Shown here: positions 1 to 64,000 of the stretch, piece by piece | Position numbering within the stretch: position 1 is the stretch's first letter | Layout of the letters: each line of letters opens with the position of its first letter | Origin: Cytophagales bacterium | Lineage (GTDB): Bacteria; Bacteroidota; Bacteroidia; Cytophagales; UBA9547 | Assembly: GCA_013297755.1 (NCBI GenBank) | Contig: JAAFIH010000004.1 | Coordinates: forward strand, 1-64,000 | Direction of reading: 5' to 3' | DNA length: 64,000 nt | Translations under genes and position numbers: made by a program | The notes under the pieces: model-generated | Told to the model about the DNA's origin: nothing | Database searches by the model: none | What the model saw: the letters and a program-made list of their open reading frames with translations, nothing else

Positions 1-7
1 TTTTTTT

Positions 8-40
8 AGGGCTTCCGTTGTGGAAGTCCTGTTGGGACTT
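8..40. repeat. Two overlapping hairpins (REP-like)
   Basis: Two mutually exclusive stem-loops share a segment. Positions 8-30 pair AGGGCTTCC with GGAAGTCCT (one mismatch, five-base loop). Positions 24-40 pair AAGTCC with GGACTT around a five-base loop. No T-run follows on the plus strand, so a simple terminator is unlikely. It could be a fragment of a REP-like palindrome, or the 3' untranslated region of a gene outside the window. Confidence 0.35.
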
Positions 41-159
41 GTTATACTTCATATTCGTTTTTTTTTAGTATTTTTATTACACAAATATAAACATAAGTAT
101 CTGATAATCAATGGTTTATTTATTTTATTTTTAAAATATTTTCTTAATTAAATAGTGTT

Positions 160-299
160 GGGATGAGGGGGCAGGGGGTGGGGCTTTTTGAGGTTATTGA
201 TTATTGATTAAAATTCGTTCTAAATGGCTTTTTATATGCGTTAGCTAAGCCCCCTTCGGGGGTTTGGGGGCTTTTATTCAGGGGGTTTAAGGGCTTTTA
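160..299. repeat. Copy of a dispersed G-rich composite repeat
   Basis: This copy contains, in order, a G-rich segment (160-184), two ATTGATT heptamers, the segment AAAATTCGTTC, the segment ATGCGTTAGCTAAGC, and the hairpin CCCCCTTCGGGGG followed by a repeated TTTGGGGGCTTTTATT-like tail. The same parts recur around 55474-55620 and several times in 60656-61150. The G-rich runs stand out in otherwise AT-rich DNA. No open reading frame covers the repeat. With the hairpins at 8-40, this is all I see in the first 347 bases. Confidence 0.7.
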
Positions 300-347
300 T
301 TGATACTCTCCAAAAAAGTATCTAAACACAAAAAATATTTTAAATTA

Positions 348-1793
348 ATGGTTTCAAAATTACCAAAACTCGAATTATTACTCTTTACTATTTTTGTCAT
401 CTCTACCTTTGTATTAGTATGGCACCACGAACCATTCAGGGACGAAGCCCAAAAGTGGCTTATAGCTCGTGATTGTAATATATCTCAAATTATCGGCATG
501 GCAGGTTACGAAGGACATCCCACTTTGTGGACTTTTATGCTTGTGCCACTGGCCAAATTTGGATGGCCCATTTTTAGTATGCAGCTACTCTGTTGGGCTA
601 TAATGTGCGCAGCGATATATATTTTTATTACTAAATCGCCTTTTCATATTGCCATAAAATTTGCTTTTTGTTGTAGCTATTTTATCATGTACGAATACAC
701 AGTGATAGCTCGCAATTACTGTTTGGTCATATTGGGTTTGATGCTATTTGCTCATTTTTTTAAAACCCGAAAATCTAATATATTCCCTTTTGCCCTTTCG
801 TTATTGCTCCTAAGCCAATCTCAGGTTTTGATGTTGGGCATTTTGTTGGGAGCTATTTTTATCCAAGTCGTTCAATTTCGAGATTTCAATGGCAAACAAC
901 ATTTCTTGTTTTTTTCTATTTTAGGTGTAGGGTTAGTCCTACTTTTATGGCAAGTCCAACGACCATTAGATAGTGTTTTCAGAATTGATATAGAAAATTT
1001 TACTTTTCAAAATTTTTTTATTGGACTCAATTCTTTTTCTCAAATTTTAGTTTACTTGCTTAATCCTATTCCTGTACGCTGGTATTTTATTTTTTTTACA
1101 ATTTTGCCACTTTTTTATTTCTTCAAATTCAATAGCCTGTATATATTACTTTATTTTATTTTCATTTTACCATTATTTGTAGTTCATAGTTTTGTTTACA
1201 GTTTCAATGCTTGGCATAGTTTTTTGCCTTTTATTTTTTTAATATTACTGATTTGGATTATTTTAGACGAACATAAAATTAAAAAAGTACAAAAACAAAA
1301 GTCAATTTTTTATGGCAATATTTTACTTTTTTTTATCCTTTTTGTGTCTGATTTTTATAATTTACGGTTTTTTGGCAACGAAATCAAACGGCCTTTTAGT
1401 GCATCCAAAGAAATGGCCCAGATCATTGTCAAAAACAAATATTACCTCACACACCAACTCGTTGGCGAGTCTGACTTTGGTATTTCGCCTATTTTGGTCT
1501 ATTTGCCATCAATTCAAGTATATCATCCCTCTTTTGATGCTATGGGTACCTTTGCACGTTGGCGTTTCAACAACAAACTACCACAAACATCTAGCAGTGC
1601 TCATTTGCCCTTAGATGAATTAATCAATAGATGCCATCTATTTTTAGACCCACAAAAACCAAAACTATTAATAGTACAAAAAGTGTGTTTTGACAAAAAT
1701 TTGTTAATAGAAAATAACTTAAAAATCATAGACTCTACTTCATCAACAGTTTTTGGAGCCAAAGAAGAAAGTTATTATTTGATTAAAATGTAA
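348..1793 (+). CDS. Polytopic membrane protein, probable GT-C-type glycosyltransferase
   Basis: The protein has about 481 residues and roughly nine or ten hydrophobic segments. After the first membrane segment comes a short loop with HHEPFRDEAQKW (Asp32-Glu33), followed by YEGHPTLW and, after the next membrane segments, a conserved-looking ARNY. An acidic D-E pair in the first outer loop is typical of GT-C glycosyltransferases that use polyprenyl-phosphate sugars (PMT/ArnT class), so transfer of a sugar to a glycan or protein in the periplasm is a reasonable inference. The C-terminal roughly 100 residues are soluble. I chose ATG 348; the same frame can start at TTG 300, but that codon lies at the edge of the G-rich repeat and adds 16 basic residues without a clear signal. 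It stands alone, with a weak terminator after it. The substrate cannot be told. Confidence 0.6.
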   Translation: MVSKLPKLELLLFTIFVISTFVLVWHHEPFRDEAQKWLIARDCNISQIIGMAGYEGHPTLWTFMLVPLAKFGWPIFSMQLLCWAIMCAAIYIFITKSPFHIAIKFAFCCSYFIMYEYTVIARNYCLVILGLMLFAHFFKTRKSNIFPFALSLLLLSQSQVLMLGILLGAIFIQVVQFRDFNGKQHFLFFSILGVGLVLLLWQVQRPLDSVFRIDIENFTFQNFFIGLNSFSQILVYLLNPIPVRWYFIFFTILPLFYFFKFNSLYILLYFIFILPLFVVHSFVYSFNAWHSFLPFIFLILLIWIILDEHKIKKVQKQKSIFYGNILLFFILFVSDFYNLRFFGNEIKRPFSASKEMAQIIVKNKYYLTHQLVGESDFGISPILVYLPSIQVYHPSFDAMGTFARWRFNNKLPQTSSSAHLPLDELINRCHLFLDPQKPKLLIVQKVCFDKNLLIENNLKIIDSTSSTVFGAKEESYYLIKM

Positions 1794-1832
1794 TATTTTA
1801 TACAATGTTATATTAAATTTTTATTACTAATG

Positions 1833-1855
1833 AAGTAAAAATTTACTTTTTTGTT
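1833..1855 (+). terminator. Possible weak terminator
   Basis: AAGTAA and TTACTT pair around a four-base loop and are followed by a T-rich run. It lies about 40 bases after the stop codon at 1793. The stem is short and AT-only, so it is weak evidence. Confidence 0.35.
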
Positions 1856-2078
1856 AATTTTTTTAGAAAAAGTAATCTCAATTAAATACAATTTTTAAAT
1901 AATTAAATACAATATAATTTGTTAAAGTTGAATTATTTTAAGAATATTGTAAACTATTTTGATATTTCTTGGGTTACAACGATAATATTAATTGTATTAA
2001 CATCTAAAATGTTCGATTTTAAAAAATTATCTAAAATTATTTAAAATTTGACACTATATAACTTTAATAAAAACTATT

Positions 2079-5000
2079 ATGAACAAGTTTTCTACCACAT
2101 TCAAAACATTATTGTACCTGTCTGCTGCATTGTTTTGTGTCGTAAATGCTGCCTTTGCTCAAAACAATTGTCTCAAAATTGGACAAAATGTTACAGGACT
2201 TCAATTCAAAGATATTTTCAAGGAAAATATAGGTTGGCGTTTTCCAGGTACTAGTCCAACGGCAGTTTGTTCTGGTATTTTTGGAGCTCCTGCATGCCCT
2301 GAGCAACCTATTTTGGACGCCTTGCCCAAAGATGCCAATGGCTATGTTACAGGTGGTATTCCCTATAATGTAAGTGGTTTGCAGACTTCTATCAATAATA
2401 CTTATTCTGGTACTATTACCCATATAACAACATATATGCAACGAGAGACTTATTCTCCTTATGCTTTAGGTGATTATTATGTTTTCTGGCAAGGTCAAGG
2501 TACTTTAGAGTTTTTTTGGAACGATGGTAATGGCATGATTAAAACTGTTACAGGTTCTTTTGGTACAATCCCTGCTGCAAATGGATATGAATTAAATTTT
2601 GGTGTACCTAATGTTGGTATTACATCCTTAGATGATAGATTTGTTTCTTCTAATAATTCTGCTGGTGTTCATTACTGTAGGATTACTGTTCCTTCTACCA
2701 CAGGAAATCCTGCTAGAGATCCTTACAACAACACAGCAGGTATTGGAATGAGGATTACCTCATCAGCTGTTGCTCCTAATCACATTAGAGGTATATCTGT
2801 TGTTCAGCCTGATTTTGGTACTAATTCAGGTGGTTATAATGGACAATCAAAGTTTATTGCTGATGGTGCTGCAGCTCGTACATTTGTTAATTCAGGACCA
2901 GAACATTTTAAAACTCAACCTTTCCATCCAGCATTTATTAATTGGATAAAAGTTTTTCCTGCTTTTAGGTTCAAAGATGTGGTGGGTGTTGATGGCGAAA
3001 CACCTAAAGATATTTCTTGGTCTAAGGTTCGATCTTATGATTATTACACTCAGACTGCTCAAATTCCAGATGTAGGTCATCCTTATAATTATATGTATAT
3101 TATTCAATTATGTAATATGCTCAAAAAAGATTGTTGGATTAATGGATTTGTGTTATCAGACGAAAATTATCAAAAGAATTTAGGTAAATTGTTTAGAGAT
3201 AACCTTGACCCAAGCCTCAAAGTATATTTAGAGTTAAGTAACGAAAATACGTGGAATTTTTTTCCAGGTTTTAATGGTCCACCTTTGATAAACAACTATG
3301 CCCAAGCTACTGGTATGGATTTGTTTGATGCAGCATCTTTTTTAGAAAATAGGTTTTGGGTCAATTTTGGTGATAGCTGGAAAGGTGAAGATCAAGACAG
3401 GATTGTGCGTGTAGTTGCTGGGCAAGCTGTAAATCCTTTTCATGTGGCTCGCAAAACCCAATACCATGAAGCCAGAGGTGAACGCTATGATATGCTATCT
3501 GTTGCTTGGTATTTAGACCAAATTCAAACCAATGGTAGAACAATTCCTCAAAATGGAACGCCTTTACAATTGTTAAATGCAATGATTGCAGATAACAACT
3601 ACAATAGAAATCAAGATTCTTATACTGATTTCCCTTCTATTTCTAAGATTATAAACATGCATGCAGGCTTGGCAAGAGCAAAAGGTAAAAAAATGGCCTT
3701 ATATGAAGGTGGTACTCATCACTCTTTTGAACAAAGAGTAGGTGGTGTCGATCGTTCTAATTGGGATAGGAGTAGGTTTGTAAAATGGCTTCCTGAGATT
3801 CGTACCTTTTATAAATCTCTTTTAGATACCATAAGGAATTACCCAGAAGTAGAAATGGCTATGCAATTTAATCTTTTTGGAGGTAGTGGTACTACTTTAT
3901 CCAATGGTCAGATTGTTGAAGACCATAGTTTTGGTTTTGTACCAGGTCCATTTTCAGATACCACAGCTACTGGTAATAAGTCTTACACAGGGTTGGAATT
4001 TGGTAATATTAATATTTTAGGAACTAATGCTCATGGGGTTTGGAAAGAACTTGTAGCTCAAAACAAACGTTGGCAAACCGACCCTATTTGTACACCTACC
4101 ATAACTTCAGATATTGTAGGTTCTGGTCTTTCGTTAGATTTTGTAAGCCCACGCAATCAATTTGTTACCGTCAATGGTGCTAATCTTTTTGATCCATTAG
4201 CAACCAATAATTATACCATAGAAACTTGGATTATGCCCAAAGAGCTCGAACGTCAGCAAACGGTATGGGCTTATGCCAATGGCCCCAATGTAATCAATGC
4301 TTTAAATATTACTGCACTTAACAAAATTCAATGGAATATTGGAAATGGAGCTGTTGTTTTGGATGGCCCATTGGTAGAACGCAACAAGTGGTACCATGTA
4401 TCTTTAGTCAAAAATGGTGCTAATGTTCAGATGCATGTCAATGGTAGTTTGGTTGCTACAGGTGCAGCCTCTGGTTCAGCTGGTGTACCTACCAATTTAA
4501 CTATGGGGGCATCCAGAACAAGTAGCGTTACTGATTTTTATCGAGGTCAAATAGACGAATTCAAAGTATGGTCTAATACTTCGCTTGCACTACCTTTAAT
4601 CAGAGATTACATGTGTAAAAAAGTTACACCTACGCATCCTAACTATGCTTCTTTGACTTCTTATTTTGAATTTAACAGCATATCTGGAAATAATTTAATG
4701 GACAAAGTGGCCAACGCACCTAGAGGATCACTGATTAACTTTGGAGCTCCTACCATAGGTTTTGGCTATGTGCAATCTGGTGCACCTATTGGCGATTTGA
4801 GTACCAATATTTACCCAGGTTCTTGGACAAATACCGATTTATCGTTTACAAATCCAGTGGGTGGAGATGTCATCAATGTTAATGGTATTGGTGCAGGCAA
4901 TCCAGATGGTATACATATATATGTAGTAAACGAAAGTCCAACGCTAAATGTAAAACCACAATTTTATACATCTATTGCAGGCAAATATTTTGGTGTGTTT

Positions 5001-8000
5001 GCAGTAAATGGAAATAATCCTACTTATAATATTAATTATGGTTTTCAAGGCAATGCTTCTGCATCGCCAACGGTTGGTTTCAATCGTTTAGTAAAGAGAG
5101 ATGCTGGTTCAGATTATACTTGGGACAATTCTGGCGCAAGAATTGATCCGTTAAACAGATCCTTGATAACCAATTGTACTGAAAGCTACAGATCTGAGTA
5201 CATTTTGGGGGTTCGTCAAAATCAGTTGATACAAAGACCTGGTGCAGGGGCTTGTATTAGTCTACCTGGTACAACTTTGGGCGTTTTTAATAATTTTAAT
5301 AGACCAGATGTATATACTATATCGTTTTGGGTTAAAGGAGCTGGCGATGGTGTAATTGGATTTAGAGATCCATTTACTGAACGTTACATAAATTACAGGG
5401 CTGGAGCAATTGGTGATGATTATGTAGTTAGATACGTAGATTTATCTCTCAACAACGTTAATAGTGTTGGTGTGGGTAAAAATATTCTTTGGACACATTA
5501 TACCTACACTAGAGATGCTACTGGTTTGTTGGTTTTTTATGTCAATGGGGTTCCTTCGTCTTCTATCAATTTTCCAGGCGATACATCCATGTTGGATATG
5601 GTCATAAAAGCTGGTGGTTCTTGGGCAGGACAGTTAGATGAACTTTCTGTATGGAAAAGAAATTTAAGTCTTACAGAGATTAGAGATTTGATGTGCAAAA
5701 AAATTACACCTGCACACCCCAGTTATTGTGATTTGTATGCTTATTTTAAATTTGACGAAGGCAGTGGTAATGTATTAGAAAACACACTTGGCTCTGGGAA
5801 CATAATTTTTACAGGACCAATTGCTTGGACAAGGTCTGGAGCTGCCATTGGCGATGAGAGTAGACACAATTACAATGCTCCTTATGTTACTTCTATTTCT
5901 CATCCAGATGGTGATAATTTGAAACTTACACCCAAAATGGATGGAAACAGACAGCTTGGTACTCAAATTTATTATGTCAATGGAAATCCAAATTATCCTA
6001 TTTATCCAGCAACTGAAACTTATGCTTTTGTTAATGTAGATACTACACGCTACTATGGAGCCTATGCTATTTCAAACTATCCTTTAGATACTGATAATCG
6101 TTCATTTTTGTATGAATACAATTATGAAAACAACAAAAATATAAATTTAGCCAACGAAGCTAACTTGAGACTATTGAGAAGAGAATATAATTCTATCTTA
6201 AATTGGACAAATACTGGTGCTAACCTTTCAGTGGCTTCCAACACTATTACTTATCAATCACCTAATCGTACAGATTTTCATTATCCTGGTGGTGAGTTTA
6301 TATTGGCTGGGCCAAATGCTAGCCCTTTTGTAGTTCCTGCTAGTGGTGTGCCTACCATTGCTGGTATCACTGGCAAATCAACGCTTTGCTTAGGTGAAAC
6401 AAATGCCCTTTACAAAGTGCTTGCAACCGTGGACAGAAGGGCACGTTCGTTTAAATGGATAGCTTCAAATGGTCTTTCAGTGTCTGTATCTACTACAGAT
6501 TCTGTTAGGGTTAGTGCATTGGCTGCTGGTACCCAAACACTTACAGTGATTGGTATCAACACATTTGGTCAGAGTATTCCTAGTGTTTATACTATCAATG
6601 TACAAAACACCGGTTATTTGAGTGCCAATATTACTGGCAATACAAATCCTTGTAATTCTGCCTCTGCAACGTATAATATTTCTGGTGTTTCACCATCTCC
6701 TATAGCCTATATATGGTCTGTAACTGGCGATGCTATAAATCCTACACCTAACAATCTTACACCATCCAATACATTCAATTTTGGGTCTGGTGGACAAAGT
6801 ACAGTACGTATTTCTGTGTATGGACAATATTCTTGTGGATTGGCACTTATCAATACCTTGAATGTAAATAATAATAAACTACCCAATGTTAATTTGCCTA
6901 TCGTTGGAGACTCATTATGTCTAATTGATGGCAACGCAACTATCAAAGTTAATATCGCAAACTCTGAAAGTGGTGTAACCTACACTGCGTTTGATGGAGC
7001 AACTCCTGTAGCTACTGTATCTGGTAATGGTACTACCCAAACATTAAACGTGCCTACATCTATACTTACTACTTTTGTTAATAAAGTAATTTCTGTAAGA
7101 GCTCAAAATAATACTTGCCCACTGATACCTGTAACTATGGCAACTAATGCCAATGTAATGATAGGTAATATTTTAACACCAGCCCAGCTTGCACCTACAT
7201 TTGTAAGTCCAGGAGCTATATGTTTTAACAAAAATAATAGCAGTATTCGTGATTTTCCTCTTGTTATTTCGAGTGGTGCTGTATCAGGTGTTACCTACAC
7301 ACCCAATTATTTGACATTTGCTCAACCTTATGGAGAACCTTTTTCTGTAACTATGGGAACAGGAGTGCTTGCTGCTGGTACAAGTGTAACAATGACAGTA
7401 AGACCTAATAACTTTCCTTTTTGGTTGTCATTTAATGTACCTAATTCTATCAGTGGCTTGGCAAAAGCTCCTGGTTGCCCAACACAAACACTATCTACAA
7501 GAACTAGTTTTACTTTGAACAACACACCTGAAGTTGCCACTCCTTCTAAAGTTGCTGGTCCTGGAAAAGACCAAAAAATGGATATTGATGGAAGCTATCC
7601 AGTATGCACAGGTACACCTACAAGACACTACACAACTGCCAAAGGTGGTAATGTAGCTCAATTTAATCAAAGATATTTTGATGGTAGCATGACTTCTGGT
7701 AACAATGTAATTGCTTTTAGCAATCCTCAAAATATGACACTTGCTGATATAGCTGTGAATGATGTAGTTTATATACTTGGTACTCAAACAGATGGCAATG
7801 GTTTGCCTGCAGGCAATAATTTACCACAACTGGATGCAGAAGGTAATAAAATTCCTTACTTTGTTCAATCAAAAACTGGTGGTGGCATTCGTGTATCTGC
7901 TACAAGAGGTGGGGGAGCTATTCCAATAAATTTTAACGCTACCAATATTCAATTTTGGGCACCAATTACAATAGATATTTCAACTGGAAATACAATAACA

Positions 8001-11000
8001 ATTCCGGCTCGATTTGGTACTTTAGGTTTAGGGTTATATTCTCAAATAAATTTTGAATATGCTTATACAAGACCTGATGGCGTTTGTGTAGGAGCAGATG
8101 GTGGAGCAGAGTGTTTTCCAACACAATATGTAGCAAGTTTCAGTGGAAGAAGTTTTCAATTATCGTCTAATCCTCGCCAAGGAAATGGTGTAAATTCTGC
8201 TGGTTATTTTATCAATCGTGGCAAAATAATATATACAGCTGGTAACCCAAACGTGACTGGAATTGGTACTATTTTCTTGGATGAAGAGTTAGCGGATGTA
8301 GGTAATGGTTTAGGTGGTGCATTGCTAAGAGATATGAATAACAATCTTATTGGTGAGGTTCAAAGTGTTACCAATGATGGAGCATTAGTATTGAAAGCAG
8401 GTGCTATAGGCTCTAGTCCAGTAGCAGGTGCAATTTTTTCTTCTAGCAAAAGAATAAACTTTACAAGCGGTGGACAAAGTGTAGTTTTATCTGCCCCACA
8501 AGATTCTGATAACAATGGTTTTGAGTGGACTATTGAGCCTAGAGAATCTATATCAAATGTAACTTCAGTTTACGGAGGTGGTACTTATAACCCAACTACA
8601 GGTGTATTTAGTGGTGGTAATTCAGATGCTGTCAAAAATGGTATAGAAATAACTTGGAATGGTACATATACGGGAACGGCTTATATTGGTGTAACATCAT
8701 CCAAAACAACGCCATGTAATTCTAAAAGCTCTGTTCAAAACTTGCCAAGAACACCTGGGTATGAGCAAACTAGAATTTCATTAAAAATGCAAAGCCAAAT
8801 ACCTACCACTCCATTTCCAATAGGTTTTACTGAATTAAGTTTTTGTCAATCGCAAAGCAATACAAGCTTTGTAACTAATACTAAAAATGCTACTGGTGGT
8901 TTTCAATGGCAAATATTAAATGCTGGCTCAAGCAAATTGATATATAGTTTTGCTTCTGGCTCATGTGAATGGAGTCCTACATCTACAGTTGTAGGGGCTA
9001 AAGGGTTTAAAGATGTAAATAATACACTAGGTTTTGGTGGCGATTATTTAGCTGAAAACTTCAACCCTTGCCAAAATTCAGCTTCACTACCAAGTGCTCC
9101 TAGTGATAATAGCAATACTATTTCTGTTCAATGGCAACCAGGATATACAGGATTAGCAACAATACGTGTGCGTGCTTTGGGTTGTGGTTCAATGTCTGAT
9201 GCTGGCGATATGAAAGCTTCACCTTGGGTAACTGCTGTGGTAACAGTTGGGGGGTCTCCAAATCCAGGTAGTGTTAATTTAGCAGGTCAACTGCAGTTAT
9301 GCCAAGGTGCAGCTCCATCGCAATTGTATCAAGCAACTGGAACTAATATTGATGAATTTAAATATTTTTTAAGAAGACCAGGTCAGATAGGAGATATTGA
9401 ACCAGGCATGATTGCATACTACCCTTTTAATGGTAATTTACAAAATAGAGCTGTCGGAGTATGGTCTTTAGGTAATATTGTTGATGGTACTGGTGTGAAT
9501 GGTGTAGGATATGGTAATAATAAAAATTCTGCTGGTACTTCTGCTATAAATTTTACTGCCGATAATCAAGAAATTACGTTTACTAATAATTCTAAATTCA
9601 CTTGGGGTGATCCAACAAATATATCCTCTAAAGAATTGCAGTATTCGTTTTGGTTACTCCAAAACGGTAGTAGTGGAGAAAGAGGTATTATCAATAAAGA
9701 TAATAATTATATATTTTTTATTGATGGTACTACTGCAACAAATAAAACTATCAGATTTAGAGCTCAGAGAAACGGGTCTCCATTTGATGATGTTACAACT
9801 GTAATATCAGGAATTATCCCTAATAATACGTGGACACATGTAAGTATATCTATGGAAGCCTTAGTAGGATTTTATAGATATACAACATATTTCAACGGAG
9901 TACTTAATTTAGTTACTACTATCAACTCGTTTAATTTATTTGCTAATACAAATAATTTAAGTACAAGATGGTACACGAATGCAATGAACCCAGGTGGTTT
10001 TGATGAATTGATGATTCACAATAGAAAATTATCTCCTCAAGATGTTCAAGCTATTTATAACCTAGATGCCAATTTGTTTACTGATCCATCAGACTATATA
10101 GGAGAAATTAATGGACGTACTGGACTTGCTACTTGGCAAACAACCTTTTCTGGTCCTGCTCAAATAGGTGTACAAGCTATTGGTTGTGGGGGTTCTACCA
10201 TAAAAACATTTGATGCTTTTATATCACCTAAACCTTCTATTTTGGGTATTTCAATTGCTGATCCTACGGGTTGTGGCAATCCTTTGGCCAGTGGTTCTGT
10301 AACCATAACTTTAGCCAGTTTCAATCCTATGACATTCACAGGTTCGCCTTGGGCTATTTCTTGGAACAACGACTTAATTTCTGATGGTTCTGCTACTTTG
10401 AGTGGTAGCAACACACTTACACTCAACGCTGGCTTATTTGCAGGTTCTAGTGTAACAGGTGTAACAGCTTGGTACAATGGTTCTAATGGATGTAATGCCC
10501 CAATTTCTATAACTTCGAGAATAATCGTTGGTTCATCTCCGCCATCATCATTGATAGGGACTTCTTTGATGTCGCCAGCTCAAGTTTGTAGTGCATCTAC
10601 AAGCAGTGGTATCAATGTGCTTGGCTCAGAAAACAATGTGCGTTATTACGCCATGATTGGAAATTTGATGGTTACTCCAACTGTAGTAGGTACAGGTGGG
10701 AATATTCAATTATCAATCACAGGTGCAAATATATTAACAGCTACAGGATTAAATCAAGTATATCAAATTAGAACTCTAGCCTTTACACCAGGATGTACGC
10801 TAGTTACACTTGCGGGTATTCAAACTATTACAGTTAACGGTGCAAGTGCCGCTACTGGTGCAATTGTAACAGGCACAAACCCAGTTTGTAATCCAGCAAC
10901 TTCTGCAGTTTCGGTTGGTGGGGTTAATGGTACAATTGATTGGCAGTCATCTACTGGTGGGGCTTTTGCCTCAACAGGTGGAACGGTGGCAAATTATACA

Positions 11001-14000
11001 ACTCCAACTTTAACCCAAAATACTACTTTTAGAGCTTTGGTTACCAATGGAGCTTGTCCTGCATTCACTACAACTTCGGCTTTGGTTACTGTCAATTCGC
11101 CACTTACAACTACATTTACATATAATCAACCAGCTTATTGTAACAATGTAACAACTTCAGTTTCTCCAGTTTTATCAAATTCTGTTGCTGGTGGAGCATT
11201 TACGGTTGCTCCAAGTGGATTATCACTGAATGGCACAACAGGTGCAATAAGTGTTAATGCTAGTACAGCAGCTTTATACACAGTTACCTATAGCTACACT
11301 GTAGCAGGATGTCCTGGATTAACAACTACAACAACTGTTCGAATTGGTTCTATACCAGGTCTTACATTTGGCTTTAGTCCAACTGCTTATTGTAGCTCTA
11401 GTACAAATCCAACACCAGGTACAACTTTTAGTGGTCTAGGTTCTGGGGGTACATTTAGTTCTACATCTGCTGGATTAGTTTTTGCTAATACTGCTTCTGG
11501 TCAGGTAAATATTGCAGGATCGAGTGCAGGTGTATATCCGCTTATTTACACTGTATCTGTGGTAGGTTGTGGCAATGTATCAAGTACAGTTGGCAATGCT
11601 ATTACAATAAATTCAGTACCAACTATCACAAGTTCATTTGTTACAAATATGTCAAATTGTGGGGTTCCTGATGGTACAGTTACAATCAACGGAATTGGAG
11701 TAAATGGATTTGCTTTACAATATCAATATGCAGCATTAGCTTACCAATCAGGAAATACTTTTGGTGGTATCAATGCTGGAAGTTATACGCCATCTATTCG
11801 TTATACTGCATTACCTGCATGTTCTGCTACAGGTGCTGCTTTTAACATATCGGCTCCAAATACACCTAGTTTGAGTGGGTTTAATTTACAACACATTACT
11901 AATTGTGGACTTACTGATGGTAGAGCCACAGTAACAGGAGCAGGAGGCACATTGCCCTATCAATTTAGCAATGACAATGGTGCTACATGGGTAAACAATG
12001 TAGGTACATTTGCAGGTTTAGGTGCAGCTTCTTATAATATTTCTATAAGAAACACAATCAGCCCTGCTTGTTCGGCCACAGGAACAGCTTACTTTACAAT
12101 AACTACGCCAAGCACTCCTATTATAACAAATGTAACAGGCACAGCTCCTACCACTTGTTTGGCCACTGATGGAGGTATTACTATTACAGGAACTGCTGGT
12201 AGTTCAACAGCCGAATATAGTTTGAATGGTACTGCTTGGCAATTAAGTAATGTGTTTTCTGGTAGAGGAGTAGGTACATATACTGGGTACATGCGTAATG
12301 TTACTGGAAGTACTTGTATGGTAACTGCTACTGGTCCAACTTTAAATTCTGCTTATCCACAACCAAATTTTGGTTATGGGGCTACAGTATTTTGTAGTAC
12401 AAATGCCATAAATACTGTTACAAGTTTAAACTTTGCATCTAACGGATTCTTTAAAACTAATGGAATTTCAGTAAGTTCTGTTACAGGAACTATCGCTGCA
12501 AATGCAACACAAGGAAGTTACTCAATCATTTACACTATTCCAGGTGCAGGTTTCTGCCTTGGGGTAAGTACATCAGTTGGTATAACAATCAATTCATTAC
12601 CTGGTATCCAATTTGCTTATGCAACGCCATTTTGTAAAAATGGAATTAATCCAATCCCTTCTACAACGATTGGTGGTGTAGGTGGAGCATTTAGTTCTGC
12701 CCCTGTTGGCTTGTCGTTTGTAAGTACATCTACAGGAGAAGTAAATTTAACCTCATCTAATGCTGGAACTTATAATGTAACATATTCAATCTCAATACCA
12801 GGTTGTGGTAATATAGTGAGTACCGTTGGCAATGCCTTAACGATAAATTCTGTTCCAGGTACAAGTATTTCATATACTGGTAGCCCATATTGTAATAATG
12901 TAGTATCAGCAAATGTAACTGCATTGAATACTGTTGTTGGAGGCATTTATTCAGCTACAAGTGGTTTAACCTTAAATTCTATCACTGGTTTAATTACGCC
13001 ATCTACGAGTACACAAGGCTCTTATATTGTTACATATAGTTATACTATTGCTGGGTGTGGTCCCCAATCAACTACTACAAGTGTTATTGTTAATAGTGTT
13101 CCTGGTATCCAATTTGCTTATGCAACGCCATTTTGTAAAAATGGAATTAATCCAATACCTTCTACAACGATTGGTGGTGTAGGTGGAGCATTTAGTTCTG
13201 CCCCTGCTGGCTTGTCGTTTGTAAGTACATCAACAGGAGAAGTAAATTTAACCTCATCTAATGCTGGAACTTATAATGTAACGTATTCAATCTCAATACC
13301 AGGTTGTGGTAATATAGTGAGTACCGTTGGCAATGCCTTAACGATAAATTCTGTTCCTGGTACAAGTATTAGTTATGTTAGTCCAGTGTGTAATTCTTCT
13401 ACTATATTAGGCGTAACAGCTATCAACACTGTAGTAGGTGGTATTTATACAGCAACTGGTGGTTTAAGTATAAATTCTATCACTGGGGTTATAAATCCAA
13501 CTGGATTTGGAGGCACATATACTATTACATATAGTTACACCATAGCAGGTTGTGGTCCACAAAGTACAACAACAAGCTTAGTGGTAACAACATTGCCAAG
13601 TACACCAACATTGAGTTATGGTACTTCTCCATATTGCAGCAGTAGTTCACCAATAAGTTTAGTAAGTTCAACGAATGTTATCAATGGCTCTTACTTGAGT
13701 ACTGCATCAGGCTTTAGCGTTAATGCAACAAGTGGCGTAATTTCAATTCCTCAAAATACTTTATCAGGAGTATTTGTTATACGTTATGATATTCCTGCTG
13801 GTGGAGGCTGTGCTTCTGTAAGTGGTAATAATACGATTACATTGAGTGGTGCACCAAATCCATTAACAATCAATGGTGTTACTGCTACCCAATGTTATAA
13901 TGCTCAAGTTGTATTAACTGCCATGGGTACTATTCCTGGGGCAACAATTCAGTGGTTACAAGATGGTGTTGTGGTAGGTTCTAATACAGCAATCTACACT

Positions 14001-17000
14001 ACAACAGGTTTAACAAACTCTTCATATAATTATGTGGCTGTCTTAAATAATGGGGTGTGTGCAACTGTGCCTTCGGCTATAAAAACAATAAATGTAAATC
14101 AAAATCCAACCATCTCTGGATTTGGTGCTAGTCAAAGTTTTGCTTGTACTTCTCAATCTGTTAGTTTGAGTAATTCACTTTCAATAGGTACTGTTGCTTA
14201 TGCTATAAACACAGGTACTGGATATAGTTTATTACCAGCAAATAGCTATACATTTACAAATACTATTGTAGGAAATGCGTTTAGTTTTGTGGGTTATGCC
14301 TTTGTGCCAGGTTGTCAAACTGTTACATCACCAGTAGTTATCGTAAATTCAAGTACTTGTGGATTAACAGCAGCGTTTAGTGCAAATCCTACACCAATCT
14401 GTATCTCATCGGCCGTGATTACTGTTACAAACACATCAATTGCTAATGGTGGCACAATTTTGGGTTATACTTGGGATTTTGATGGAGCAGTAGGTGGTAT
14501 AGTAAATACTGCTGGCCCTCATGTGATTACTTTTACAGGTTCTGGTAATAAAACTATAGGTTTAACTATTGTAGGCACAGGTAGTGTTACCAATTCAACC
14601 AATAGAGCAATAAGAGTTGATGCCCTTAGTACAATCTCTGGTATGTCAATTCCTGCAAGTCCAATTTGTGAAACCAATACTACATCTGTACTTTCTGTAA
14701 CTGCACTTGGTACAATTCAATGGTATAAATCTGGGGTAGCACAAGGCATTATCAATACTCAAAATGCGGGTGCTATGACATCAAACACAACATTTATGGC
14801 CACAGCTGTAAACGGAGTTTGTCCTATGGTAACTGCTACTGGTGTTGTTACAGTAACAAATCTAAATGTAGGTGGAAATATTACTGGTGCTAATGCAATA
14901 TGTGCAAGCTCACCAGGATTAAATTTAACAATAACTGGTCAAGTTGGTAATAGCTATACTTGGTACAATAGTACCAACGGTGGAGCTAACTGGAATACCT
15001 TAACTAGCAATACCAATACCATTGCTACTGGTACATTATCTACTACAACTTCTTATGTAGTGAGTGTTTCAGGTGGAGCTTGTTCAAATGTGGCTTCAGC
15101 TCCTGTAAATATTATAGTTACTCAAACACCAGTGGGTGGAACAGCAAGTGTAGATAGAATGATTGTGTGTACAAGCGATGGCAATGGTGGAATATTCACT
15201 TTGGCTGGTCAGTCAGGTGCATCAATTCAATGGGAACGATCTGTAAATAATGTTACTTTTGTAAATGCTGTTGGAAGTAATGCAAACACTGCTACATTTA
15301 TTGGAAACAATTTAGGAACTATAGGAAATGTGTTTTATAGAGCAAGAGTATCTAATGCTGGTGCTTGTGGCGATGTATTCTCAAATGTAATTACAGTTTC
15401 TGGTTCTCCATGTGATTTGAGAGCTGATTTTACTCCTTTAACTACTGCTGTTTGCGTAAGTGTTGGCAATGTAGTAACATTTACTGATGCCTCTACCTCT
15501 TCAAATACAATCTTGGGTTATACTTGGGATTTTGGAGGTGGAACAGGTGGAAACGTAAATACAGCTGGTCCACATGCCATCACATATTCATCTACAGGCC
15601 TTAAAAATGTTAGATTAACTATCTTAGGTCTTGGTGGATTAACAAATATCAAAGCTGGAACTGTTCAGGTAGATGCCAATTCAATAGAAGGTTCAATAGA
15701 TGCCTCGCCTGCTGCATCTAGCTATTGTTACAGCACTACAGGATTACTTACATTGACTGGGTTTAATGGAGATCAATTACAATGGATACTTAATGGTACT
15801 ACTATTTCAGGTGCAACCACAACTTCTTTAGTTACTGGATTACTATTTGATAATCCAGCACCTCAGTACCAAGTAAGAGTCAAAAATGGTGTATGTCCTT
15901 CTATGATTACCACTACATTCTCACCAAATATATTTAGCCAAGCAGTAGCACCTACAATTTCTGCACCTGCATCAGTTTGTAGAAATACACAAGCTACAAT
16001 AAATAATACTGGAACAATAGTTGCCAATTCTTACCAATGGCAATCATGGAATGGTAGCAATTTCACAAACATTGCAAATGCTACCACTTTAGGTTTCACT
16101 ACAGCTAACTTGACTAATACCATAGTTGGTATCAATCAATATAGATTAGAAGTTAAAAATGGTACAACATCTTGCTTCCCAGCCTACTCAAATGTAGTAA
16201 CTATTGATGCCGTAAATTGTCCATTTTCTGCAAATGCTACAGTGAATGGTGCTTATTTGCCAACTGCAATAAGTTTGGAAAATACAACTGGCTCTGGTGT
16301 TACATTTGGTATAGAATTAATCGCTGGAACTGTAACAAGCTATAACTGGCAGTTTACTGGTGGAAATGTGTCCAATTCTATTAATCCTACACAAGCAGTA
16401 GTATTTAATGGATCTGGTCTATTCCCAGTCAATTTAACCATCATTGGTGTTGGAGGCTTCTCGAATATAATCAATACAACTTTGACAGTTGATGCCATGA
16501 GCCAAGCAGGAACAATCTCTGGAAATGGTATAGTTGCTAACCCAATTTGCTACAATACAAGTGATGTTTTAACATTATCAAGTTTTGTTGGAAATCAAAT
16601 TCAGTGGTACAATAGTGCTGGTATAATTACTACTGCTACTGGTTCTACATACACTACACCTGCATTAACAGCAAACGAAACTTATTATGCAACTATCAAA
16701 AATGGAGTTTCACGTATGGTTACAGCCACAGGGTTCAATGTAAATGTACGTCCTTTGGCTACTGTTACAAGCATCAATGCCCCTTCAGGTACAATATGTA
16801 TTGGTACTCCTATAACAATTTCTGGAAGTGAAATTGGTATCAATACCATTGTAGGATGGCAAATTTCTACTGATAACGAAGCTACTTGGCAATCAACACC
16901 ATTTACAAGTAATGTTATTAATATAGCATCTGTATCTACAAATGCAAGAGAATCATATAGACCATTGGTTAAAAACGGAATGAGTTGCGAAATTGTAACA

Positions 17001-19877
17001 GTTTCAGGATTTGCAACCATAAATCCTATTGGTTGCAAAGCAGATGTATCTTTTACAGGATACGCACTTGCACCAGATTGTATCAGCAATGCAAGCATAT
17101 CTGGTTACACCATTACTGACAAAACAAGTTCTTTAGCACCAATTTTAGCTTGGTCTTGGAATTTTGATGGTGGAATTGCTGCTAATGGCAACAATGTAAG
17201 TGCACCTGGTATTGTTAAATGGTCTACACCTGGCTCAAAACAAATTAGATTAACTGTAACCATTGCAGGTGGAAATGTATTTACAACTACTGTCCCTGGT
17301 CTTGGAGATTTCACATTGGATGCCTTGCCTAATGCTAGTTTAATAAACTCAAACGCATCGCAATTATGTTCTGGTAATCCATTGAATTTAAGTATTACTG
17401 GCGTACCTACTGCTACTACTTTTGATTGGGAAAGAGCAACAACAAGTAATTTTGCTTCTACAACAAAAATTAGTGCTACAAATACTGCAAACGAAAATAT
17501 AGCAGCTCCTACAGGTACAAGTTCTGATTATTTCTATCGCTTGGGCGTTACCAATGGTGCTTGTACAGTTTTAGGCTATTCAAACGTAGTTACTGTAAGT
17601 TCTACATTACAACCTTCTGCTTCTATTAGCTATCAATTAGATAATTGCAAAGGAAATTCAGGCATGCAAAATGTAACAGTTACCGTAAATACATTAGCTG
17701 GTGGTTCTTTCCCATATACATTGAGTTCTGGAACCTTAAATAGTTCAATGCTAGATGTTAATACAGGATTAATCAACATTGCAAATGCAGCTGTAGGAAA
17801 CCATGTAGTTACTTTAACTGCAAATGCTTTCAAAGGATGTAATCCAATTTCGGCCACTGCTAATGTTAATGTAAATCAGTATCCAACTGCTACAATTACA
17901 CCATTGAGTATAAATTCGTATTGCGATAATTATTCAGGTACAGTGTCAGTAAATGCAACCAAAAATGGTTTTCCAACCAATGGTAGATTCATTAGTACAC
18001 CTAATTTGGGAATTAATACTAATTCTTTAACTGGATTATTTGTTCCAAACGGCAAAACCCCAACCTCGTATACAATTTATTATGAATTAGACCAAATAGC
18101 TGGATGTCCTGCCAATACAAGTGCTGGTATCGCATTGCAGATTACGCAAAGACAATCTGTATCTAAACCAAGATATGCAGACACAGTTTATTGTAATGTA
18201 GGTACTATGCCTTTGGCCACATCTACTTCCAACACCAATGGATATTACAAACTATTTGCTGGATTAGTATCTAACACTTCTACTGGTGGAAACTTTGGAA
18301 TAAATGGAATTACTGCAAACACTTATAGTATAACCTATAATATAGATGCTACTCCAAGTTGTGATGCCATTACTTCGCCAACTGCATTTGTAACTATAAA
18401 AGGAAGTAATTTTAATAGGCCAACATTGACTTATTTATCTAATCAATATTGTGCCAACAGTGCTGCCTCAACTGATAGGCCTTCTGTGAATCCTTCTGGT
18501 GGTAGATTTACTTCTACAAACGCAGCTGTAGATGCCATAGATGGTGGTATTTCGTTTAATAATATGCCTTTGGGTACTACCACATTTGATGTATCATATT
18601 CTTATACATACCCAGGTGTAGGTTGTTTACCAGTATCAACAAGCATAGGTATTACTATCTTTAAAACTAATCAATCAGCTTTGACAGACCTTACTTATAA
18701 TACTACAAATACACCTAAAGGTATAGATGGAAGATTATGTAACAATAGTGGATTGATTGTAAGCAAAAATAGTAACTTTAGCTTTACAGGTGGCACATTC
18801 TCTATCAACACTAGAGGTTCGAGCGTTGGTATCATAGACCCAACGAATGGTAATGTAGATTTAGGTAGACTAGCAGAACAAAAATTCACGGTTACTTACA
18901 CTATCAGTGCATTAGGTGTTTGCCCAAGTTTATCAAAAGAAACATTCCTAGATTTAACTTCTTCAACTTTTGTGGGAGTAGCTAACAATGCAAATATATT
19001 TAATCAAATGTGTATGTATAATAGAGAAATCAATGGAAATAGATTTGTTCTTACTGGATATACAACAGGTAAAATAGCTTGGCAGCTTAAAAATGACATA
19101 GGTATATTAACCCCATTAAGTGATACTACATCTGAAATTAGCAATGTTTCCTTCCCAGGTTCTGGTGTATTCACAATGCAAGCTATAGTTACCAATGGAG
19201 GTTGTACGCCAATTACTAAAATATCATCAGTAACAGTAAGTAGTGCTCCAATAGGTGGTATTGCTAAAACCGTGAATATTGCTGATACTGTATTGTGTTA
19301 TTCGCCACTAAATACCCAAGTTACACTTGATGGATATAGAGGTACAACTTGGACTTGGGAATATATTTATACTAAAGCTGACTACAATGAAAATGAGTTA
19401 GACCCAACTAAAATGTATACTTTAAATGCTCCAGTTTTATTTGCTGAACCTCAACAAATAACAACACCAGTGCATGTAACTCGTTTATTTGAAAAAGATA
19501 GCGACTACACAAGTACACTCAGATATAGAGCCAAAGTTACTAATGGGGCTTGTAGAACAGATGAAGCTGGAAAAGATGTGTATTCGAGTTATGTATTGAT
19601 TAGAAAATGCAAAAAAAATCCATTCATTCCAAATGCTCTTGAGCCTGGAAGTAGTTCGTCTGAAAACTCAGTTTGGGATATAAAAAACCTTAGATTACCA
19701 GAAAATGCAGAAATTAAAATTTTCAACAGATATGGTACCGAAGTTTATATGATGACAGGTAAAGATTTGCAAACACGTTCTTTTGATGGAAATGGTTTAC
19801 CTGCTGGAACTTATTATTATGTAATTGACAAAAAAGATGGTCGCCCATTCATTGGAGATTTGACAATTATTAGATAA
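2079..19877 (+). CDS. Giant secreted T9SS protein: glycoside-hydrolase-like N-terminus, LamG, Ig/PKD/SprB-like repeats, type B sorting tail
   Basis: The protein has 5932 residues. Residues 1-28 form a Sec signal peptide ending in AAFAQ. Residues about 30-660 resemble a clan A glycoside hydrolase barrel: a Ser-Asn-Glu motif (Glu389) would be the acid/base and LYEGG (Glu543) the nucleophile, 154 residues apart. LamG/concanavalin-like domains lie at about 683-875, 1058-1235 and 2444-2663. The middle carries Ig-like Cys-containing modules, SprB-like repeats (nt about 11620-12345) and PKD-like domains with YTWDF or SWNF motifs (nt about 14370-17330). The last roughly 87 residues (from 5846) fit the gliding-motility type B C-terminal domain, with IFNRYGTEVY and GLPAGTYYYVI. 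It is probably exported through T9SS to the surface as an adhesin or polysaccharide-acting protein. Catalysis is inferred from motifs only. A near-identical 270-bp duplication lies inside. A strong terminator follows. Confidence 0.85.
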   Translation: MNKFSTTFKTLLYLSAALFCVVNAAFAQNNCLKIGQNVTGLQFKDIFKENIGWRFPGTSPTAVCSGIFGAPACPEQPILDALPKDANGYVTGGIPYNVSGLQTSINNTYSGTITHITTYMQRETYSPYALGDYYVFWQGQGTLEFFWNDGNGMIKTVTGSFGTIPAANGYELNFGVPNVGITSLDDRFVSSNNSAGVHYCRITVPSTTGNPARDPYNNTAGIGMRITSSAVAPNHIRGISVVQPDFGTNSGGYNGQSKFIADGAAARTFVNSGPEHFKTQPFHPAFINWIKVFPAFRFKDVVGVDGETPKDISWSKVRSYDYYTQTAQIPDVGHPYNYMYIIQLCNMLKKDCWINGFVLSDENYQKNLGKLFRDNLDPSLKVYLELSNENTWNFFPGFNGPPLINNYAQATGMDLFDAASFLENRFWVNFGDSWKGEDQDRIVRVVAGQAVNPFHVARKTQYHEARGERYDMLSVAWYLDQIQTNGRTIPQNGTPLQLLNAMIADNNYNRNQDSYTDFPSISKIINMHAGLARAKGKKMALYEGGTHHSFEQRVGGVDRSNWDRSRFVKWLPEIRTFYKSLLDTIRNYPEVEMAMQFNLFGGSGTTLSNGQIVEDHSFGFVPGPFSDTTATGNKSYTGLEFGNINILGTNAHGVWKELVAQNKRWQTDPICTPTITSDIVGSGLSLDFVSPRNQFVTVNGANLFDPLATNNYTIETWIMPKELERQQTVWAYANGPNVINALNITALNKIQWNIGNGAVVLDGPLVERNKWYHVSLVKNGANVQMHVNGSLVATGAASGSAGVPTNLTMGASRTSSVTDFYRGQIDEFKVWSNTSLALPLIRDYMCKKVTPTHPNYASLTSYFEFNSISGNNLMDKVANAPRGSLINFGAPTIGFGYVQSGAPIGDLSTNIYPGSWTNTDLSFTNPVGGDVINVNGIGAGNPDGIHIYVVNESPTLNVKPQFYTSIAGKYFGVFAVNGNNPTYNINYGFQGNASASPTVGFNRLVKRDAGSDYTWDNSGARIDPLNRSLITNCTESYRSEYILGVRQNQLIQRPGAGACISLPGTTLGVFNNFNRPDVYTISFWVKGAGDGVIGFRDPFTERYINYRAGAIGDDYVVRYVDLSLNNVNSVGVGKNILWTHYTYTRDATGLLVFYVNGVPSSSINFPGDTSMLDMVIKAGGSWAGQLDELSVWKRNLSLTEIRDLMCKKITPAHPSYCDLYAYFKFDEGSGNVLENTLGSGNIIFTGPIAWTRSGAAIGDESRHNYNAPYVTSISHPDGDNLKLTPKMDGNRQLGTQIYYVNGNPNYPIYPATETYAFVNVDTTRYYGAYAISNYPLDTDNRSFLYEYNYENNKNINLANEANLRLLRREYNSILNWTNTGANLSVASNTITYQSPNRTDFHYPGGEFILAGPNASPFVVPASGVPTIAGITGKSTLCLGETNALYKVLATVDRRARSFKWIASNGLSVSVSTTDSVRVSALAAGTQTLTVIGINTFGQSIPSVYTINVQNTGYLSANITGNTNPCNSASATYNISGVSPSPIAYIWSVTGDAINPTPNNLTPSNTFNFGSGGQSTVRISVYGQYSCGLALINTLNVNNNKLPNVNLPIVGDSLCLIDGNATIKVNIANSESGVTYTAFDGATPVATVSGNGTTQTLNVPTSILTTFVNKVISVRAQNNTCPLIPVTMATNANVMIGNILTPAQLAPTFVSPGAICFNKNNSSIRDFPLVISSGAVSGVTYTPNYLTFAQPYGEPFSVTMGTGVLAAGTSVTMTVRPNNFPFWLSFNVPNSISGLAKAPGCPTQTLSTRTSFTLNNTPEVATPSKVAGPGKDQKMDIDGSYPVCTGTPTRHYTTAKGGNVAQFNQRYFDGSMTSGNNVIAFSNPQNMTLADIAVNDVVYILGTQTDGNGLPAGNNLPQLDAEGNKIPYFVQSKTGGGIRVSATRGGGAIPINFNATNIQFWAPITIDISTGNTITIPARFGTLGLGLYSQINFEYAYTRPDGVCVGADGGAECFPTQYVASFSGRSFQLSSNPRQGNGVNSAGYFINRGKIIYTAGNPNVTGIGTIFLDEELADVGNGLGGALLRDMNNNLIGEVQSVTNDGALVLKAGAIGSSPVAGAIFSSSKRINFTSGGQSVVLSAPQDSDNNGFEWTIEPRESISNVTSVYGGGTYNPTTGVFSGGNSDAVKNGIEITWNGTYTGTAYIGVTSSKTTPCNSKSSVQNLPRTPGYEQTRISLKMQSQIPTTPFPIGFTELSFCQSQSNTSFVTNTKNATGGFQWQILNAGSSKLIYSFASGSCEWSPTSTVVGAKGFKDVNNTLGFGGDYLAENFNPCQNSASLPSAPSDNSNTISVQWQPGYTGLATIRVRALGCGSMSDAGDMKASPWVTAVVTVGGSPNPGSVNLAGQLQLCQGAAPSQLYQATGTNIDEFKYFLRRPGQIGDIEPGMIAYYPFNGNLQNRAVGVWSLGNIVDGTGVNGVGYGNNKNSAGTSAINFTADNQEITFTNNSKFTWGDPTNISSKELQYSFWLLQNGSSGERGIINKDNNYIFFIDGTTATNKTIRFRAQRNGSPFDDVTTVISGIIPNNTWTHVSISMEALVGFYRYTTYFNGVLNLVTTINSFNLFANTNNLSTRWYTNAMNPGGFDELMIHNRKLSPQDVQAIYNLDANLFTDPSDYIGEINGRTGLATWQTTFSGPAQIGVQAIGCGGSTIKTFDAFISPKPSILGISIADPTGCGNPLASGSVTITLASFNPMTFTGSPWAISWNNDLISDGSATLSGSNTLTLNAGLFAGSSVTGVTAWYNGSNGCNAPISITSRIIVGSSPPSSLIGTSLMSPAQVCSASTSSGINVLGSENNVRYYAMIGNLMVTPTVVGTGGNIQLSITGANILTATGLNQVYQIRTLAFTPGCTLVTLAGIQTITVNGASAATGAIVTGTNPVCNPATSAVSVGGVNGTIDWQSSTGGAFASTGGTVANYTTPTLTQNTTFRALVTNGACPAFTTTSALVTVNSPLTTTFTYNQPAYCNNVTTSVSPVLSNSVAGGAFTVAPSGLSLNGTTGAISVNASTAALYTVTYSYTVAGCPGLTTTTTVRIGSIPGLTFGFSPTAYCSSSTNPTPGTTFSGLGSGGTFSSTSAGLVFANTASGQVNIAGSSAGVYPLIYTVSVVGCGNVSSTVGNAITINSVPTITSSFVTNMSNCGVPDGTVTINGIGVNGFALQYQYAALAYQSGNTFGGINAGSYTPSIRYTALPACSATGAAFNISAPNTPSLSGFNLQHITNCGLTDGRATVTGAGGTLPYQFSNDNGATWVNNVGTFAGLGAASYNISIRNTISPACSATGTAYFTITTPSTPIITNVTGTAPTTCLATDGGITITGTAGSSTAEYSLNGTAWQLSNVFSGRGVGTYTGYMRNVTGSTCMVTATGPTLNSAYPQPNFGYGATVFCSTNAINTVTSLNFASNGFFKTNGISVSSVTGTIAANATQGSYSIIYTIPGAGFCLGVSTSVGITINSLPGIQFAYATPFCKNGINPIPSTTIGGVGGAFSSAPVGLSFVSTSTGEVNLTSSNAGTYNVTYSISIPGCGNIVSTVGNALTINSVPGTSISYTGSPYCNNVVSANVTALNTVVGGIYSATSGLTLNSITGLITPSTSTQGSYIVTYSYTIAGCGPQSTTTSVIVNSVPGIQFAYATPFCKNGINPIPSTTIGGVGGAFSSAPAGLSFVSTSTGEVNLTSSNAGTYNVTYSISIPGCGNIVSTVGNALTINSVPGTSISYVSPVCNSSTILGVTAINTVVGGIYTATGGLSINSITGVINPTGFGGTYTITYSYTIAGCGPQSTTTSLVVTTLPSTPTLSYGTSPYCSSSSPISLVSSTNVINGSYLSTASGFSVNATSGVISIPQNTLSGVFVIRYDIPAGGGCASVSGNNTITLSGAPNPLTINGVTATQCYNAQVVLTAMGTIPGATIQWLQDGVVVGSNTAIYTTTGLTNSSYNYVAVLNNGVCATVPSAIKTINVNQNPTISGFGASQSFACTSQSVSLSNSLSIGTVAYAINTGTGYSLLPANSYTFTNTIVGNAFSFVGYAFVPGCQTVTSPVVIVNSSTCGLTAAFSANPTPICISSAVITVTNTSIANGGTILGYTWDFDGAVGGIVNTAGPHVITFTGSGNKTIGLTIVGTGSVTNSTNRAIRVDALSTISGMSIPASPICETNTTSVLSVTALGTIQWYKSGVAQGIINTQNAGAMTSNTTFMATAVNGVCPMVTATGVVTVTNLNVGGNITGANAICASSPGLNLTITGQVGNSYTWYNSTNGGANWNTLTSNTNTIATGTLSTTTSYVVSVSGGACSNVASAPVNIIVTQTPVGGTASVDRMIVCTSDGNGGIFTLAGQSGASIQWERSVNNVTFVNAVGSNANTATFIGNNLGTIGNVFYRARVSNAGACGDVFSNVITVSGSPCDLRADFTPLTTAVCVSVGNVVTFTDASTSSNTILGYTWDFGGGTGGNVNTAGPHAITYSSTGLKNVRLTILGLGGLTNIKAGTVQVDANSIEGSIDASPAASSYCYSTTGLLTLTGFNGDQLQWILNGTTISGATTTSLVTGLLFDNPAPQYQVRVKNGVCPSMITTTFSPNIFSQAVAPTISAPASVCRNTQATINNTGTIVANSYQWQSWNGSNFTNIANATTLGFTTANLTNTIVGINQYRLEVKNGTTSCFPAYSNVVTIDAVNCPFSANATVNGAYLPTAISLENTTGSGVTFGIELIAGTVTSYNWQFTGGNVSNSINPTQAVVFNGSGLFPVNLTIIGVGGFSNIINTTLTVDAMSQAGTISGNGIVANPICYNTSDVLTLSSFVGNQIQWYNSAGIITTATGSTYTTPALTANETYYATIKNGVSRMVTATGFNVNVRPLATVTSINAPSGTICIGTPITISGSEIGINTIVGWQISTDNEATWQSTPFTSNVINIASVSTNARESYRPLVKNGMSCEIVTVSGFATINPIGCKADVSFTGYALAPDCISNASISGYTITDKTSSLAPILAWSWNFDGGIAANGNNVSAPGIVKWSTPGSKQIRLTVTIAGGNVFTTTVPGLGDFTLDALPNASLINSNASQLCSGNPLNLSITGVPTATTFDWERATTSNFASTTKISATNTANENIAAPTGTSSDYFYRLGVTNGACTVLGYSNVVTVSSTLQPSASISYQLDNCKGNSGMQNVTVTVNTLAGGSFPYTLSSGTLNSSMLDVNTGLINIANAAVGNHVVTLTANAFKGCNPISATANVNVNQYPTATITPLSINSYCDNYSGTVSVNATKNGFPTNGRFISTPNLGINTNSLTGLFVPNGKTPTSYTIYYELDQIAGCPANTSAGIALQITQRQSVSKPRYADTVYCNVGTMPLATSTSNTNGYYKLFAGLVSNTSTGGNFGINGITANTYSITYNIDATPSCDAITSPTAFVTIKGSNFNRPTLTYLSNQYCANSAASTDRPSVNPSGGRFTSTNAAVDAIDGGISFNNMPLGTTTFDVSYSYTYPGVGCLPVSTSIGITIFKTNQSALTDLTYNTTNTPKGIDGRLCNNSGLIVSKNSNFSFTGGTFSINTRGSSVGIIDPTNGNVDLGRLAEQKFTVTYTISALGVCPSLSKETFLDLTSSTFVGVANNANIFNQMCMYNREINGNRFVLTGYTTGKIAWQLKNDIGILTPLSDTTSEISNVSFPGSGVFTMQAIVTNGGCTPITKISSVTVSSAPIGGIAKTVNIADTVLCYSPLNTQVTLDGYRGTTWTWEYIYTKADYNENELDPTKMYTLNAPVLFAEPQQITTPVHVTRLFEKDSDYTSTLRYRAKVTNGACRTDEAGKDVYSSYVLIRKCKKNPFIPNALEPGSSSSENSVWDIKNLRLPENAEIKIFNRYGTEVYMMTGKDLQTRSFDGNGLPAGTYYYVIDKKDGRPFIGDLTIIR
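12600..12869 (+). repeat. Internal near-identical direct repeat, copy 1
   Basis: This 270-bp stretch inside the 5932-residue protein gene is repeated almost base for base at 13101-13370. The offset is 501 bp, or 167 codons, so the frame is kept. It encodes one Ig-like Cys-containing module running from PGIQFAYATPFC to SVPGTSI. Only a few bases differ (for example a Val/Ala change), unlike the other modules, which are diverged at the DNA level. Confidence 0.9.
13101..13370 (+). repeat. Internal near-identical direct repeat, copy 2
   Basis: Second copy of the 270-bp repeat that begins at 12600. The segment between the copies encodes a different Ig-like module. The high DNA identity suggests recent duplication or gene conversion within the gene. 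Confidence 0.9.
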
Positions 19878-19908
19878 AATATAGCATATTGTAGCTAATA
19901 ATCAATCA

Positions 19909-19957
19909 CAAAAACGTAAGATTTGTATTTTCTAATATAAATCTTACGTTTTTTTTA
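19909..19957 (+). terminator. Rho-independent terminator after the giant protein gene
   Basis: AAAACGTAAGATTT pairs exactly with AAATCTTACGTTTT around a loop of about 14 bases, and the stem runs into a further T-run. It begins about 30 bases after the stop codon at 19877. This is the clearest terminator in the window. Confidence 0.85.
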
Positions 19958-20058
19958 TACAATAAAAGAGATTTTTGGAAAGTTTCCCTTTGCTTAATTA
20001 TCTATTTATTTCTGATTTAATAAAAATACATTATACTGTCGATGTTTCTAATTTATAT

Positions 20059-20171
20059 TATATCAAACCGAAAAATTAAAATTATATTCCTATAATTTTT
20101 CTCCCACTTAGGGAGAAATTAAAAGAGGGGTTTAAAATAAAATTGTAATATTTGTTTTTCGGTTCAATATA
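20059..20171. repeat. Small element bounded by inverted repeats (possible MITE)
   Basis: TATATCAAACCGAAAAA (20059-20075) and TTTTTCGGTTCAATATA (20155-20171) are inverted copies matching at 15 of 17 positions. Between them lies a strong hairpin, TTTCTCCC-ACTTA-GGGAGAAA (20098-20118). There is no coding capacity. The size and structure fit a miniature inverted-repeat element, but no target-site duplication is clear. Apart from the terminator and a possible mfd -7 site, nothing else is seen in the gap 19878-20253. Confidence 0.4.
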
Positions 20172-20240
20172 AAAATCAAACACAAATCTTAGTTTTTTAA
20201 AATTACCACAATTTATAAACCATAATTACATAATTGAGTT

Positions 20241-20248
20241 TATATTTG
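20241..20248 (+). promoter_or_regulatory. Possible -7 promoter element of mfd
   Basis: TATATTTG matches the Bacteroidota -7 consensus TAnnTTTG and ends five bases before the mfd ATG at 20254. No TTG lies at the expected -33 spacing. If used, the mRNA would be nearly leaderless. Confidence 0.3.
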
Positions 20249-20253
20249 TATCA

Positions 20254-23200
20254 ATGAAACTATCCGATTTTATAAAGCTACATTCGCTAGATGCCACCAT
20301 TCAAGCACTAATCGAAGAGTTAAATCAAAATAAAACAACTTTTTTTACTTTTGAGGGGCTCAAAGGCAGTAGTGCTGCTGTTTTGGCTGCTACACTATAC
20401 ACATACAACCATCGCTCCTGTGTATATATATGTAATGAACGAGAAGAAGCACAATATTTTGCCAACGATTTACAAAATTTATTACCCGAAAAGCAAATAT
20501 TATTCTACCCTACATCTTACAAAAAACCTTATGATTTTGAAGAAACCGATAATGCAAATGTATTGCAAAGAGCTGAAGTTTTAAATAGACTTACGCTAAA
20601 AGACAAAAAAGGCGAACTTATAGTAACCTACCCAGAGGCACTGACACAAAAAGTAATTAGCAAAAAAAACTTAGTAGAAAATACCATGACTGCTAGGGTT
20701 GGCGAAAAACTAGATATTAATTTTATTTCAGAACTTCTTACTAATTATGACTTCGAACGTGCTGATTTTGTGTACGAACCTGGCCAGTTTGCTATCAGAG
20801 GGGGCATAGTAGATATATTTTCGTTTGGCAACGAGTTGCCCTACAGGCTCGAACTTTTTGGGGATGAAATCGAAACTATACGAACTTTTAATCCCAATAC
20901 CCAATTGTCGGTAGAAGGCAAAAAAGCCATTTCTATCATTCCTAATGTGCAAAAAAAAGAAGTAATGACTTCTACCGATAGTTTTAGTTCGTTTTTGCCC
21001 GAAAATACTATTATTTGGACAAAAAGCCACGAACAACTAAAAGCTGTTATTGATGATTATTTTGCAAGAGCAACTTCTGAATATAATAAATTACAAAATT
21101 CGCCACAAAATCTTGTTTTCAAACCAGAAGAAAGATTTGAACAATACCAAAATCTAAAATCAAATTTCGATTCTTTTACTAATATTTCGTTTGGTAATAA
21201 TGAATTAGTCGATAATTTTAAGCGGATTGATGCAATTTCATTGAAATCTCGCTCGCATACGTCCGAAACGACTCTTAATGACAGTGATAAAATAGGCGGA
21301 CAAATGGAATTTTTAACCAATACCATAACGCTCGAAGCGACTCCTACTCAACCAAAAATATCCGAAAATAATTTTAATTCTCCAAAAAAATATTCATTTT
21401 TTATACATCCACAGCCTTATTTTAATAAAGATTTTAACTTACTATGCCAAAATTTGGCCGAAAATCAAGGTCTTGGATATACGAATTATATTCTGACAGA
21501 ATCGTTGGCATCAGTCGAAAAGCTACAATCAATTTTTGAAGAAATAGATACTTTTGTCAAAATACAACCATTAAATATTGCATTAAAAGAGGGATTTATT
21601 GATGATTCTCTCAAAATTGTATGTTACACAGATCACCAAATTTTTGATCGTTATTATAAATATAAATCAAAAGATACCCACTCAAAATCTAAAGCCATTA
21701 CGCTGAAAGAATTGCGAACCTTGCAACCAGGCGATTATGTAACCCATGCAGATTATGGAATTGCCAAATTTGTGGGTCTCGAAAAAGTGGAGGTCAATGG
21801 GGTGCCTCAAGAGGCCATTCGTTTACTTTTCAAAGACAACGATTTGATGCGTGTTTCGATTTTGGCCTTACACAAAATAGCTAAATACGCTGGCAAAGAT
21901 GGTGCTGTGCCTAGCATGAGCAAATTGGGGTCACCAGAATGGGAAAATCGTAAGAAAGCAGTAAAAAAGAAAGTAAAAGAAATAGCCATCGATCTCATTA
22001 TGTTGTATGCCAAACGCAAAGCTGCTCCAGGTTTTGCTTTCAGCAAAGACAATTATTTGCAGGCCGAACTCGAAACTTCTTTTATATATGAAGATACGCC
22101 TGACCAAGCCAAAGCCACCGAAGATGTGAAAGCAGATATGGAAAAGCCACATCCCATGGATAGGCTCGTATGTGGAGATGTTGGTTTTGGCAAAACTGAG
22201 GTTGCCATTCGTACGGCTTTCAAGGCAGTATGCGATAGCAAACAAGTAGCAATTTTGGTTCCTACGACTATTTTGGCCATGCAACATTACAAAACTTTTA
22301 AAAATAGGCTCGAAAAATTTCCATGTAAAGTAGAATATATCAATCGTTTTAGGACAAGTTCTCAAGTAAAAGAAACGCTAAAACGAGTAGAAGAGGGCAA
22401 AACTGATATTTTAATTGGCACTCACATGTTGCTTGGTGGCAAGGTTAAATTCAAAAATCTTGGTTTGCTAGTGATAGACGAAGAGCAAAAATTTGGTGTT
22501 GCAGCCAAAGAAAAACTCAAAGAATTGAAATTTAATATTGATACACTCACACTTACAGCCACACCTATTCCACGTACTTTGCATTTTTCGTTGATGGGAG
22601 CTAGAGATTTGTCTATTATTGGCACACCACCACCCAACCGCCAACCTGTTACTACTGAGGTACATTTGATGAATGAAATCATTGTAAGAGATGCAGTTTC
22701 GGCCGAAATTAAGCGACAAGGCCAAGCTTTTATAGTTCACAACAGAGTAAGCGACCTCAACACAATAGCTGATATGGTCAAGCGAATGGTGCCTGATTGC
22801 AAAGTAGTAGTGGCTCATGGCCAAATGGAGGGCGAAGATTTAGAAAAAGCCATGCTCAAATTTATAGAAGGCGAAGCAGATGTGCTTGTATCTACTAATA
22901 TTATCGAATCTGGGCTTGATATACCCAATGCAAATACGATTTTGATAAATAATGCTCACCATTTTGGCCTTTCGGATCTGCACCAAATGCGTGGTAGGGT
23001 AGGGCGATCCAACAAAAAGGCCTATTGCTACCTACTGGCACCACCACTAAATACGCTTAATGGCGATGCCAAAAAGAAATTGTCGGCCTTAGAAGAGTTT
23101 TCGGAACTAGGCGATGGTTTCAAAGTAGCCATGAGAGACTTAGATATTCGTGGTGCTGGAAATCTTTTGGGCGGAGAACAAAGTGGATTTATTACTGATA

Positions 23201-23757
23201 TAGGCTATGAATTGTACCACAAAATACTCAACGAAGCCATACAAGAACTCAAAGAAAATGAATTTAAGGCTTTGTTTGAGCATGAAACAAAGCTACGAAA
23301 AGACATAGTCCCAGATTGTAATGTAGAAACTGATTTGGCAATTCTTATCCCTGAAACATATATTAGTAATATTTCTGAAAGATTAGGACTATATAATGAA
23401 CTTGATAATCTGAAAGACGACAAAGATTTATCTTTATTTCTTAGTCGCATTATTGATAGATTTGGGCCTTTGCCACAAGAGGTTCAAGATTTATCAGAAA
23501 CAGTAAAACTACGTTGGCAGGCCGAAAAAATAGGTTTTGATAAATTGGTTTTAAAAGCTGGAGCCATGAAATGTCAGTTTGCAGCCAGAGCAGATAAAGA
23601 CTACTTTAATGGATCTGTTTTTGGTAAAATATTACTATATGTTCAAAAAAATCCTAAAAAATGTTATATGAAAGAAATCAAAGACAAACTCATCATAAAC
23701 ATTGAGGGAATAAAAAATATCCACCAAGCTTATGAAGTGATGGGGGAGTGGATGTAG
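20254..23757 (+). CDS. mfd: Transcription-repair coupling factor (Mfd)
   Basis: Mfd is a cytoplasmic ATP-dependent DNA translocase that removes RNA polymerase stalled at lesions and recruits UvrA. The 1167-residue length is normal. In order are a UvrB-like N-terminal region, the RNA-polymerase-interacting domain (from about residue 490, GDYVTHADYG), a RecG-like helicase core with Walker A GDVGFGKTE (641-649), DEEQ box (742-745), LTATPIPRTL, STNIIESGLDIPN and QMRGRVGRSNK, and the C-terminal TRCF domain (about 1025-1120). Residues about 300-385 look poorly conserved and may be a linker. The ATG at 20254 gives the expected N-terminus. The last 28 codons are duplicated downstream at 25231-25314 with only synonymous differences, so the 3' end has been an insertion or recombination point. 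The gene appears intact. Confidence 0.97.
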   Translation: MKLSDFIKLHSLDATIQALIEELNQNKTTFFTFEGLKGSSAAVLAATLYTYNHRSCVYICNEREEAQYFANDLQNLLPEKQILFYPTSYKKPYDFEETDNANVLQRAEVLNRLTLKDKKGELIVTYPEALTQKVISKKNLVENTMTARVGEKLDINFISELLTNYDFERADFVYEPGQFAIRGGIVDIFSFGNELPYRLELFGDEIETIRTFNPNTQLSVEGKKAISIIPNVQKKEVMTSTDSFSSFLPENTIIWTKSHEQLKAVIDDYFARATSEYNKLQNSPQNLVFKPEERFEQYQNLKSNFDSFTNISFGNNELVDNFKRIDAISLKSRSHTSETTLNDSDKIGGQMEFLTNTITLEATPTQPKISENNFNSPKKYSFFIHPQPYFNKDFNLLCQNLAENQGLGYTNYILTESLASVEKLQSIFEEIDTFVKIQPLNIALKEGFIDDSLKIVCYTDHQIFDRYYKYKSKDTHSKSKAITLKELRTLQPGDYVTHADYGIAKFVGLEKVEVNGVPQEAIRLLFKDNDLMRVSILALHKIAKYAGKDGAVPSMSKLGSPEWENRKKAVKKKVKEIAIDLIMLYAKRKAAPGFAFSKDNYLQAELETSFIYEDTPDQAKATEDVKADMEKPHPMDRLVCGDVGFGKTEVAIRTAFKAVCDSKQVAILVPTTILAMQHYKTFKNRLEKFPCKVEYINRFRTSSQVKETLKRVEEGKTDILIGTHMLLGGKVKFKNLGLLVIDEEQKFGVAAKEKLKELKFNIDTLTLTATPIPRTLHFSLMGARDLSIIGTPPPNRQPVTTEVHLMNEIIVRDAVSAEIKRQGQAFIVHNRVSDLNTIADMVKRMVPDCKVVVAHGQMEGEDLEKAMLKFIEGEADVLVSTNIIESGLDIPNANTILINNAHHFGLSDLHQMRGRVGRSNKKAYCYLLAPPLNTLNGDAKKKLSALEEFSELGDGFKVAMRDLDIRGAGNLLGGEQSGFITDIGYELYHKILNEAIQELKENEFKALFEHETKLRKDIVPDCNVETDLAILIPETYISNISERLGLYNELDNLKDDKDLSLFLSRIIDRFGPLPQEVQDLSETVKLRWQAEKIGFDKLVLKAGAMKCQFAARADKDYFNGSVFGKILLYVQKNPKKCYMKEIKDKLIINIEGIKNIHQAYEVMGEWM
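23673..23756 (+). repeat. Direct repeat at mfd 3' end, left copy
   Basis: These 84 bases, encoding the last residues of Mfd, match 25231-25314 at 82 positions. The two differences (CTC/CTT for Leu and GCT/GCC for Ala) are synonymous, and the stop codon changes from TAG to TAA at the next base. The two copies bracket the genes at 23847-24422 and 24430-25218. The arrangement resembles the boundaries of an element integrated at a gene's 3' end. Confidence 0.95.
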
Positions 23758-23812
23758 AGGAGAAAGAGAATGATTGAAATGGAACTAAGAGGTAGAAAAA
23801 AATGTAATTATT

Positions 23813-23842
23813 TTGGAAAAGAATTTATTTATATTATGTTTG
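23813..23842 (+). promoter_or_regulatory. Bacteroidota-type promoter for the islet genes
   Basis: TTG at 23813-23815, then 19 bases, then TATGTTTG at 23835-23842, match TTG-N19-TAnnTTTG exactly. The ATG follows four bases later (23847), so the transcript would be leaderless or nearly so. The promoter lies after the mfd stop, so the pair can be expressed independently of mfd. Confidence 0.6.
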
Positions 23843-23846
23843 CGTC

Positions 23847-24422
23847 ATGGAAAATTTAGATGAATACAGGAAATTATTAAGATTTTTTGCTGAAAAAGGA
23901 AGTAATCGAATGTTTCCAAATGATTCTAAAAACCATGCATCAGTAGTTCTAGAAACAATTTATGATTTTTCTAAGGAAAAAGTAAGAATCTATACAGATA
24001 AAATGAGTGGTTCTTTTTCTTCAGATGAAAAAGCTATCAAGGCTTTATACAATTTTTTGTCTAAACAAAACACATCCGTTGAAATATTAGTTGAAGATGA
24101 CTCTTTGGTTAAAAATAAGAATTCCGATTTTTATAAAAAAATTATTAATTTTGATGAGAACAAAAAGAATCGAATTATTACAAAAAAGTCGAATCAAAAT
24201 TTTAAAAATAGCTTGAAAAGTTTTAGTAAAAATGGAGAAATCTTTTACTTTACACTAGGAGACAAATCAATGTATAGATTGCAGGCAATAGATAAAAACG
24301 AACAACAAGAAAAACTATATTCTGCCTTTGTATGCTTCAACGATACAATTAGCGTATCAAAAATATCAGAAATTTTTGATACACATTTTTATACTTTACC
24401 CACTATTCAAGTTTTTAATTAG
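23847..24422 (+). CDS. Unrecognised 191-residue soluble protein, possibly a degenerate PLD-like fold (islet gene 1)
   Basis: I cannot assign a family with certainty. The protein has no signal peptide or membrane segment and is rich in Lys, Ser and Asn. One part pairs a strand (KVRIYTDKMSGSF, about residues 45-57) with a helix and a second strand (SVEILVEDDS). The C-terminal half has YFTLGDKSMYRLQAID, then AFVCFND and a helix ending in EIFDTHF. This layout recalls phospholipase-D-like domains, with the sequence around GDKSMYRL in the place of the catalytic strand, but no HxK motif is present, so it would be catalytically degenerate. It has its own promoter and is followed seven bases later by a membrane protein gene, suggesting one transcript and linked function. 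Both genes sit inside the mfd-tail duplication. A cytosolic sensor or effector role is only inference. Confidence 0.75.
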   Translation: MENLDEYRKLLRFFAEKGSNRMFPNDSKNHASVVLETIYDFSKEKVRIYTDKMSGSFSSDEKAIKALYNFLSKQNTSVEILVEDDSLVKNKNSDFYKKIINFDENKKNRIITKKSNQNFKNSLKSFSKNGEIFYFTLGDKSMYRLQAIDKNEQQEKLYSAFVCFNDTISVSKISEIFDTHFYTLPTIQVFN

Positions 24423-24429
24423 ATTTTAG

Positions 24430-25218
24430 GTGGCTGATTATAGTTCAGTATTAATTTTATCGGAACTTCTCATTATATTTTGTGCAGCTTTTTTTTCTAT
24501 TCAAAAACTCCAAGATTACATTGACTTTGAAATTGCAGAAAAAAATTTTAAAAAAATCAAAGACAAACAAATAGATATTCAAAATAATATTGAAGTATAT
24601 AAGTCTTTTTTAAACAAAATAATTGCTAATAATTCTAATAAGTTTATTTCAGATGCAGCAAATTTAAAAATGAAAGAATTAACTAATAAAGTTGATATAA
24701 TAAACAAATCTAGTAATAATATAGAATTCATTAATGAAAAAAATATTTTTTTAAATGGAAAATTTTTGATGTTTTATATTTCAATGATTTTTAGTTATAA
24801 TTTTATTTTTTTGATATATATTACAATTGGGTATAACACATATGAGCCAGAAAATTTATTATTTTTGTTTAATATTATTACATTTTTGATGCTATTTTCT
24901 TTTTATTACTTAAGACAAGTTATAGATATAGAGTTTTTTTATAAAATATTTATTATTATTTTGTTAGATGTTAGTTTGATTGTAATATCTGGTTATCTTA
25001 ATAAATTATTGATTCTAAACAAGGTACAAGAAAATCTAAGTTTTATAAATCTTGATTCACTTAGATTTATAAACTTTCTGCTATTTTTTACACAAATTGC
25101 ACATCCACATCTGATTTATCATTTTATATTTAAAAGTCAAAATGAACATTTAAAAGAGTTAGAAATGCTTGATAATTCTTTAAAAAATGAAATAGAAAAT
25201 AATAACAAATTTTTATAA
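24430..25218 (+). CDS. Unrecognised membrane protein with coiled-coil segment (islet gene 2)
   Basis: This 262-residue protein starts at GTG 24430, seven bases after the previous stop. About five hydrophobic segments are visible: residues 5-25, 111-133, 142-161, 168-187 and 212-233. Between the first and second lies a charged, helical, probably coiled-coil stretch (about 33-105), and the C-terminus is another charged helix. No enzyme motif is apparent. The AT-rich codon use fits gene 1. The stop lies only 12 bases before the second mfd-tail copy, so the pair fills the islet with almost no spare DNA. Pairing of a soluble protein with a helical membrane protein is common among defence and stress modules, but that role is inference; it could equally be a transport or sensing pair. 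Confidence 0.75.
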   Translation: MADYSSVLILSELLIIFCAAFFSIQKLQDYIDFEIAEKNFKKIKDKQIDIQNNIEVYKSFLNKIIANNSNKFISDAANLKMKELTNKVDIINKSSNNIEFINEKNIFLNGKFLMFYISMIFSYNFIFLIYITIGYNTYEPENLLFLFNIITFLMLFSFYYLRQVIDIEFFYKIFIIILLDVSLIVISGYLNKLLILNKVQENLSFINLDSLRFINFLLFFTQIAHPHLIYHFIFKSQNEHLKELEMLDNSLKNEIENNNKFL

Positions 25219-25230
25219 TTTTAATGTTTT

Positions 25231-25314
25231 AGAAATCAAAGACAAACTTATCATAAACATTGAGGGAATAAAAAATATCCACCAAGCCTATGAAGTGATG
25301 GGGGAGTGGATGTA
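25231..25314 (+). repeat. Direct repeat: detached copy of the mfd 3' end
   Basis: This copy encodes the last 27 Mfd residues plus a TAA stop, with no upstream mfd sequence. It agrees with 23673-23756 at 82 of 84 bases and differs only at synonymous sites. It is a remnant, not a gene. The conserved protein sequence implies that it ended a functional mfd until recently, before the islet separated it. Confidence 0.93.
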
Positions 25315-25345
25315 AGAAATAAGACTATAATGTAAAACTACAGAG

Positions 25346-25837
25346 CTATAAAGTGCTTATTTTTTTAGCACAAATTTTGGCAAAGTTTCGTTGCCTAGCC
25401 CAATAAAATTGATTTATTTCGGTATCTATCTCTGCTGTATTTTCAATTATCTTACTCCAAAATATTTTTTTTGTTTCCTCGTTTTCATAAATATAAAAAA
25501 AGTGGAATTGAAATAAATTTAAAATTTCTTTTTTGTGAATTTTGTGAATTTGAAATGGATTTGTTTGTATAAAAATGACAATTTCTTCTAAATAACCAAG
25601 ATATAAATAAATATCTGATTCAGATATATTTTTAAATGCTTCTTTATCATTTCGTTCTAATGCTTGAAAAATGTAAGTTAGTTTTTCTGTTGTATAAAAT
25701 TTACGCCAAAGTTCACTTAAATATTGTGATCTTTTAAATTTATTAGAACTCCAATACTGAAAATAGGCAAGTATTGCAGCTATGCTTAAAAATAATAGTT
25801 TTATGATTTCAATGTTTTCTGTAATAAAAAGTGTCAT
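25346..25837 (-). CDS. Small membrane-anchored protein of unknown function
   Basis: The protein has 163 residues on the reverse strand. One membrane segment (about residues 10-28) is followed by YFQYWSSNKFKRSQYLSELWRKFY and an otherwise helical, charged cytoplasmic domain. Proteins with one N-terminal helix followed by this kind of helical domain are common bacterial hypotheticals. I cannot name the function. It lies just past the detached mfd tail, ends toward it, and is AT-rich like the islet, so it may be another accessory gene at the same site. The reading frame and composition look real; the overlapping plus-strand frame at 25782-26027 is rejected. Confidence 0.65.
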   Translation of the reverse strand: MTLFITENIEIIKLLFLSIAAILAYFQYWSSNKFKRSQYLSELWRKFYTTEKLTYIFQALERNDKEAFKNISESDIYLYLGYLEEIVIFIQTNPFQIHKIHKKEILNLFQFHFFYIYENEETKKIFWSKIIENTAEIDTEINQFYWARQRNFAKICAKKISTL

Positions 25838-26104
25838 ATTTTGTACATTTTTTGATTTGATATGCGAAAGTATGCTTTTTTACATTTTTATCAAATTATT
25901 TTTAGGTTTTAGTTTGTATATTCATACTTTTATGGACCAAAATAAACATTTTAGAATAAAGTATATTGAATTATACATTATAGATTTCTACCATTTATGC
26001 TTATCGAAAACTAAAATGTATAACTAAAACAATATTAATTCTATAAAATACGTTGAATTTATTTAGATTTAAAATATTTTTATTTCTTTAAACCAATAGA
26101 CTAA

Positions 26105-27571
26105 ATGAAATTTACATTTTTTATAATACTTATATTAGTAATTAATTTTAATAATTTATTTTCTCAAAGTAATATAAAAACTTACTATGATACTGGAAAA
26201 TATCTGCTAAAAGAAGACTACTGGGTAACCAACAAACGTGATAATATCTTGCACGGAACCTATAAACGATATTTTGCAAAAGGCAATCTAGAGCTTGTAG
26301 GAAAGTACCTCAAAGGCAAAAAAGATAGCACTTTTACAGAATACTATCCCTCAGAAAAAATCAAAACCTCACTTAATTATAAAAATAACCTCAAAAATGG
26401 ATCATTTGTAATATATGATACTACTGGGGCGATTTCTCAAAAAGGTATTTATGCTAATGATTCTATAATAGATACACTTTACACTTATTTTAATACAGGG
26501 ATAATTAAAAATAAAGCATTTTTCAAAAATGACAAAATAAATGGTCAACTTATTACTTATTATCCTAATCAAATACTGAAACAAGTGGCCGATTATAAAG
26601 ATAATAAACCAAATGGAACAACTTTAGACTATTTTGAAAATGGCCTAACTTTGGCTTCAGAAATGAATTACGTAAATGGAAAATTAGATGGAAAGTTTAA
26701 AAAATATTACCCTTCTGCTATTTTAGAGAGTGAAGGTTTTTATAAAAATGATGCCAAAAATGGTGTTTGCAAAGATTATTTTGAAAATGGAAAACTAGCC
26801 AATGAACAACAACTAGAAGATGGTATATTGAATGGAAAAGCAATTTCTTACTTTGAAACTGGGCAAATCAAAGGCGAGTTTTTTTATAACAAAGGCCTCA
26901 AAACTGGCTCTTATACTCTTTATTACTTGAGTGGAAATAAAAAAGAAGTTTCTGAAGTTGATAATTTAAAAATTTTAGAAAAAAAATCATACTACTTTGA
27001 CAGTCCTAAATTGTATAAAACTGAGTTATACAAAAATGAAAAAAAACACGGAATATTTAATTATTATTACCAAACTGGCATAGATAGTGTATCCGAAAAT
27101 TATACCTTTGGCAAAAAAAATGGAACAACCAAAATATTTTTTAGCACAGGAAAAATAGCTGAGGTTCAACAATGGATAAATGCTGATAGACAAGGATTAA
27201 ATACATTTTATTACGAAAACGGCAATCTTAAAGCAGAAGTTATATATCGCAAAAATGAACCAACAGGAATGGCCAAATATTACCATACCAATGGATATAT
27301 CGCCTCAGAAGGTAATTTGCTTTTTTCTAAAAAAAATGGAAGTTGGAACATATATAGTATTGAAGGAAAATTAGACAAAATCATGATTTATAAAATGGAT
27401 AAATTAGTTAGAACTGAGGAGGTTTTAAATAAAAACATAAAAATCAACAAAAATTCAATTCAAGATAAACCTGCCAAAAAAATAGTTACAAAACCAAATC
27501 CTGCCAAAACCAAAACTACCCCAAAACAATTATACCAATACAAACCTAACAATGGTAAAAATAAAAAGTAA
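26105..27571 (+). CDS. Secreted MORN/YwqK-type repeat protein
   Basis: The protein has 488 residues. Residues 1-20 form a signal peptide ending in LFSQ. Residues about 40-430 are a chain of some 15 to 17 repeats of about 23 residues with the pattern G-x-Y-x-N-G-x-x-x-G-x-x-x-x-Y-(Y/F). This is the MORN_2 or YwqK-like repeat, which folds as successive beta-hairpins. The tail (about 445-488) is rich in Lys, Pro and Asn. YwqK-type repeats are often labelled antitoxin in databases, but in secreted Bacteroidota proteins this says little about function; periplasmic or surface location is more likely here. The gene precedes a large exported protein by 114 bases in the same direction, so they may form an operon. 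Confidence 0.8.
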   Translation: MKFTFFIILILVINFNNLFSQSNIKTYYDTGKYLLKEDYWVTNKRDNILHGTYKRYFAKGNLELVGKYLKGKKDSTFTEYYPSEKIKTSLNYKNNLKNGSFVIYDTTGAISQKGIYANDSIIDTLYTYFNTGIIKNKAFFKNDKINGQLITYYPNQILKQVADYKDNKPNGTTLDYFENGLTLASEMNYVNGKLDGKFKKYYPSAILESEGFYKNDAKNGVCKDYFENGKLANEQQLEDGILNGKAISYFETGQIKGEFFYNKGLKTGSYTLYYLSGNKKEVSEVDNLKILEKKSYYFDSPKLYKTELYKNEKKHGIFNYYYQTGIDSVSENYTFGKKNGTTKIFFSTGKIAEVQQWINADRQGLNTFYYENGNLKAEVIYRKNEPTGMAKYYHTNGYIASEGNLLFSKKNGSWNIYSIEGKLDKIMIYKMDKLVRTEEVLNKNIKINKNSIQDKPAKKIVTKPNPAKTKTTPKQLYQYKPNNGKNKK

Positions 27572-27685
27572 TTAAATTTTTTTTAGTAATATTTTAATTA
27601 ATTAGAATTGTATTTGATTAATTTTAAATTATTTAATTTTTATTTTAATAATCAATTTGTAAAATGTATTTTTGGCAAATTATAT

Positions 27686-30600
27686 ATGAGAATAAAATTA
27701 TATTTTGTAGCATTTTTTGTTTTTTGCGTTCAACTTTTGTTTGGGCAAACTGTTTTTTTTGAAGATAAATCCAAATATATTCAAGACGTAAGGGCTTATT
27801 TATCCACCACTAAAAATGCGAACTATATAGCTGTGGCTGGTGTTTTTGAAACTACTTTTTGGTCTAGCAATCTCAACGATGATATCAATAAACAAAAAAT
27901 CATAGAGATTTCAAACAAAATGATTGTCAAAGGTTGTAAGCCGTATCCTCACTTTATTTCTTTTTTGAATTGTCTCAATGCAGCTTCTCAAAACCAAGAG
28001 GTACAGCACGATATAATGCAACATTTTTTTGAAACACTTTCGCTCACTGTCGAATACCAAGAAGATGCCGTTTTGTTAGATTTTTTAAAATATTCTACCA
28101 TTTTTTTTACTTCAAAATCTGTTTATAAAAGTCCTATTAATAATTGTGTGATTAGTAATGGTACTTTTGATTTTTCTTACGAAGGCATGGCGGCTATTTT
28201 GCAATCTACCGACAACAATCAACCCATTGTTGCTGATGCACCACCAGTATCAATAGACACTACAACACAAGTAAATATTTATCAAAGCAATCAAATAATG
28301 CCCACTTTAGAGGGACCAGTACTCAAATTCAAGGATATAAATGTAAAACTTGGTAGTCGATTTGATACTGCTACTATTCAAAATACCCAAGGGGCTTATA
28401 TGTTTAAGACTAGACAGTTTATTGGCAAAAATGGAAAATTTGATTGGGGAGTGTTAGACAAAAATCTTACCAATGTATTTGTTACTTTTAAAGATTATTA
28501 TTTTAATACTATCGACAATTTCTTACATATTGAAGATGCTACTTTTTCTAATTCTGACAAATTGACCAATGCCATAGATGGTATTTTTGAATTTAAAAGT
28601 GAAAGACACACCAGAGCAAGTGCTGCCAAATATCCACGATTTATTTCCTATTCTAATAATGTAAGTTTGCCAAAAGTGGGCAAAAATTTGTCATATATAG
28701 GTGGATATGCACTATCTGGCACAAACTTTAGTAGTATGTGCGTAGACAACAAACCAGCTACACTTGATTATAACGATGGCAAGTATAGTTTTAAAATGTT
28801 GGCACAAACATTCAATTTTAAAGATTCAAGTATATCGGCAGATCCTGCAGAGATGTTTTTGTTTATCGAAAATGACACCATTTACCACTCTGGAGTTAGT
28901 TTTTATTTTGAGGCCGAGCAAAAAAAATTAAAAATTCAAAGAAGCAAAGGCAAATATAAAACAGCTTGGTTTTGGGACAGCTACCATAAATTAGAGTTTT
29001 CTATTGATAATATTACTTGGGATTTGAATGAAGACTCAATGCAGTTGGATATTAATGCTGCCAAAACACAAATTCCTGCTATTTTTAAATCTGCCAATTA
29101 TTTTACTGAAAAAGAATTTAGACAGATTCAGTCGCTAAATCAATTTCATCCACTTAGGATTTTATTTTATTACAAGAAAAAATTTCAAACAGATCTTTTA
29201 GTAGCAGACGAGATTATTTCTAAAATGAAACTTGATGCCATAGCTTTTAAAGGTGCAATGCAAGATTTGGATAAAAAAGGATTTGTGGCTTATTCGGCAG
29301 TTTCTGGCGATATTTATTTAAAAAATAAAGCATACAATTATGTGTTATCCATGGAAAATAAAATTGATTTTGATGCCATGTATTTGCCTTCTTTATCGCC
29401 TGAAGAGCCTAATGCAGTATTAGAAATGAAAAATAAAATTCTTACTATAAAAGGCGTTAATAAGTTTCAAATCAGTGATTCCTCAAATGTGCATGCGTAC
29501 CCAGAAGGTAAGATCGTAAAAATTGGATACAACCGAGAAATTGATTTTGATGGCAGACTGGTGGCAGGTTTTTATGACATGAAAGGCAAAGGTTTTAAAT
29601 TCAATTATCAAGATTTTTTTGTTTCCTTAGATCAGATTGATTCAATTAAGTTTTTGGTAAAAGAGAAAGACCCCAAAACTGGCAAAATGGTAGAAAAGCC
29701 TTTGGATAACCAGTTGGTATATTCATCTGGTACTATCTATATCAACGATCCTGAAAACAAATCTGGTAAGAAAAAAATGCCTCAATATCCAAAATTTGAC
29801 GCAAAAACTGGGGCCAATGTTTACTTTGATAAAAAAGAAATTTTAGGTGGAGCTTACAATAGACGAGTATTTTTTAAGATTCCACCATTCAAAACAGATA
29901 GTGTCAAAACATCTCAAAAACAGTCTGTAAAATTTGATGGACAATTTATTTCTGGTGGTATTTTTCCTGAGTTTGATGAAACACTTAGGATTATGAAAGA
30001 TAATTCTTTAGGTTTTCAGCACGAAACTCCCAAAGAGGGCTATGATTTGTATGGCGGCAAAGGTAAGTTTTTTGGAAAAATTACGCTTGACCATAATGGT
30101 ATTCGTGGCAACGGTAGGCTTGAGTACCTTTCTGCTATTTTTCAATCCAATGATTTTGTATTTTACCAAGATTCTGTACTTACGATGGGTGGCCAAGCCA
30201 AAGTAAAAGAAGCTACCATTGCTGATGTATATTATCCTAATGTTAATATATATGATTTTGAACTTAACTGGAATACCAAGGCCGATTCTATGCACATAAT
30301 CAATACCAAAGATGCCTTTGAACTATACGACAAACAAATTACTTTGGAAGGTTCTCTTAACATTACCCCCAAAGGATTGTATGGAGCTGGTATGTTAGAA
30401 ATTAAGAAAACAAATGTAATAGCATCGCAATTTTTGTTCAAAAAAGACAATGTTCAGGCACGTCACGCTGTATTCAACACCAAAGTACAAGGAAGTCCTA
30501 AGCCTGTAATGTCGGCCAATAATATGCGTGTAAATTTTAATTTAAAAGATTCTTATGCAGATATTAGTCCAGAATTGGCAGGATTAGCAGGTTTGGAGTT

Positions 30601-32878
30601 TCCATTAAACGAATATAAAACTTCGATCGAAAATGCTCGATGGGACATCAATAAGAAAATAGTTACAATGAGATCGGATTCTGTTGATTTATCTAAATCT
30701 TACTTTTATTCTACCAATTCAGAACAAGATTCACTTGCATTTTTGGCAGGTGAGGCTTTGTATGATATGAATAAAAAATTATTAAAAATTAGTAATATTC
30801 CTTTTATTAAAGTTGCAGATACAAAGATAATTCCAGATTCTAATAAAGTAACTATTTATGAAAGTGCTAAAATGAAATCTCTTACCAATGCAAAGTTGAT
30901 TATAGATACACTCAAAGGCTATCATGCTCTGGATGAAGGAAAAATCGAAATTTTCTCAAGAAAAAAATTCAATGGTATGGCACATTATCCTTATGTAAAT
31001 GCAGGTGGCAATACGATGAATTTGATTTTTAATAATTTTTATCTTGAAAAAAAGGTAGTAAAAAAAGACACTTTAAAATATACAGTATCTAAAGGAAAAA
31101 TAGGGGAGGCTCAAAAATTTTATATTACTCCCAAAATTTTATTTAAAGGCAATGTTAAATTGGTTGCTACAAGCAAATTGTTGGCATTTGACGGCAAAGT
31201 TAAACTCGAAATAAAATCAAAAGGATTGAAAACGGATTGGTTTCCGTTTTCTATGGATGGCACCACAGATGAGGTTGTGATAGCACTTGAAAAGCCAGTA
31301 GTAAACAAGCAAACTCAAAATTCAAAAAAAACTACTACTGATGCAACCATTGTAGATACAGCAGCCACTGCTGATGTTCAAAATATAGAGAACGAAAACG
31401 AAGAGCAATTAGATGACACTGATTTGAGTAAATTGTTTACTGGCTTATATTATGATGAATCAAATCATGATATATATAATGCCCTGATTTCTACCAAAAG
31501 AAACGAAAACGATACTGAAATTATAGGCATAAAAGGTCAATTGGTGTATGATAAACCCACAAACTCGTTTAAACTTGGCACTGAAAAACGGGTAAAAAAC
31601 GAAACATTGTTTGGCAATATGATGACTTACAATGATTCGAGTTCTACTTCTCATAGTTTAGGAAAATTAAACATGATGAACTCTGACAAAGACTTTAAAA
31701 TAACATCGGCAGGAGATATCAAAGGTAATTTGGCTAAAAATATTTTTGTGGGCAATTTATTTTATTCAATCAAAATGAATATGCCGCCCAAAGCACTTGC
31801 TATCATGGCCAAGCACATCAAAGAGGCAGTAGATCACCCAGATCATCCTTTCAAAGATTCAACTTCGCAGGCTGATATTGATATGCAAAGTTTGCAAGTT
31901 TCTAATATCGAAAACGAAAAACTAGGCACAGAATACAGTCGTGCACTCAACGATTTGTTGGATTACAAACCACTTTTTAAGTATGCTCCAAGCCTGATTG
32001 AGGGCATTTGTATTTCGCATGCACACATGGAATGGTCGCATACACATAAAGCGTGGCACAATAAATTGCATTTTAAAATGTCGAATATTCTTACTACTGA
32101 TATCAACAAAAGGATGAAAGGATATATTGAAATTAAAAAAACCGAAAATGGTGATATTTTTACCCTTTTTGTGCATCCACGTAGTGATATTTGGTTTTAT
32201 ATCAACTATCAACCAGGGCGATTGGCCATGCTATCTTCGGAAGCAGATTTTATAAAAGCTTCAATAGAAAAAAGCAAAGGCGAATCTAATTCTCCTTTGA
32301 TTTATACTTATGTGCAAGCTGATTTTACCGAAAAAACTGATTTTTTGAAATCATTTTACAAAAATTATCTCAACAGGGTGTACAACGAAGAGGAAGAAGA
32401 AAAAGATATAGAAGATAAAAATGAGGAAACCGAAGAACCAGAAGAAGAGGAAATAAAACTTGATGACAAACCTAAAAAAAGTAAGAAAAAGTTGAAAGAT
32501 AATACAGAAACAGATACTTCTGACAATGAAGTTAATGAAGAGGAACCAACTAAAAAAATACCTTCAAAAAAAGAAACTAAAAATTTGAAAAATGAAGTAA
32601 AAGAAGTAAAAACCAAAATTGATAGTACTCAAAATGTCATAAAAAGTACTATTTTACAGGATTCTACCCAAAATATTGATAAAAATATAAAAGTTGAAGA
32701 TGTTTCTAAAAAAGAAAATAAACCTAAAAAAGAAAAGAAAAATAAAAAAGAAAAGTTACTAGAAGAGCCAACTTTGCCTGCCGAAGAAAATACAAAAACT
32801 GAAGAAGAACCAGAACTAGAAGAAAACACCAACACAGAGGATGAAAACGGTGGTAAGAAAAAGAAAAAGAAAAAGTAG
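27686..32878 (+). CDS. Large exported protein of unknown function with acidic/lysine-rich tail
   Basis: The protein has about 1730 residues. I set the start at ATG 27686, which gives a clear signal peptide ending in LLFGQ; the frame is open back to TTG 27608, but those 26 residues would spoil the signal. The body (about 30-1560) appears beta-strand-rich with no membrane segment and contains recurring short patches such as LEGSLNITPKGLYG and GKGKFFGKITLDHNGIRG, which look like a long repetitive beta structure. Motifs such as HYPYVNAGGNTMNL resemble conserved large Bacteroidota hypotheticals. The last roughly 165 residues are Glu/Lys-rich and end in polylysine, and are probably disordered. No T9SS sorting tail is visible, so a periplasmic or outer-membrane-linked place is inferred. 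I do not recognise a function. Confidence 0.8.
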   Translation: MRIKLYFVAFFVFCVQLLFGQTVFFEDKSKYIQDVRAYLSTTKNANYIAVAGVFETTFWSSNLNDDINKQKIIEISNKMIVKGCKPYPHFISFLNCLNAASQNQEVQHDIMQHFFETLSLTVEYQEDAVLLDFLKYSTIFFTSKSVYKSPINNCVISNGTFDFSYEGMAAILQSTDNNQPIVADAPPVSIDTTTQVNIYQSNQIMPTLEGPVLKFKDINVKLGSRFDTATIQNTQGAYMFKTRQFIGKNGKFDWGVLDKNLTNVFVTFKDYYFNTIDNFLHIEDATFSNSDKLTNAIDGIFEFKSERHTRASAAKYPRFISYSNNVSLPKVGKNLSYIGGYALSGTNFSSMCVDNKPATLDYNDGKYSFKMLAQTFNFKDSSISADPAEMFLFIENDTIYHSGVSFYFEAEQKKLKIQRSKGKYKTAWFWDSYHKLEFSIDNITWDLNEDSMQLDINAAKTQIPAIFKSANYFTEKEFRQIQSLNQFHPLRILFYYKKKFQTDLLVADEIISKMKLDAIAFKGAMQDLDKKGFVAYSAVSGDIYLKNKAYNYVLSMENKIDFDAMYLPSLSPEEPNAVLEMKNKILTIKGVNKFQISDSSNVHAYPEGKIVKIGYNREIDFDGRLVAGFYDMKGKGFKFNYQDFFVSLDQIDSIKFLVKEKDPKTGKMVEKPLDNQLVYSSGTIYINDPENKSGKKKMPQYPKFDAKTGANVYFDKKEILGGAYNRRVFFKIPPFKTDSVKTSQKQSVKFDGQFISGGIFPEFDETLRIMKDNSLGFQHETPKEGYDLYGGKGKFFGKITLDHNGIRGNGRLEYLSAIFQSNDFVFYQDSVLTMGGQAKVKEATIADVYYPNVNIYDFELNWNTKADSMHIINTKDAFELYDKQITLEGSLNITPKGLYGAGMLEIKKTNVIASQFLFKKDNVQARHAVFNTKVQGSPKPVMSANNMRVNFNLKDSYADISPELAGLAGLEFPLNEYKTSIENARWDINKKIVTMRSDSVDLSKSYFYSTNSEQDSLAFLAGEALYDMNKKLLKISNIPFIKVADTKIIPDSNKVTIYESAKMKSLTNAKLIIDTLKGYHALDEGKIEIFSRKKFNGMAHYPYVNAGGNTMNLIFNNFYLEKKVVKKDTLKYTVSKGKIGEAQKFYITPKILFKGNVKLVATSKLLAFDGKVKLEIKSKGLKTDWFPFSMDGTTDEVVIALEKPVVNKQTQNSKKTTTDATIVDTAATADVQNIENENEEQLDDTDLSKLFTGLYYDESNHDIYNALISTKRNENDTEIIGIKGQLVYDKPTNSFKLGTEKRVKNETLFGNMMTYNDSSSTSHSLGKLNMMNSDKDFKITSAGDIKGNLAKNIFVGNLFYSIKMNMPPKALAIMAKHIKEAVDHPDHPFKDSTSQADIDMQSLQVSNIENEKLGTEYSRALNDLLDYKPLFKYAPSLIEGICISHAHMEWSHTHKAWHNKLHFKMSNILTTDINKRMKGYIEIKKTENGDIFTLFVHPRSDIWFYINYQPGRLAMLSSEADFIKASIEKSKGESNSPLIYTYVQADFTEKTDFLKSFYKNYLNRVYNEEEEEKDIEDKNEETEEPEEEEIKLDDKPKKSKKKLKDNTETDTSDNEVNEEEPTKKIPSKKETKNLKNEVKEVKTKIDSTQNVIKSTILQDSTQNIDKNIKVEDVSKKENKPKKEKKNKKEKLLEEPTLPAEENTKTEEEPELEENTNTEDENGGKKKKKKK

Positions 32879-32896
32879 CTTCCTTATTAATTTAAT

Positions 32897-32920
32897 TTAC
32901 ATAATTTACATGTAATTTTT
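32897..32920 (+). terminator. Possible terminator
   Basis: TTACAT and ATGTAA pair around a seven-base loop and are followed by five T residues, about 20 bases after the stop at 32878. The stem is short. Confidence 0.4.
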
Positions 32921-33078
32921 ATTTGTATTTTTTATTTTTTTTCAATTTAGTCTTTTGTGTCTTTTTTCTTACTAAACTTTTTTTTATTCATTTATAGTAT
33001 TTATTTTTGAAGTTAATCATGCTATTTAATGTCATTGATAAGATATTTTTTAAAATAATATAATTTAATATACATAAA

Positions 33079-36000
33079 ATGAAAAAAGTTTACACTTTGC
33101 TTGCTATCACAATTTCTTTTTTGGTTTCAATAGCCCAAATCCCAACTTCTAATCTATCGCTTTGGCTGAGGGCTGATGCTGGTTTGACAACTTCAAGTGG
33201 GAGTAATATTAATTCTAACTGGCAAGATCAATCTCCAAATGCTATTTCTGTAACTAGACAAGGAACCCCATTATTAATTCAAAATGCTTTGAATGGAAAG
33301 CCAGTTGTTAGATTTCCGAATACTGGAAATTACTTTAGCACTACAAATACAGCAGTTACTAATCTAGCAAATATCACATACTATGCAGTTGGCAAATTTT
33401 CTAATACAAATTCAGATATGTTTTATAAAGATGCTCAATATGGATTATATATTAACTCTTCAAGTACAGCTAGGTTTTATACAAGGGCTTTTGGCTCTAA
33501 TGAATTGATTTATTCAAATCCTAATTTGGTTAATAATTATTTTATATACAGTGGGAGATATAATGGAAGTACTATTACAGGCACATTAAACACAACTGTT
33601 AGTTCTGGTCTAAGTTTTAGTTCTGCTATGCTTAGTGGTGGTACTCTTTTAATTGGTGTTGGCAATAATTGGTTTACAAATGGAGATATTGCAGAACTCA
33701 TCATCTATAACGATGCCTTAAACTCTACCCAACAGCAGCAAGTCTATGATTATCTTTCTTCTAAATACAACATAGGAATCCATCCGAATGCTCCACAAAT
33801 AAGCAATTTTGGGAATTTTGACGCTGCTTTTGATGCATCTTTTTTAGGTACAAAAGTGGCAGCATCAGGCTTTGGCTCACTTGGCGACCAAGTTACTATT
33901 TCTGGTACAAATTTTGCAGCAGTTACCCAACTTTTTGTAAATAATATTTCTATTGCAGGTTTTACAATCAATTCTAATAACAGAATTACTTTTACTTTGC
34001 CAGATGGTTTAAATTACACTGGACAAGATTTTACAGGAAAAATAAAATTAGTCAATAGTTTTGGTCCAGGCATATCTTCACAAGATTTGCAGGTAATTTT
34101 TTCTAACTCTTCGCCTAGTACAGTTATAAATGTGGCTCGTGGCGGTCAGTTTGCCATCGAAGGCACAGATTTGAGTCAAATTACAGCTATTTCAGTAGGT
34201 GGAATTAATTTACCATACATATATAATAGTGTTACCAAAAAAATTATGGTTTCTTTAAATACGCTTGTTGGTATTGGAAATCAAACGGTTAGATTACGAC
34301 AAGGTACAGTTTTAGGAAATAAGGAATACGATTTGCTAGATGCTATAAATGTAGTTTCATCTATCTCTGCACCAACGATCACTTCCATCACTCCACAAGC
34401 AGGAGGTATCAATAGCACTTTTGTGATTAGTGGAACAAATTTTGGGGCAAGTGCTGGAGATAATGTTGTATATATGGGTGCAGTTCAAGCAAATGTAGTT
34501 TCAAACACTTCCACCACTGCTACTGTGCAAGTTCCCACAGGCACAAGTTATGATAATTTGAGTTTACGAAATTTGAATAGTGGCTTGCAGGTCGAGTTTT
34601 CAAAACCTTTCGTAACTACATTTTTAGGTAATAGCAGTTTTGAATTAAATACTTTTTCAAGTCCAACTAGCTTTAATACTGGTTATTATAATGGTTTTTT
34701 TAGTGCTACAGGTGATTTGAATAGTGATGGCAAACCAGAAATTATAACCTCGCATTATAACAATAACATCATTACAATTTTACAAAATGTAGCTTCAAAC
34801 AATACGATTACTTCAACTTCTTTTCAAAATTATTTTATACTTCCATCGACCTCTTCACAAGCTAATCAACTATGTATCAAAGATTTTGATAATGATGGTA
34901 GATTAGATGTTGGTGTTTATTGTATTTCTGGGCAGGTTGATATTTATAAAAACATAAGTAATGGTGGTACACTTTCAGCTTCAAGTTTTGCAACAAAAGT
35001 AACTTTTACAATGCCATTAGGAGGTTATGCTTTTGATGCAGGCGATATTGATGCTGATGGCAAATTAGATTTAGTTGTAGCTGCATTTAGTGCAACCAAC
35101 ACTTTATATATATGTAAAAACCAAACCACCAATAACACTATTGTTGGAAATTCTTTTGCAAACCCGGTTTCGATAAGCTATGGTTCAAACGCTTATTCAT
35201 TTAGAATGAAAATTGTAGATATTGATAATGATAATTTTGCAGATGTGAGTATTGTTAATAAAAATAGTAGCGGATTATCAACTATTTCCATTTTACGAAA
35301 CCTTGCAACAGGTACTATTTTTGGATCTTCATTTGCCACTCCTGTAACATTGAATTTAACAAACACTGCCAACTCAGCTGCACCAGATCCTGCATTAGGC
35401 TTTGCTTGGGCTGATTTTGATAACGATGGAAAATTAGATCTAGTGGCTTCTAACCCAACACAAAACCAAGTTTCTGTTTTTAAAAACAAATCTACAGTAG
35501 GCACAATAAATAACGCATCGTTCAACGAAAGATTTGATTTTCCAACATCATCCAACCCTTATGGTGTTGCAGTTGGTGATATAAATGGAGATGGAAAAGT
35601 TGATATTGCAGTTTCTAGTTATGGTGAAGCAAAGGTTTCTTTGTTAAGAAATCAATCTACAAATGGAACAATTACAAGTGCTAGTTTTGCAAATAAACAA
35701 GATTATGCAACAACAAATGTTTATAATCTTAACCCTATCATAGCCGATTTTGATGGGGATGCTAAACCAGAAATTTCAACTTCTAATTTTTATTTTTCAA
35801 ACTTAATTTTCCGCAACCTCATCACCGACCCAGCTTCTATCACAGGTTTTTCGCCAAGTTCTGGTTTGCCATTGAGTAGAGTTACGCTCACAGGTAGCAA
35901 TTTTGGCGATGTGGCTCAGGTGCGTATGGGTACAATTACAGGTGGAGCTGTATTGGAGCGAAATGCCAATTCCATAGTTGTTCGTATTCCAGCAGGAGCA

Positions 36001-39000
36001 ACCACAAATTTGATTTCGTTGGTTAATAATTCAGGAACACAAGCCACAACATCTAGTAATTTTATAGTAACAGGAGTTACTCCATTGGCTGTAATCACAT
36101 CTGTAAGTCCTATGGCAGCACCTCTTGGAGGGACAGTTTTGGTTGGTGGGAGTGGTTTTGATGCCACGCCAAGTCTGAATTCGATTTGGTTTGGAGCAAC
36201 CAAAATGCCAGTAACCAATGCTACAACCAATCAATTGACAGTTTCTGTAACAGGTGGAGCATCAAGTTCAAAAATATCTTATCAAAATTCATTTGGATTG
36301 AATGAGCAATGGAAATTGCCTTTTGGTTATTCGTTTGGTGGTGGAAATCTGACAAGTGGTTCGTTTACAAATAATGCTTTATTAAATACTGGCTCAACAC
36401 CTTATAATGTGATTTCTCACGATTTGGATGGTGATGGAAAACCAGATCTTATTGCAACAAATTGGAATAATAGCACAAATCAACTATCTATTTATAGAAA
36501 TAATAGCATTAATAACACAATAAATGGAAGTTCGTTTGCTACTGGTTTTGGGTTAAGTGGCTACACTGCTAGTAATTCTTTTCAAACTTCAGTTGGCGAT
36601 TTGGATGGCGATGGCAAACCTGAAATCTTGTTACCATTTTACAATACTGGATTTTTTACCATTTTCAAAAATAATAGTTCCACTACTACTTTAACGGCTA
36701 ATTCATTCACTAAAAACGACATTCAAGTATTGCCAACTGGCTATGGCTCGTATGGCTCTGCCATTGCTGATATTGATAATGATGGGTTTAATGATTTGAT
36801 TTTTAGCTCATATTTAAGTGCTGGTATTTTTATTTATAGAAATTTAGGCAATGGTAGATTAGATGCTTCAGGTTTTCAGTTTACAAATTTTTGGGCTACA
36901 GGTGGAAATCCATCAAAAATTGAAATTTCTGATTTTGATGGAGATGGAAGAAAAGACATAGTTGTTGGAAATACCGCTACTACATATTTATCTGTATTCA
37001 GAAACAATACCTCTATAACAGGAAGTATAAATTTAGCCACAAGAGTAGATTTACAAACATCAAACAATCCCTATGGTGTAACTTTTGCTGATTTAAATTC
37101 AGATGGTAAACCTGAAATAATTTCAACAAATTATAACACAAGTCAAGTTTCTGTATTTCAAAATAATTGTCCACTTACTACCATTACAGCAGCTTCATTT
37201 TTAAGAATGGATTTGTCAAGTACTGCAAATGGAAATCCTTATGGCATACATGTAGGAGATTTGGATGGCGATGGCAAACCAGAAATTGTAGTTACCAATC
37301 AAAGTGTAGCTCAGTATGCTATTTTCAAAAACAATTATTTATCAGGCAATATAACTTCTTCACATTTTTCGAGATTTGATATCAATAATGTTCAATTTCA
37401 ATCAGGCGTAGAAATTGCAGATTTGGATTTAGATGGCAAGCAAGAAATAGTGATGGCAAATACAAATGCCAATACATTACACATTTACAAAAACCAAATT
37501 GGCAATGGCTCAATTCCAACTATTACAGGGTTCACTCCAACCAGTGGTGAAGCATTAACTACGTTTGTAACCGTTTCTGGAAATGGATTTACGAGTGTAA
37601 GTGGCGTTACATTGGGTAATATTCCGGCTGCTTCTTTTTCAGTAATCAATCCCAATACATTAGTTTTAAGAGTTCCAAATACTACCCTTGTTGGAAAAAT
37701 AGGCGTTGCCAATCAGTTTGGATCAGTTGGACTTTCGAGTGCTGATTTTACAGTTACTGGTGCTGCACCAGTACCAAGAATTACAAACATCACTCCTTAT
37801 TCTGCCACATTTGGTACAAATGTGGTGATTACAGGTTCTGGTTTTAACAATACACCTGCTAGTAATTTGGTTCAATTTGGAGCTATGCAAGCATCAGTTA
37901 CTGGTGCAAACACTACTTCTTTAAATGTAAATGTACCCACTGGAGCTACTTTTGAAGATGTGCGTGTAACAAACTTATTATCTGGTTTACAAGGCGAAAG
38001 CTTCAAACCTTTTGTAACTACTTTTCCAAATTCAGGAACAATTACAGGAGCTACTTTTGCACCAAGTGTAGATATTCCAGCTGATTTTAGAGTTTATCAT
38101 ACACTTTTGGCGGATTTGGACAATGATGGTAAAAATGATTTGATTTCTGCAAATTATTGGAGTAATCAAATTTCTGTATTTAGAAATACAGGTACTGGTT
38201 CTAATTTAGCAGCTCAATTTGCAAACCGTCAATCTTTTGCTACTGGCTCTACTGCCTATAAACTTTCAACAGGAGATTTTGACTCTGATGGACGTTTAGA
38301 TGTGATTGTTGTAAATTATGGTGCTGGTTCAGTTTCAGTTTTAAGAAATATATCTTCATTAGGTGGAATTTCTTTTGCTGATAAAGTTGATTTTTTTGTT
38401 GGCACAAACCCAACTTCTGTAGAAATAGCAGATTTAGATAAAGATGGTGCCTTAGATTTTGTAGTTTCTCATCAAAATTCTTTATTTTTTACAGTCTATA
38501 AAAACAATAACATCACAGGAACAATTACATCAAACAGCTTTGGCTCTAGGCTTGATATTCCAAACGACAACAACAGTTATGGACTTGCTGTTGGAGATTT
38601 AGACAAAGATGGGTTGCCAGATATTGCTATTGGGTCTCAAATTAATTCAAACATTAGAATATTTAAAAATATAAGTAGTGGTGGAAATATAAACTTTAAT
38701 TCAAGTGTAAACAGATTGTCGCCTTCCATAACTTATGATATAAAAATAGCAGATATAGATGGAGATAATAACTTAGATATAGTTTCGGCAAGTAATAATA
38801 GTTTTGCAGTTTCAGTGTTTAGGAATAATGGAATTTTAAATACTATTACTGCTTCTTCATTTGCAACTGGAGTAAATTATGATGTAAATTCTGGCGTATT
38901 ATATCTTGCACTTTCTGATATTGATGGCGATGGAAAGGTTGACATTACAGCCACAACAAATGGCATTCAAGATGTATCAGTTTTTAGAAATACAGCAACA

Positions 39001-42000
39001 CCAGGCACAATCGATGCAAGTTCGTTAGCCAATAGAACTATTTTTAAATCAAGTTCGACAAATAACTATATACATACAATTGGTGATGTAGATGGCGATG
39101 GATTGCCTGAAATAATTGTGCCACAATACAATTCAAGTACTATTAATATCTTTAAAAACCTCACTTCCCCAGCTCCCAGCATCACAGGTTTTGCACCCAC
39201 AAGTGGACAAGCAGGTGTGGATAGAGTTACATTGACTGGAACTGCACTTGCAACTGTCAATCGCATTTCGATTGGTGGTGGAATTACCCAAAATATCATT
39301 TCTGCAACCAATAACACACTAGTTTTCAGACTTCCTGCAAGTGCCACAACAAGTCAGATTATGGCTCAAAATGGTTTTGGTATGTCGAGCACATCTACAG
39401 GAACATTTACTATTTCTGCACCATATCCTTACCCAAGTATTTCGGGAATCACCCCAATTTATGCCGCTTCTGGAGCTGCTATTAGCATTTCTGGGCAATA
39501 TTTTGGAACTGGAGCAGGGCAAAATGTAGTGTATTTTGGAGCATCTCAAGGAACAGTAACTGGCTTTTCTGCCAATAGTGTCATTGCTTCTTTGCCAACT
39601 GGTGCTACGTATGATGCTGTAACTTTATTAAACCGCCAAACTTCATTAACAGGAGCCAATTATTTACAAATTCCAAGTACTACATTTACAGGTGCTACTA
39701 CGATTAATGGAAATACGCTGAGCAATAGAATAGATATTTCTACGTCTCAAAGCAGTAGAACTTCATCTGTGGCAGATTTTGATGGGGATGGAAGAAATGA
39801 CATTGTTATTGGACAAAGCAGTCAAGTAATTGTTTTTAGAAATATTTCTACTTCAAATACATTAGCAGGAAGCGGTTCATTTACAAATTCAACTTATTCG
39901 ATTGGAGGCAGCCCAAGAGAAATTATTACAGCTGATATAGATAACGATGGAAGAATAGATATTATAACCTCAAATCAAAATTCGAATTCATTTTCAATAC
40001 TCAAAAACATATCTTCTGGTGCAGGTAATATTGCATTTAGTACTAGAGTTGATGTTCCAACAACTCAATCTTCCACAAATAATGCCTTATCTGTTGCTGA
40101 TATGGATTTAGATGGTTTTATGGATGTAATTTTATATGAAGTTGTAACTGGTGCAAATAGGATTACGATATACAGAAATAGTGGTTCAGTTGGAACAGTT
40201 ACTGCTCAAAATTTTGTGGAACAATATTCACTTCCGTTGGGCACAAATTCTATTTTTGATATAGAAATTGCAGATTTGAATGGCGATAATTTTCCTGAGA
40301 TTGCAGTTGGATTCCAGACCACCTCAAATAATGTATATATTTATAAGAACAATAGCCAAGCTGGATTTTTAAATATGGCTTTGCCAACCATTTTTTCAAC
40401 TGGAATTGGTTCTATTTATAATTTAACTGCTGCTGATTTTGATAATGATGGCAAACGAGACTTAGCGATTGGTCATTACTGGGGAACATTTACAGATTTG
40501 AAGTTTTTTAGAAATACTTCTACCAATAATTCTATTTCAGGTACAATTTTTGATTTTAATCATGGTTCAGCTATTTATTTTAATACTGCGAATGCTGGAG
40601 ATATAGATGGCGATGGACGAATTGATTTAGTGGTAACAGATTCATATAGCCCAGGAGCATTAAAGATTTTTAGAAATACTTCTACTGCAATTGGTATAAA
40701 TCAAAATACCTTTGCACAAAGTGTGAGTTATCCTCTATTTGGTAATAATGGAGATGGAATTGTACATATTGCTGATTTGACATCTGATGGTAGACCTGAG
40801 ATTATTCAATTTAGTACTTCAAATAATTTATCTATTTGGAGAAACCAAATTTCAGAAATACCAACCATTACAGGAATTGCTCCAAATCCAGCTGTGGCTG
40901 GAGTTTCGCAACTTACGATTACGGGAACAGGACTTCAAAATACTTTTTCAGCTTTGTTTGCCAATGGAGCTAGTGTAACATCTATTTCTGGTTCAACTCC
41001 TACAAGTGTAGTCGTTCGCCTGCCAGCGTTGGCACAAACAGGTGTGGTTTCCATCACAAATATTACAGGTGGTTTGGCTACATCTCCACAAGTTTTAACG
41101 ATTACAGCTTTCCCTTATCCTACTATTACTTCTATCATTCCTAATCGTGCTGAAGTTGGCAACGCCATTGTGATCAATGGAAATAATTTTGACCCCACAC
41201 CAAGCAACAATACTGTTTATTTTGGAGGAGTAAAAGCTGCCATTACTTCAGCTACCATTTCGACTTTGGGAGTAAATGTGCCTCAAAGTGCTGATTATGA
41301 TAATATTAAAGTTATAAATAATGTCAATAAATTGACTTCTGAATTTGGTTTTGATTTCACGCCTACTTTTACAGGAATGACTACTATTTTGAGCAGCATT
41401 TATGCTACTAAGGTTGATCCAGCCTTATTTTCTAATTCTGATAGAGTGATGACAGGAGATTTGGATGGAGATGGAAAATTAGATTTGGTTACAGGTTCTA
41501 GTTCAAGCTCTTTTGTTTCAATTTATAGAAATACAAGCAATGCAGGTACATGGACAGGCACATCTTTAGCCACCAGAATTGATTTGAATATTGGGTTTTC
41601 TAGCATTAGAGATATTGAATTAGCTGATTTTGATTTAGATGGCAGATTAGATATAGTTGTACTTGAAGGTGGTTCAAATAATATAATTGTTCTTAAAAAC
41701 AACTCTTCTGTTGGTAATATAGTTTTTTCAGCAACACCAAGTGCCACATTACCAGCTGGAGCAAGTGTGTATTCTTTGGCCGTGGCTGATTTTGATTTAG
41801 ATGGCAATACAGACATAGCAGCAGGTGGATATTTTTCAGCTAATATATTCATTTTCAAGAATTTAGGTATTGTCAATACCATTACCAATAGTTCTTTTGC
41901 TAGTCCAGTTTCATTTAATTATTCTTGGGGATATTCTGCAGATTTAGATGCTGGCGACTTAAATGGCGATGGCTATCCTGATTTGGTTTCTGCCAATGGA

Positions 42001-45000
42001 ATTGGGTATAACAATTTTACTATTTTTGAAAATAGAGGTTTAAGAGGTTCTTTAGCTTTTAGAACGCCAGTTGATTATAACACAACACAGCCTTTTGGTG
42101 TAAAAATTGCTGATTTAGATAATGATGGTAGATTAGATATTTTGGTTTCAAATATCAATACAAATATTTCAATCTATAAAAACAATCTTGTCAATACTAC
42201 TATCACTACTACATCTTTTGGAAATGCAGGGGTTGGCGTTACATACTCAGCTAATTCTGCAAACAGAGGTGTAGATGTAGCAGATATGGATGGCGATGGT
42301 TTGGCTGATATTTTGGTTTCTAATTTCAACAATCCTGGTTCGGTTTCAATGTATAGAAATAGGGGAGGATCAATTTCTGGCACTTCCTTTTCTCCAAAAG
42401 TAGATGTAACGACAGGTATTTCTCCTTATGGCATCCAAGCAGTAGATATGGATGGCGATGGACGAACTGATATTGTGAGTTCAAATACCTCTTCTAACAA
42501 CTTGTCCATTATTAGAAATAACTTATCTACTTTCCCAACTGCGACAGGTTTTAACCCAACTACTGCCACTGCATTTAATATTATAAGCATTGCAGGTTTT
42601 AATCTAAATTCTATTAATCAAGTACGTTTTGGTACAGGTTCTACAGCTTTAATTACCATTTTGGGAGCAACATCTATTTTGGCTCAAGTTCCGTTGAATG
42701 CCACATCTGGGCAAGTGATTGTAACCAATTCGCAAGGCGTGAGTTCTACTGCTCCAGGTGTGTTTACCATGATTCCTGTAGCATTCCCAACTATTACAGG
42801 AATTAATCCACTTTCTGCTACTTTGGGTGACGCCATTCAAATCAATGGAAATAATTTTAGTACTATTTTGGGTAATAACCAAGTGTTTTTGGGTGCAGTT
42901 GTGGCTACAGTTACTTCTGCTGCTGTAAACCAACTTACCGTAACTGTTCCACCAAGTGCTGATTATGGATTGATTTCAGTTCTCAATCGTGAATCTAATT
43001 TACAAGCCAATTATTCTATTCCTTTACGCAACACATTTGGAGGCTCTGGCACAATTATTGGAAGTTCGTTTGCCAATGCAGTGAATTTTACTGGAGTATT
43101 AAATTCGCCTTATTTTTCATTTCAAAAAGATTTGAATGGCGATGGCAAACCAGAGATTTTGGTTGGAAATTCAACAGGTAGCTATATTACCATTTTTGTA
43201 AATAATGCTTCTGGAAATACAGTTACTGGAACTACATTTTCATCGTTTAATATTTCTATGCCATTTGGATATTCTATACACATCAATGCTGATGATTTAG
43301 ATAATGATGGCAAACCTGACTTAGTAGTAGTAGATTATACCAATGGTAGAGTAGCTGTTTTGAAAAATAATTATGCTGGTGGTGCATTAACTGCTGCTGC
43401 ATTTGGAACACCATTTTTGTTCACAACTGGCACGAATCCACATACTGCTGCTATTGGAGATGTAGATTTTGATGGATTTAATGATATAGTTATTGCTAAT
43501 GCTACAAGCAACAATATTTCTGTATTTAAAAATAATGCTACACTTGGAGTTATTAATGCCAATTCCTTTGCAGCTAAACAAGATTTTACAGTTGCAACAA
43601 CTCCTGTAGAAGTTTTGCTTTCTGATTTAGATAACGATGGTAGATTAGATATTGTATCTTCAAATGAAAGTGGAAATTCATTGTCAATTCTAAAAAATAT
43701 TACTTCAAGAGGAATTGTTAATGCTGGTTCATTTGCATCAGTAGTCAATTATACAACCCCATATACTGGATATGGATTAGGAATTGGCGATTTTAATAAT
43801 GATGGAAAACCAGATATTTTATCTGCTTCTCGCACAAATGCCTTCGTAATGCTTTTCCAAAATAATACTACAGGAAATACCATTACAGGTACATCTTTTA
43901 GCAGAACAGATATAGCAGCACCTGTTTATAGTTATAGAAATGCAAAAATTGCTGATTTTGATGGCGATGGAAAAAATGATTTTACTGTTCCTACAGGCTT
44001 TAATCAAATAAGTGTGTATCGCAATGTATCTACTGGTGTTGGGTTAAATGTAAATAGTTTTGCTGCATCTGTAAATTATGCCACACAAAACTGGCCTTGG
44101 GGATTGTCAGTAGGAGATTTAGATGGCGATTTCAAACCTGAAATAGTGTCTGTAAATCAAAATTCGAGTTCAATTTCTGTTTTCAAAAACCTACAAACAA
44201 GTGCAAATCCTGTAATTACTTCCTTCAATCCTTCTTCACTTTTGCAAGGACAACCGTTTACCGTAAATGGATCAAACTTTGCAGGAATTACAAGTTTACA
44301 AGTGAATGGCGTAAATTCTCCATTCTCTATTATCAATGCCTCATTAATAGTAGCAACTGTTACTGGAAATGGAACTACTGGCTTGATTTCTGTGAATGGA
44401 TTTAATGGTTCAGCTGTTTCGGCAACTAACTTAATTGTTATTCCAATACTTATTCCAACCATTACAGGCTTTAATCCAACTTCAGCCTTGCCAAATGCAG
44501 TAGTTTCGGTTTTTGGAAATAATTTTGTAAGCATCACTGGAATTTCTATCAGTGGAGTAAATTCTCAATTCTCCATTGTCAATTCTCAATTAATTACAAT
44601 TACAGTTCCAAGTGCTATCACAGGAAAGGCTTCTATCATTAATTATAGTGGACAAACGCAATCATTATCAAATCTACATATCATTACCAACGCTGGAGCT
44701 GATTTTGGTAGAATGGCATTTTTTGATGGGATTAATAATTATGTAACTATTCCAAATGCTGGAAATACACTGGAAAGTACCAATTTTACATTCGAAGCCA
44801 TGATAAAACGCAGCAGAATTTCTGCTCCAAATGGTCAAGATAGATTATTGATGTCCTCAAATTTTAATGGATTAGGAGTTTATTTTGAAAACAATCGTTT
44901 GACTTTTGGAAAAATTGGTGTGAGCCAAGTATCAACCAATAATCCTATTTCAGATACTGTTTGGCACCATGTGGCTGTGAGCTATAATGGCTCTGTAGCT

Positions 45001-48000
45001 AAATTTTATTATGATGGTATTTTTGATAGCCAACAAGCCTTTACTCAAACTTTTAATTCATCAAATGGGACTTATTCAATAGGTTCTAGAAGTTCATCAG
45101 AGTATTTTCAGGGTAGAATAGATGAAGTTAGAATATGGAATGTTGAACGAACCATTACTGGAATCCAAGCCAATAAATGTGCTGAGATTAATGGCACAGA
45201 ACCTAATTTGGTGGCATATTATCGTTTTAATGAAAATGCAAATTCTACTTCTGTGACTGATGCTTCGCCAAGTGGTTTGCATGCTACTGCATTGAACTTT
45301 ACTTTGCCAGCCGAAAGACCAATTTCTACTGCCAAATGCTACCAAGCTGCCACAGTTTCGGGACTTTCTCCAAATCCTATTGTAGGAAATGGTGCAAATA
45401 TTTTAACCCTAACTGGAACTGGATTTACGGATATTTTGGCTGTTCGTTTAGGAAATTTGAACTTACCCAATTTTACAGTTTCTGGAAATACGATTGCAGT
45501 TTTGATTCCAACTACAGTTACCAACACCAATATAATTGTTGTTAATGGAACTGAAACCTCAACTTCAACTGGAATTTTGACAGTTACAGGATTGATTCCA
45601 ACTTTTACAAGTATTACTCCAAATGCTGAACGCAGAGGTAGGACAATCACCTTATCAGGAACTAATTATAATAACATATCTTTCTTTGGCTTAGGAAATA
45701 CTAATTCTCAATTCTCAATTCTCAATTCTCAATTAATTATTGCAACTGTTCCAGGAAATGCCTCTATAGGAGCAGGAGTATTGACTATCACCAATTTAGC
45801 AGGCAATGGTTTTAGCAATTTTACGGTTTCGGGAACGCCAAGTCCAAGTGTTACAGGTGTTTCGCCAGCTGCCGCCATCAATGGAAATACGATTTCAGTT
45901 TCGTTAGATGAAATCGAGTTTTTGCAAAGTCCAATCACGATTGGTGGAACAACTTTAACTAATTTTACCCTTTCAGGAAATAATTTAAGTTTTGAAGTTC
46001 CACTAAGTGCCACAACTGGTCATGTGCGTGTACGTTCGCTTTATGGAGGAGTTTCGCCAACTGTTGCGGGTTCATTATTAACTATTTTACCTCCACCAAG
46101 TATTTCGGATTTTGGAGCTGTTGCCACAGGTGCTAAATTGGCTTCTTCTGGTTGTGGTGGTTTAGGCGAGTTGGTTACGATTACAGGAAATGGATTTTCG
46201 GCTGGTACTACAGATGTTACCATGAATAATTTCAATGTACTCAATCCAACTGTTACATCCTTGAATATGATAGTGTTGCGAGTACCAGATTTATCAGGTT
46301 CGCCTGCCCAAAACTTGACTGGTAAATTCAAAATTACCACCCCAGCAGGTAGCATAACTTCTATTCAAAACATGGTAGCTCGTTTTTGTGCCGCTACGCC
46401 AACCACAACTTTAGGTATTAAAAATGGCGATGATTTTGAAGTTACTGGAAATGATATGATAAATGTATCAGCTGTTTCGGTGGCAGGTATTTCAGCATCT
46501 TTCAATACCAATGCAAACAAATTAACTGTAATTGTGCCCAACAATGCACCTTCAGGATTTGTGCCTGTAAGCATTGCTCAAGGTTCATATTTATTTACAT
46601 TCCCTTTTAATTTCTTTATTTTCCCAAAACCTACGATTTCGGGCATTTTGGGTTCGCCAGCATTGATTGGTTCAACCATTAGTATTACTGGTTTTGCATT
46701 AACAAGCACCTCTGGCATTGCATTTAATGGAGCAAATCAAACGGTGGTAAGCAATATGAATGACAACTTGGTAACTTTAGTTGTACCCGTTGGGGCACAA
46801 AATGGAAATTTGAGTTTGACTGCCGCAGGTGGTACTGCAGTAAGTCCAACGCCATTTATTGTAGCTCCAAGCATAAGTGGCGTAAATCCAACAGCAGCTG
46901 GAGTAGGTCAATCGGTATCGCTTACGGGTTCTGGTTTGGCTGCGGTTTCGCAAGTGTTTATCAATGGAATGTTGGCTTCTATTTCATCAAAAACAGCCAC
47001 TAGAATAATTATAAGTGTGCCAAATGGAGCAACTTCTGGCGATTTAACGGCTCGAATTACTGGTTATACCACTCCTGGCATATTCTTTAGAGTGATTCCT
47101 GCACCAACCATTACAGATATTCAACCAGCAAGTGCCATTGCAGGTACGATTTTGACGATTTCTGGAACGGGTTTTTCAGCTTCCGGCATCAATACTTTAT
47201 CATTTAATAATACAGGAAGTGCCACAGGCACAATTATTGGCGATAATTTAATGTTAGTTGAAGTTGTAGAAAATGCAAGTTCAGGATATATCACTCTATC
47301 AAATTTAGGTGGAAATACTACAAGCAGTATTCAGTTCTTGGCTCAACCATCGCTTACAGGCAATTTCAATCCACTTGGCATGGGAGCTGGAGCAACCATT
47401 ACCATTTTTGGCAAAAACTTGTTCAATCCCACTTTAGTAACTTTTGATAATAATATTGCTACTTCATTTAGCTATCAGTCGCCTACACATATCATTGCTG
47501 TGATTCCAAATATCAGTTCACTTACTCCATTGCAAGTAAAAGTAACTACAGATGGTGGAACATCAAATGTTGTGCTTTATACCATTGCTGGTGCTCCAAG
47601 TATCTCAAGTATTACTCCAGGAAGTGGAAAAATGGGAGATGTGATTACTGTAAATGGTGATAATTTCTCATTAACTTCAAATACTGTTTTAGTGAATGGG
47701 GCAAATGCTAATCATGTTGCGTTGAGCAAAACAGTAATGCTGGTGACTGTTCCCGGAAATTGTACCCAAGCCACAGGAAATATTCAAGTTCAAAATGTGG
47801 GAAATCAATTTTTGTCAGCTCCTAATAATTTTGCCAATAGTCCATCAAACTTTGCTGTGATTCCATCTTTTACTGCAATTCGTAATATTTGCGATTTGAG
47901 TTCAGTAACTTCGGCTGTGCAAGGTGCTTTGTTACGCATAGAAGGAGCAAACTTTATTACTGGAAATACACAAGTATTTTTCAATACTGGTTTAGGAAAC

Positions 48001-51000
48001 ATCAGTACAGGTTTTGGAATTTGTAGTGGACAATTTACCTCGTTTTCAAATGGATTAGCCTTTGTTTGGGTGCCAAATACTGCTACTACAGGAAATGTAA
48101 CCGTAAAAACCAATGGAGGTACATCTTCTCCTATTTTCTTGACCATTATTCCTCCTCCTATTATTTCAGGATTTAGTCCTTTGAGTGGAGTGGCAGGAAC
48201 TGTTATAACCATTTCAGGTTCAGAATTTTATACCGTTTCTGGCATAGCTGTCAATAATATAGCTGCACCATTTACGCAATTAAGCCAAACGAGTATAGTA
48301 GCCACTATCACAGGCACTATGTCGAAAGGGAAAGTTTCTATGACCGCAACAGGAGGCTCGGCAAGTAGCAATGTAGATTTTGCTCCAACGCCAGTCATTA
48401 CATCTATTTCGCCTACGGAAGCTCCTGTAAATTCATTTATTGATTTAATAGGTACAAATCTTTATGGGGCTTCGAACATCAACTTTGCAGGAAATAATGC
48501 CACAAATTGGACAGATGGACTCACTAGTACTTCCGTAAGAGTTCCAATCAATGCAGTTTCTGGTATCATTTCTTATACCAATGCTGGGGGAACAGCTGTT
48601 TCGCCAATTGCATTTACCGTTTCTACCATTTTAGGAATGAGTACCAATACAGGAGTAGCAGGAACATTGATTACGCTAACTGGAAATGGTTTGACTTCAG
48701 CATCTAATTTTAGCTTTAATTCAACTTCTCAATTTCCAGTAATTACCACAGTTCTTGGTGGAGTTGTAGTGAGTGTGCCAGGTGCAGCTACTTTTGGAGC
48801 CATTACTTTACATTTTCCAAATGGGGGAAGTACTTCTTTTGGTCAATTTAGACCTACACCAGTCATAACTTCTATTTCTCCAAATACACATGGCACAGAT
48901 CAATTTGTGCAAATCAATGGTACAAATGTTTGGGATATGATTGGGGCAGATTTTGGTGGCGTAACGTCAAATAATTTAGGATTTAATACAGGTTCTAATG
49001 CTGCATTGATTGTAAGTAGAAACAATGTAAAAGTGCCAACCAATGGATTGACAGGTCTAGTTACGATTACAGTTGCAGGTGGTGGCATTGCCACAAGTCC
49101 AAGCACATTTACGGTAATTTCTATTTCAGGAGTGATGCCAGGCACAGTTTTAGGTGGCGATATGATTACAATCTCAGGTGCAAATTTGGATAATGCTTCT
49201 GAAGTGAATATTGGCGGATTAGCTTCTCAATTCTCAATTCTCAATTCTCAATTAATCACAGCAACTGTTCCAAATAACATTTCCAATGCCCAAATTATCG
49301 TTTTCAAAGGTGGTGGATTTAATGATAGTTTCTCGTTGAATTTACCAAATGCGAGTATCTCAGGTATTACGCCAAGTTCTGGTCCAATTGGAACTATCAT
49401 TACTATAAATGGAGCTAATTTCACTGCTGCTCGTGGGGTTCAATTATACAATCCTTTATATACGCCATTTGCTTATGCTATTAATTATCAAGTAATTAGC
49501 CCAACACGCATGGTGGCTACAGTTACAGGAAATGGCATTTCTGGAAATGTGCGAGTGATTGGACAAAATAATACTATTGCTTCAGGCCCATTGTTTACTA
49601 TGCCTCCAGTATTGAACACTTTGCCAAATCCAGGCGTGTTACCAGCTGGACAAACTGTAGTTCTCAATGGTGGAAATCTCACAGCTCCTACTACCATTAA
49701 CGTAGGTGGAATAAATGTACCTGTTACTAATTATGGTGCAAATAGCATTTCGTTTGTAATGCCAACACTTGTTGGAAATAATATTTTGACGGTTGGAAAT
49801 AGTGCTGGTGTGAGTACTGTGAATTTTGGATTTTTATCAATTACTTCAATTAGTACAACATCAGGCTTTGCTGGAAACACAGTTTCTATCGTTGGAACTG
49901 GCTTCTTCAACGTTGGAAACACAACAATCAGCGTTGGAAACACAAAATTCAACGCTGTAACTTCAATATTCAGCGTTGAAAGTCCAACAATCATCGTTGC
50001 AACTACCCCCGCCAACGCTGGAAACGGTAAAATCAGCGTTGAAGTCGGAGGTTACAGCGTTGAAAGTCCTGTTTCTTTCTTTCCAAGACCTGTAATTACT
50101 GGTTTTACAGTCATCAATGGAGTTGATGCCACAACAGCTCGATTAGGAAGCACTGTTTCAGTAATAGGAACAAACTTAAATAATGTAAATTCTATTACCT
50201 TAGGAGGAAGTACCAATGCCTATTCATTTACACTAGGTTGCACTACTGGCAACGATGGATTGAGTTTATTTCCACTTTGTGTTCCAAATAATGCCAATTC
50301 AGGTATCATTTTTGCAAGCAATGGAACATTTACAGCCACATTTGCAGGGTTCAATTTCTTAGCTCCACCAGGCACTATTTCAGGTGTGGCGGCTGTACCA
50401 GGCAATCAAGTAACGATCAATGGAGCAAACTTAAATTCAGTTACAGGTGTGGGTTTTGATGGAAATGAAGCCTTAGCTTTCACGCAACTTTCGCCAACGC
50501 AACTGACGGCTATTGTGCCATTTACTGCCACACTTTCTGGTACAACACAAGTACGTACACTAGGTGGAAACACAAGTAGTTCTTATACAGCTCCGCCAAT
50601 TATTACTGCCCTTTCAAAAACACAAGGTGCCGTTGGTATTGGTTTAAATGTGTCTGCAATGAATATTTCTGGCATTAACCAAGTGATTTTCCCTGTTGGA
50701 ATTACAGCCACAGGTACTAATTTTTCAAATAATATTTCGGTAAATGTGCCAGCTGGAGCTACCAATGGATTTGTTGCTATCAGAAACGAAGCTGGTTTGG
50801 GAACAAGTCCTATCAATTTTGATGTATTGCCCATGCCAACCATTTCGGGTATTTCGCCAAGCAATGGGGGAGAAGGAACTACAGTATTGATTAATGGTAC
50901 AAACTTAGATTTGATTACAGGAGTATTCTTTGGAAATGGCTTACAATCAGCCACTTTCACGGTTATTTCGCCAACCCAAATCCAAGCCACTGCCCCAACA

Positions 51001-54000
51001 GGAGTTTTGACAGGAGCTATACATATTACAAATAATGCCATTTATCCAACATCTATTATTTCGCCAACTACCTTTATTGGAAGTCCAGTATTTACTTCTG
51101 TTATCAATACATCAAATGGCAATGCACCATATATAGGTAGGGCAGGAGAGAGCATCCAAATCAATGGAGCGAATTTTACATCTCCATTCAAAGTTTTCTT
51201 CAATGGCACACAAGCTATTACGACCAATTTTGTAAATGCTTCGCAAGTTACAGCTGTTGTGCCTGTGGGTGCAACTTCAGGTTTGATTAATGTTTCTACC
51301 ACAGGTGGAGATTTCCAAACCAACGAATCGTTTTCGGTAGTCAATTTTGTAAATGCTCCAGTAGCAATCATTACCAATTCATGTGCAGGACAAACATTTA
51401 GAGTAAATTATACGGTTTCTGGTATTTTCCCTGCTGATAATGTTTTCTATGTAGATATCATGAATGGCGCAACTCTTGCAGTCACAAGTGTTGGAACTCG
51501 TACAGCCAATAATTCTGGATTTGTTTCAGCTATAATTCCTTCTGGATTAGCAGGAAATTATACTGCAAGAATTAGGGCAAGTTCTGCTCTTAAAAATTAT
51601 GGTTTAACTTCAACTGGTTCAAATACATTTGCCATTACCAATATCAATAATTGGTTGGGCTATACCAATAATTGGAGTACGTTTACCAACTGGGGCTGTG
51701 GCGTTTTACCTACTTCTCAATCTTATGTAACTATTGATAATTCGCCAATTGGGGGCAATCAGCCTACTATTTTTGGCTCAGCCACAGCAGGAACAGTAGA
51801 AGTAAATGGTGGACAACTGACAATGACTTCTGCTGGTATTCTTACTTTTTTTAATGATTTAAAATTAAGTTCAACGGCTGCTTACCAAGCACATCCAACC
51901 AGTTTTACATTGATTAATGGAGCCAATGCCACTGTAGTTTCTGCTGTTGGACATGCCGAAGTTGGAAATATCACCATTGGCACAAGTTCTAAACTCACTT
52001 TGGGTTCGCCATTAAAAGTAAAAGGCAGTTTTGTAAATAATGTAAACACATCTTACTATGCTAGTTATTATTATGGTTGGTATTTTATTTATGGATTCAA
52101 TTCTAATGGACATGCTGTAACTGTAGAAGGCTCTAATTTCCAAACTGTTGGTAATCCTGGATTTTATGCCACATTATTTGATGAATTGGTATTGAATAAT
52201 AATACCAGTGGTGCTGGAGTGGCTTTGGCTGGACCTGTACAGGTAAAATGTAAATTGATTAATTATGGTATTTTCAATGCTAATAATTTCTTGACAGAAT
52301 TTGTGAATGGACCTTGCTCTCCACAACTGATTGCCCAAAGTCCAAACACTACATTTGATAATATTGTGTTTAATAATACCTTGACAGCTGTAAATATCAC
52401 TCGTCCTATTCGTGTGCGTGGAAACTTTACTAGAGCAACTGGAGCTTTAGGTGTAACTATGCCAAGTGGTTCTGCCATAGAATTTGTGGGTACATCTGCC
52501 CCACAAATGATAGAATCTGCTGGACAGCCTTTGCAGTTCAATGATTTTAAAATTGATAATCCTTTAGGTGTTACATTGAGTACAACGCCAGGATCTGATT
52601 TGCAAATCTCAGGTAATTTTATCAATAATGGTTCATTTACAGATGCCACAAATACAGTTTCATTCTCAGGTGCAAACGTAACCATTGGAGGAACAGGAGA
52701 ATTTAATTTGAATAAAGTAGAATTAACTCCTACATCTACGGTTACTCTCAAACGCTCTGTCAGAGTACGTGGATTTTTCAAATCAAAAGGCGGTTTTGAT
52801 GCTGGTGGACAGACCATCACATTTAACGCTCCATCAGGTGTGCAAACCATAGAAAGTACAAACCCTGCCCGATTATCAGGCATAGAAATTGTTTCTACAT
52901 CTGTAGTTACAACATCTTCAAATATCAATATCAATGGAAATTTTGATAATGCAGGCAAGTTTGTAGCCACTGGAAATACTGGATTTGATGGCACTTCGCT
53001 CAAAACCATTGCAGGTACTGGATTATATGAATTTGCCAATGTGTCTGTAACCAATGCAGGTGTCAATATTGCCTCATCAGTGGCCATTTCTGGAGATTTA
53101 ACCACCAACGGAGCCTTAACCTCAGCTACCAATACAGAATTGACCTTTGCTGGAACTAACACCAACATCAGTGGAAACACAGAACCGCAACTAGCCAACA
53201 TCAACATCAATACATCTGCTGGAGTAACTTTAAATAGAGGTGTAAGAGTTCGTGGAAACTTCAAATCTAAAGGAACTTTGACTCCAAACAACCAAACGGT
53301 TACTTTTGATGCCAACGGTGGCCAAACAATCGAAAGCCCAAAATTAGTATCATTTTCTGGGGTCAATATTACACCAACAGCCCAAGTGATTACCTCAGCT
53401 CCTTTGGCTTTGGATGGTAGCTTAACCAATGCAGGACTATATTCAACCAATCAACCTACAGTATTGAATGGTTCTGGGGCTCAAACCATTGCAGGTACTG
53501 GTTCGTTTAATTTCCAAAGTATTTCTAATAACAATTCTTCAGCTACCGATTCAGTAAAAGTGTTAGCACCAATTCAATTATCAGGGAATCTTGCCAATAA
53601 TGGAAAATTATTTTCAAGCTCTGATATTCAATTTAATGGTTCAACACAAACCATTTCTGGAACGGTAGAACCTGTATTGACAAACTTGGAGTTAGCACCT
53701 AGTGCTTCTGTGGCATTGACAAGAAGCGTAAGAGTACGTGGAAATTTCAAAAATAATTCTGCTACCAATGGACTACAAGCATCTGCACCTGTAACATTGG
53801 AAGGGAACTCTGTCCAAAGTATTACTGGTACAGCTTCAACAATATTTGCAGATTTGAATATGAACAACAATGCAGGCATTGTGGCTACCCAACCATTAGA
53901 AGTGAGTAAGATTAATATTCAAAAACGTGGAAGAGTAGTCGTTCCAAATGCAAGTCCTTTGGTGGTAAGTTCTACTGCCAATAATGCTATTACTCGCACA

Positions 54001-55017
54001 GATTCTGGTTATGTAGTTGGTGCTATCCAACGATCCATGAGTAGTCCTAGTGGCGAATATTTGTTTCCTGTAGGCAACGATACACAATATAGAGGTGCTA
54101 CAATTACCTTTGCAGGGGCAGCTTCTGGAGTAGGTTCTATTGCTGTACAGCCCAAAGATGGTATGCCAACTAATACACCTAATCAAAGTACTGTACTAGA
54201 TACCACTTTGCAAAAAGCTGGATTGGAGTCTGTCTTGCCCATTTATTGGAATGTAGATGCAACTAGCATAACTGGTGGAAATTACAATATAGCATTTGAT
54301 GCAAAAATTCCAACTGGAACTATCAATGCAACATCTGGGTTAGAAATAGTGAAACGACATACACCAGCCGACAAATGGGAATTGGTTGGTAATTCGGGTG
54401 GAGTATCATTTATCAATAACCAATTGAGTATTTCTCGCACAAGTCTTACTGGATTTTCGCAATTTGCAGTGGCTGGTTCTTGTAAGAATGTAAGTAATTT
54501 AGCATCAGTAAAACCTGTTTTATCAACCATTGCTGGTCCCGCTTTGATTGGCGATACCCTAGTGAGTGATATCACTGGCGATAAATATCAATGGAGTAGA
54601 AATGGCGTATTTATTACAGGTGTAAGTACACGCAAATATAAACCTACACGCACAGGCGATTATAGAGTTAGGGTTGTGCAAGGCGGTTGTTTTTCGGCCT
54701 TTTCAGAACCTAAAAATTACACATTCTTAGTTGGCACAGATAATATTAATTTCAAATCAAACAAAGCTATTTGTAATCTATACCCCAATCCAGCCTCTAA
54801 TACAGTATTTATTGAAATAGACGGGCTAGAAGCTACAAAATACAAAATTGAAATTGCAGATATTATAGGTAAAACCCATATTACTCAAAATTTTATAGCA
54901 AATGCTGCAGGCTTTTTGAAAGAAAAAATAGATATTTCGAGTCTTAAAAATGGTATTTATTTTGTAAATATTACTTATATGAATCAAAATAAAGTGTTGA
55001 AATTGGTAGTTGAATAA
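33079..55017 (+). CDS. Giant secreted adhesin-like protein: LamG, six FG-GAP propellers, TIG arrays, beta-solenoid, type A T9SS tail
   Basis: The protein has 7312 residues. A signal peptide (residues 1-20) is followed by a LamG-like domain (about 22-235) and three TIG/IPT-like domains. Next come six blocks, each with seven FG-GAP/VCBS blades carrying a DxDxDG-type calcium loop, hence six predicted seven-bladed integrin-like propellers and 42 loops; two TIG domains precede each later block. Block starts are near residues 430, 919, 1480, 2033, 2595 and 3153. A second LamG domain lies at about 3873-4090, then some 25 TIG domains to about 6190. A solenoid-like region with four VRVRG repeats follows (to about 6970), then an Ig-like domain and the type A sorting domain (from about 7235, LYPNPASNTVFIEI). 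A surface adhesin role is inferred. Heptameric DNA repeats inside the gene could shift frame. Confidence 0.88.
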   Translation: MKKVYTLLAITISFLVSIAQIPTSNLSLWLRADAGLTTSSGSNINSNWQDQSPNAISVTRQGTPLLIQNALNGKPVVRFPNTGNYFSTTNTAVTNLANITYYAVGKFSNTNSDMFYKDAQYGLYINSSSTARFYTRAFGSNELIYSNPNLVNNYFIYSGRYNGSTITGTLNTTVSSGLSFSSAMLSGGTLLIGVGNNWFTNGDIAELIIYNDALNSTQQQQVYDYLSSKYNIGIHPNAPQISNFGNFDAAFDASFLGTKVAASGFGSLGDQVTISGTNFAAVTQLFVNNISIAGFTINSNNRITFTLPDGLNYTGQDFTGKIKLVNSFGPGISSQDLQVIFSNSSPSTVINVARGGQFAIEGTDLSQITAISVGGINLPYIYNSVTKKIMVSLNTLVGIGNQTVRLRQGTVLGNKEYDLLDAINVVSSISAPTITSITPQAGGINSTFVISGTNFGASAGDNVVYMGAVQANVVSNTSTTATVQVPTGTSYDNLSLRNLNSGLQVEFSKPFVTTFLGNSSFELNTFSSPTSFNTGYYNGFFSATGDLNSDGKPEIITSHYNNNIITILQNVASNNTITSTSFQNYFILPSTSSQANQLCIKDFDNDGRLDVGVYCISGQVDIYKNISNGGTLSASSFATKVTFTMPLGGYAFDAGDIDADGKLDLVVAAFSATNTLYICKNQTTNNTIVGNSFANPVSISYGSNAYSFRMKIVDIDNDNFADVSIVNKNSSGLSTISILRNLATGTIFGSSFATPVTLNLTNTANSAAPDPALGFAWADFDNDGKLDLVASNPTQNQVSVFKNKSTVGTINNASFNERFDFPTSSNPYGVAVGDINGDGKVDIAVSSYGEAKVSLLRNQSTNGTITSASFANKQDYATTNVYNLNPIIADFDGDAKPEISTSNFYFSNLIFRNLITDPASITGFSPSSGLPLSRVTLTGSNFGDVAQVRMGTITGGAVLERNANSIVVRIPAGATTNLISLVNNSGTQATTSSNFIVTGVTPLAVITSVSPMAAPLGGTVLVGGSGFDATPSLNSIWFGATKMPVTNATTNQLTVSVTGGASSSKISYQNSFGLNEQWKLPFGYSFGGGNLTSGSFTNNALLNTGSTPYNVISHDLDGDGKPDLIATNWNNSTNQLSIYRNNSINNTINGSSFATGFGLSGYTASNSFQTSVGDLDGDGKPEILLPFYNTGFFTIFKNNSSTTTLTANSFTKNDIQVLPTGYGSYGSAIADIDNDGFNDLIFSSYLSAGIFIYRNLGNGRLDASGFQFTNFWATGGNPSKIEISDFDGDGRKDIVVGNTATTYLSVFRNNTSITGSINLATRVDLQTSNNPYGVTFADLNSDGKPEIISTNYNTSQVSVFQNNCPLTTITAASFLRMDLSSTANGNPYGIHVGDLDGDGKPEIVVTNQSVAQYAIFKNNYLSGNITSSHFSRFDINNVQFQSGVEIADLDLDGKQEIVMANTNANTLHIYKNQIGNGSIPTITGFTPTSGEALTTFVTVSGNGFTSVSGVTLGNIPAASFSVINPNTLVLRVPNTTLVGKIGVANQFGSVGLSSADFTVTGAAPVPRITNITPYSATFGTNVVITGSGFNNTPASNLVQFGAMQASVTGANTTSLNVNVPTGATFEDVRVTNLLSGLQGESFKPFVTTFPNSGTITGATFAPSVDIPADFRVYHTLLADLDNDGKNDLISANYWSNQISVFRNTGTGSNLAAQFANRQSFATGSTAYKLSTGDFDSDGRLDVIVVNYGAGSVSVLRNISSLGGISFADKVDFFVGTNPTSVEIADLDKDGALDFVVSHQNSLFFTVYKNNNITGTITSNSFGSRLDIPNDNNSYGLAVGDLDKDGLPDIAIGSQINSNIRIFKNISSGGNINFNSSVNRLSPSITYDIKIADIDGDNNLDIVSASNNSFAVSVFRNNGILNTITASSFATGVNYDVNSGVLYLALSDIDGDGKVDITATTNGIQDVSVFRNTATPGTIDASSLANRTIFKSSSTNNYIHTIGDVDGDGLPEIIVPQYNSSTINIFKNLTSPAPSITGFAPTSGQAGVDRVTLTGTALATVNRISIGGGITQNIISATNNTLVFRLPASATTSQIMAQNGFGMSSTSTGTFTISAPYPYPSISGITPIYAASGAAISISGQYFGTGAGQNVVYFGASQGTVTGFSANSVIASLPTGATYDAVTLLNRQTSLTGANYLQIPSTTFTGATTINGNTLSNRIDISTSQSSRTSSVADFDGDGRNDIVIGQSSQVIVFRNISTSNTLAGSGSFTNSTYSIGGSPREIITADIDNDGRIDIITSNQNSNSFSILKNISSGAGNIAFSTRVDVPTTQSSTNNALSVADMDLDGFMDVILYEVVTGANRITIYRNSGSVGTVTAQNFVEQYSLPLGTNSIFDIEIADLNGDNFPEIAVGFQTTSNNVYIYKNNSQAGFLNMALPTIFSTGIGSIYNLTAADFDNDGKRDLAIGHYWGTFTDLKFFRNTSTNNSISGTIFDFNHGSAIYFNTANAGDIDGDGRIDLVVTDSYSPGALKIFRNTSTAIGINQNTFAQSVSYPLFGNNGDGIVHIADLTSDGRPEIIQFSTSNNLSIWRNQISEIPTITGIAPNPAVAGVSQLTITGTGLQNTFSALFANGASVTSISGSTPTSVVVRLPALAQTGVVSITNITGGLATSPQVLTITAFPYPTITSIIPNRAEVGNAIVINGNNFDPTPSNNTVYFGGVKAAITSATISTLGVNVPQSADYDNIKVINNVNKLTSEFGFDFTPTFTGMTTILSSIYATKVDPALFSNSDRVMTGDLDGDGKLDLVTGSSSSSFVSIYRNTSNAGTWTGTSLATRIDLNIGFSSIRDIELADFDLDGRLDIVVLEGGSNNIIVLKNNSSVGNIVFSATPSATLPAGASVYSLAVADFDLDGNTDIAAGGYFSANIFIFKNLGIVNTITNSSFASPVSFNYSWGYSADLDAGDLNGDGYPDLVSANGIGYNNFTIFENRGLRGSLAFRTPVDYNTTQPFGVKIADLDNDGRLDILVSNINTNISIYKNNLVNTTITTTSFGNAGVGVTYSANSANRGVDVADMDGDGLADILVSNFNNPGSVSMYRNRGGSISGTSFSPKVDVTTGISPYGIQAVDMDGDGRTDIVSSNTSSNNLSIIRNNLSTFPTATGFNPTTATAFNIISIAGFNLNSINQVRFGTGSTALITILGATSILAQVPLNATSGQVIVTNSQGVSSTAPGVFTMIPVAFPTITGINPLSATLGDAIQINGNNFSTILGNNQVFLGAVVATVTSAAVNQLTVTVPPSADYGLISVLNRESNLQANYSIPLRNTFGGSGTIIGSSFANAVNFTGVLNSPYFSFQKDLNGDGKPEILVGNSTGSYITIFVNNASGNTVTGTTFSSFNISMPFGYSIHINADDLDNDGKPDLVVVDYTNGRVAVLKNNYAGGALTAAAFGTPFLFTTGTNPHTAAIGDVDFDGFNDIVIANATSNNISVFKNNATLGVINANSFAAKQDFTVATTPVEVLLSDLDNDGRLDIVSSNESGNSLSILKNITSRGIVNAGSFASVVNYTTPYTGYGLGIGDFNNDGKPDILSASRTNAFVMLFQNNTTGNTITGTSFSRTDIAAPVYSYRNAKIADFDGDGKNDFTVPTGFNQISVYRNVSTGVGLNVNSFAASVNYATQNWPWGLSVGDLDGDFKPEIVSVNQNSSSISVFKNLQTSANPVITSFNPSSLLQGQPFTVNGSNFAGITSLQVNGVNSPFSIINASLIVATVTGNGTTGLISVNGFNGSAVSATNLIVIPILIPTITGFNPTSALPNAVVSVFGNNFVSITGISISGVNSQFSIVNSQLITITVPSAITGKASIINYSGQTQSLSNLHIITNAGADFGRMAFFDGINNYVTIPNAGNTLESTNFTFEAMIKRSRISAPNGQDRLLMSSNFNGLGVYFENNRLTFGKIGVSQVSTNNPISDTVWHHVAVSYNGSVAKFYYDGIFDSQQAFTQTFNSSNGTYSIGSRSSSEYFQGRIDEVRIWNVERTITGIQANKCAEINGTEPNLVAYYRFNENANSTSVTDASPSGLHATALNFTLPAERPISTAKCYQAATVSGLSPNPIVGNGANILTLTGTGFTDILAVRLGNLNLPNFTVSGNTIAVLIPTTVTNTNIIVVNGTETSTSTGILTVTGLIPTFTSITPNAERRGRTITLSGTNYNNISFFGLGNTNSQFSILNSQLIIATVPGNASIGAGVLTITNLAGNGFSNFTVSGTPSPSVTGVSPAAAINGNTISVSLDEIEFLQSPITIGGTTLTNFTLSGNNLSFEVPLSATTGHVRVRSLYGGVSPTVAGSLLTILPPPSISDFGAVATGAKLASSGCGGLGELVTITGNGFSAGTTDVTMNNFNVLNPTVTSLNMIVLRVPDLSGSPAQNLTGKFKITTPAGSITSIQNMVARFCAATPTTTLGIKNGDDFEVTGNDMINVSAVSVAGISASFNTNANKLTVIVPNNAPSGFVPVSIAQGSYLFTFPFNFFIFPKPTISGILGSPALIGSTISITGFALTSTSGIAFNGANQTVVSNMNDNLVTLVVPVGAQNGNLSLTAAGGTAVSPTPFIVAPSISGVNPTAAGVGQSVSLTGSGLAAVSQVFINGMLASISSKTATRIIISVPNGATSGDLTARITGYTTPGIFFRVIPAPTITDIQPASAIAGTILTISGTGFSASGINTLSFNNTGSATGTIIGDNLMLVEVVENASSGYITLSNLGGNTTSSIQFLAQPSLTGNFNPLGMGAGATITIFGKNLFNPTLVTFDNNIATSFSYQSPTHIIAVIPNISSLTPLQVKVTTDGGTSNVVLYTIAGAPSISSITPGSGKMGDVITVNGDNFSLTSNTVLVNGANANHVALSKTVMLVTVPGNCTQATGNIQVQNVGNQFLSAPNNFANSPSNFAVIPSFTAIRNICDLSSVTSAVQGALLRIEGANFITGNTQVFFNTGLGNISTGFGICSGQFTSFSNGLAFVWVPNTATTGNVTVKTNGGTSSPIFLTIIPPPIISGFSPLSGVAGTVITISGSEFYTVSGIAVNNIAAPFTQLSQTSIVATITGTMSKGKVSMTATGGSASSNVDFAPTPVITSISPTEAPVNSFIDLIGTNLYGASNINFAGNNATNWTDGLTSTSVRVPINAVSGIISYTNAGGTAVSPIAFTVSTILGMSTNTGVAGTLITLTGNGLTSASNFSFNSTSQFPVITTVLGGVVVSVPGAATFGAITLHFPNGGSTSFGQFRPTPVITSISPNTHGTDQFVQINGTNVWDMIGADFGGVTSNNLGFNTGSNAALIVSRNNVKVPTNGLTGLVTITVAGGGIATSPSTFTVISISGVMPGTVLGGDMITISGANLDNASEVNIGGLASQFSILNSQLITATVPNNISNAQIIVFKGGGFNDSFSLNLPNASISGITPSSGPIGTIITINGANFTAARGVQLYNPLYTPFAYAINYQVISPTRMVATVTGNGISGNVRVIGQNNTIASGPLFTMPPVLNTLPNPGVLPAGQTVVLNGGNLTAPTTINVGGINVPVTNYGANSISFVMPTLVGNNILTVGNSAGVSTVNFGFLSITSISTTSGFAGNTVSIVGTGFFNVGNTTISVGNTKFNAVTSIFSVESPTIIVATTPANAGNGKISVEVGGYSVESPVSFFPRPVITGFTVINGVDATTARLGSTVSVIGTNLNNVNSITLGGSTNAYSFTLGCTTGNDGLSLFPLCVPNNANSGIIFASNGTFTATFAGFNFLAPPGTISGVAAVPGNQVTINGANLNSVTGVGFDGNEALAFTQLSPTQLTAIVPFTATLSGTTQVRTLGGNTSSSYTAPPIITALSKTQGAVGIGLNVSAMNISGINQVIFPVGITATGTNFSNNISVNVPAGATNGFVAIRNEAGLGTSPINFDVLPMPTISGISPSNGGEGTTVLINGTNLDLITGVFFGNGLQSATFTVISPTQIQATAPTGVLTGAIHITNNAIYPTSIISPTTFIGSPVFTSVINTSNGNAPYIGRAGESIQINGANFTSPFKVFFNGTQAITTNFVNASQVTAVVPVGATSGLINVSTTGGDFQTNESFSVVNFVNAPVAIITNSCAGQTFRVNYTVSGIFPADNVFYVDIMNGATLAVTSVGTRTANNSGFVSAIIPSGLAGNYTARIRASSALKNYGLTSTGSNTFAITNINNWLGYTNNWSTFTNWGCGVLPTSQSYVTIDNSPIGGNQPTIFGSATAGTVEVNGGQLTMTSAGILTFFNDLKLSSTAAYQAHPTSFTLINGANATVVSAVGHAEVGNITIGTSSKLTLGSPLKVKGSFVNNVNTSYYASYYYGWYFIYGFNSNGHAVTVEGSNFQTVGNPGFYATLFDELVLNNNTSGAGVALAGPVQVKCKLINYGIFNANNFLTEFVNGPCSPQLIAQSPNTTFDNIVFNNTLTAVNITRPIRVRGNFTRATGALGVTMPSGSAIEFVGTSAPQMIESAGQPLQFNDFKIDNPLGVTLSTTPGSDLQISGNFINNGSFTDATNTVSFSGANVTIGGTGEFNLNKVELTPTSTVTLKRSVRVRGFFKSKGGFDAGGQTITFNAPSGVQTIESTNPARLSGIEIVSTSVVTTSSNININGNFDNAGKFVATGNTGFDGTSLKTIAGTGLYEFANVSVTNAGVNIASSVAISGDLTTNGALTSATNTELTFAGTNTNISGNTEPQLANININTSAGVTLNRGVRVRGNFKSKGTLTPNNQTVTFDANGGQTIESPKLVSFSGVNITPTAQVITSAPLALDGSLTNAGLYSTNQPTVLNGSGAQTIAGTGSFNFQSISNNNSSATDSVKVLAPIQLSGNLANNGKLFSSSDIQFNGSTQTISGTVEPVLTNLELAPSASVALTRSVRVRGNFKNNSATNGLQASAPVTLEGNSVQSITGTASTIFADLNMNNNAGIVATQPLEVSKINIQKRGRVVVPNASPLVVSSTANNAITRTDSGYVVGAIQRSMSSPSGEYLFPVGNDTQYRGATITFAGAASGVGSIAVQPKDGMPTNTPNQSTVLDTTLQKAGLESVLPIYWNVDATSITGGNYNIAFDAKIPTGTINATSGLEIVKRHTPADKWELVGNSGGVSFINNQLSISRTSLTGFSQFAVAGSCKNVSNLASVKPVLSTIAGPALIGDTLVSDITGDKYQWSRNGVFITGVSTRKYKPTRTGDYRVRVVQGGCFSAFSEPKNYTFLVGTDNINFKSNKAICNLYPNPASNTVFIEIDGLEATKYKIEIADIIGKTHITQNFIANAAGFLKEKIDISSLKNGIYFVNITYMNQNKVLKLVVE
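35836..44211 (+). repeat. Five long in-frame repeats (TIG-TIG-FG-GAP propeller), period about 1.67 kb
   Basis: Repeat starts lie near 35836, 37518, 39178, 40865 and 42540, with the array ending near 44212, so each unit is 1660-1690 bp. Each encodes two TIG domains and seven blades with DxDxDG-like loops. A sixth, first propeller (about 34610-35835) has the same seven blades. The units are diverged at the DNA level, unlike a recent duplication. Confidence 0.85.
44562..44589 (+). repeat. Degenerate 7-bp tandem repeat inside a TIG domain
   Basis: Four units of TTCTCAA, two of them with a base change, encode the end of a TIG domain (SQFSIVNSQLI). It is the degenerate relative of the perfect arrays at 45705 and 49224. 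Confidence 0.75.
45705..45732 (+). repeat. Perfect 7-bp tandem repeat (4 units) in coding sequence
   Basis: Four exact TTCTCAA units. Because seven is not a multiple of three, the array is read in rotating frame as SQFSILNSQL. Gain or loss of one unit would frameshift the 7312-residue protein gene about 58% of the way along. Confidence 0.9.
49224..49251 (+). repeat. Perfect 7-bp tandem repeat (4 units) in coding sequence
   Basis: Four exact TTCTCAA units in another TIG domain of the same gene, read as SQFSILNSQL. It shares the flanking bases TTAAT on its 3' side with the 45705 array, so the two can also pair for recombination. Confidence 0.9.
52411..53741 (+). repeat. Four in-frame VRVRG solenoid repeats
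   Basis: The motif (S/G/P)-(V/I)-R-V-R-G-(N/F)-F occurs near 52411, 52761, 53241 and 53727, spaced about 350, 480 and 486 bp. Between copies are GGQT(I/V)TF, QTIES and GTGxFxF motifs. The pattern suggests a long beta-solenoid stalk before the sorting tail. Confidence 0.6.
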
Positions 55018-55037
55018 TGAATAAAGTAAGATAGTAT

Positions 55038-55081
55038 GATAGCCAATCGCCCATTCGCCCTCGTTTTAAACGGGGGCTATC
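55038..55081. repeat. Nested inverted repeat after the giant gene
   Basis: GATAGCC (55038-55044) pairs with GGCTATC (55075-55081), and inside it GCCCTCGTTT pairs imperfectly with AACGGGGGC. It lies just after the stop at 55017 and belongs to the palindrome cluster that fills this gap. Confidence 0.55.
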
Positions 55082-55115
55082 AATCTCATTTGTTTGAAAG
55101 AATGGCGATAGAGAT

Positions 55116-55365
55116 AATCGTTTGTAATGATTACAATAAACCCAATCGCCCTCGTTTGAAACTGGGGCGGTTGAGACAATCGTTTTCAACGATTTAATAA
55201 ACAAAAAAAGTTCTTTTTTAAGCCTCTCCACAGGGTTTTTGGGCCTCTTGCTGTTCGTGATTTGTAATCACGAACTCTTATCATAGGTTTTTTAAACCGT
55301 TTTCAAATCTACTATTTTTGGATTGCAAATCATATAATACAGATTCCAGATTGCAAATCTGGAAT
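55116..55365. repeat. Cluster of REP-like palindromes
   Basis: Several palindromes share a stem-loop with a three-base loop: AATCGTT-TTC-AACGATT (55178-55194), GTTCGTGATT-TGT-AATCACGAAC (55253-55275) and ATTCCAGATT-GCA-AATCTGGAAT (55343-55365). TTGTAATGATTACAA near 55119 and GATT-GCA-AATC at 55321-55331 are related. The common core is GATT-NNN-AATC with variable outer stems. This is the layout of REP sequences mobilised by RAYT transposases, though none is encoded here. Confidence 0.65.
55191..55248 (+). repeat. Direct repeat in intergenic region, copy 1
   Basis: A segment of about 57 bases running GATTTAATAAACAAAAAAAG, then TTCTTTTTTAAGC and a GGGTTTTTGGGCCT end, repeated at 55370-55427. 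Each copy directly follows a palindrome, so palindrome and segment form a composite unit. Confidence 0.8.
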
Positions 55366-55369
55366 AGCT

Positions 55370-55427
55370 GATTTAATAAACAAAAAAAGTTCTTTTTTAA
55401 GCTCCTCATTGGGTTTTTGGGCCTTTT
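55370..55427 (+). repeat. Direct repeat in intergenic region, copy 2
   Basis: Second copy of the segment at 55191-55248, differing mainly at the short stretch before GGGTTTTTGGGCC. It follows the palindrome at 55343-55365. Confidence 0.8.
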
Positions 55428-55473
55428 AAACAACCTCAATGGTCTTAGCGAACACTAAGACTAGTGAGGTTTG

Positions 55474-55620
55474 GTTAAGCTCCCTTCGGGGGTTTGGGGG
55501 CTTTATTTCGTGCATTCGTGGCAATAAAATTGCTAATATCGCAATTTCCTTTCTGGGGTTTGGGGGCTTTTAAAAAAAATCCTATTTTCCCCCTCCATAA
55601 GGAATGAAGGGTTATGGGTG
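55474..55620. repeat. Copy of the G-rich composite repeat
   Basis: It contains AAGCTCCCTTCGGGGGTTT, then GGGGGCTTTATT, CGTGCATTCGTGGC, a second GGGGTTTGGGGGCTTTT, and the AAAATCCTATTTTCCCCCTCC part with an eroded end. The order of parts differs slightly from 60656-61150. AAGC(T/C)CCC can pair with GGGGGCTT ahead of T residues, so a terminator-like fold is possible. Confidence 0.7.
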
Positions 55621-55790
55621 CAATCTTAGAGAATTTATTAAAATTCTTACATTCTTAGCGTTTCTAAAATTCATACATTCTTGGTTTTAAAAAATGTGTT
55701 TTTTAAAAAACAGGTTTATTGCAAAATTTCTTAAATTCTATCTATAAGTAGATTTTTAGTTAAATTTTTTTTAAAAAATCTCAAAATATC

Positions 55791-55802
55791 CCCTACTTAG
55801 GG
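55791..55802. promoter_or_regulatory. Palindrome CCCTACTTAGGG upstream of the 1590-residue protein gene
   Basis: CCCTA-CT-TAGGG is a perfect dyad 62 bases before the ATG at 55865, followed by a T-run. It could be an operator for a dimeric regulator, or a short terminator-like hairpin ending transcription from upstream. A related ACTTAGGG core occurs in the hairpin at 20098-20118, which argues for a repeat rather than a gene-specific site. Confidence 0.35.
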
Positions 55803-55864
55803 TATTTTTTTTATGAAAAAATGGTTGGAAATTTGCAGAAAATTAAAACTATAAAATATAGGTT

Positions 55865-58800
55865 ATGAAAAGTTTATTAAATATAATTTTGAAATTATTA
55901 CTGAATACTAAAAAAATATTTTATTTCAAGAATATTTTATTGATTTCTTTTTTGCTATTTACAATACAAGTGAAGAGTATTAACTTACCTACTATTGGCA
56001 CAATTACCAATGACAAAATGCTTATCAATAATGATAACAATTTTATAATTGTTACAGGAATTTCAGATGGCGATATAGCTCTTAATCAAACTGTAACCAT
56101 GACAGCTGTATCTAGTAATACATCTATTTTGTCTGTTACTTCAGTAAATTATACAAACCCAGATGGATTTGCTGTGATTAAAATTAAAGAATTTGGAGTT
56201 TCTGGGAGTGTCACGCTTACAATTACAGCAACTGATGCTGATGGACCAAAAGTGAGTAACTTTAGTATTGCTATTGGTGATTTTTATCAAAAAGGTGTTC
56301 GATTTCAAATTCATGATTTAGTTTATTGGCAAAACTTACTTCCGTTTAACGATACTCCATTGCTTGATTCTGTGATAGCATCTGTAAACTCACCGACAGA
56401 TAACGAAATTTGGAATAGATTGCCACTATCAGTTGGTCTCGCAAGTAGCAATGATAAGGATGATTTCTGCACAATGGCTTATAAAGGATATATTAAACCT
56501 ACAATAAGTGGAACATATACGTTTAGTTATGAAGGGTTTGATGATTCTAAGTTTCAAATTTTTTCTTCAGCAGACTATGATCAAATTCCAATAGGTAGTT
56601 TTTATAGAAGTACTTTAATCAATCAAAATAGCTCGACAACCACAACTTCTGTTAACTTAACAGCTGGTCAGACTTACTTGTTTTATGCTACCAATTATAA
56701 ATTTTTAGACAATTATTTTAAAATAAATTGGACATATCCTGGCCAGAACTTGGTTACTCCAATGAGTGGCAATCAAATCTTGCCTTATTTATTTAATTCA
56801 AATCCATTAAATGAACCACTAAATTTACAAGTTGTTAGGTATAGTAAAGATGCAGTGGAATTAAGATGGAACTCAGTTACTAATGCTGGTATAAATTATA
56901 AAGTATATTTGAATGATAAGGTTTATTTTACTACAACAAATACTATTATTATTACTTCTTTAACTTCAAATACATTTTATTCTGCAGCTGTTTCTATATT
57001 GAATGAAAACAAAGTTGAGTCATTACCATCTATCGTAGTAAATTTCAACACACCAACAATAGAAAGTATTTTACCTAATCCACCTACAATTTCAGCAAGT
57101 ATATTAGATGATGTTGCTATTGTTATTACATTTTCTGGTGCAGCTGATCCAAGTGGTATTTATGGGTATAATATTTATGTAAATAATCAAATTAATAAAC
57201 AAATCTACCCTGCTAATTCAACTACTATACTTGGCTTATTACCTTCTACCAATTATAATATCCAAATAGAATCTGTGGATGGCAACTATAATGTGTCTGC
57301 AAAAAGTAATAATTATGTGATTACAACCAATACTTTTGACTATACATCAACACCTACAGGAGCAAAAAAAGCGAAAGTTACTTTTTTTCAAAATTATATT
57401 GCTAGAAACGAAGGAATTGGAATTAACAATGAATGGGATAATGGCAATTTGTATACAACCTCTATGCTCGGAATCCATCAAGATCTGAAACCCTCAAATG
57501 TTGTATTAGGAACATTAAATGCAAATTCAAAAAGTTTTGCAAATGATATGATTGGAAATAAGCCTACAACATATGGAAAATATTTGAATTTTGCAAATAG
57601 TATAGGGGCATATTGTACCATTTCTATTGGCACAAGCATAGGTAAAGATTGGAGAGATAACTCTACATTGACAGCTTTGAATTTCTTAGAATATATAGCT
57701 GGAAATTCAAGCACAACTTATGGTGCAATAAGGGCATCTGAGGGGTTTTCTAGTTCACTTCTTACTATTTCTAAAGGTTTAATAATCAACTTAGGTACAG
57801 AAGTATGGGGTGGTGCTTCAACTTTAGGAGGTGCAAATCATAATGCTGATGGTTTCGATAATTATGCAGTATATGGACCTTGGGCGAGGTCGATGGCAAG
57901 GGCTTTTAAATCTTCGCCCTATTATGATTCTACAAAAATTAAAATTGCATACTCTGGAAGAGAAATATCTTTAGCAGATAGTTATGGGCTTACACAGACT
58001 TTATATACGTTGCAAAATGGAGAAGTAGCAGGCTCTGATAAAGTTGATGGGATGTCTGTCAGTGGTTATCAACAACCAAATTATGTTGAATCTAACGGTC
58101 CATTATGGGATCAAACAGTAACGGGAACATGGATAGACCAAGAGGCTAGGTTAAAACAATTAGAAAAAAACATTTCACAAATAGGTATTACAAAAGATTA
58201 TATAGAAACTATGACAGGATACATAAAGCCAATTTACATTTATGAAGGGAATAATATAAATTTTCAAAATTCTAAACCAGGTCAGCCTATGCAAATGGTA
58301 GATTTTTATAGCGAAATGATAATCAACGGGGTTTCAAATCCCAATATTTTTACTTTACAAGGTGGGCTATGGGGTATTTTGCAAGATAATTATACCAAAA
58401 AATTGCCTCTATATGATATGATAAAGTTATATAATACTCATACAAAAGGGAATGTTTTACAAAGTCAATTTCAAACAAGTCAATACATAAAGGATTACAG
58501 AAATAATGAAATTAATATTGATCCAGTAAATGTGAAATGTTATCAAAATGGAAATAAATATGCTATTTTATTAATGAGTAGAGATTTTAAAAACGATTAT
58601 GCTGTAGAATTAAATATGCCTAATGGTTCATACTCTGCTACTGCTAGTAGATTTGAAATTTCTACAACAACAGAAAATTCTCAAATACAAGTAATGACAA
58701 CAGTAAATATGAATTTTAGTGCTACATCTGTAGTGCATGTGCCAAAATATGCCATGGTTGTAATCACATTTACGGGGCCTCAAATAAACTTACTTCCTGT

Positions 58801-60637
58801 TGCTCTTGGTTACAGCCCATACAAAAGACCTACTTCAGTTAGTGTAAGTATAAACAATGGGATTGGCGAACAAACTAATTTCATTTCAAATGAAGTAATT
58901 ACTGTAAACGCCAATTTCTTACCTTCAAATTCATCAAATCAAAAAACAAACTGGCAAGTATTAAAAAATAATAATGAGCAAATAACCTTACAATATTTTA
59001 ATAAAAACCTAGTAATGAGTTTTTCAGGTGCATCGGTAAATACGGTAAATGGTTTAAGTGTTTTTACTGTTATAGGTTCTCAATTTGAAAATCCAAATTT
59101 AAGAATTACAAAAATTATAAATGTTACCAAAATTTTTGAAGAAGGTTGTTTACCACAAATAGTTATACAGCCACAAAATAAATCTTATATTCCAGGCTTT
59201 CCTACCTCACTTATGGTTTCTGCTACTGGTACAAATCTTACTTATATATGGAGTAATGGAGCTACAACACCTGAGTTTTCTACTACAATAGTTGGTACTT
59301 ATCAAGTTACTGTTGTGGGAGCTTGTGGTTCCAAAATAAGCCAACCAGTAGAAGTTACACTTTCGACAAACAGATATATTTATATACCATCCACCATAAA
59401 TTTGTCGATTGGAGACACCCTTTTTGTTGGGGTACAAACCCAAAGCAACGACCCACTTGTATATAGTTTAAGCGATAACTCGCTGGCCGAGCTCTCGTCA
59501 AACAGGCTTGTTGGGCTCAAGAGTGGGTTTGCCACAGTTTCTGTTTTTCAACCTGCAACCGCTAATTCTAGTGCATTACCTACGGTTACAATTCCTCTTA
59601 ATATTACTTCAACTAGAGGTGTCAATTTCGATATTTCAGGTAGCAAATTTATACCATTTGGCAAGGTTATTACATATAGTCAGCCTTTTGTTGCAGGATA
59701 TACCTACACATGGTCGTTTAGTGGAACAGGTGTACTTATTGTGCCAGGCACTGATAAAACCTCTAATTTTAAAATCATTTTCTTAGATGGTGCAACTGCT
59801 GGTAACATAATTAGCATAGTAAAAGACCAAAATCAAAATATAGTTTCAAGTAAAACATTTAGGGTCGAACCATTGACAGATTCTGAATTAGAATTAACCA
59901 AAAACTTACCCAAAATTGATTGCCCAATTGAGGTACTAGATTGCAAAAGTGCCTACATTACATCTGTAAAAATGGGAACACTTTCTAACCTCAACACAGG
60001 TTGCAGCCGAGCAGGCTTTGGCGATTATACTCTGGGTCTAAAACTCGATTCTTTGATGATGGGCGATGCCTACGACCTCAACCTAGAATCGAAAACCAGC
60101 GATGGCAAAAGTGCCTTTTTTGCAGTATGGATAGATTACAACAACAATGGAAAATTTACCGACCAAGACGATTTTGTGGCAGCCTCGTTTGAAAACGCCA
60201 ATGCCTTCGAAATCAAAAACATCATCATCAAAAACCAAATAGAGTACGAAGGCCCACGTAGATTGCGTGTAAGCATGCGAGCAGATGCCGCCATTGCCCC
60301 CAACGACCCTTGTGCCAAAACAGGGGGCTCTGGAGAAACCGAAGACTACCTAGTTTTCATTCGCAAACCCGATGATTTGCAGGCCGCCTCACTCGTAACC
60401 CCCAACAACGATGGCAAAAACGATAGACTTATCATCAGAGGAATAAACGTAAAAGAGCCCAACAAACTTACCATCATGGATAGATATGGCGAAATGATTT
60501 ACGAAACCACCGACTACAAAAACGACTGGGAAGGCACCAACAACCAAAAAAAATCAGTCATGGATGGCACCTATTATTACTTTTTTGTAAATGGCAAAAA
60601 AACAATCAGCGGCTTTGTAGAATTAAGAAGAAAATAA
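55865..60637 (+). CDS. Secreted multidomain protein: PA14-like, Fn3, glycoside-hydrolase-like, GEVED, type B T9SS tail
   Basis: The protein has 1590 residues. An extended signal sequence occupies about residues 1-40. A PA14-like domain follows a cadherin-like strand region (about 142-315), then two fibronectin III domains (about 317-400 and 403-493). Residues about 500-1000 resemble a clan A glycoside hydrolase: NLGTEVWGG (Glu646) as acid/base and IYIYEGNN (Glu794) as nucleophile, 148 residues apart, close to the spacing in the 5932-residue protein. An Ig-like domain (about 1096-1180), a GEVED domain (about 1365-1500, WIDYNNNGKF, ETEDYLVFI) and the type B sorting domain (about 1505-1590, TPNNDGKNDRL, MDRYGEMIYE) end the protein. 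It is probably surface-exposed and polysaccharide-binding or -degrading. The last roughly 640 bases are far richer in G+C than the middle, suggesting a mosaic origin. Confidence 0.87.
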   Translation: MKSLLNIILKLLLNTKKIFYFKNILLISFLLFTIQVKSINLPTIGTITNDKMLINNDNNFIIVTGISDGDIALNQTVTMTAVSSNTSILSVTSVNYTNPDGFAVIKIKEFGVSGSVTLTITATDADGPKVSNFSIAIGDFYQKGVRFQIHDLVYWQNLLPFNDTPLLDSVIASVNSPTDNEIWNRLPLSVGLASSNDKDDFCTMAYKGYIKPTISGTYTFSYEGFDDSKFQIFSSADYDQIPIGSFYRSTLINQNSSTTTTSVNLTAGQTYLFYATNYKFLDNYFKINWTYPGQNLVTPMSGNQILPYLFNSNPLNEPLNLQVVRYSKDAVELRWNSVTNAGINYKVYLNDKVYFTTTNTIIITSLTSNTFYSAAVSILNENKVESLPSIVVNFNTPTIESILPNPPTISASILDDVAIVITFSGAADPSGIYGYNIYVNNQINKQIYPANSTTILGLLPSTNYNIQIESVDGNYNVSAKSNNYVITTNTFDYTSTPTGAKKAKVTFFQNYIARNEGIGINNEWDNGNLYTTSMLGIHQDLKPSNVVLGTLNANSKSFANDMIGNKPTTYGKYLNFANSIGAYCTISIGTSIGKDWRDNSTLTALNFLEYIAGNSSTTYGAIRASEGFSSSLLTISKGLIINLGTEVWGGASTLGGANHNADGFDNYAVYGPWARSMARAFKSSPYYDSTKIKIAYSGREISLADSYGLTQTLYTLQNGEVAGSDKVDGMSVSGYQQPNYVESNGPLWDQTVTGTWIDQEARLKQLEKNISQIGITKDYIETMTGYIKPIYIYEGNNINFQNSKPGQPMQMVDFYSEMIINGVSNPNIFTLQGGLWGILQDNYTKKLPLYDMIKLYNTHTKGNVLQSQFQTSQYIKDYRNNEINIDPVNVKCYQNGNKYAILLMSRDFKNDYAVELNMPNGSYSATASRFEISTTTENSQIQVMTTVNMNFSATSVVHVPKYAMVVITFTGPQINLLPVALGYSPYKRPTSVSVSINNGIGEQTNFISNEVITVNANFLPSNSSNQKTNWQVLKNNNEQITLQYFNKNLVMSFSGASVNTVNGLSVFTVIGSQFENPNLRITKIINVTKIFEEGCLPQIVIQPQNKSYIPGFPTSLMVSATGTNLTYIWSNGATTPEFSTTIVGTYQVTVVGACGSKISQPVEVTLSTNRYIYIPSTINLSIGDTLFVGVQTQSNDPLVYSLSDNSLAELSSNRLVGLKSGFATVSVFQPATANSSALPTVTIPLNITSTRGVNFDISGSKFIPFGKVITYSQPFVAGYTYTWSFSGTGVLIVPGTDKTSNFKIIFLDGATAGNIISIVKDQNQNIVSSKTFRVEPLTDSELELTKNLPKIDCPIEVLDCKSAYITSVKMGTLSNLNTGCSRAGFGDYTLGLKLDSLMMGDAYDLNLESKTSDGKSAFFAVWIDYNNNGKFTDQDDFVAASFENANAFEIKNIIIKNQIEYEGPRRLRVSMRADAAIAPNDPCAKTGGSGETEDYLVFIRKPDDLQAASLVTPNNDGKNDRLIIRGINVKEPNKLTIMDRYGEMIYETTDYKNDWEGTNNQKKSVMDGTYYYFFVNGKKTISGFVELRRK

Positions 60638-60655
60638 GTTATTAAGTTATAAGTT

Positions 60656-61150
60656 ATGAATTATTGATTATTGATTAAAATTCGTACATTCGTAGCATTA
60701 CAAATGCGTTAGCAATAATAATTAAAAAAATCCTATTTCCCCCTCCCTTCGGGATGAGGGGGCTGGGGGTGGGGCATTTTAGAATTGAATATTGATTAAA
60801 ATTCGTGCATTCGTAGCTTTATAAATGCGTTACCAATAAAAAAAAAAGTCCAATCTACCCCCTCAATTTTGGAGAGGGGGCGGGGGGTGAGGCTTTTTGA
60901 GATTATTGATTATTGATTATTGATTATTGATTATTGATTATTGATTAAAATTCGTTCAATCGTAGCAAAATAATGCGTTAGCTAAGCCCCCTTCGGGGGT
61001 TTGGGGGCTTTTATTCGGGGGTTTGGGGGCTTTTATTCGGGGGTTTGGGGGCTTTTATTAAGGGGGTTTGGGGGCTTTCAAAAAAAATCCTATTTTCCCC
61101 CTCCCTAAATGATGAGGGGTTGTGGGTGAGGCTTTTTGATTATTGATTAG
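60656..61150. repeat. Array of G-rich composite repeats between two genes
   Basis: This region holds about four copies of a composite unit: ATTGATT heptamers, AAAATTCGTNCATTCGTAGC, AATGCGTTAGC, a C-rich/G-rich hairpin (CCCCCTC...GAGGGGG) and a TGGGGGTGGGGC tail. At 60986-61078 GTTTGGGGGCTTTTATT occurs four times in tandem with about 20-21 bases spacing. AAGCCCCC can pair with GGGGGCTT before T residues, so transcription termination after 60637 is possible. No gene is seen in the 661-base gap. Confidence 0.8.
60901..60947. repeat. 7-bp tandem repeat GATTATT, about 6.7 units
   Basis: Six perfect GATTATT heptamers and a partial one. Shorter runs of two or three occur near 60660 and near 194 in other copies of the composite repeat, so copy number varies between copies. 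Confidence 0.9.
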
Positions 61151-61248
61151 TAATTAGTACATTGGGGTATATCTAAAATTCGTGGCTTTGAAATTGAGTT
61201 GAATTTTAAAATATTATTAATAATGCAATAAAAAACTTACTATTTTCT

Positions 61249-61279
61249 TTGTTTTAAAAAAAATAGTATGGTATATTTG
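61249..61279 (+). promoter_or_regulatory. Bacteroidota-type promoter of the coiled-coil protein gene
   Basis: TTG at 61249-61251, 20 bases, then TATATTTG at 61272-61279 fit TTG-N20-TAnnTTTG exactly. The predicted transcript would start about 15 bases before the TTG start codon at 61299. Confidence 0.65.
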
Positions 61280-61298
61280 GACTTTAAATAATTGCCTT

Positions 61299-61799
61299 TT
61301 GAGGAAAATTATATCATTTATTTTTGTTTTTTTTATGTTCACTAATGGTGGCTTATTGGCTCAAAATTCGTTTACAGAACAAGACAGACGCACACTTTTA
61401 GAATTAAGTGTTAAAATGTCTAACTTAGAACAAAGGCAACTTGAGTTGCGTGAAGATATGAATAAAAGATTTGAACAAATTGACAAAAGATTTGAACAAA
61501 TTGACAAAAGATTTGAGCAAGTAGACAAAAGATTTGAGCAAGTAGAAAATAGCATTGATAGAATTTACTTAGTTTTGACAACTTTATGTGGCATTTTTGT
61601 AACACTAGTTTCTGGATTGTTCTGGTTTTTTTACTCAGAACGAAAATCTCAAACAGAGGCTATAAAAACATTAACTGATAAAATTTCATTTCTAGAAAAT
61701 AGTCAATCCATTTTATTGAAAATAGTGGCAACTTTCAAAGAATTGGCAACCAAAGATGAAAAAGTAAAAGAAGCAATGATTCATAATAACTTGATATAA
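61299..61799 (+). CDS. Coiled-coil membrane protein with heptad repeats, unknown function
   Basis: The protein has 166 residues. The TTG at 61299 is preferred because it opens a good signal peptide (MRKIISFIFVFFMF, ending LLAQ) and lies properly after the promoter; no in-frame ATG precedes the signal. Residues about 30-90 are a coiled coil including four exact heptads KRFEQ(I/V)(D/E), encoded by 21-bp tandem repeats. One membrane helix follows (about 95-115, ending FFYSERKS) and then a second helical region. Similar KRFEQVD repeats occur in many bacterial coiled-coil proteins without one function. The gene is followed by a protease-like gene 85 bases later; co-transcription is possible but not shown. 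Confidence 0.75.
   Translation: MRKIISFIFVFFMFTNGGLLAQNSFTEQDRRTLLELSVKMSNLEQRQLELREDMNKRFEQIDKRFEQIDKRFEQVDKRFEQVENSIDRIYLVLTTLCGIFVTLVSGLFWFFYSERKSQTEAIKTLTDKISFLENSQSILLKIVATFKELATKDEKVKEAMIHNNLI
61464..61547 (+). repeat. 21-bp tandem repeat, 4 units, encoding coiled-coil heptads
   Basis: Units start at 61464, 61485, 61506 and 61527. The first two are identical and the last two differ slightly from them (GAA/GAG, ATT/GTA). Each encodes one seven-residue heptad, so unit gain or loss keeps the frame and lengthens or shortens the coil. Confidence 0.95.
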
Positions 61800-61884
61800 T
61801 TATATCTATTTTTGAAATTATAATTTGGTTTATTACTAAAATATAATCAAAGATTAAACTTATAAAATAAAAATATTCGTCAAA

Positions 61885-62304
61885 ATGGGGCTTACTTATG
61901 CTGAAATTGAGCTTATAAATTCCGAAGAACTTGGTTTGGTTCGTAGACATTTGATGGATAAAGAAGATGTAAAACGAATGACTGTGAGTGCATTAGTTGA
62001 TTCAGGTAGTTTTATGTTGGCAATAAACCAATATGTACAAGAATATTTGCAATTGCCTGTTTTAGATAAAAAATTCGGAGAAATGGCAGATGGTACTCGC
62101 CTAGAGTGTGATGTGGTTGGGCCAGTAGAATTGAAATTTAAAAACAGAAGTACTACATGTAGGGCTATGGTTTTGCTAGGTGATGCAGAAGTACTTTTAG
62201 GTGCAATCCCTATGGAGGATTTAGATGTAATATTGCATCCTTTAAGACAAGAATTAATGGTAAATCCAGAACATCCAACAATGGCTGTTACAAAATTAAA
62301 GTAA
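61885..62304 (+). CDS. Retropepsin-like (clan AA) aspartic protease domain protein
   Basis: The protein has 139 residues and no signal peptide. ALVDSGS (Asp39-Ser40-Gly41) is the single catalytic triplet of retropepsin-like proteases, which act as homodimers. It is followed by the flap region and by VLLGAIPMEDLDVILHP, the hydrophobic-hydrophobic-Gly segment that backs the active site, and a QELMVNP end typical of the small bacterial clan AA family. Ser instead of Thr in the triplet is tolerated in the family. Cytosolic location is expected; substrates of such small bacterial members are mostly unknown. It sits between a coiled-coil membrane protein and a PorP/SprF gene with gaps of 85 and 41 bases, so an operon is possible. 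The fold assignment is good, activity is inferred. Confidence 0.8.
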   Translation: MGLTYAEIELINSEELGLVRRHLMDKEDVKRMTVSALVDSGSFMLAINQYVQEYLQLPVLDKKFGEMADGTRLECDVVGPVELKFKNRSTTCRAMVLLGDAEVLLGAIPMEDLDVILHPLRQELMVNPEHPTMAVTKLK

Positions 62305-62345
62305 TAATATTTAACAATTATAATTAAAAAATTATCGTAAATCCC

Positions 62346-63290
62346 ATGAAAAATAAACTTAAAAACAGTTTTCTATTACTAATATTGACAAGTACTTTGT
62401 ATGCCCAAGAATTGCCTCACTTCAATTCTTACATGTTCAATCAATTTTTGTACAATCCTGCCAGTGGTGGCATGTACGATGCCGATTTCAATGCTAGCGT
62501 AGGCAGTAGGTTGCAATGGGCAGGCACGGATGGAGCACCTATTACTGGTTTTGCTTGGGCTGATCATAGATTCAAAAAAAATTCTATGTCTGTTGGTGTA
62601 ATGGCCATTTATGATAGCTATGGTGCTAGGTCAAATACCGAATTTGCTGGGAATTTTACTTATATCTTACGACTTACCAATAAATTAAAACTGTCTTTTG
62701 GTTTGCGTGCAGGTTTTGGTTCTTATGGTTTTGATGGTTCTAAACTTACCGTTTTTGATACAGACGATCCACTAGCTATGAGTTATCGCAACAATTATCC
62801 TAAGTTTGGGGGTGGGGTTCAGTTGTATGGTCGTAAATTTTATGTAAGTCTTGGCTTCCCCGATTTAGCGGCAATTGGAGCCAAAGCCTCGCCAGCAGAC
62901 GTTGATAAAAACTTTTTTCAAAAAAATAAAAACTTTTCACTTTTAGGGGGCTACAGATTTAAGATTAGTGATGGTTTTGGACTATATCCTAATGCCAAAT
63001 TACATTATTTTCCAGGAAATATCAATAGTTCTGTACGAGCAGATGTTTCTTTATTAGTAGAAATTACGGATTATTTTTGGGCAGGTGCCAATTATGGAAG
63101 TCTAGGAAATGCAGCCCTCATGGCAGGTACTTTTATCAGTAGTAGATTTAGATTTATGTATGCTTACGAGTTTTATGCTAAATCAAAAGCCATTCGAGGT
63201 GTTGCTTTCAATGTACACGAGATAAATTTGATGGTTCAATTAGATGATTTGTTTGCAAGAAAAAGCAAAGAAGTTATAGTTACAGAATAG
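62346..63290 (+). CDS. PorP/SprF family type IX secretion membrane protein
   Basis: The protein has 314 residues. A signal peptide ends at LYAQ, followed by the family signature PHFNSYMFNQFLYNPASGG and SRLQWAG, then alternating beta-strands of an outer-membrane barrel with a FAWADHRF segment. PorP and SprF proteins are outer-membrane partners of T9SS; SprF helps deliver the giant type B adhesin SprB to the surface. The length is normal. Neighbouring giant proteins with type B tails (2079-19877 and 55865-60637) are plausible clients, the nearer ending 1.7 kb upstream. Whether it is core PorP or a cargo-specific SprF paralogue cannot be decided here; the isolated setting away from core T9SS genes favours a paralogue. 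The next gene starts 32 bases later. Confidence 0.9.
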   Translation: MKNKLKNSFLLLILTSTLYAQELPHFNSYMFNQFLYNPASGGMYDADFNASVGSRLQWAGTDGAPITGFAWADHRFKKNSMSVGVMAIYDSYGARSNTEFAGNFTYILRLTNKLKLSFGLRAGFGSYGFDGSKLTVFDTDDPLAMSYRNNYPKFGGGVQLYGRKFYVSLGFPDLAAIGAKASPADVDKNFFQKNKNFSLLGGYRFKISDGFGLYPNAKLHYFPGNINSSVRADVSLLVEITDYFWAGANYGSLGNAALMAGTFISSRFRFMYAYEFYAKSKAIRGVAFNVHEINLMVQLDDLFARKSKEVIVTE

Positions 63291-63322
63291 CTTTTTATTT
63301 ACTAAATCTTACAACCCTTTCG

Positions 63323-64000
63323 ATGAAAACAAAATTATTATTTCTAACCTTTATTTTTTCATTTCTTACATCTTTTTGTAATATAGATGAGTCCAATTTT
63401 GCCATGATTAAAGACTTAATTGATCAAGGTGAATACGAAGAAGCTTTGCGAGTGGGCAATAACTTTTATGATAATTTTAAAGAAAAGCAACCAGAAATGG
63501 CTGTTATTTCAGCTTCTTTGATGGCTAAAGCTGCCTATTTATGGTATAACTTTAATCAATCTGACGTACATTTTAATAAAGCTTTGAAACTATGGGAAAA
63601 AATTGATTCTATATCAACCGAAAAATATGTTTCAGGTGTTTATCTTGCCGAATCGGCACTTCGTAGAAACGATGTAGATAAATCAGTAGAAATCCTAAAC
63701 AAATTGAAAGGTTTTAATGCTGTTTCCCCAAGATATATCATATTTCATGACTTTTTACAAGTGGAATGTGTAAGCCATATTGGAGAATTTGAACAAGCAT
63801 TAAATCAACTTGAAAACCTTAAAATTGAAATTGAAAAAATATCTATTTCTTACAAACCAACATATTTCAAATTAATGTTTGATTGGCATCTTCTGACAGC
63901 TCAAGTACTTCAAAAATACGGAAATTGGCCTTTGGCAGACACCAATATAAGAAAAATGAAAACAATAGCTCTTGAAGGCCAACTTAATTCAGGTTTTCAC
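63323..64000 (+). CDS. TPR-like exported protein, partial (runs off the window)
   Basis: From ATG 63323 the frame is open to the window end: 226 codons without a stop, so it is truncated by the window edge and not broken. A hydrophobic N-terminus (MKTKLLFLTFIFSFLTSFC) is a signal sequence; the Cys might be a lipid attachment site but the preceding Phe is atypical. The rest is helical with TPR-like pairs, for example YEEALRVGNNFYDNF, DVHFNKALKLWEKI and DKSVEILNKLKGF. TPR proteins act as scaffolds; downstream domains are not visible. It starts 32 bases after the PorP/SprF stop, so they probably share a transcript and this protein may work with it. Confidence 0.75.
   Translation, partial: MKTKLLFLTFIFSFLTSFCNIDESNFAMIKDLIDQGEYEEALRVGNNFYDNFKEKQPEMAVISASLMAKAAYLWYNFNQSDVHFNKALKLWEKIDSISTEKYVSGVYLAESALRRNDVDKSVEILNKLKGFNAVSPRYIIFHDFLQVECVSHIGEFEQALNQLENLKIEIEKISISYKPTYFKLMFDWHLLTAQVLQKYGNWPLADTNIRKMKTIALEGQLNSGFH

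Follow-up and report, generated by a model that had tools for sequence, protein, structure and literature searches.

One uninterrupted open reading frame encodes a giant protein in which six predicted seven-bladed propellers of the VCBS/FG-GAP_3 type, each built around DxDxDG-type loops, alternate with pairs of TIG domains. The frame runs from 33079 to 55017 on the forward strand (as do all features below; 7312 aa) of the 64,000-nucleotide stretch of DNA that was analysed (hereafter the window), and the propeller region, 34610–44211, falls within it. We consider it fairly probable, taking the explanation as a whole, that the product is a T9SS-exported giant acting as a multivalent, and possibly multi-specific, adhesin.

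The protein opens with a probable Sec signal peptide of ~20 residues (33079–33138, judged by eye from the translation) and three N-terminal TIG domains (33868–34614) found with an in-house TIG HMM and Pfam TIG; the middle domain is a marginal match to the in-house HMM (E 0.05), and Pfam TIG matches the N-terminal 502 aa in two stretches. Downstream of the propellers lie a Laminin-G/ConA-like lectin (LamG) domain (44725–45153; Pfam Laminin_G_3, E 2e-22) and 24 further TIG-like domains (45340–51345; in-house TIG HMM, matches of varying strength) that form a probable stalk, Pfam TIG reaching E 3.6e-66 across 44779–50178. The C-terminus carries a T9SS type A sorting domain (54778–55011), recognized by Pfam Por_Secre_tail (E 1.4e-13, 51.4 bits versus a cut-off of 27) and NCBIfam TIGR04183 (E 2.7e-10, 40.1 bits versus a cut-off of 23); the sorting domain of SprB, an adhesin compared below, is type B, and that type was not found here. 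The giant protein is probably surface-attached.

Searching with a broad loop pattern, D-x-[DNT]-x-[DN]-[GNFA], recovers 42 DxDxDG-type loops from the propeller region. They fall into six blocks with exactly seven loops apiece, and two TIG domains come after every block; the count given in the first-pass annotation is thereby confirmed. Spacing is 52–65 residues within a block and 225–231 residues across block borders. The strict DxDxDG motif is present in 30 of the 42 loops and Dx[DN]xDG in 36, the six departures being DIDNDN, DFDGDA, DIDGDN, DLNGDN, DLTSDG, and DLDGDF, and position 9 of the loop is acidic throughout (42/42). Calcium ligand residues are thus in place, and the loops are probably calcium-binding. 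A chance origin is ruled out by shuffling the 3367-residue region 500 times (broad pattern, mean 3.1 and maximum 10; strict pattern, mean 0.07 and maximum 1); the other 3945 residues of the protein hold three broad matches and no strict ones. Pfam FG-GAP_3 (PF13517) scores 207, 246, and 295 bits (cut-off 26.9) in three stretches that span the region, and Pfam FG-GAP also matches in all three. A blade HMM returns the same 6 × 7 layout, a recovery that is partly circular because the model was built from the 42 blades here plus 42 from an orthologue; the Pfam matches, unlike the self-trained HMM, provide independent support.

The propellers were delimited by the loop pattern and the blade HMM, their ends being hand-set so that each runs from 20 residues ahead of its first loop up to where the TIG match begins; the TIG pairs were placed with Pfam and the in-house HMM, except for the sixth, placed with the in-house HMM. 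Propeller 1, also matched by Pfam FG-GAP_3, spans 34654–35823 (loops at 34714, 34882, 35044, 35218, 35413, 35578, and 35746) and is followed by TIG pair 1 (35824–36309). Propeller 2 (36361–37506; loops at 36421, 36598, 36769, 36931, 37090, 37258, and 37420) leads into TIG pair 2 (37507–38022), and propeller 3 (38053–39165; loops at 38113, 38275, 38431, 38596, 38752, 38917, and 39085) into TIG pair 3 (39166–39678), both parts of this third unit being covered by the structural model described below and its propeller also by PDB comparison. Propeller 4 (39715–40851; loops at 39775, 39934, 40099, 40273, 40435, 40600, and 40774) and TIG pair 4 (40852–41364) were included in a two-unit model. The array is completed by propeller 5 (41398–42525; loops at 41458, 41626, 41788, 41956, 42112, 42283, and 42445) with TIG pair 5 (42526–43017), and propeller 6 (43069–44199; loops at 43129, 43294, 43459, 43624, 43789, 43954, and 44116) with TIG pair 6 (44200–44688). 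First loops of successive blocks start 1707, 1692, 1662, 1683, and 1671 nt apart, such that the previously proposed period of 1.66–1.69 kb describes gaps two to five but not the first (1.71 kb); the units measure 554–569 aa, the end of the sixth being hand-set.

An AlphaFold2 model of unit 3 (pLDDT 88.2, pTM 0.75) predicts a strand at 28–31, seven A-B-C(-D) blades and then two TIG domains. The last blade comprises three strands, and the N-terminal strand closes the propeller (velcro); every loop starts right after an A strand, i.e. at the A–B turn. Folding units 3 and 4 together from a six-row alignment gave a weaker model (pLDDT 77.7, pTM 0.45) that again has seven blades in unit 4 and places 14/14 loops directly after A strands. 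One seven-bladed propeller per block, as first suggested, is therefore predicted confidently for unit 3 and moderately for unit 4, and from sequence only for the other four; likewise, four-stranded blades with DxDxDG at the A–B loop are seen by prediction in units 3 and 4 and by sequence pattern in 42/42 blades. Against the PDB, the unit 3 model matches the integrin alpha-IIb/alpha-V propellers with Z 31–32 among the matches listed, bearing out the suggested likeness to integrin alpha, and aldos-2-ulose dehydratase (Z 33.7) stands among the best-ranked matches listed. The latter could be taken to mean that the propellers are catalytic or carbohydrate-processing, like those of aldos-2-ulose dehydratase or RGL11; a shared fold proves no function, however, and with no catalytic domain above the Pfam cut-off in the scanned stretches (a domain-level comparison) we regard this as very improbable.

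The models also bear on how the units are joined. The array had been pictured as a calcium-stiffened rod, and propellers plus TIG pairs could indeed build a rigid in-line stalk whose role is reach rather than binding; the regular unit length, the six units kept in a congener, and the retention of all 42 calcium loops (first Asp identical in 42/42 blades between the orthologues) would all suit such a structure. Velcro closure, however, brings both propeller ends into one blade, from which the disc would hang sideways off the chain, and the two-unit model has a low-confidence TIG–propeller linker (residues 552–576) besides its low pTM. A pure spacer, moreover, gives no reason for propellers to diverge more than TIG domains, as they do in five of the six units (below). 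We therefore find the stalk reading quite improbable, and the rod proposal is not supported; it is more likely, from the modelled topology, that the propellers hang off a string of TIG domains than that they form in-line segments.

The congener's orthologue (same genus, 7315 aa, 67% identity) has the same 6 × 7 loops; orthologue comparisons throughout rest on two proteins, the one here and this one. An assembly artefact is unlikely because this independent genome gives the same layout. The giant gene was the only one of 12 window genes to find a match when these were compared by tblastn with a 32-kb part of the congener's contig, which is 90 kb long (0/11 for the others). Orthologous units share 51–71% identity, versus 27–36% (about 31%) between different units, and in a unit tree each of the six orthologous pairs groups together (support 1.0 in five cases, 0.60 for the propeller 1 pair). 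Between different units, blades at the same position are more alike than those at different positions (30.9% versus 28.6%, reached in 1 of 5000 permutations), which fits whole-unit duplication. Whole propeller–TIG–TIG modules probably duplicated before the two species split and have evolved separately since.

Of the seven cyclic shifts, the in-register one aligns the blades best in just 7 of the 15 unit pairs, an observation in its own right that we count against the whole explanation.

Between the orthologues, the propellers diverge more than the TIG domains in five of the six units, and within the propellers divergence is concentrated on one face. Propeller/TIG identities are 43/76, 59/75, 58/73, 45/70, and 69/72% in five units, the exception being unit 4 (55/52%). 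Calcium loops retain 82% identity and C–D loops 62%, versus 34% for D–A and 32% for B–C loops, and C–D identity exceeds that of D–A plus B–C in 35/42 blades (one-sided sign test, p 7.5e-6 with blades taken as independent), a pattern that is significant in the orthologue pair only. In two pairs at greater distance the lean is in the same direction but falls short of significance (15 versus 7 with one tie, p 0.07; 9 versus 5, p 0.21). For the former, B–C loops (35%) are about equal to C–D loops (36%) while the A and B strands (24–25%) are as low as D–A. Four-fold sites differ at 56.8% between the orthologues, near saturation, making positive selection indistinguishable from relaxed constraint.

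This one-face divergence suggests that the six propellers serve as different binding heads on a surface protein exported by the T9SS. In the adhesin explanation, a calcium ion in each A–B loop would pin each blade at one face, while the opposite face, made of the D–A and B–C loops, would be free to diverge and to bind glycans or surface proteins as ligands. At ~31% identity as units, the six propellers would then be six different heads, held far from the cell by the TIG spacers and by the 24-TIG stalk anchored at the C-terminus, the outcome being a multivalent and possibly multi-specific adhesin. A stronger form, in which six distinct receptor heads with a calcium-locked face and a fast-diversifying D–A/B–C face read several ligands at once, as a bacterial constant/variable-face scaffold of integrin-like domains grown by module duplication, strikes us as rather doubtful. 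Rapid divergence of one face over a conserved calcium base would also be expected of a decoy or coat whose heads vary through grazers, phages, or host defences instead of ligand binding, and the free variation of unit number among relatives agrees with this; such a reading alone leaves without explanation both the added LamG domain and the fact that six distinct units are conserved one-to-one between the two species, and we think it improbable.

The strict 6 × 7 arrangement proved less special than had been supposed. Exactly seven blades are found in 76 of 93 blocks surveyed (64 of 81 once this protein and its orthologue are left out) and more than seven in none; with seven the rule among the relatives surveyed, a 6 × 7 layout argues for design no more strongly than any six ordinary propellers would. 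Unit number, by comparison, is shared by the orthologue and differs among relatives, which carry one to six propellers; a six-propeller array in another family, separately amplified, has one six-bladed member, its fourth unit. A scan of genome contigs turned up a single weak relative, at 25% identity, in the record of a Bacteroidetes MAG.

Earlier work has described both the fold and the presence of several propellers per protein; what is new in detail is the array of six and the divergence of one face. VCBS (FG-GAP_3, PF13517) is a core group of prokaryotic beta-propellers, possibly several per protein and mostly with Ig-like domains (Pereira and Lupas 2021, PMC8023676), and our protein has its DxDxDG A–B loops, a probable signal sequence, and multiple propellers with Ig-like domains; six propellers strictly alternating with TIG pairs in one 7312-aa chain are a count that the account of this group in PMC8023676 does not give. 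PMC8023676 places fungal PVL lectin and tachylectin-2 in the same supercluster; the sequence match to PVL is weak (E 9e-7), and the GW sugar-binding motif of PVL/tachylectin-type D–A loops is absent from our protein (0/42 blades). Bacterial integrin-type propellers were described by Chouhan et al (2011, PMC3192720) with seven repeats, a calcium motif commoner and more regular than in integrins, and two sets of seven in tandem; here there are six sets with TIG pairs between, and a T9SS sorting domain, whereas the statements of that paper on location restrict the bacterial proteins to the cytoplasm. In the integrin alpha head, too, an Ig-like domain comes after a seven-bladed propeller, but identity is 12–16% in the PDB matches listed, there are six heads per chain here, and calcium loops occupy seven blades, against three or four in integrins. 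Pfam scans along the full length of our protein returned propeller families, TIG, LamG, and the sorting domain, with no integrin thigh/calf domains and no integrin alpha Ig domain. SprB of Flavobacterium johnsoniae, a T9SS-dependent surface adhesin of 6497 aa (PMC9870892), is a comparable giant T9SS-type surface protein of Bacteroidota, the protein here being known from sequence. Our literature search returned no paper combining three of the terms FG-GAP, TIG domain, type IX secretion, VCBS repeat, and beta-propeller.

The protein is a clean, conserved case of how giant surface proteins of Bacteroidota are put together, with calcium-loop propellers strung along TIG spacers. Its six paralogous heads, together with the orthologue and the relative with a six-bladed member, form a ready set for asking which ligands VCBS propellers bind and how far seven-blade closure can be relaxed.

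A single open reading frame at 33079–55017 (+) encodes a protein of 7312 residues in which a broad DxDxDG-type pattern finds 42 loops across residues 546–3680, distributed as exactly seven in each of six blocks, as the first-pass annotation had counted. Thirty of these loops follow strict DxDxDG and 36 follow Dx[DN]xDG, with D or E at position 9 in all 42; over 500 shuffles, randomized sequence yields approximately three broad matches and never more than 10, while only three broad and no strict matches occur in the remaining 3945 residues outside the array. First-loop starts are separated by 1707, 1692, 1662, 1683, and 1671 nt, such that the previously proposed period of 1.66–1.69 kb describes the later units and not the first. 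Pfam assigns FG-GAP_3 and FG-GAP to the blocks, and the Ig-like TIG domain to the spacers. In-house HMMs resolve the overall layout as three TIG domains, six repeats of a seven-bladed propeller followed by a TIG pair, a 218-residue gap in which a LamG domain sits, and a final run of 24 TIG domains (39 TIG matches, several weak and three at E > 0.005, namely 0.05, 0.0051, and 0.01). The C-terminus carries a type A T9SS sorting domain. Ahead of this domain, 51400–54700 appears repetitive by eye, with a recurring RSVRVRGNFK-like motif, and is perhaps a β-solenoid; 51001–53700 scanned alone gave no Pfam match over the cut-off.

We modeled unit 3 (numbered from the N-terminus) using an alignment of the six units of this protein and the six of its orthologue in the congener genome G001. 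The model (pLDDT 88.2, pTM 0.75) has one strand at unit residues 28–31 followed by seven blades, the last of which has only three strands; we read this strand list as a velcro closure, in which the first strand would complete the last blade. The seven loops have their first residues at 43, 97, 149, 204, 256, 311, and 367 (unit numbering), each directly after an A strand, and two TIG domains follow the blades (approximately 398–476 and 484–549). All seven loops of unit 4 likewise follow A strands in a model of units 3 and 4 together (six-row alignment; pLDDT 77.7, pTM 0.45). The expectation that each block closes as one propeller is supported by seven modeled blades in units 3 (confident model) and 4 (moderate), the two units that the models cover. 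It had also been suggested that propellers and TIG pairs form a calcium-stiffened, rigid rod; we consider this the weaker reading, as the two-unit model, with a linker (552–576) that scores under pLDDT 50, gives no firm relative placement of the two units. In a Foldseek comparison with the PDB, the top-ranked rows for the unit 3 model include KICSTOR subunits, MET, BBSome, and integrin chains; re-alignment gives Z of 31–34 for aldos-2-ulose dehydratase, ADAM22–LGI1 chains, integrins alpha-IIb, alpha-V, and alpha-6, and others. By sequence profile, the best solved relatives are cartilage acidic protein 1 (E 2.2e-19), a secreted esterase, and integrin alpha-V, with PVL lower in the ranking.

Searching with unit 2 across 39 genomes (own included) returned one clear orthologue, in G001 of the same genus (65% identical over the match; whole protein 7315 residues, 67% identical). 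It too has 42 loops as 6 × 7, a count that includes a DIDGDR loop outside the first pattern, added on inspection, and from which one chance match within a block was removed. Among 10 genomes of the family, full-length unit arrays occur in these two only; no such array was seen in G002, the one remaining genome of this genus, an assembly in 380 contigs. Within the 32 kb examined of the congener's contig, no match appeared for any of the 11 other window genes tested. Identities of orthologous units are 51, 64, 63, 55, 52, and 71% (units 1–6), versus 27–36% between different units, and in a FastTree of 48 propellers every orthologous pair groups (support 1.0 for five, 0.60 for propeller 1; many deeper nodes are weakly supported). 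These sequence comparisons indicate that the six-unit array is older than the split of the two species and that its units have not been homogenized. Position-matched blades show a small but clear excess of identity (30.9% versus 28.6% for unmatched; reached by 1 in 5000 permutations), although the in-register comparison ranks first among the seven cyclic shifts for only 7 of the 15 unit pairs.

Further out, unit number varies freely. Among 390 genomes of the order, a unit profile matched 38 at E 1e-60 or better; the corresponding figures are 13 of 395 for the class (1e-90) and 9 of 395 for the phylum (1e-100). These counts overlap (the query genome and some others recur), and no more than three candidates were scored for any genome. 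In addition to the own genome and G001, 15, 5, and 5 of these genomes, respectively, supplied regions; they were picked by hand, in most cases because scores were high or frames long, and hence are not a random sample. The resulting 36 frames of at least four blades, from 27 genomes, include both orthologues and other own-genome frames; two frames of two and three blades, one from the own genome, were left out. Exactly seven blades are present in 76 of 93 blocks, one to six in 17 (several being fragments, weak matches, or part of frames truncated where the stretch ends), and more than seven in none; without the two orthologues the figure is 64 of 81. Frames hold one to six propellers (five in genome G872, four in G622 and in G745) and spacers of none to 12 TIG-like matches. 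Genome G254 has five seven-bladed propellers and one six-bladed (four and two by a stricter count). In G089, from another family, a 6915-residue frame reaching the contig end (L061 with L062, G089:C3:44001-70935) bears six units of 7, 7, 7, 6, 7, and 7 blades with TIG pairs between; the fourth cleanly lacks one whole blade while its spacing to neighbors is normal, and the sequence after the array differs by eye from that of the window protein. As its units are 41–56% identical among themselves (27–37% to the window units) and form one clade (support 0.93), this array was either amplified separately or homogenized later.

In an antiparallel four-stranded blade, the A–B and C–D loops lie on one face and the B–C and D–A loops on the opposite. 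Between the orthologues, loop identity follows this division (A–B 82%, C–D 62%, D–A 34%, B–C 32%), with strands A–D at 49, 49, 61, and 58%; C–D is better conserved than D–A plus B–C in 35 of 42 blades and worse in 7, and the first Asp is the same in every one of the 42 loops. Propellers are more divergent than TIG pairs in five of the six units, unit 4 being the exception. Two further pairs, not all of which are likely to be orthologous, show the same tendency but do not reach significance: 15 versus 7 with one tie at 37% overall identity (25 loops found; p 0.07), and 9 versus 5 at 48% (14 loops; p 0.21). The 37% pair is no real replicate of the face pattern, since B–C (35%) is no less conserved than C–D (36%), and identity in strands A and B (24–25%) is as low as in D–A (24%). 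The pattern would fit a diversifying binding face, but relaxed constraint would produce the same; four-fold sites, which differ at 56.8%, are too divergent for a rate test to separate the two.

Tandem 7-base repeats of AATTCTC lie within TIG-coding sequence at 44560–44591 (imperfect), 45703–45734, and 49224–49253, encoding the strand SQFSI(L/V)NSQLI. Across the own genome, the 21-base form matches 34 times, overlaps included (reversed control 0), and the orthologue lacks this type of DNA repeat. As a one-copy change would shift the frame, slippage here could act as an off-switch for the giant protein.

The T9SS has been described as confined to Bacteroidetes (PMC7906972), which places the source of the window in that phylum. 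The window encodes further potential cargo: a second giant frame of 5932 residues (2079–19877), whose type B-like sorting domain, at 32 bits, falls short of the 35-bit cut-off, and a large protein (55865–60637) whose type B-like domain, at 47.6 bits, exceeds it. A PorP/SprF-family T9SS membrane protein (62346–63290), encoded 1.7 kb after the latter gene, is a possible anchor partner. In the intergenic stretch 60662–61078, tandem repeats with units of 121, 7, and 22 bases follow one another.

The VCBS core is described as prokaryotic and as bearing a signal sequence, with proteins that may contain several propellers, mostly alongside Ig-like domains (Pereira and Lupas 2021, PMC8023676). Chouhan et al. 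2011 (PMC3192720) report that calcium motifs occur in bacterial sets of seven repeats and in double sets arranged in tandem, and propeller amplification is described as continuing (Pereira et al. 2022, PMC9218822). The giant protein belongs to this already described multi-propeller kind, as a large and orderly example; a six-fold propeller–TIG array was not found in the literature searched. A surface-anchored, multivalent adhesin is the most likely reading. The analysis shows the sequence, predicted fold, conservation, and sorting signal of the protein; we infer the surface location and ligand binding, along with calcium occupancy and the role of the variable face. Calcium would hold the blades of each propeller, TIG pairs would space the propeller heads, and the 24-TIG run would lift these heads off the cell.
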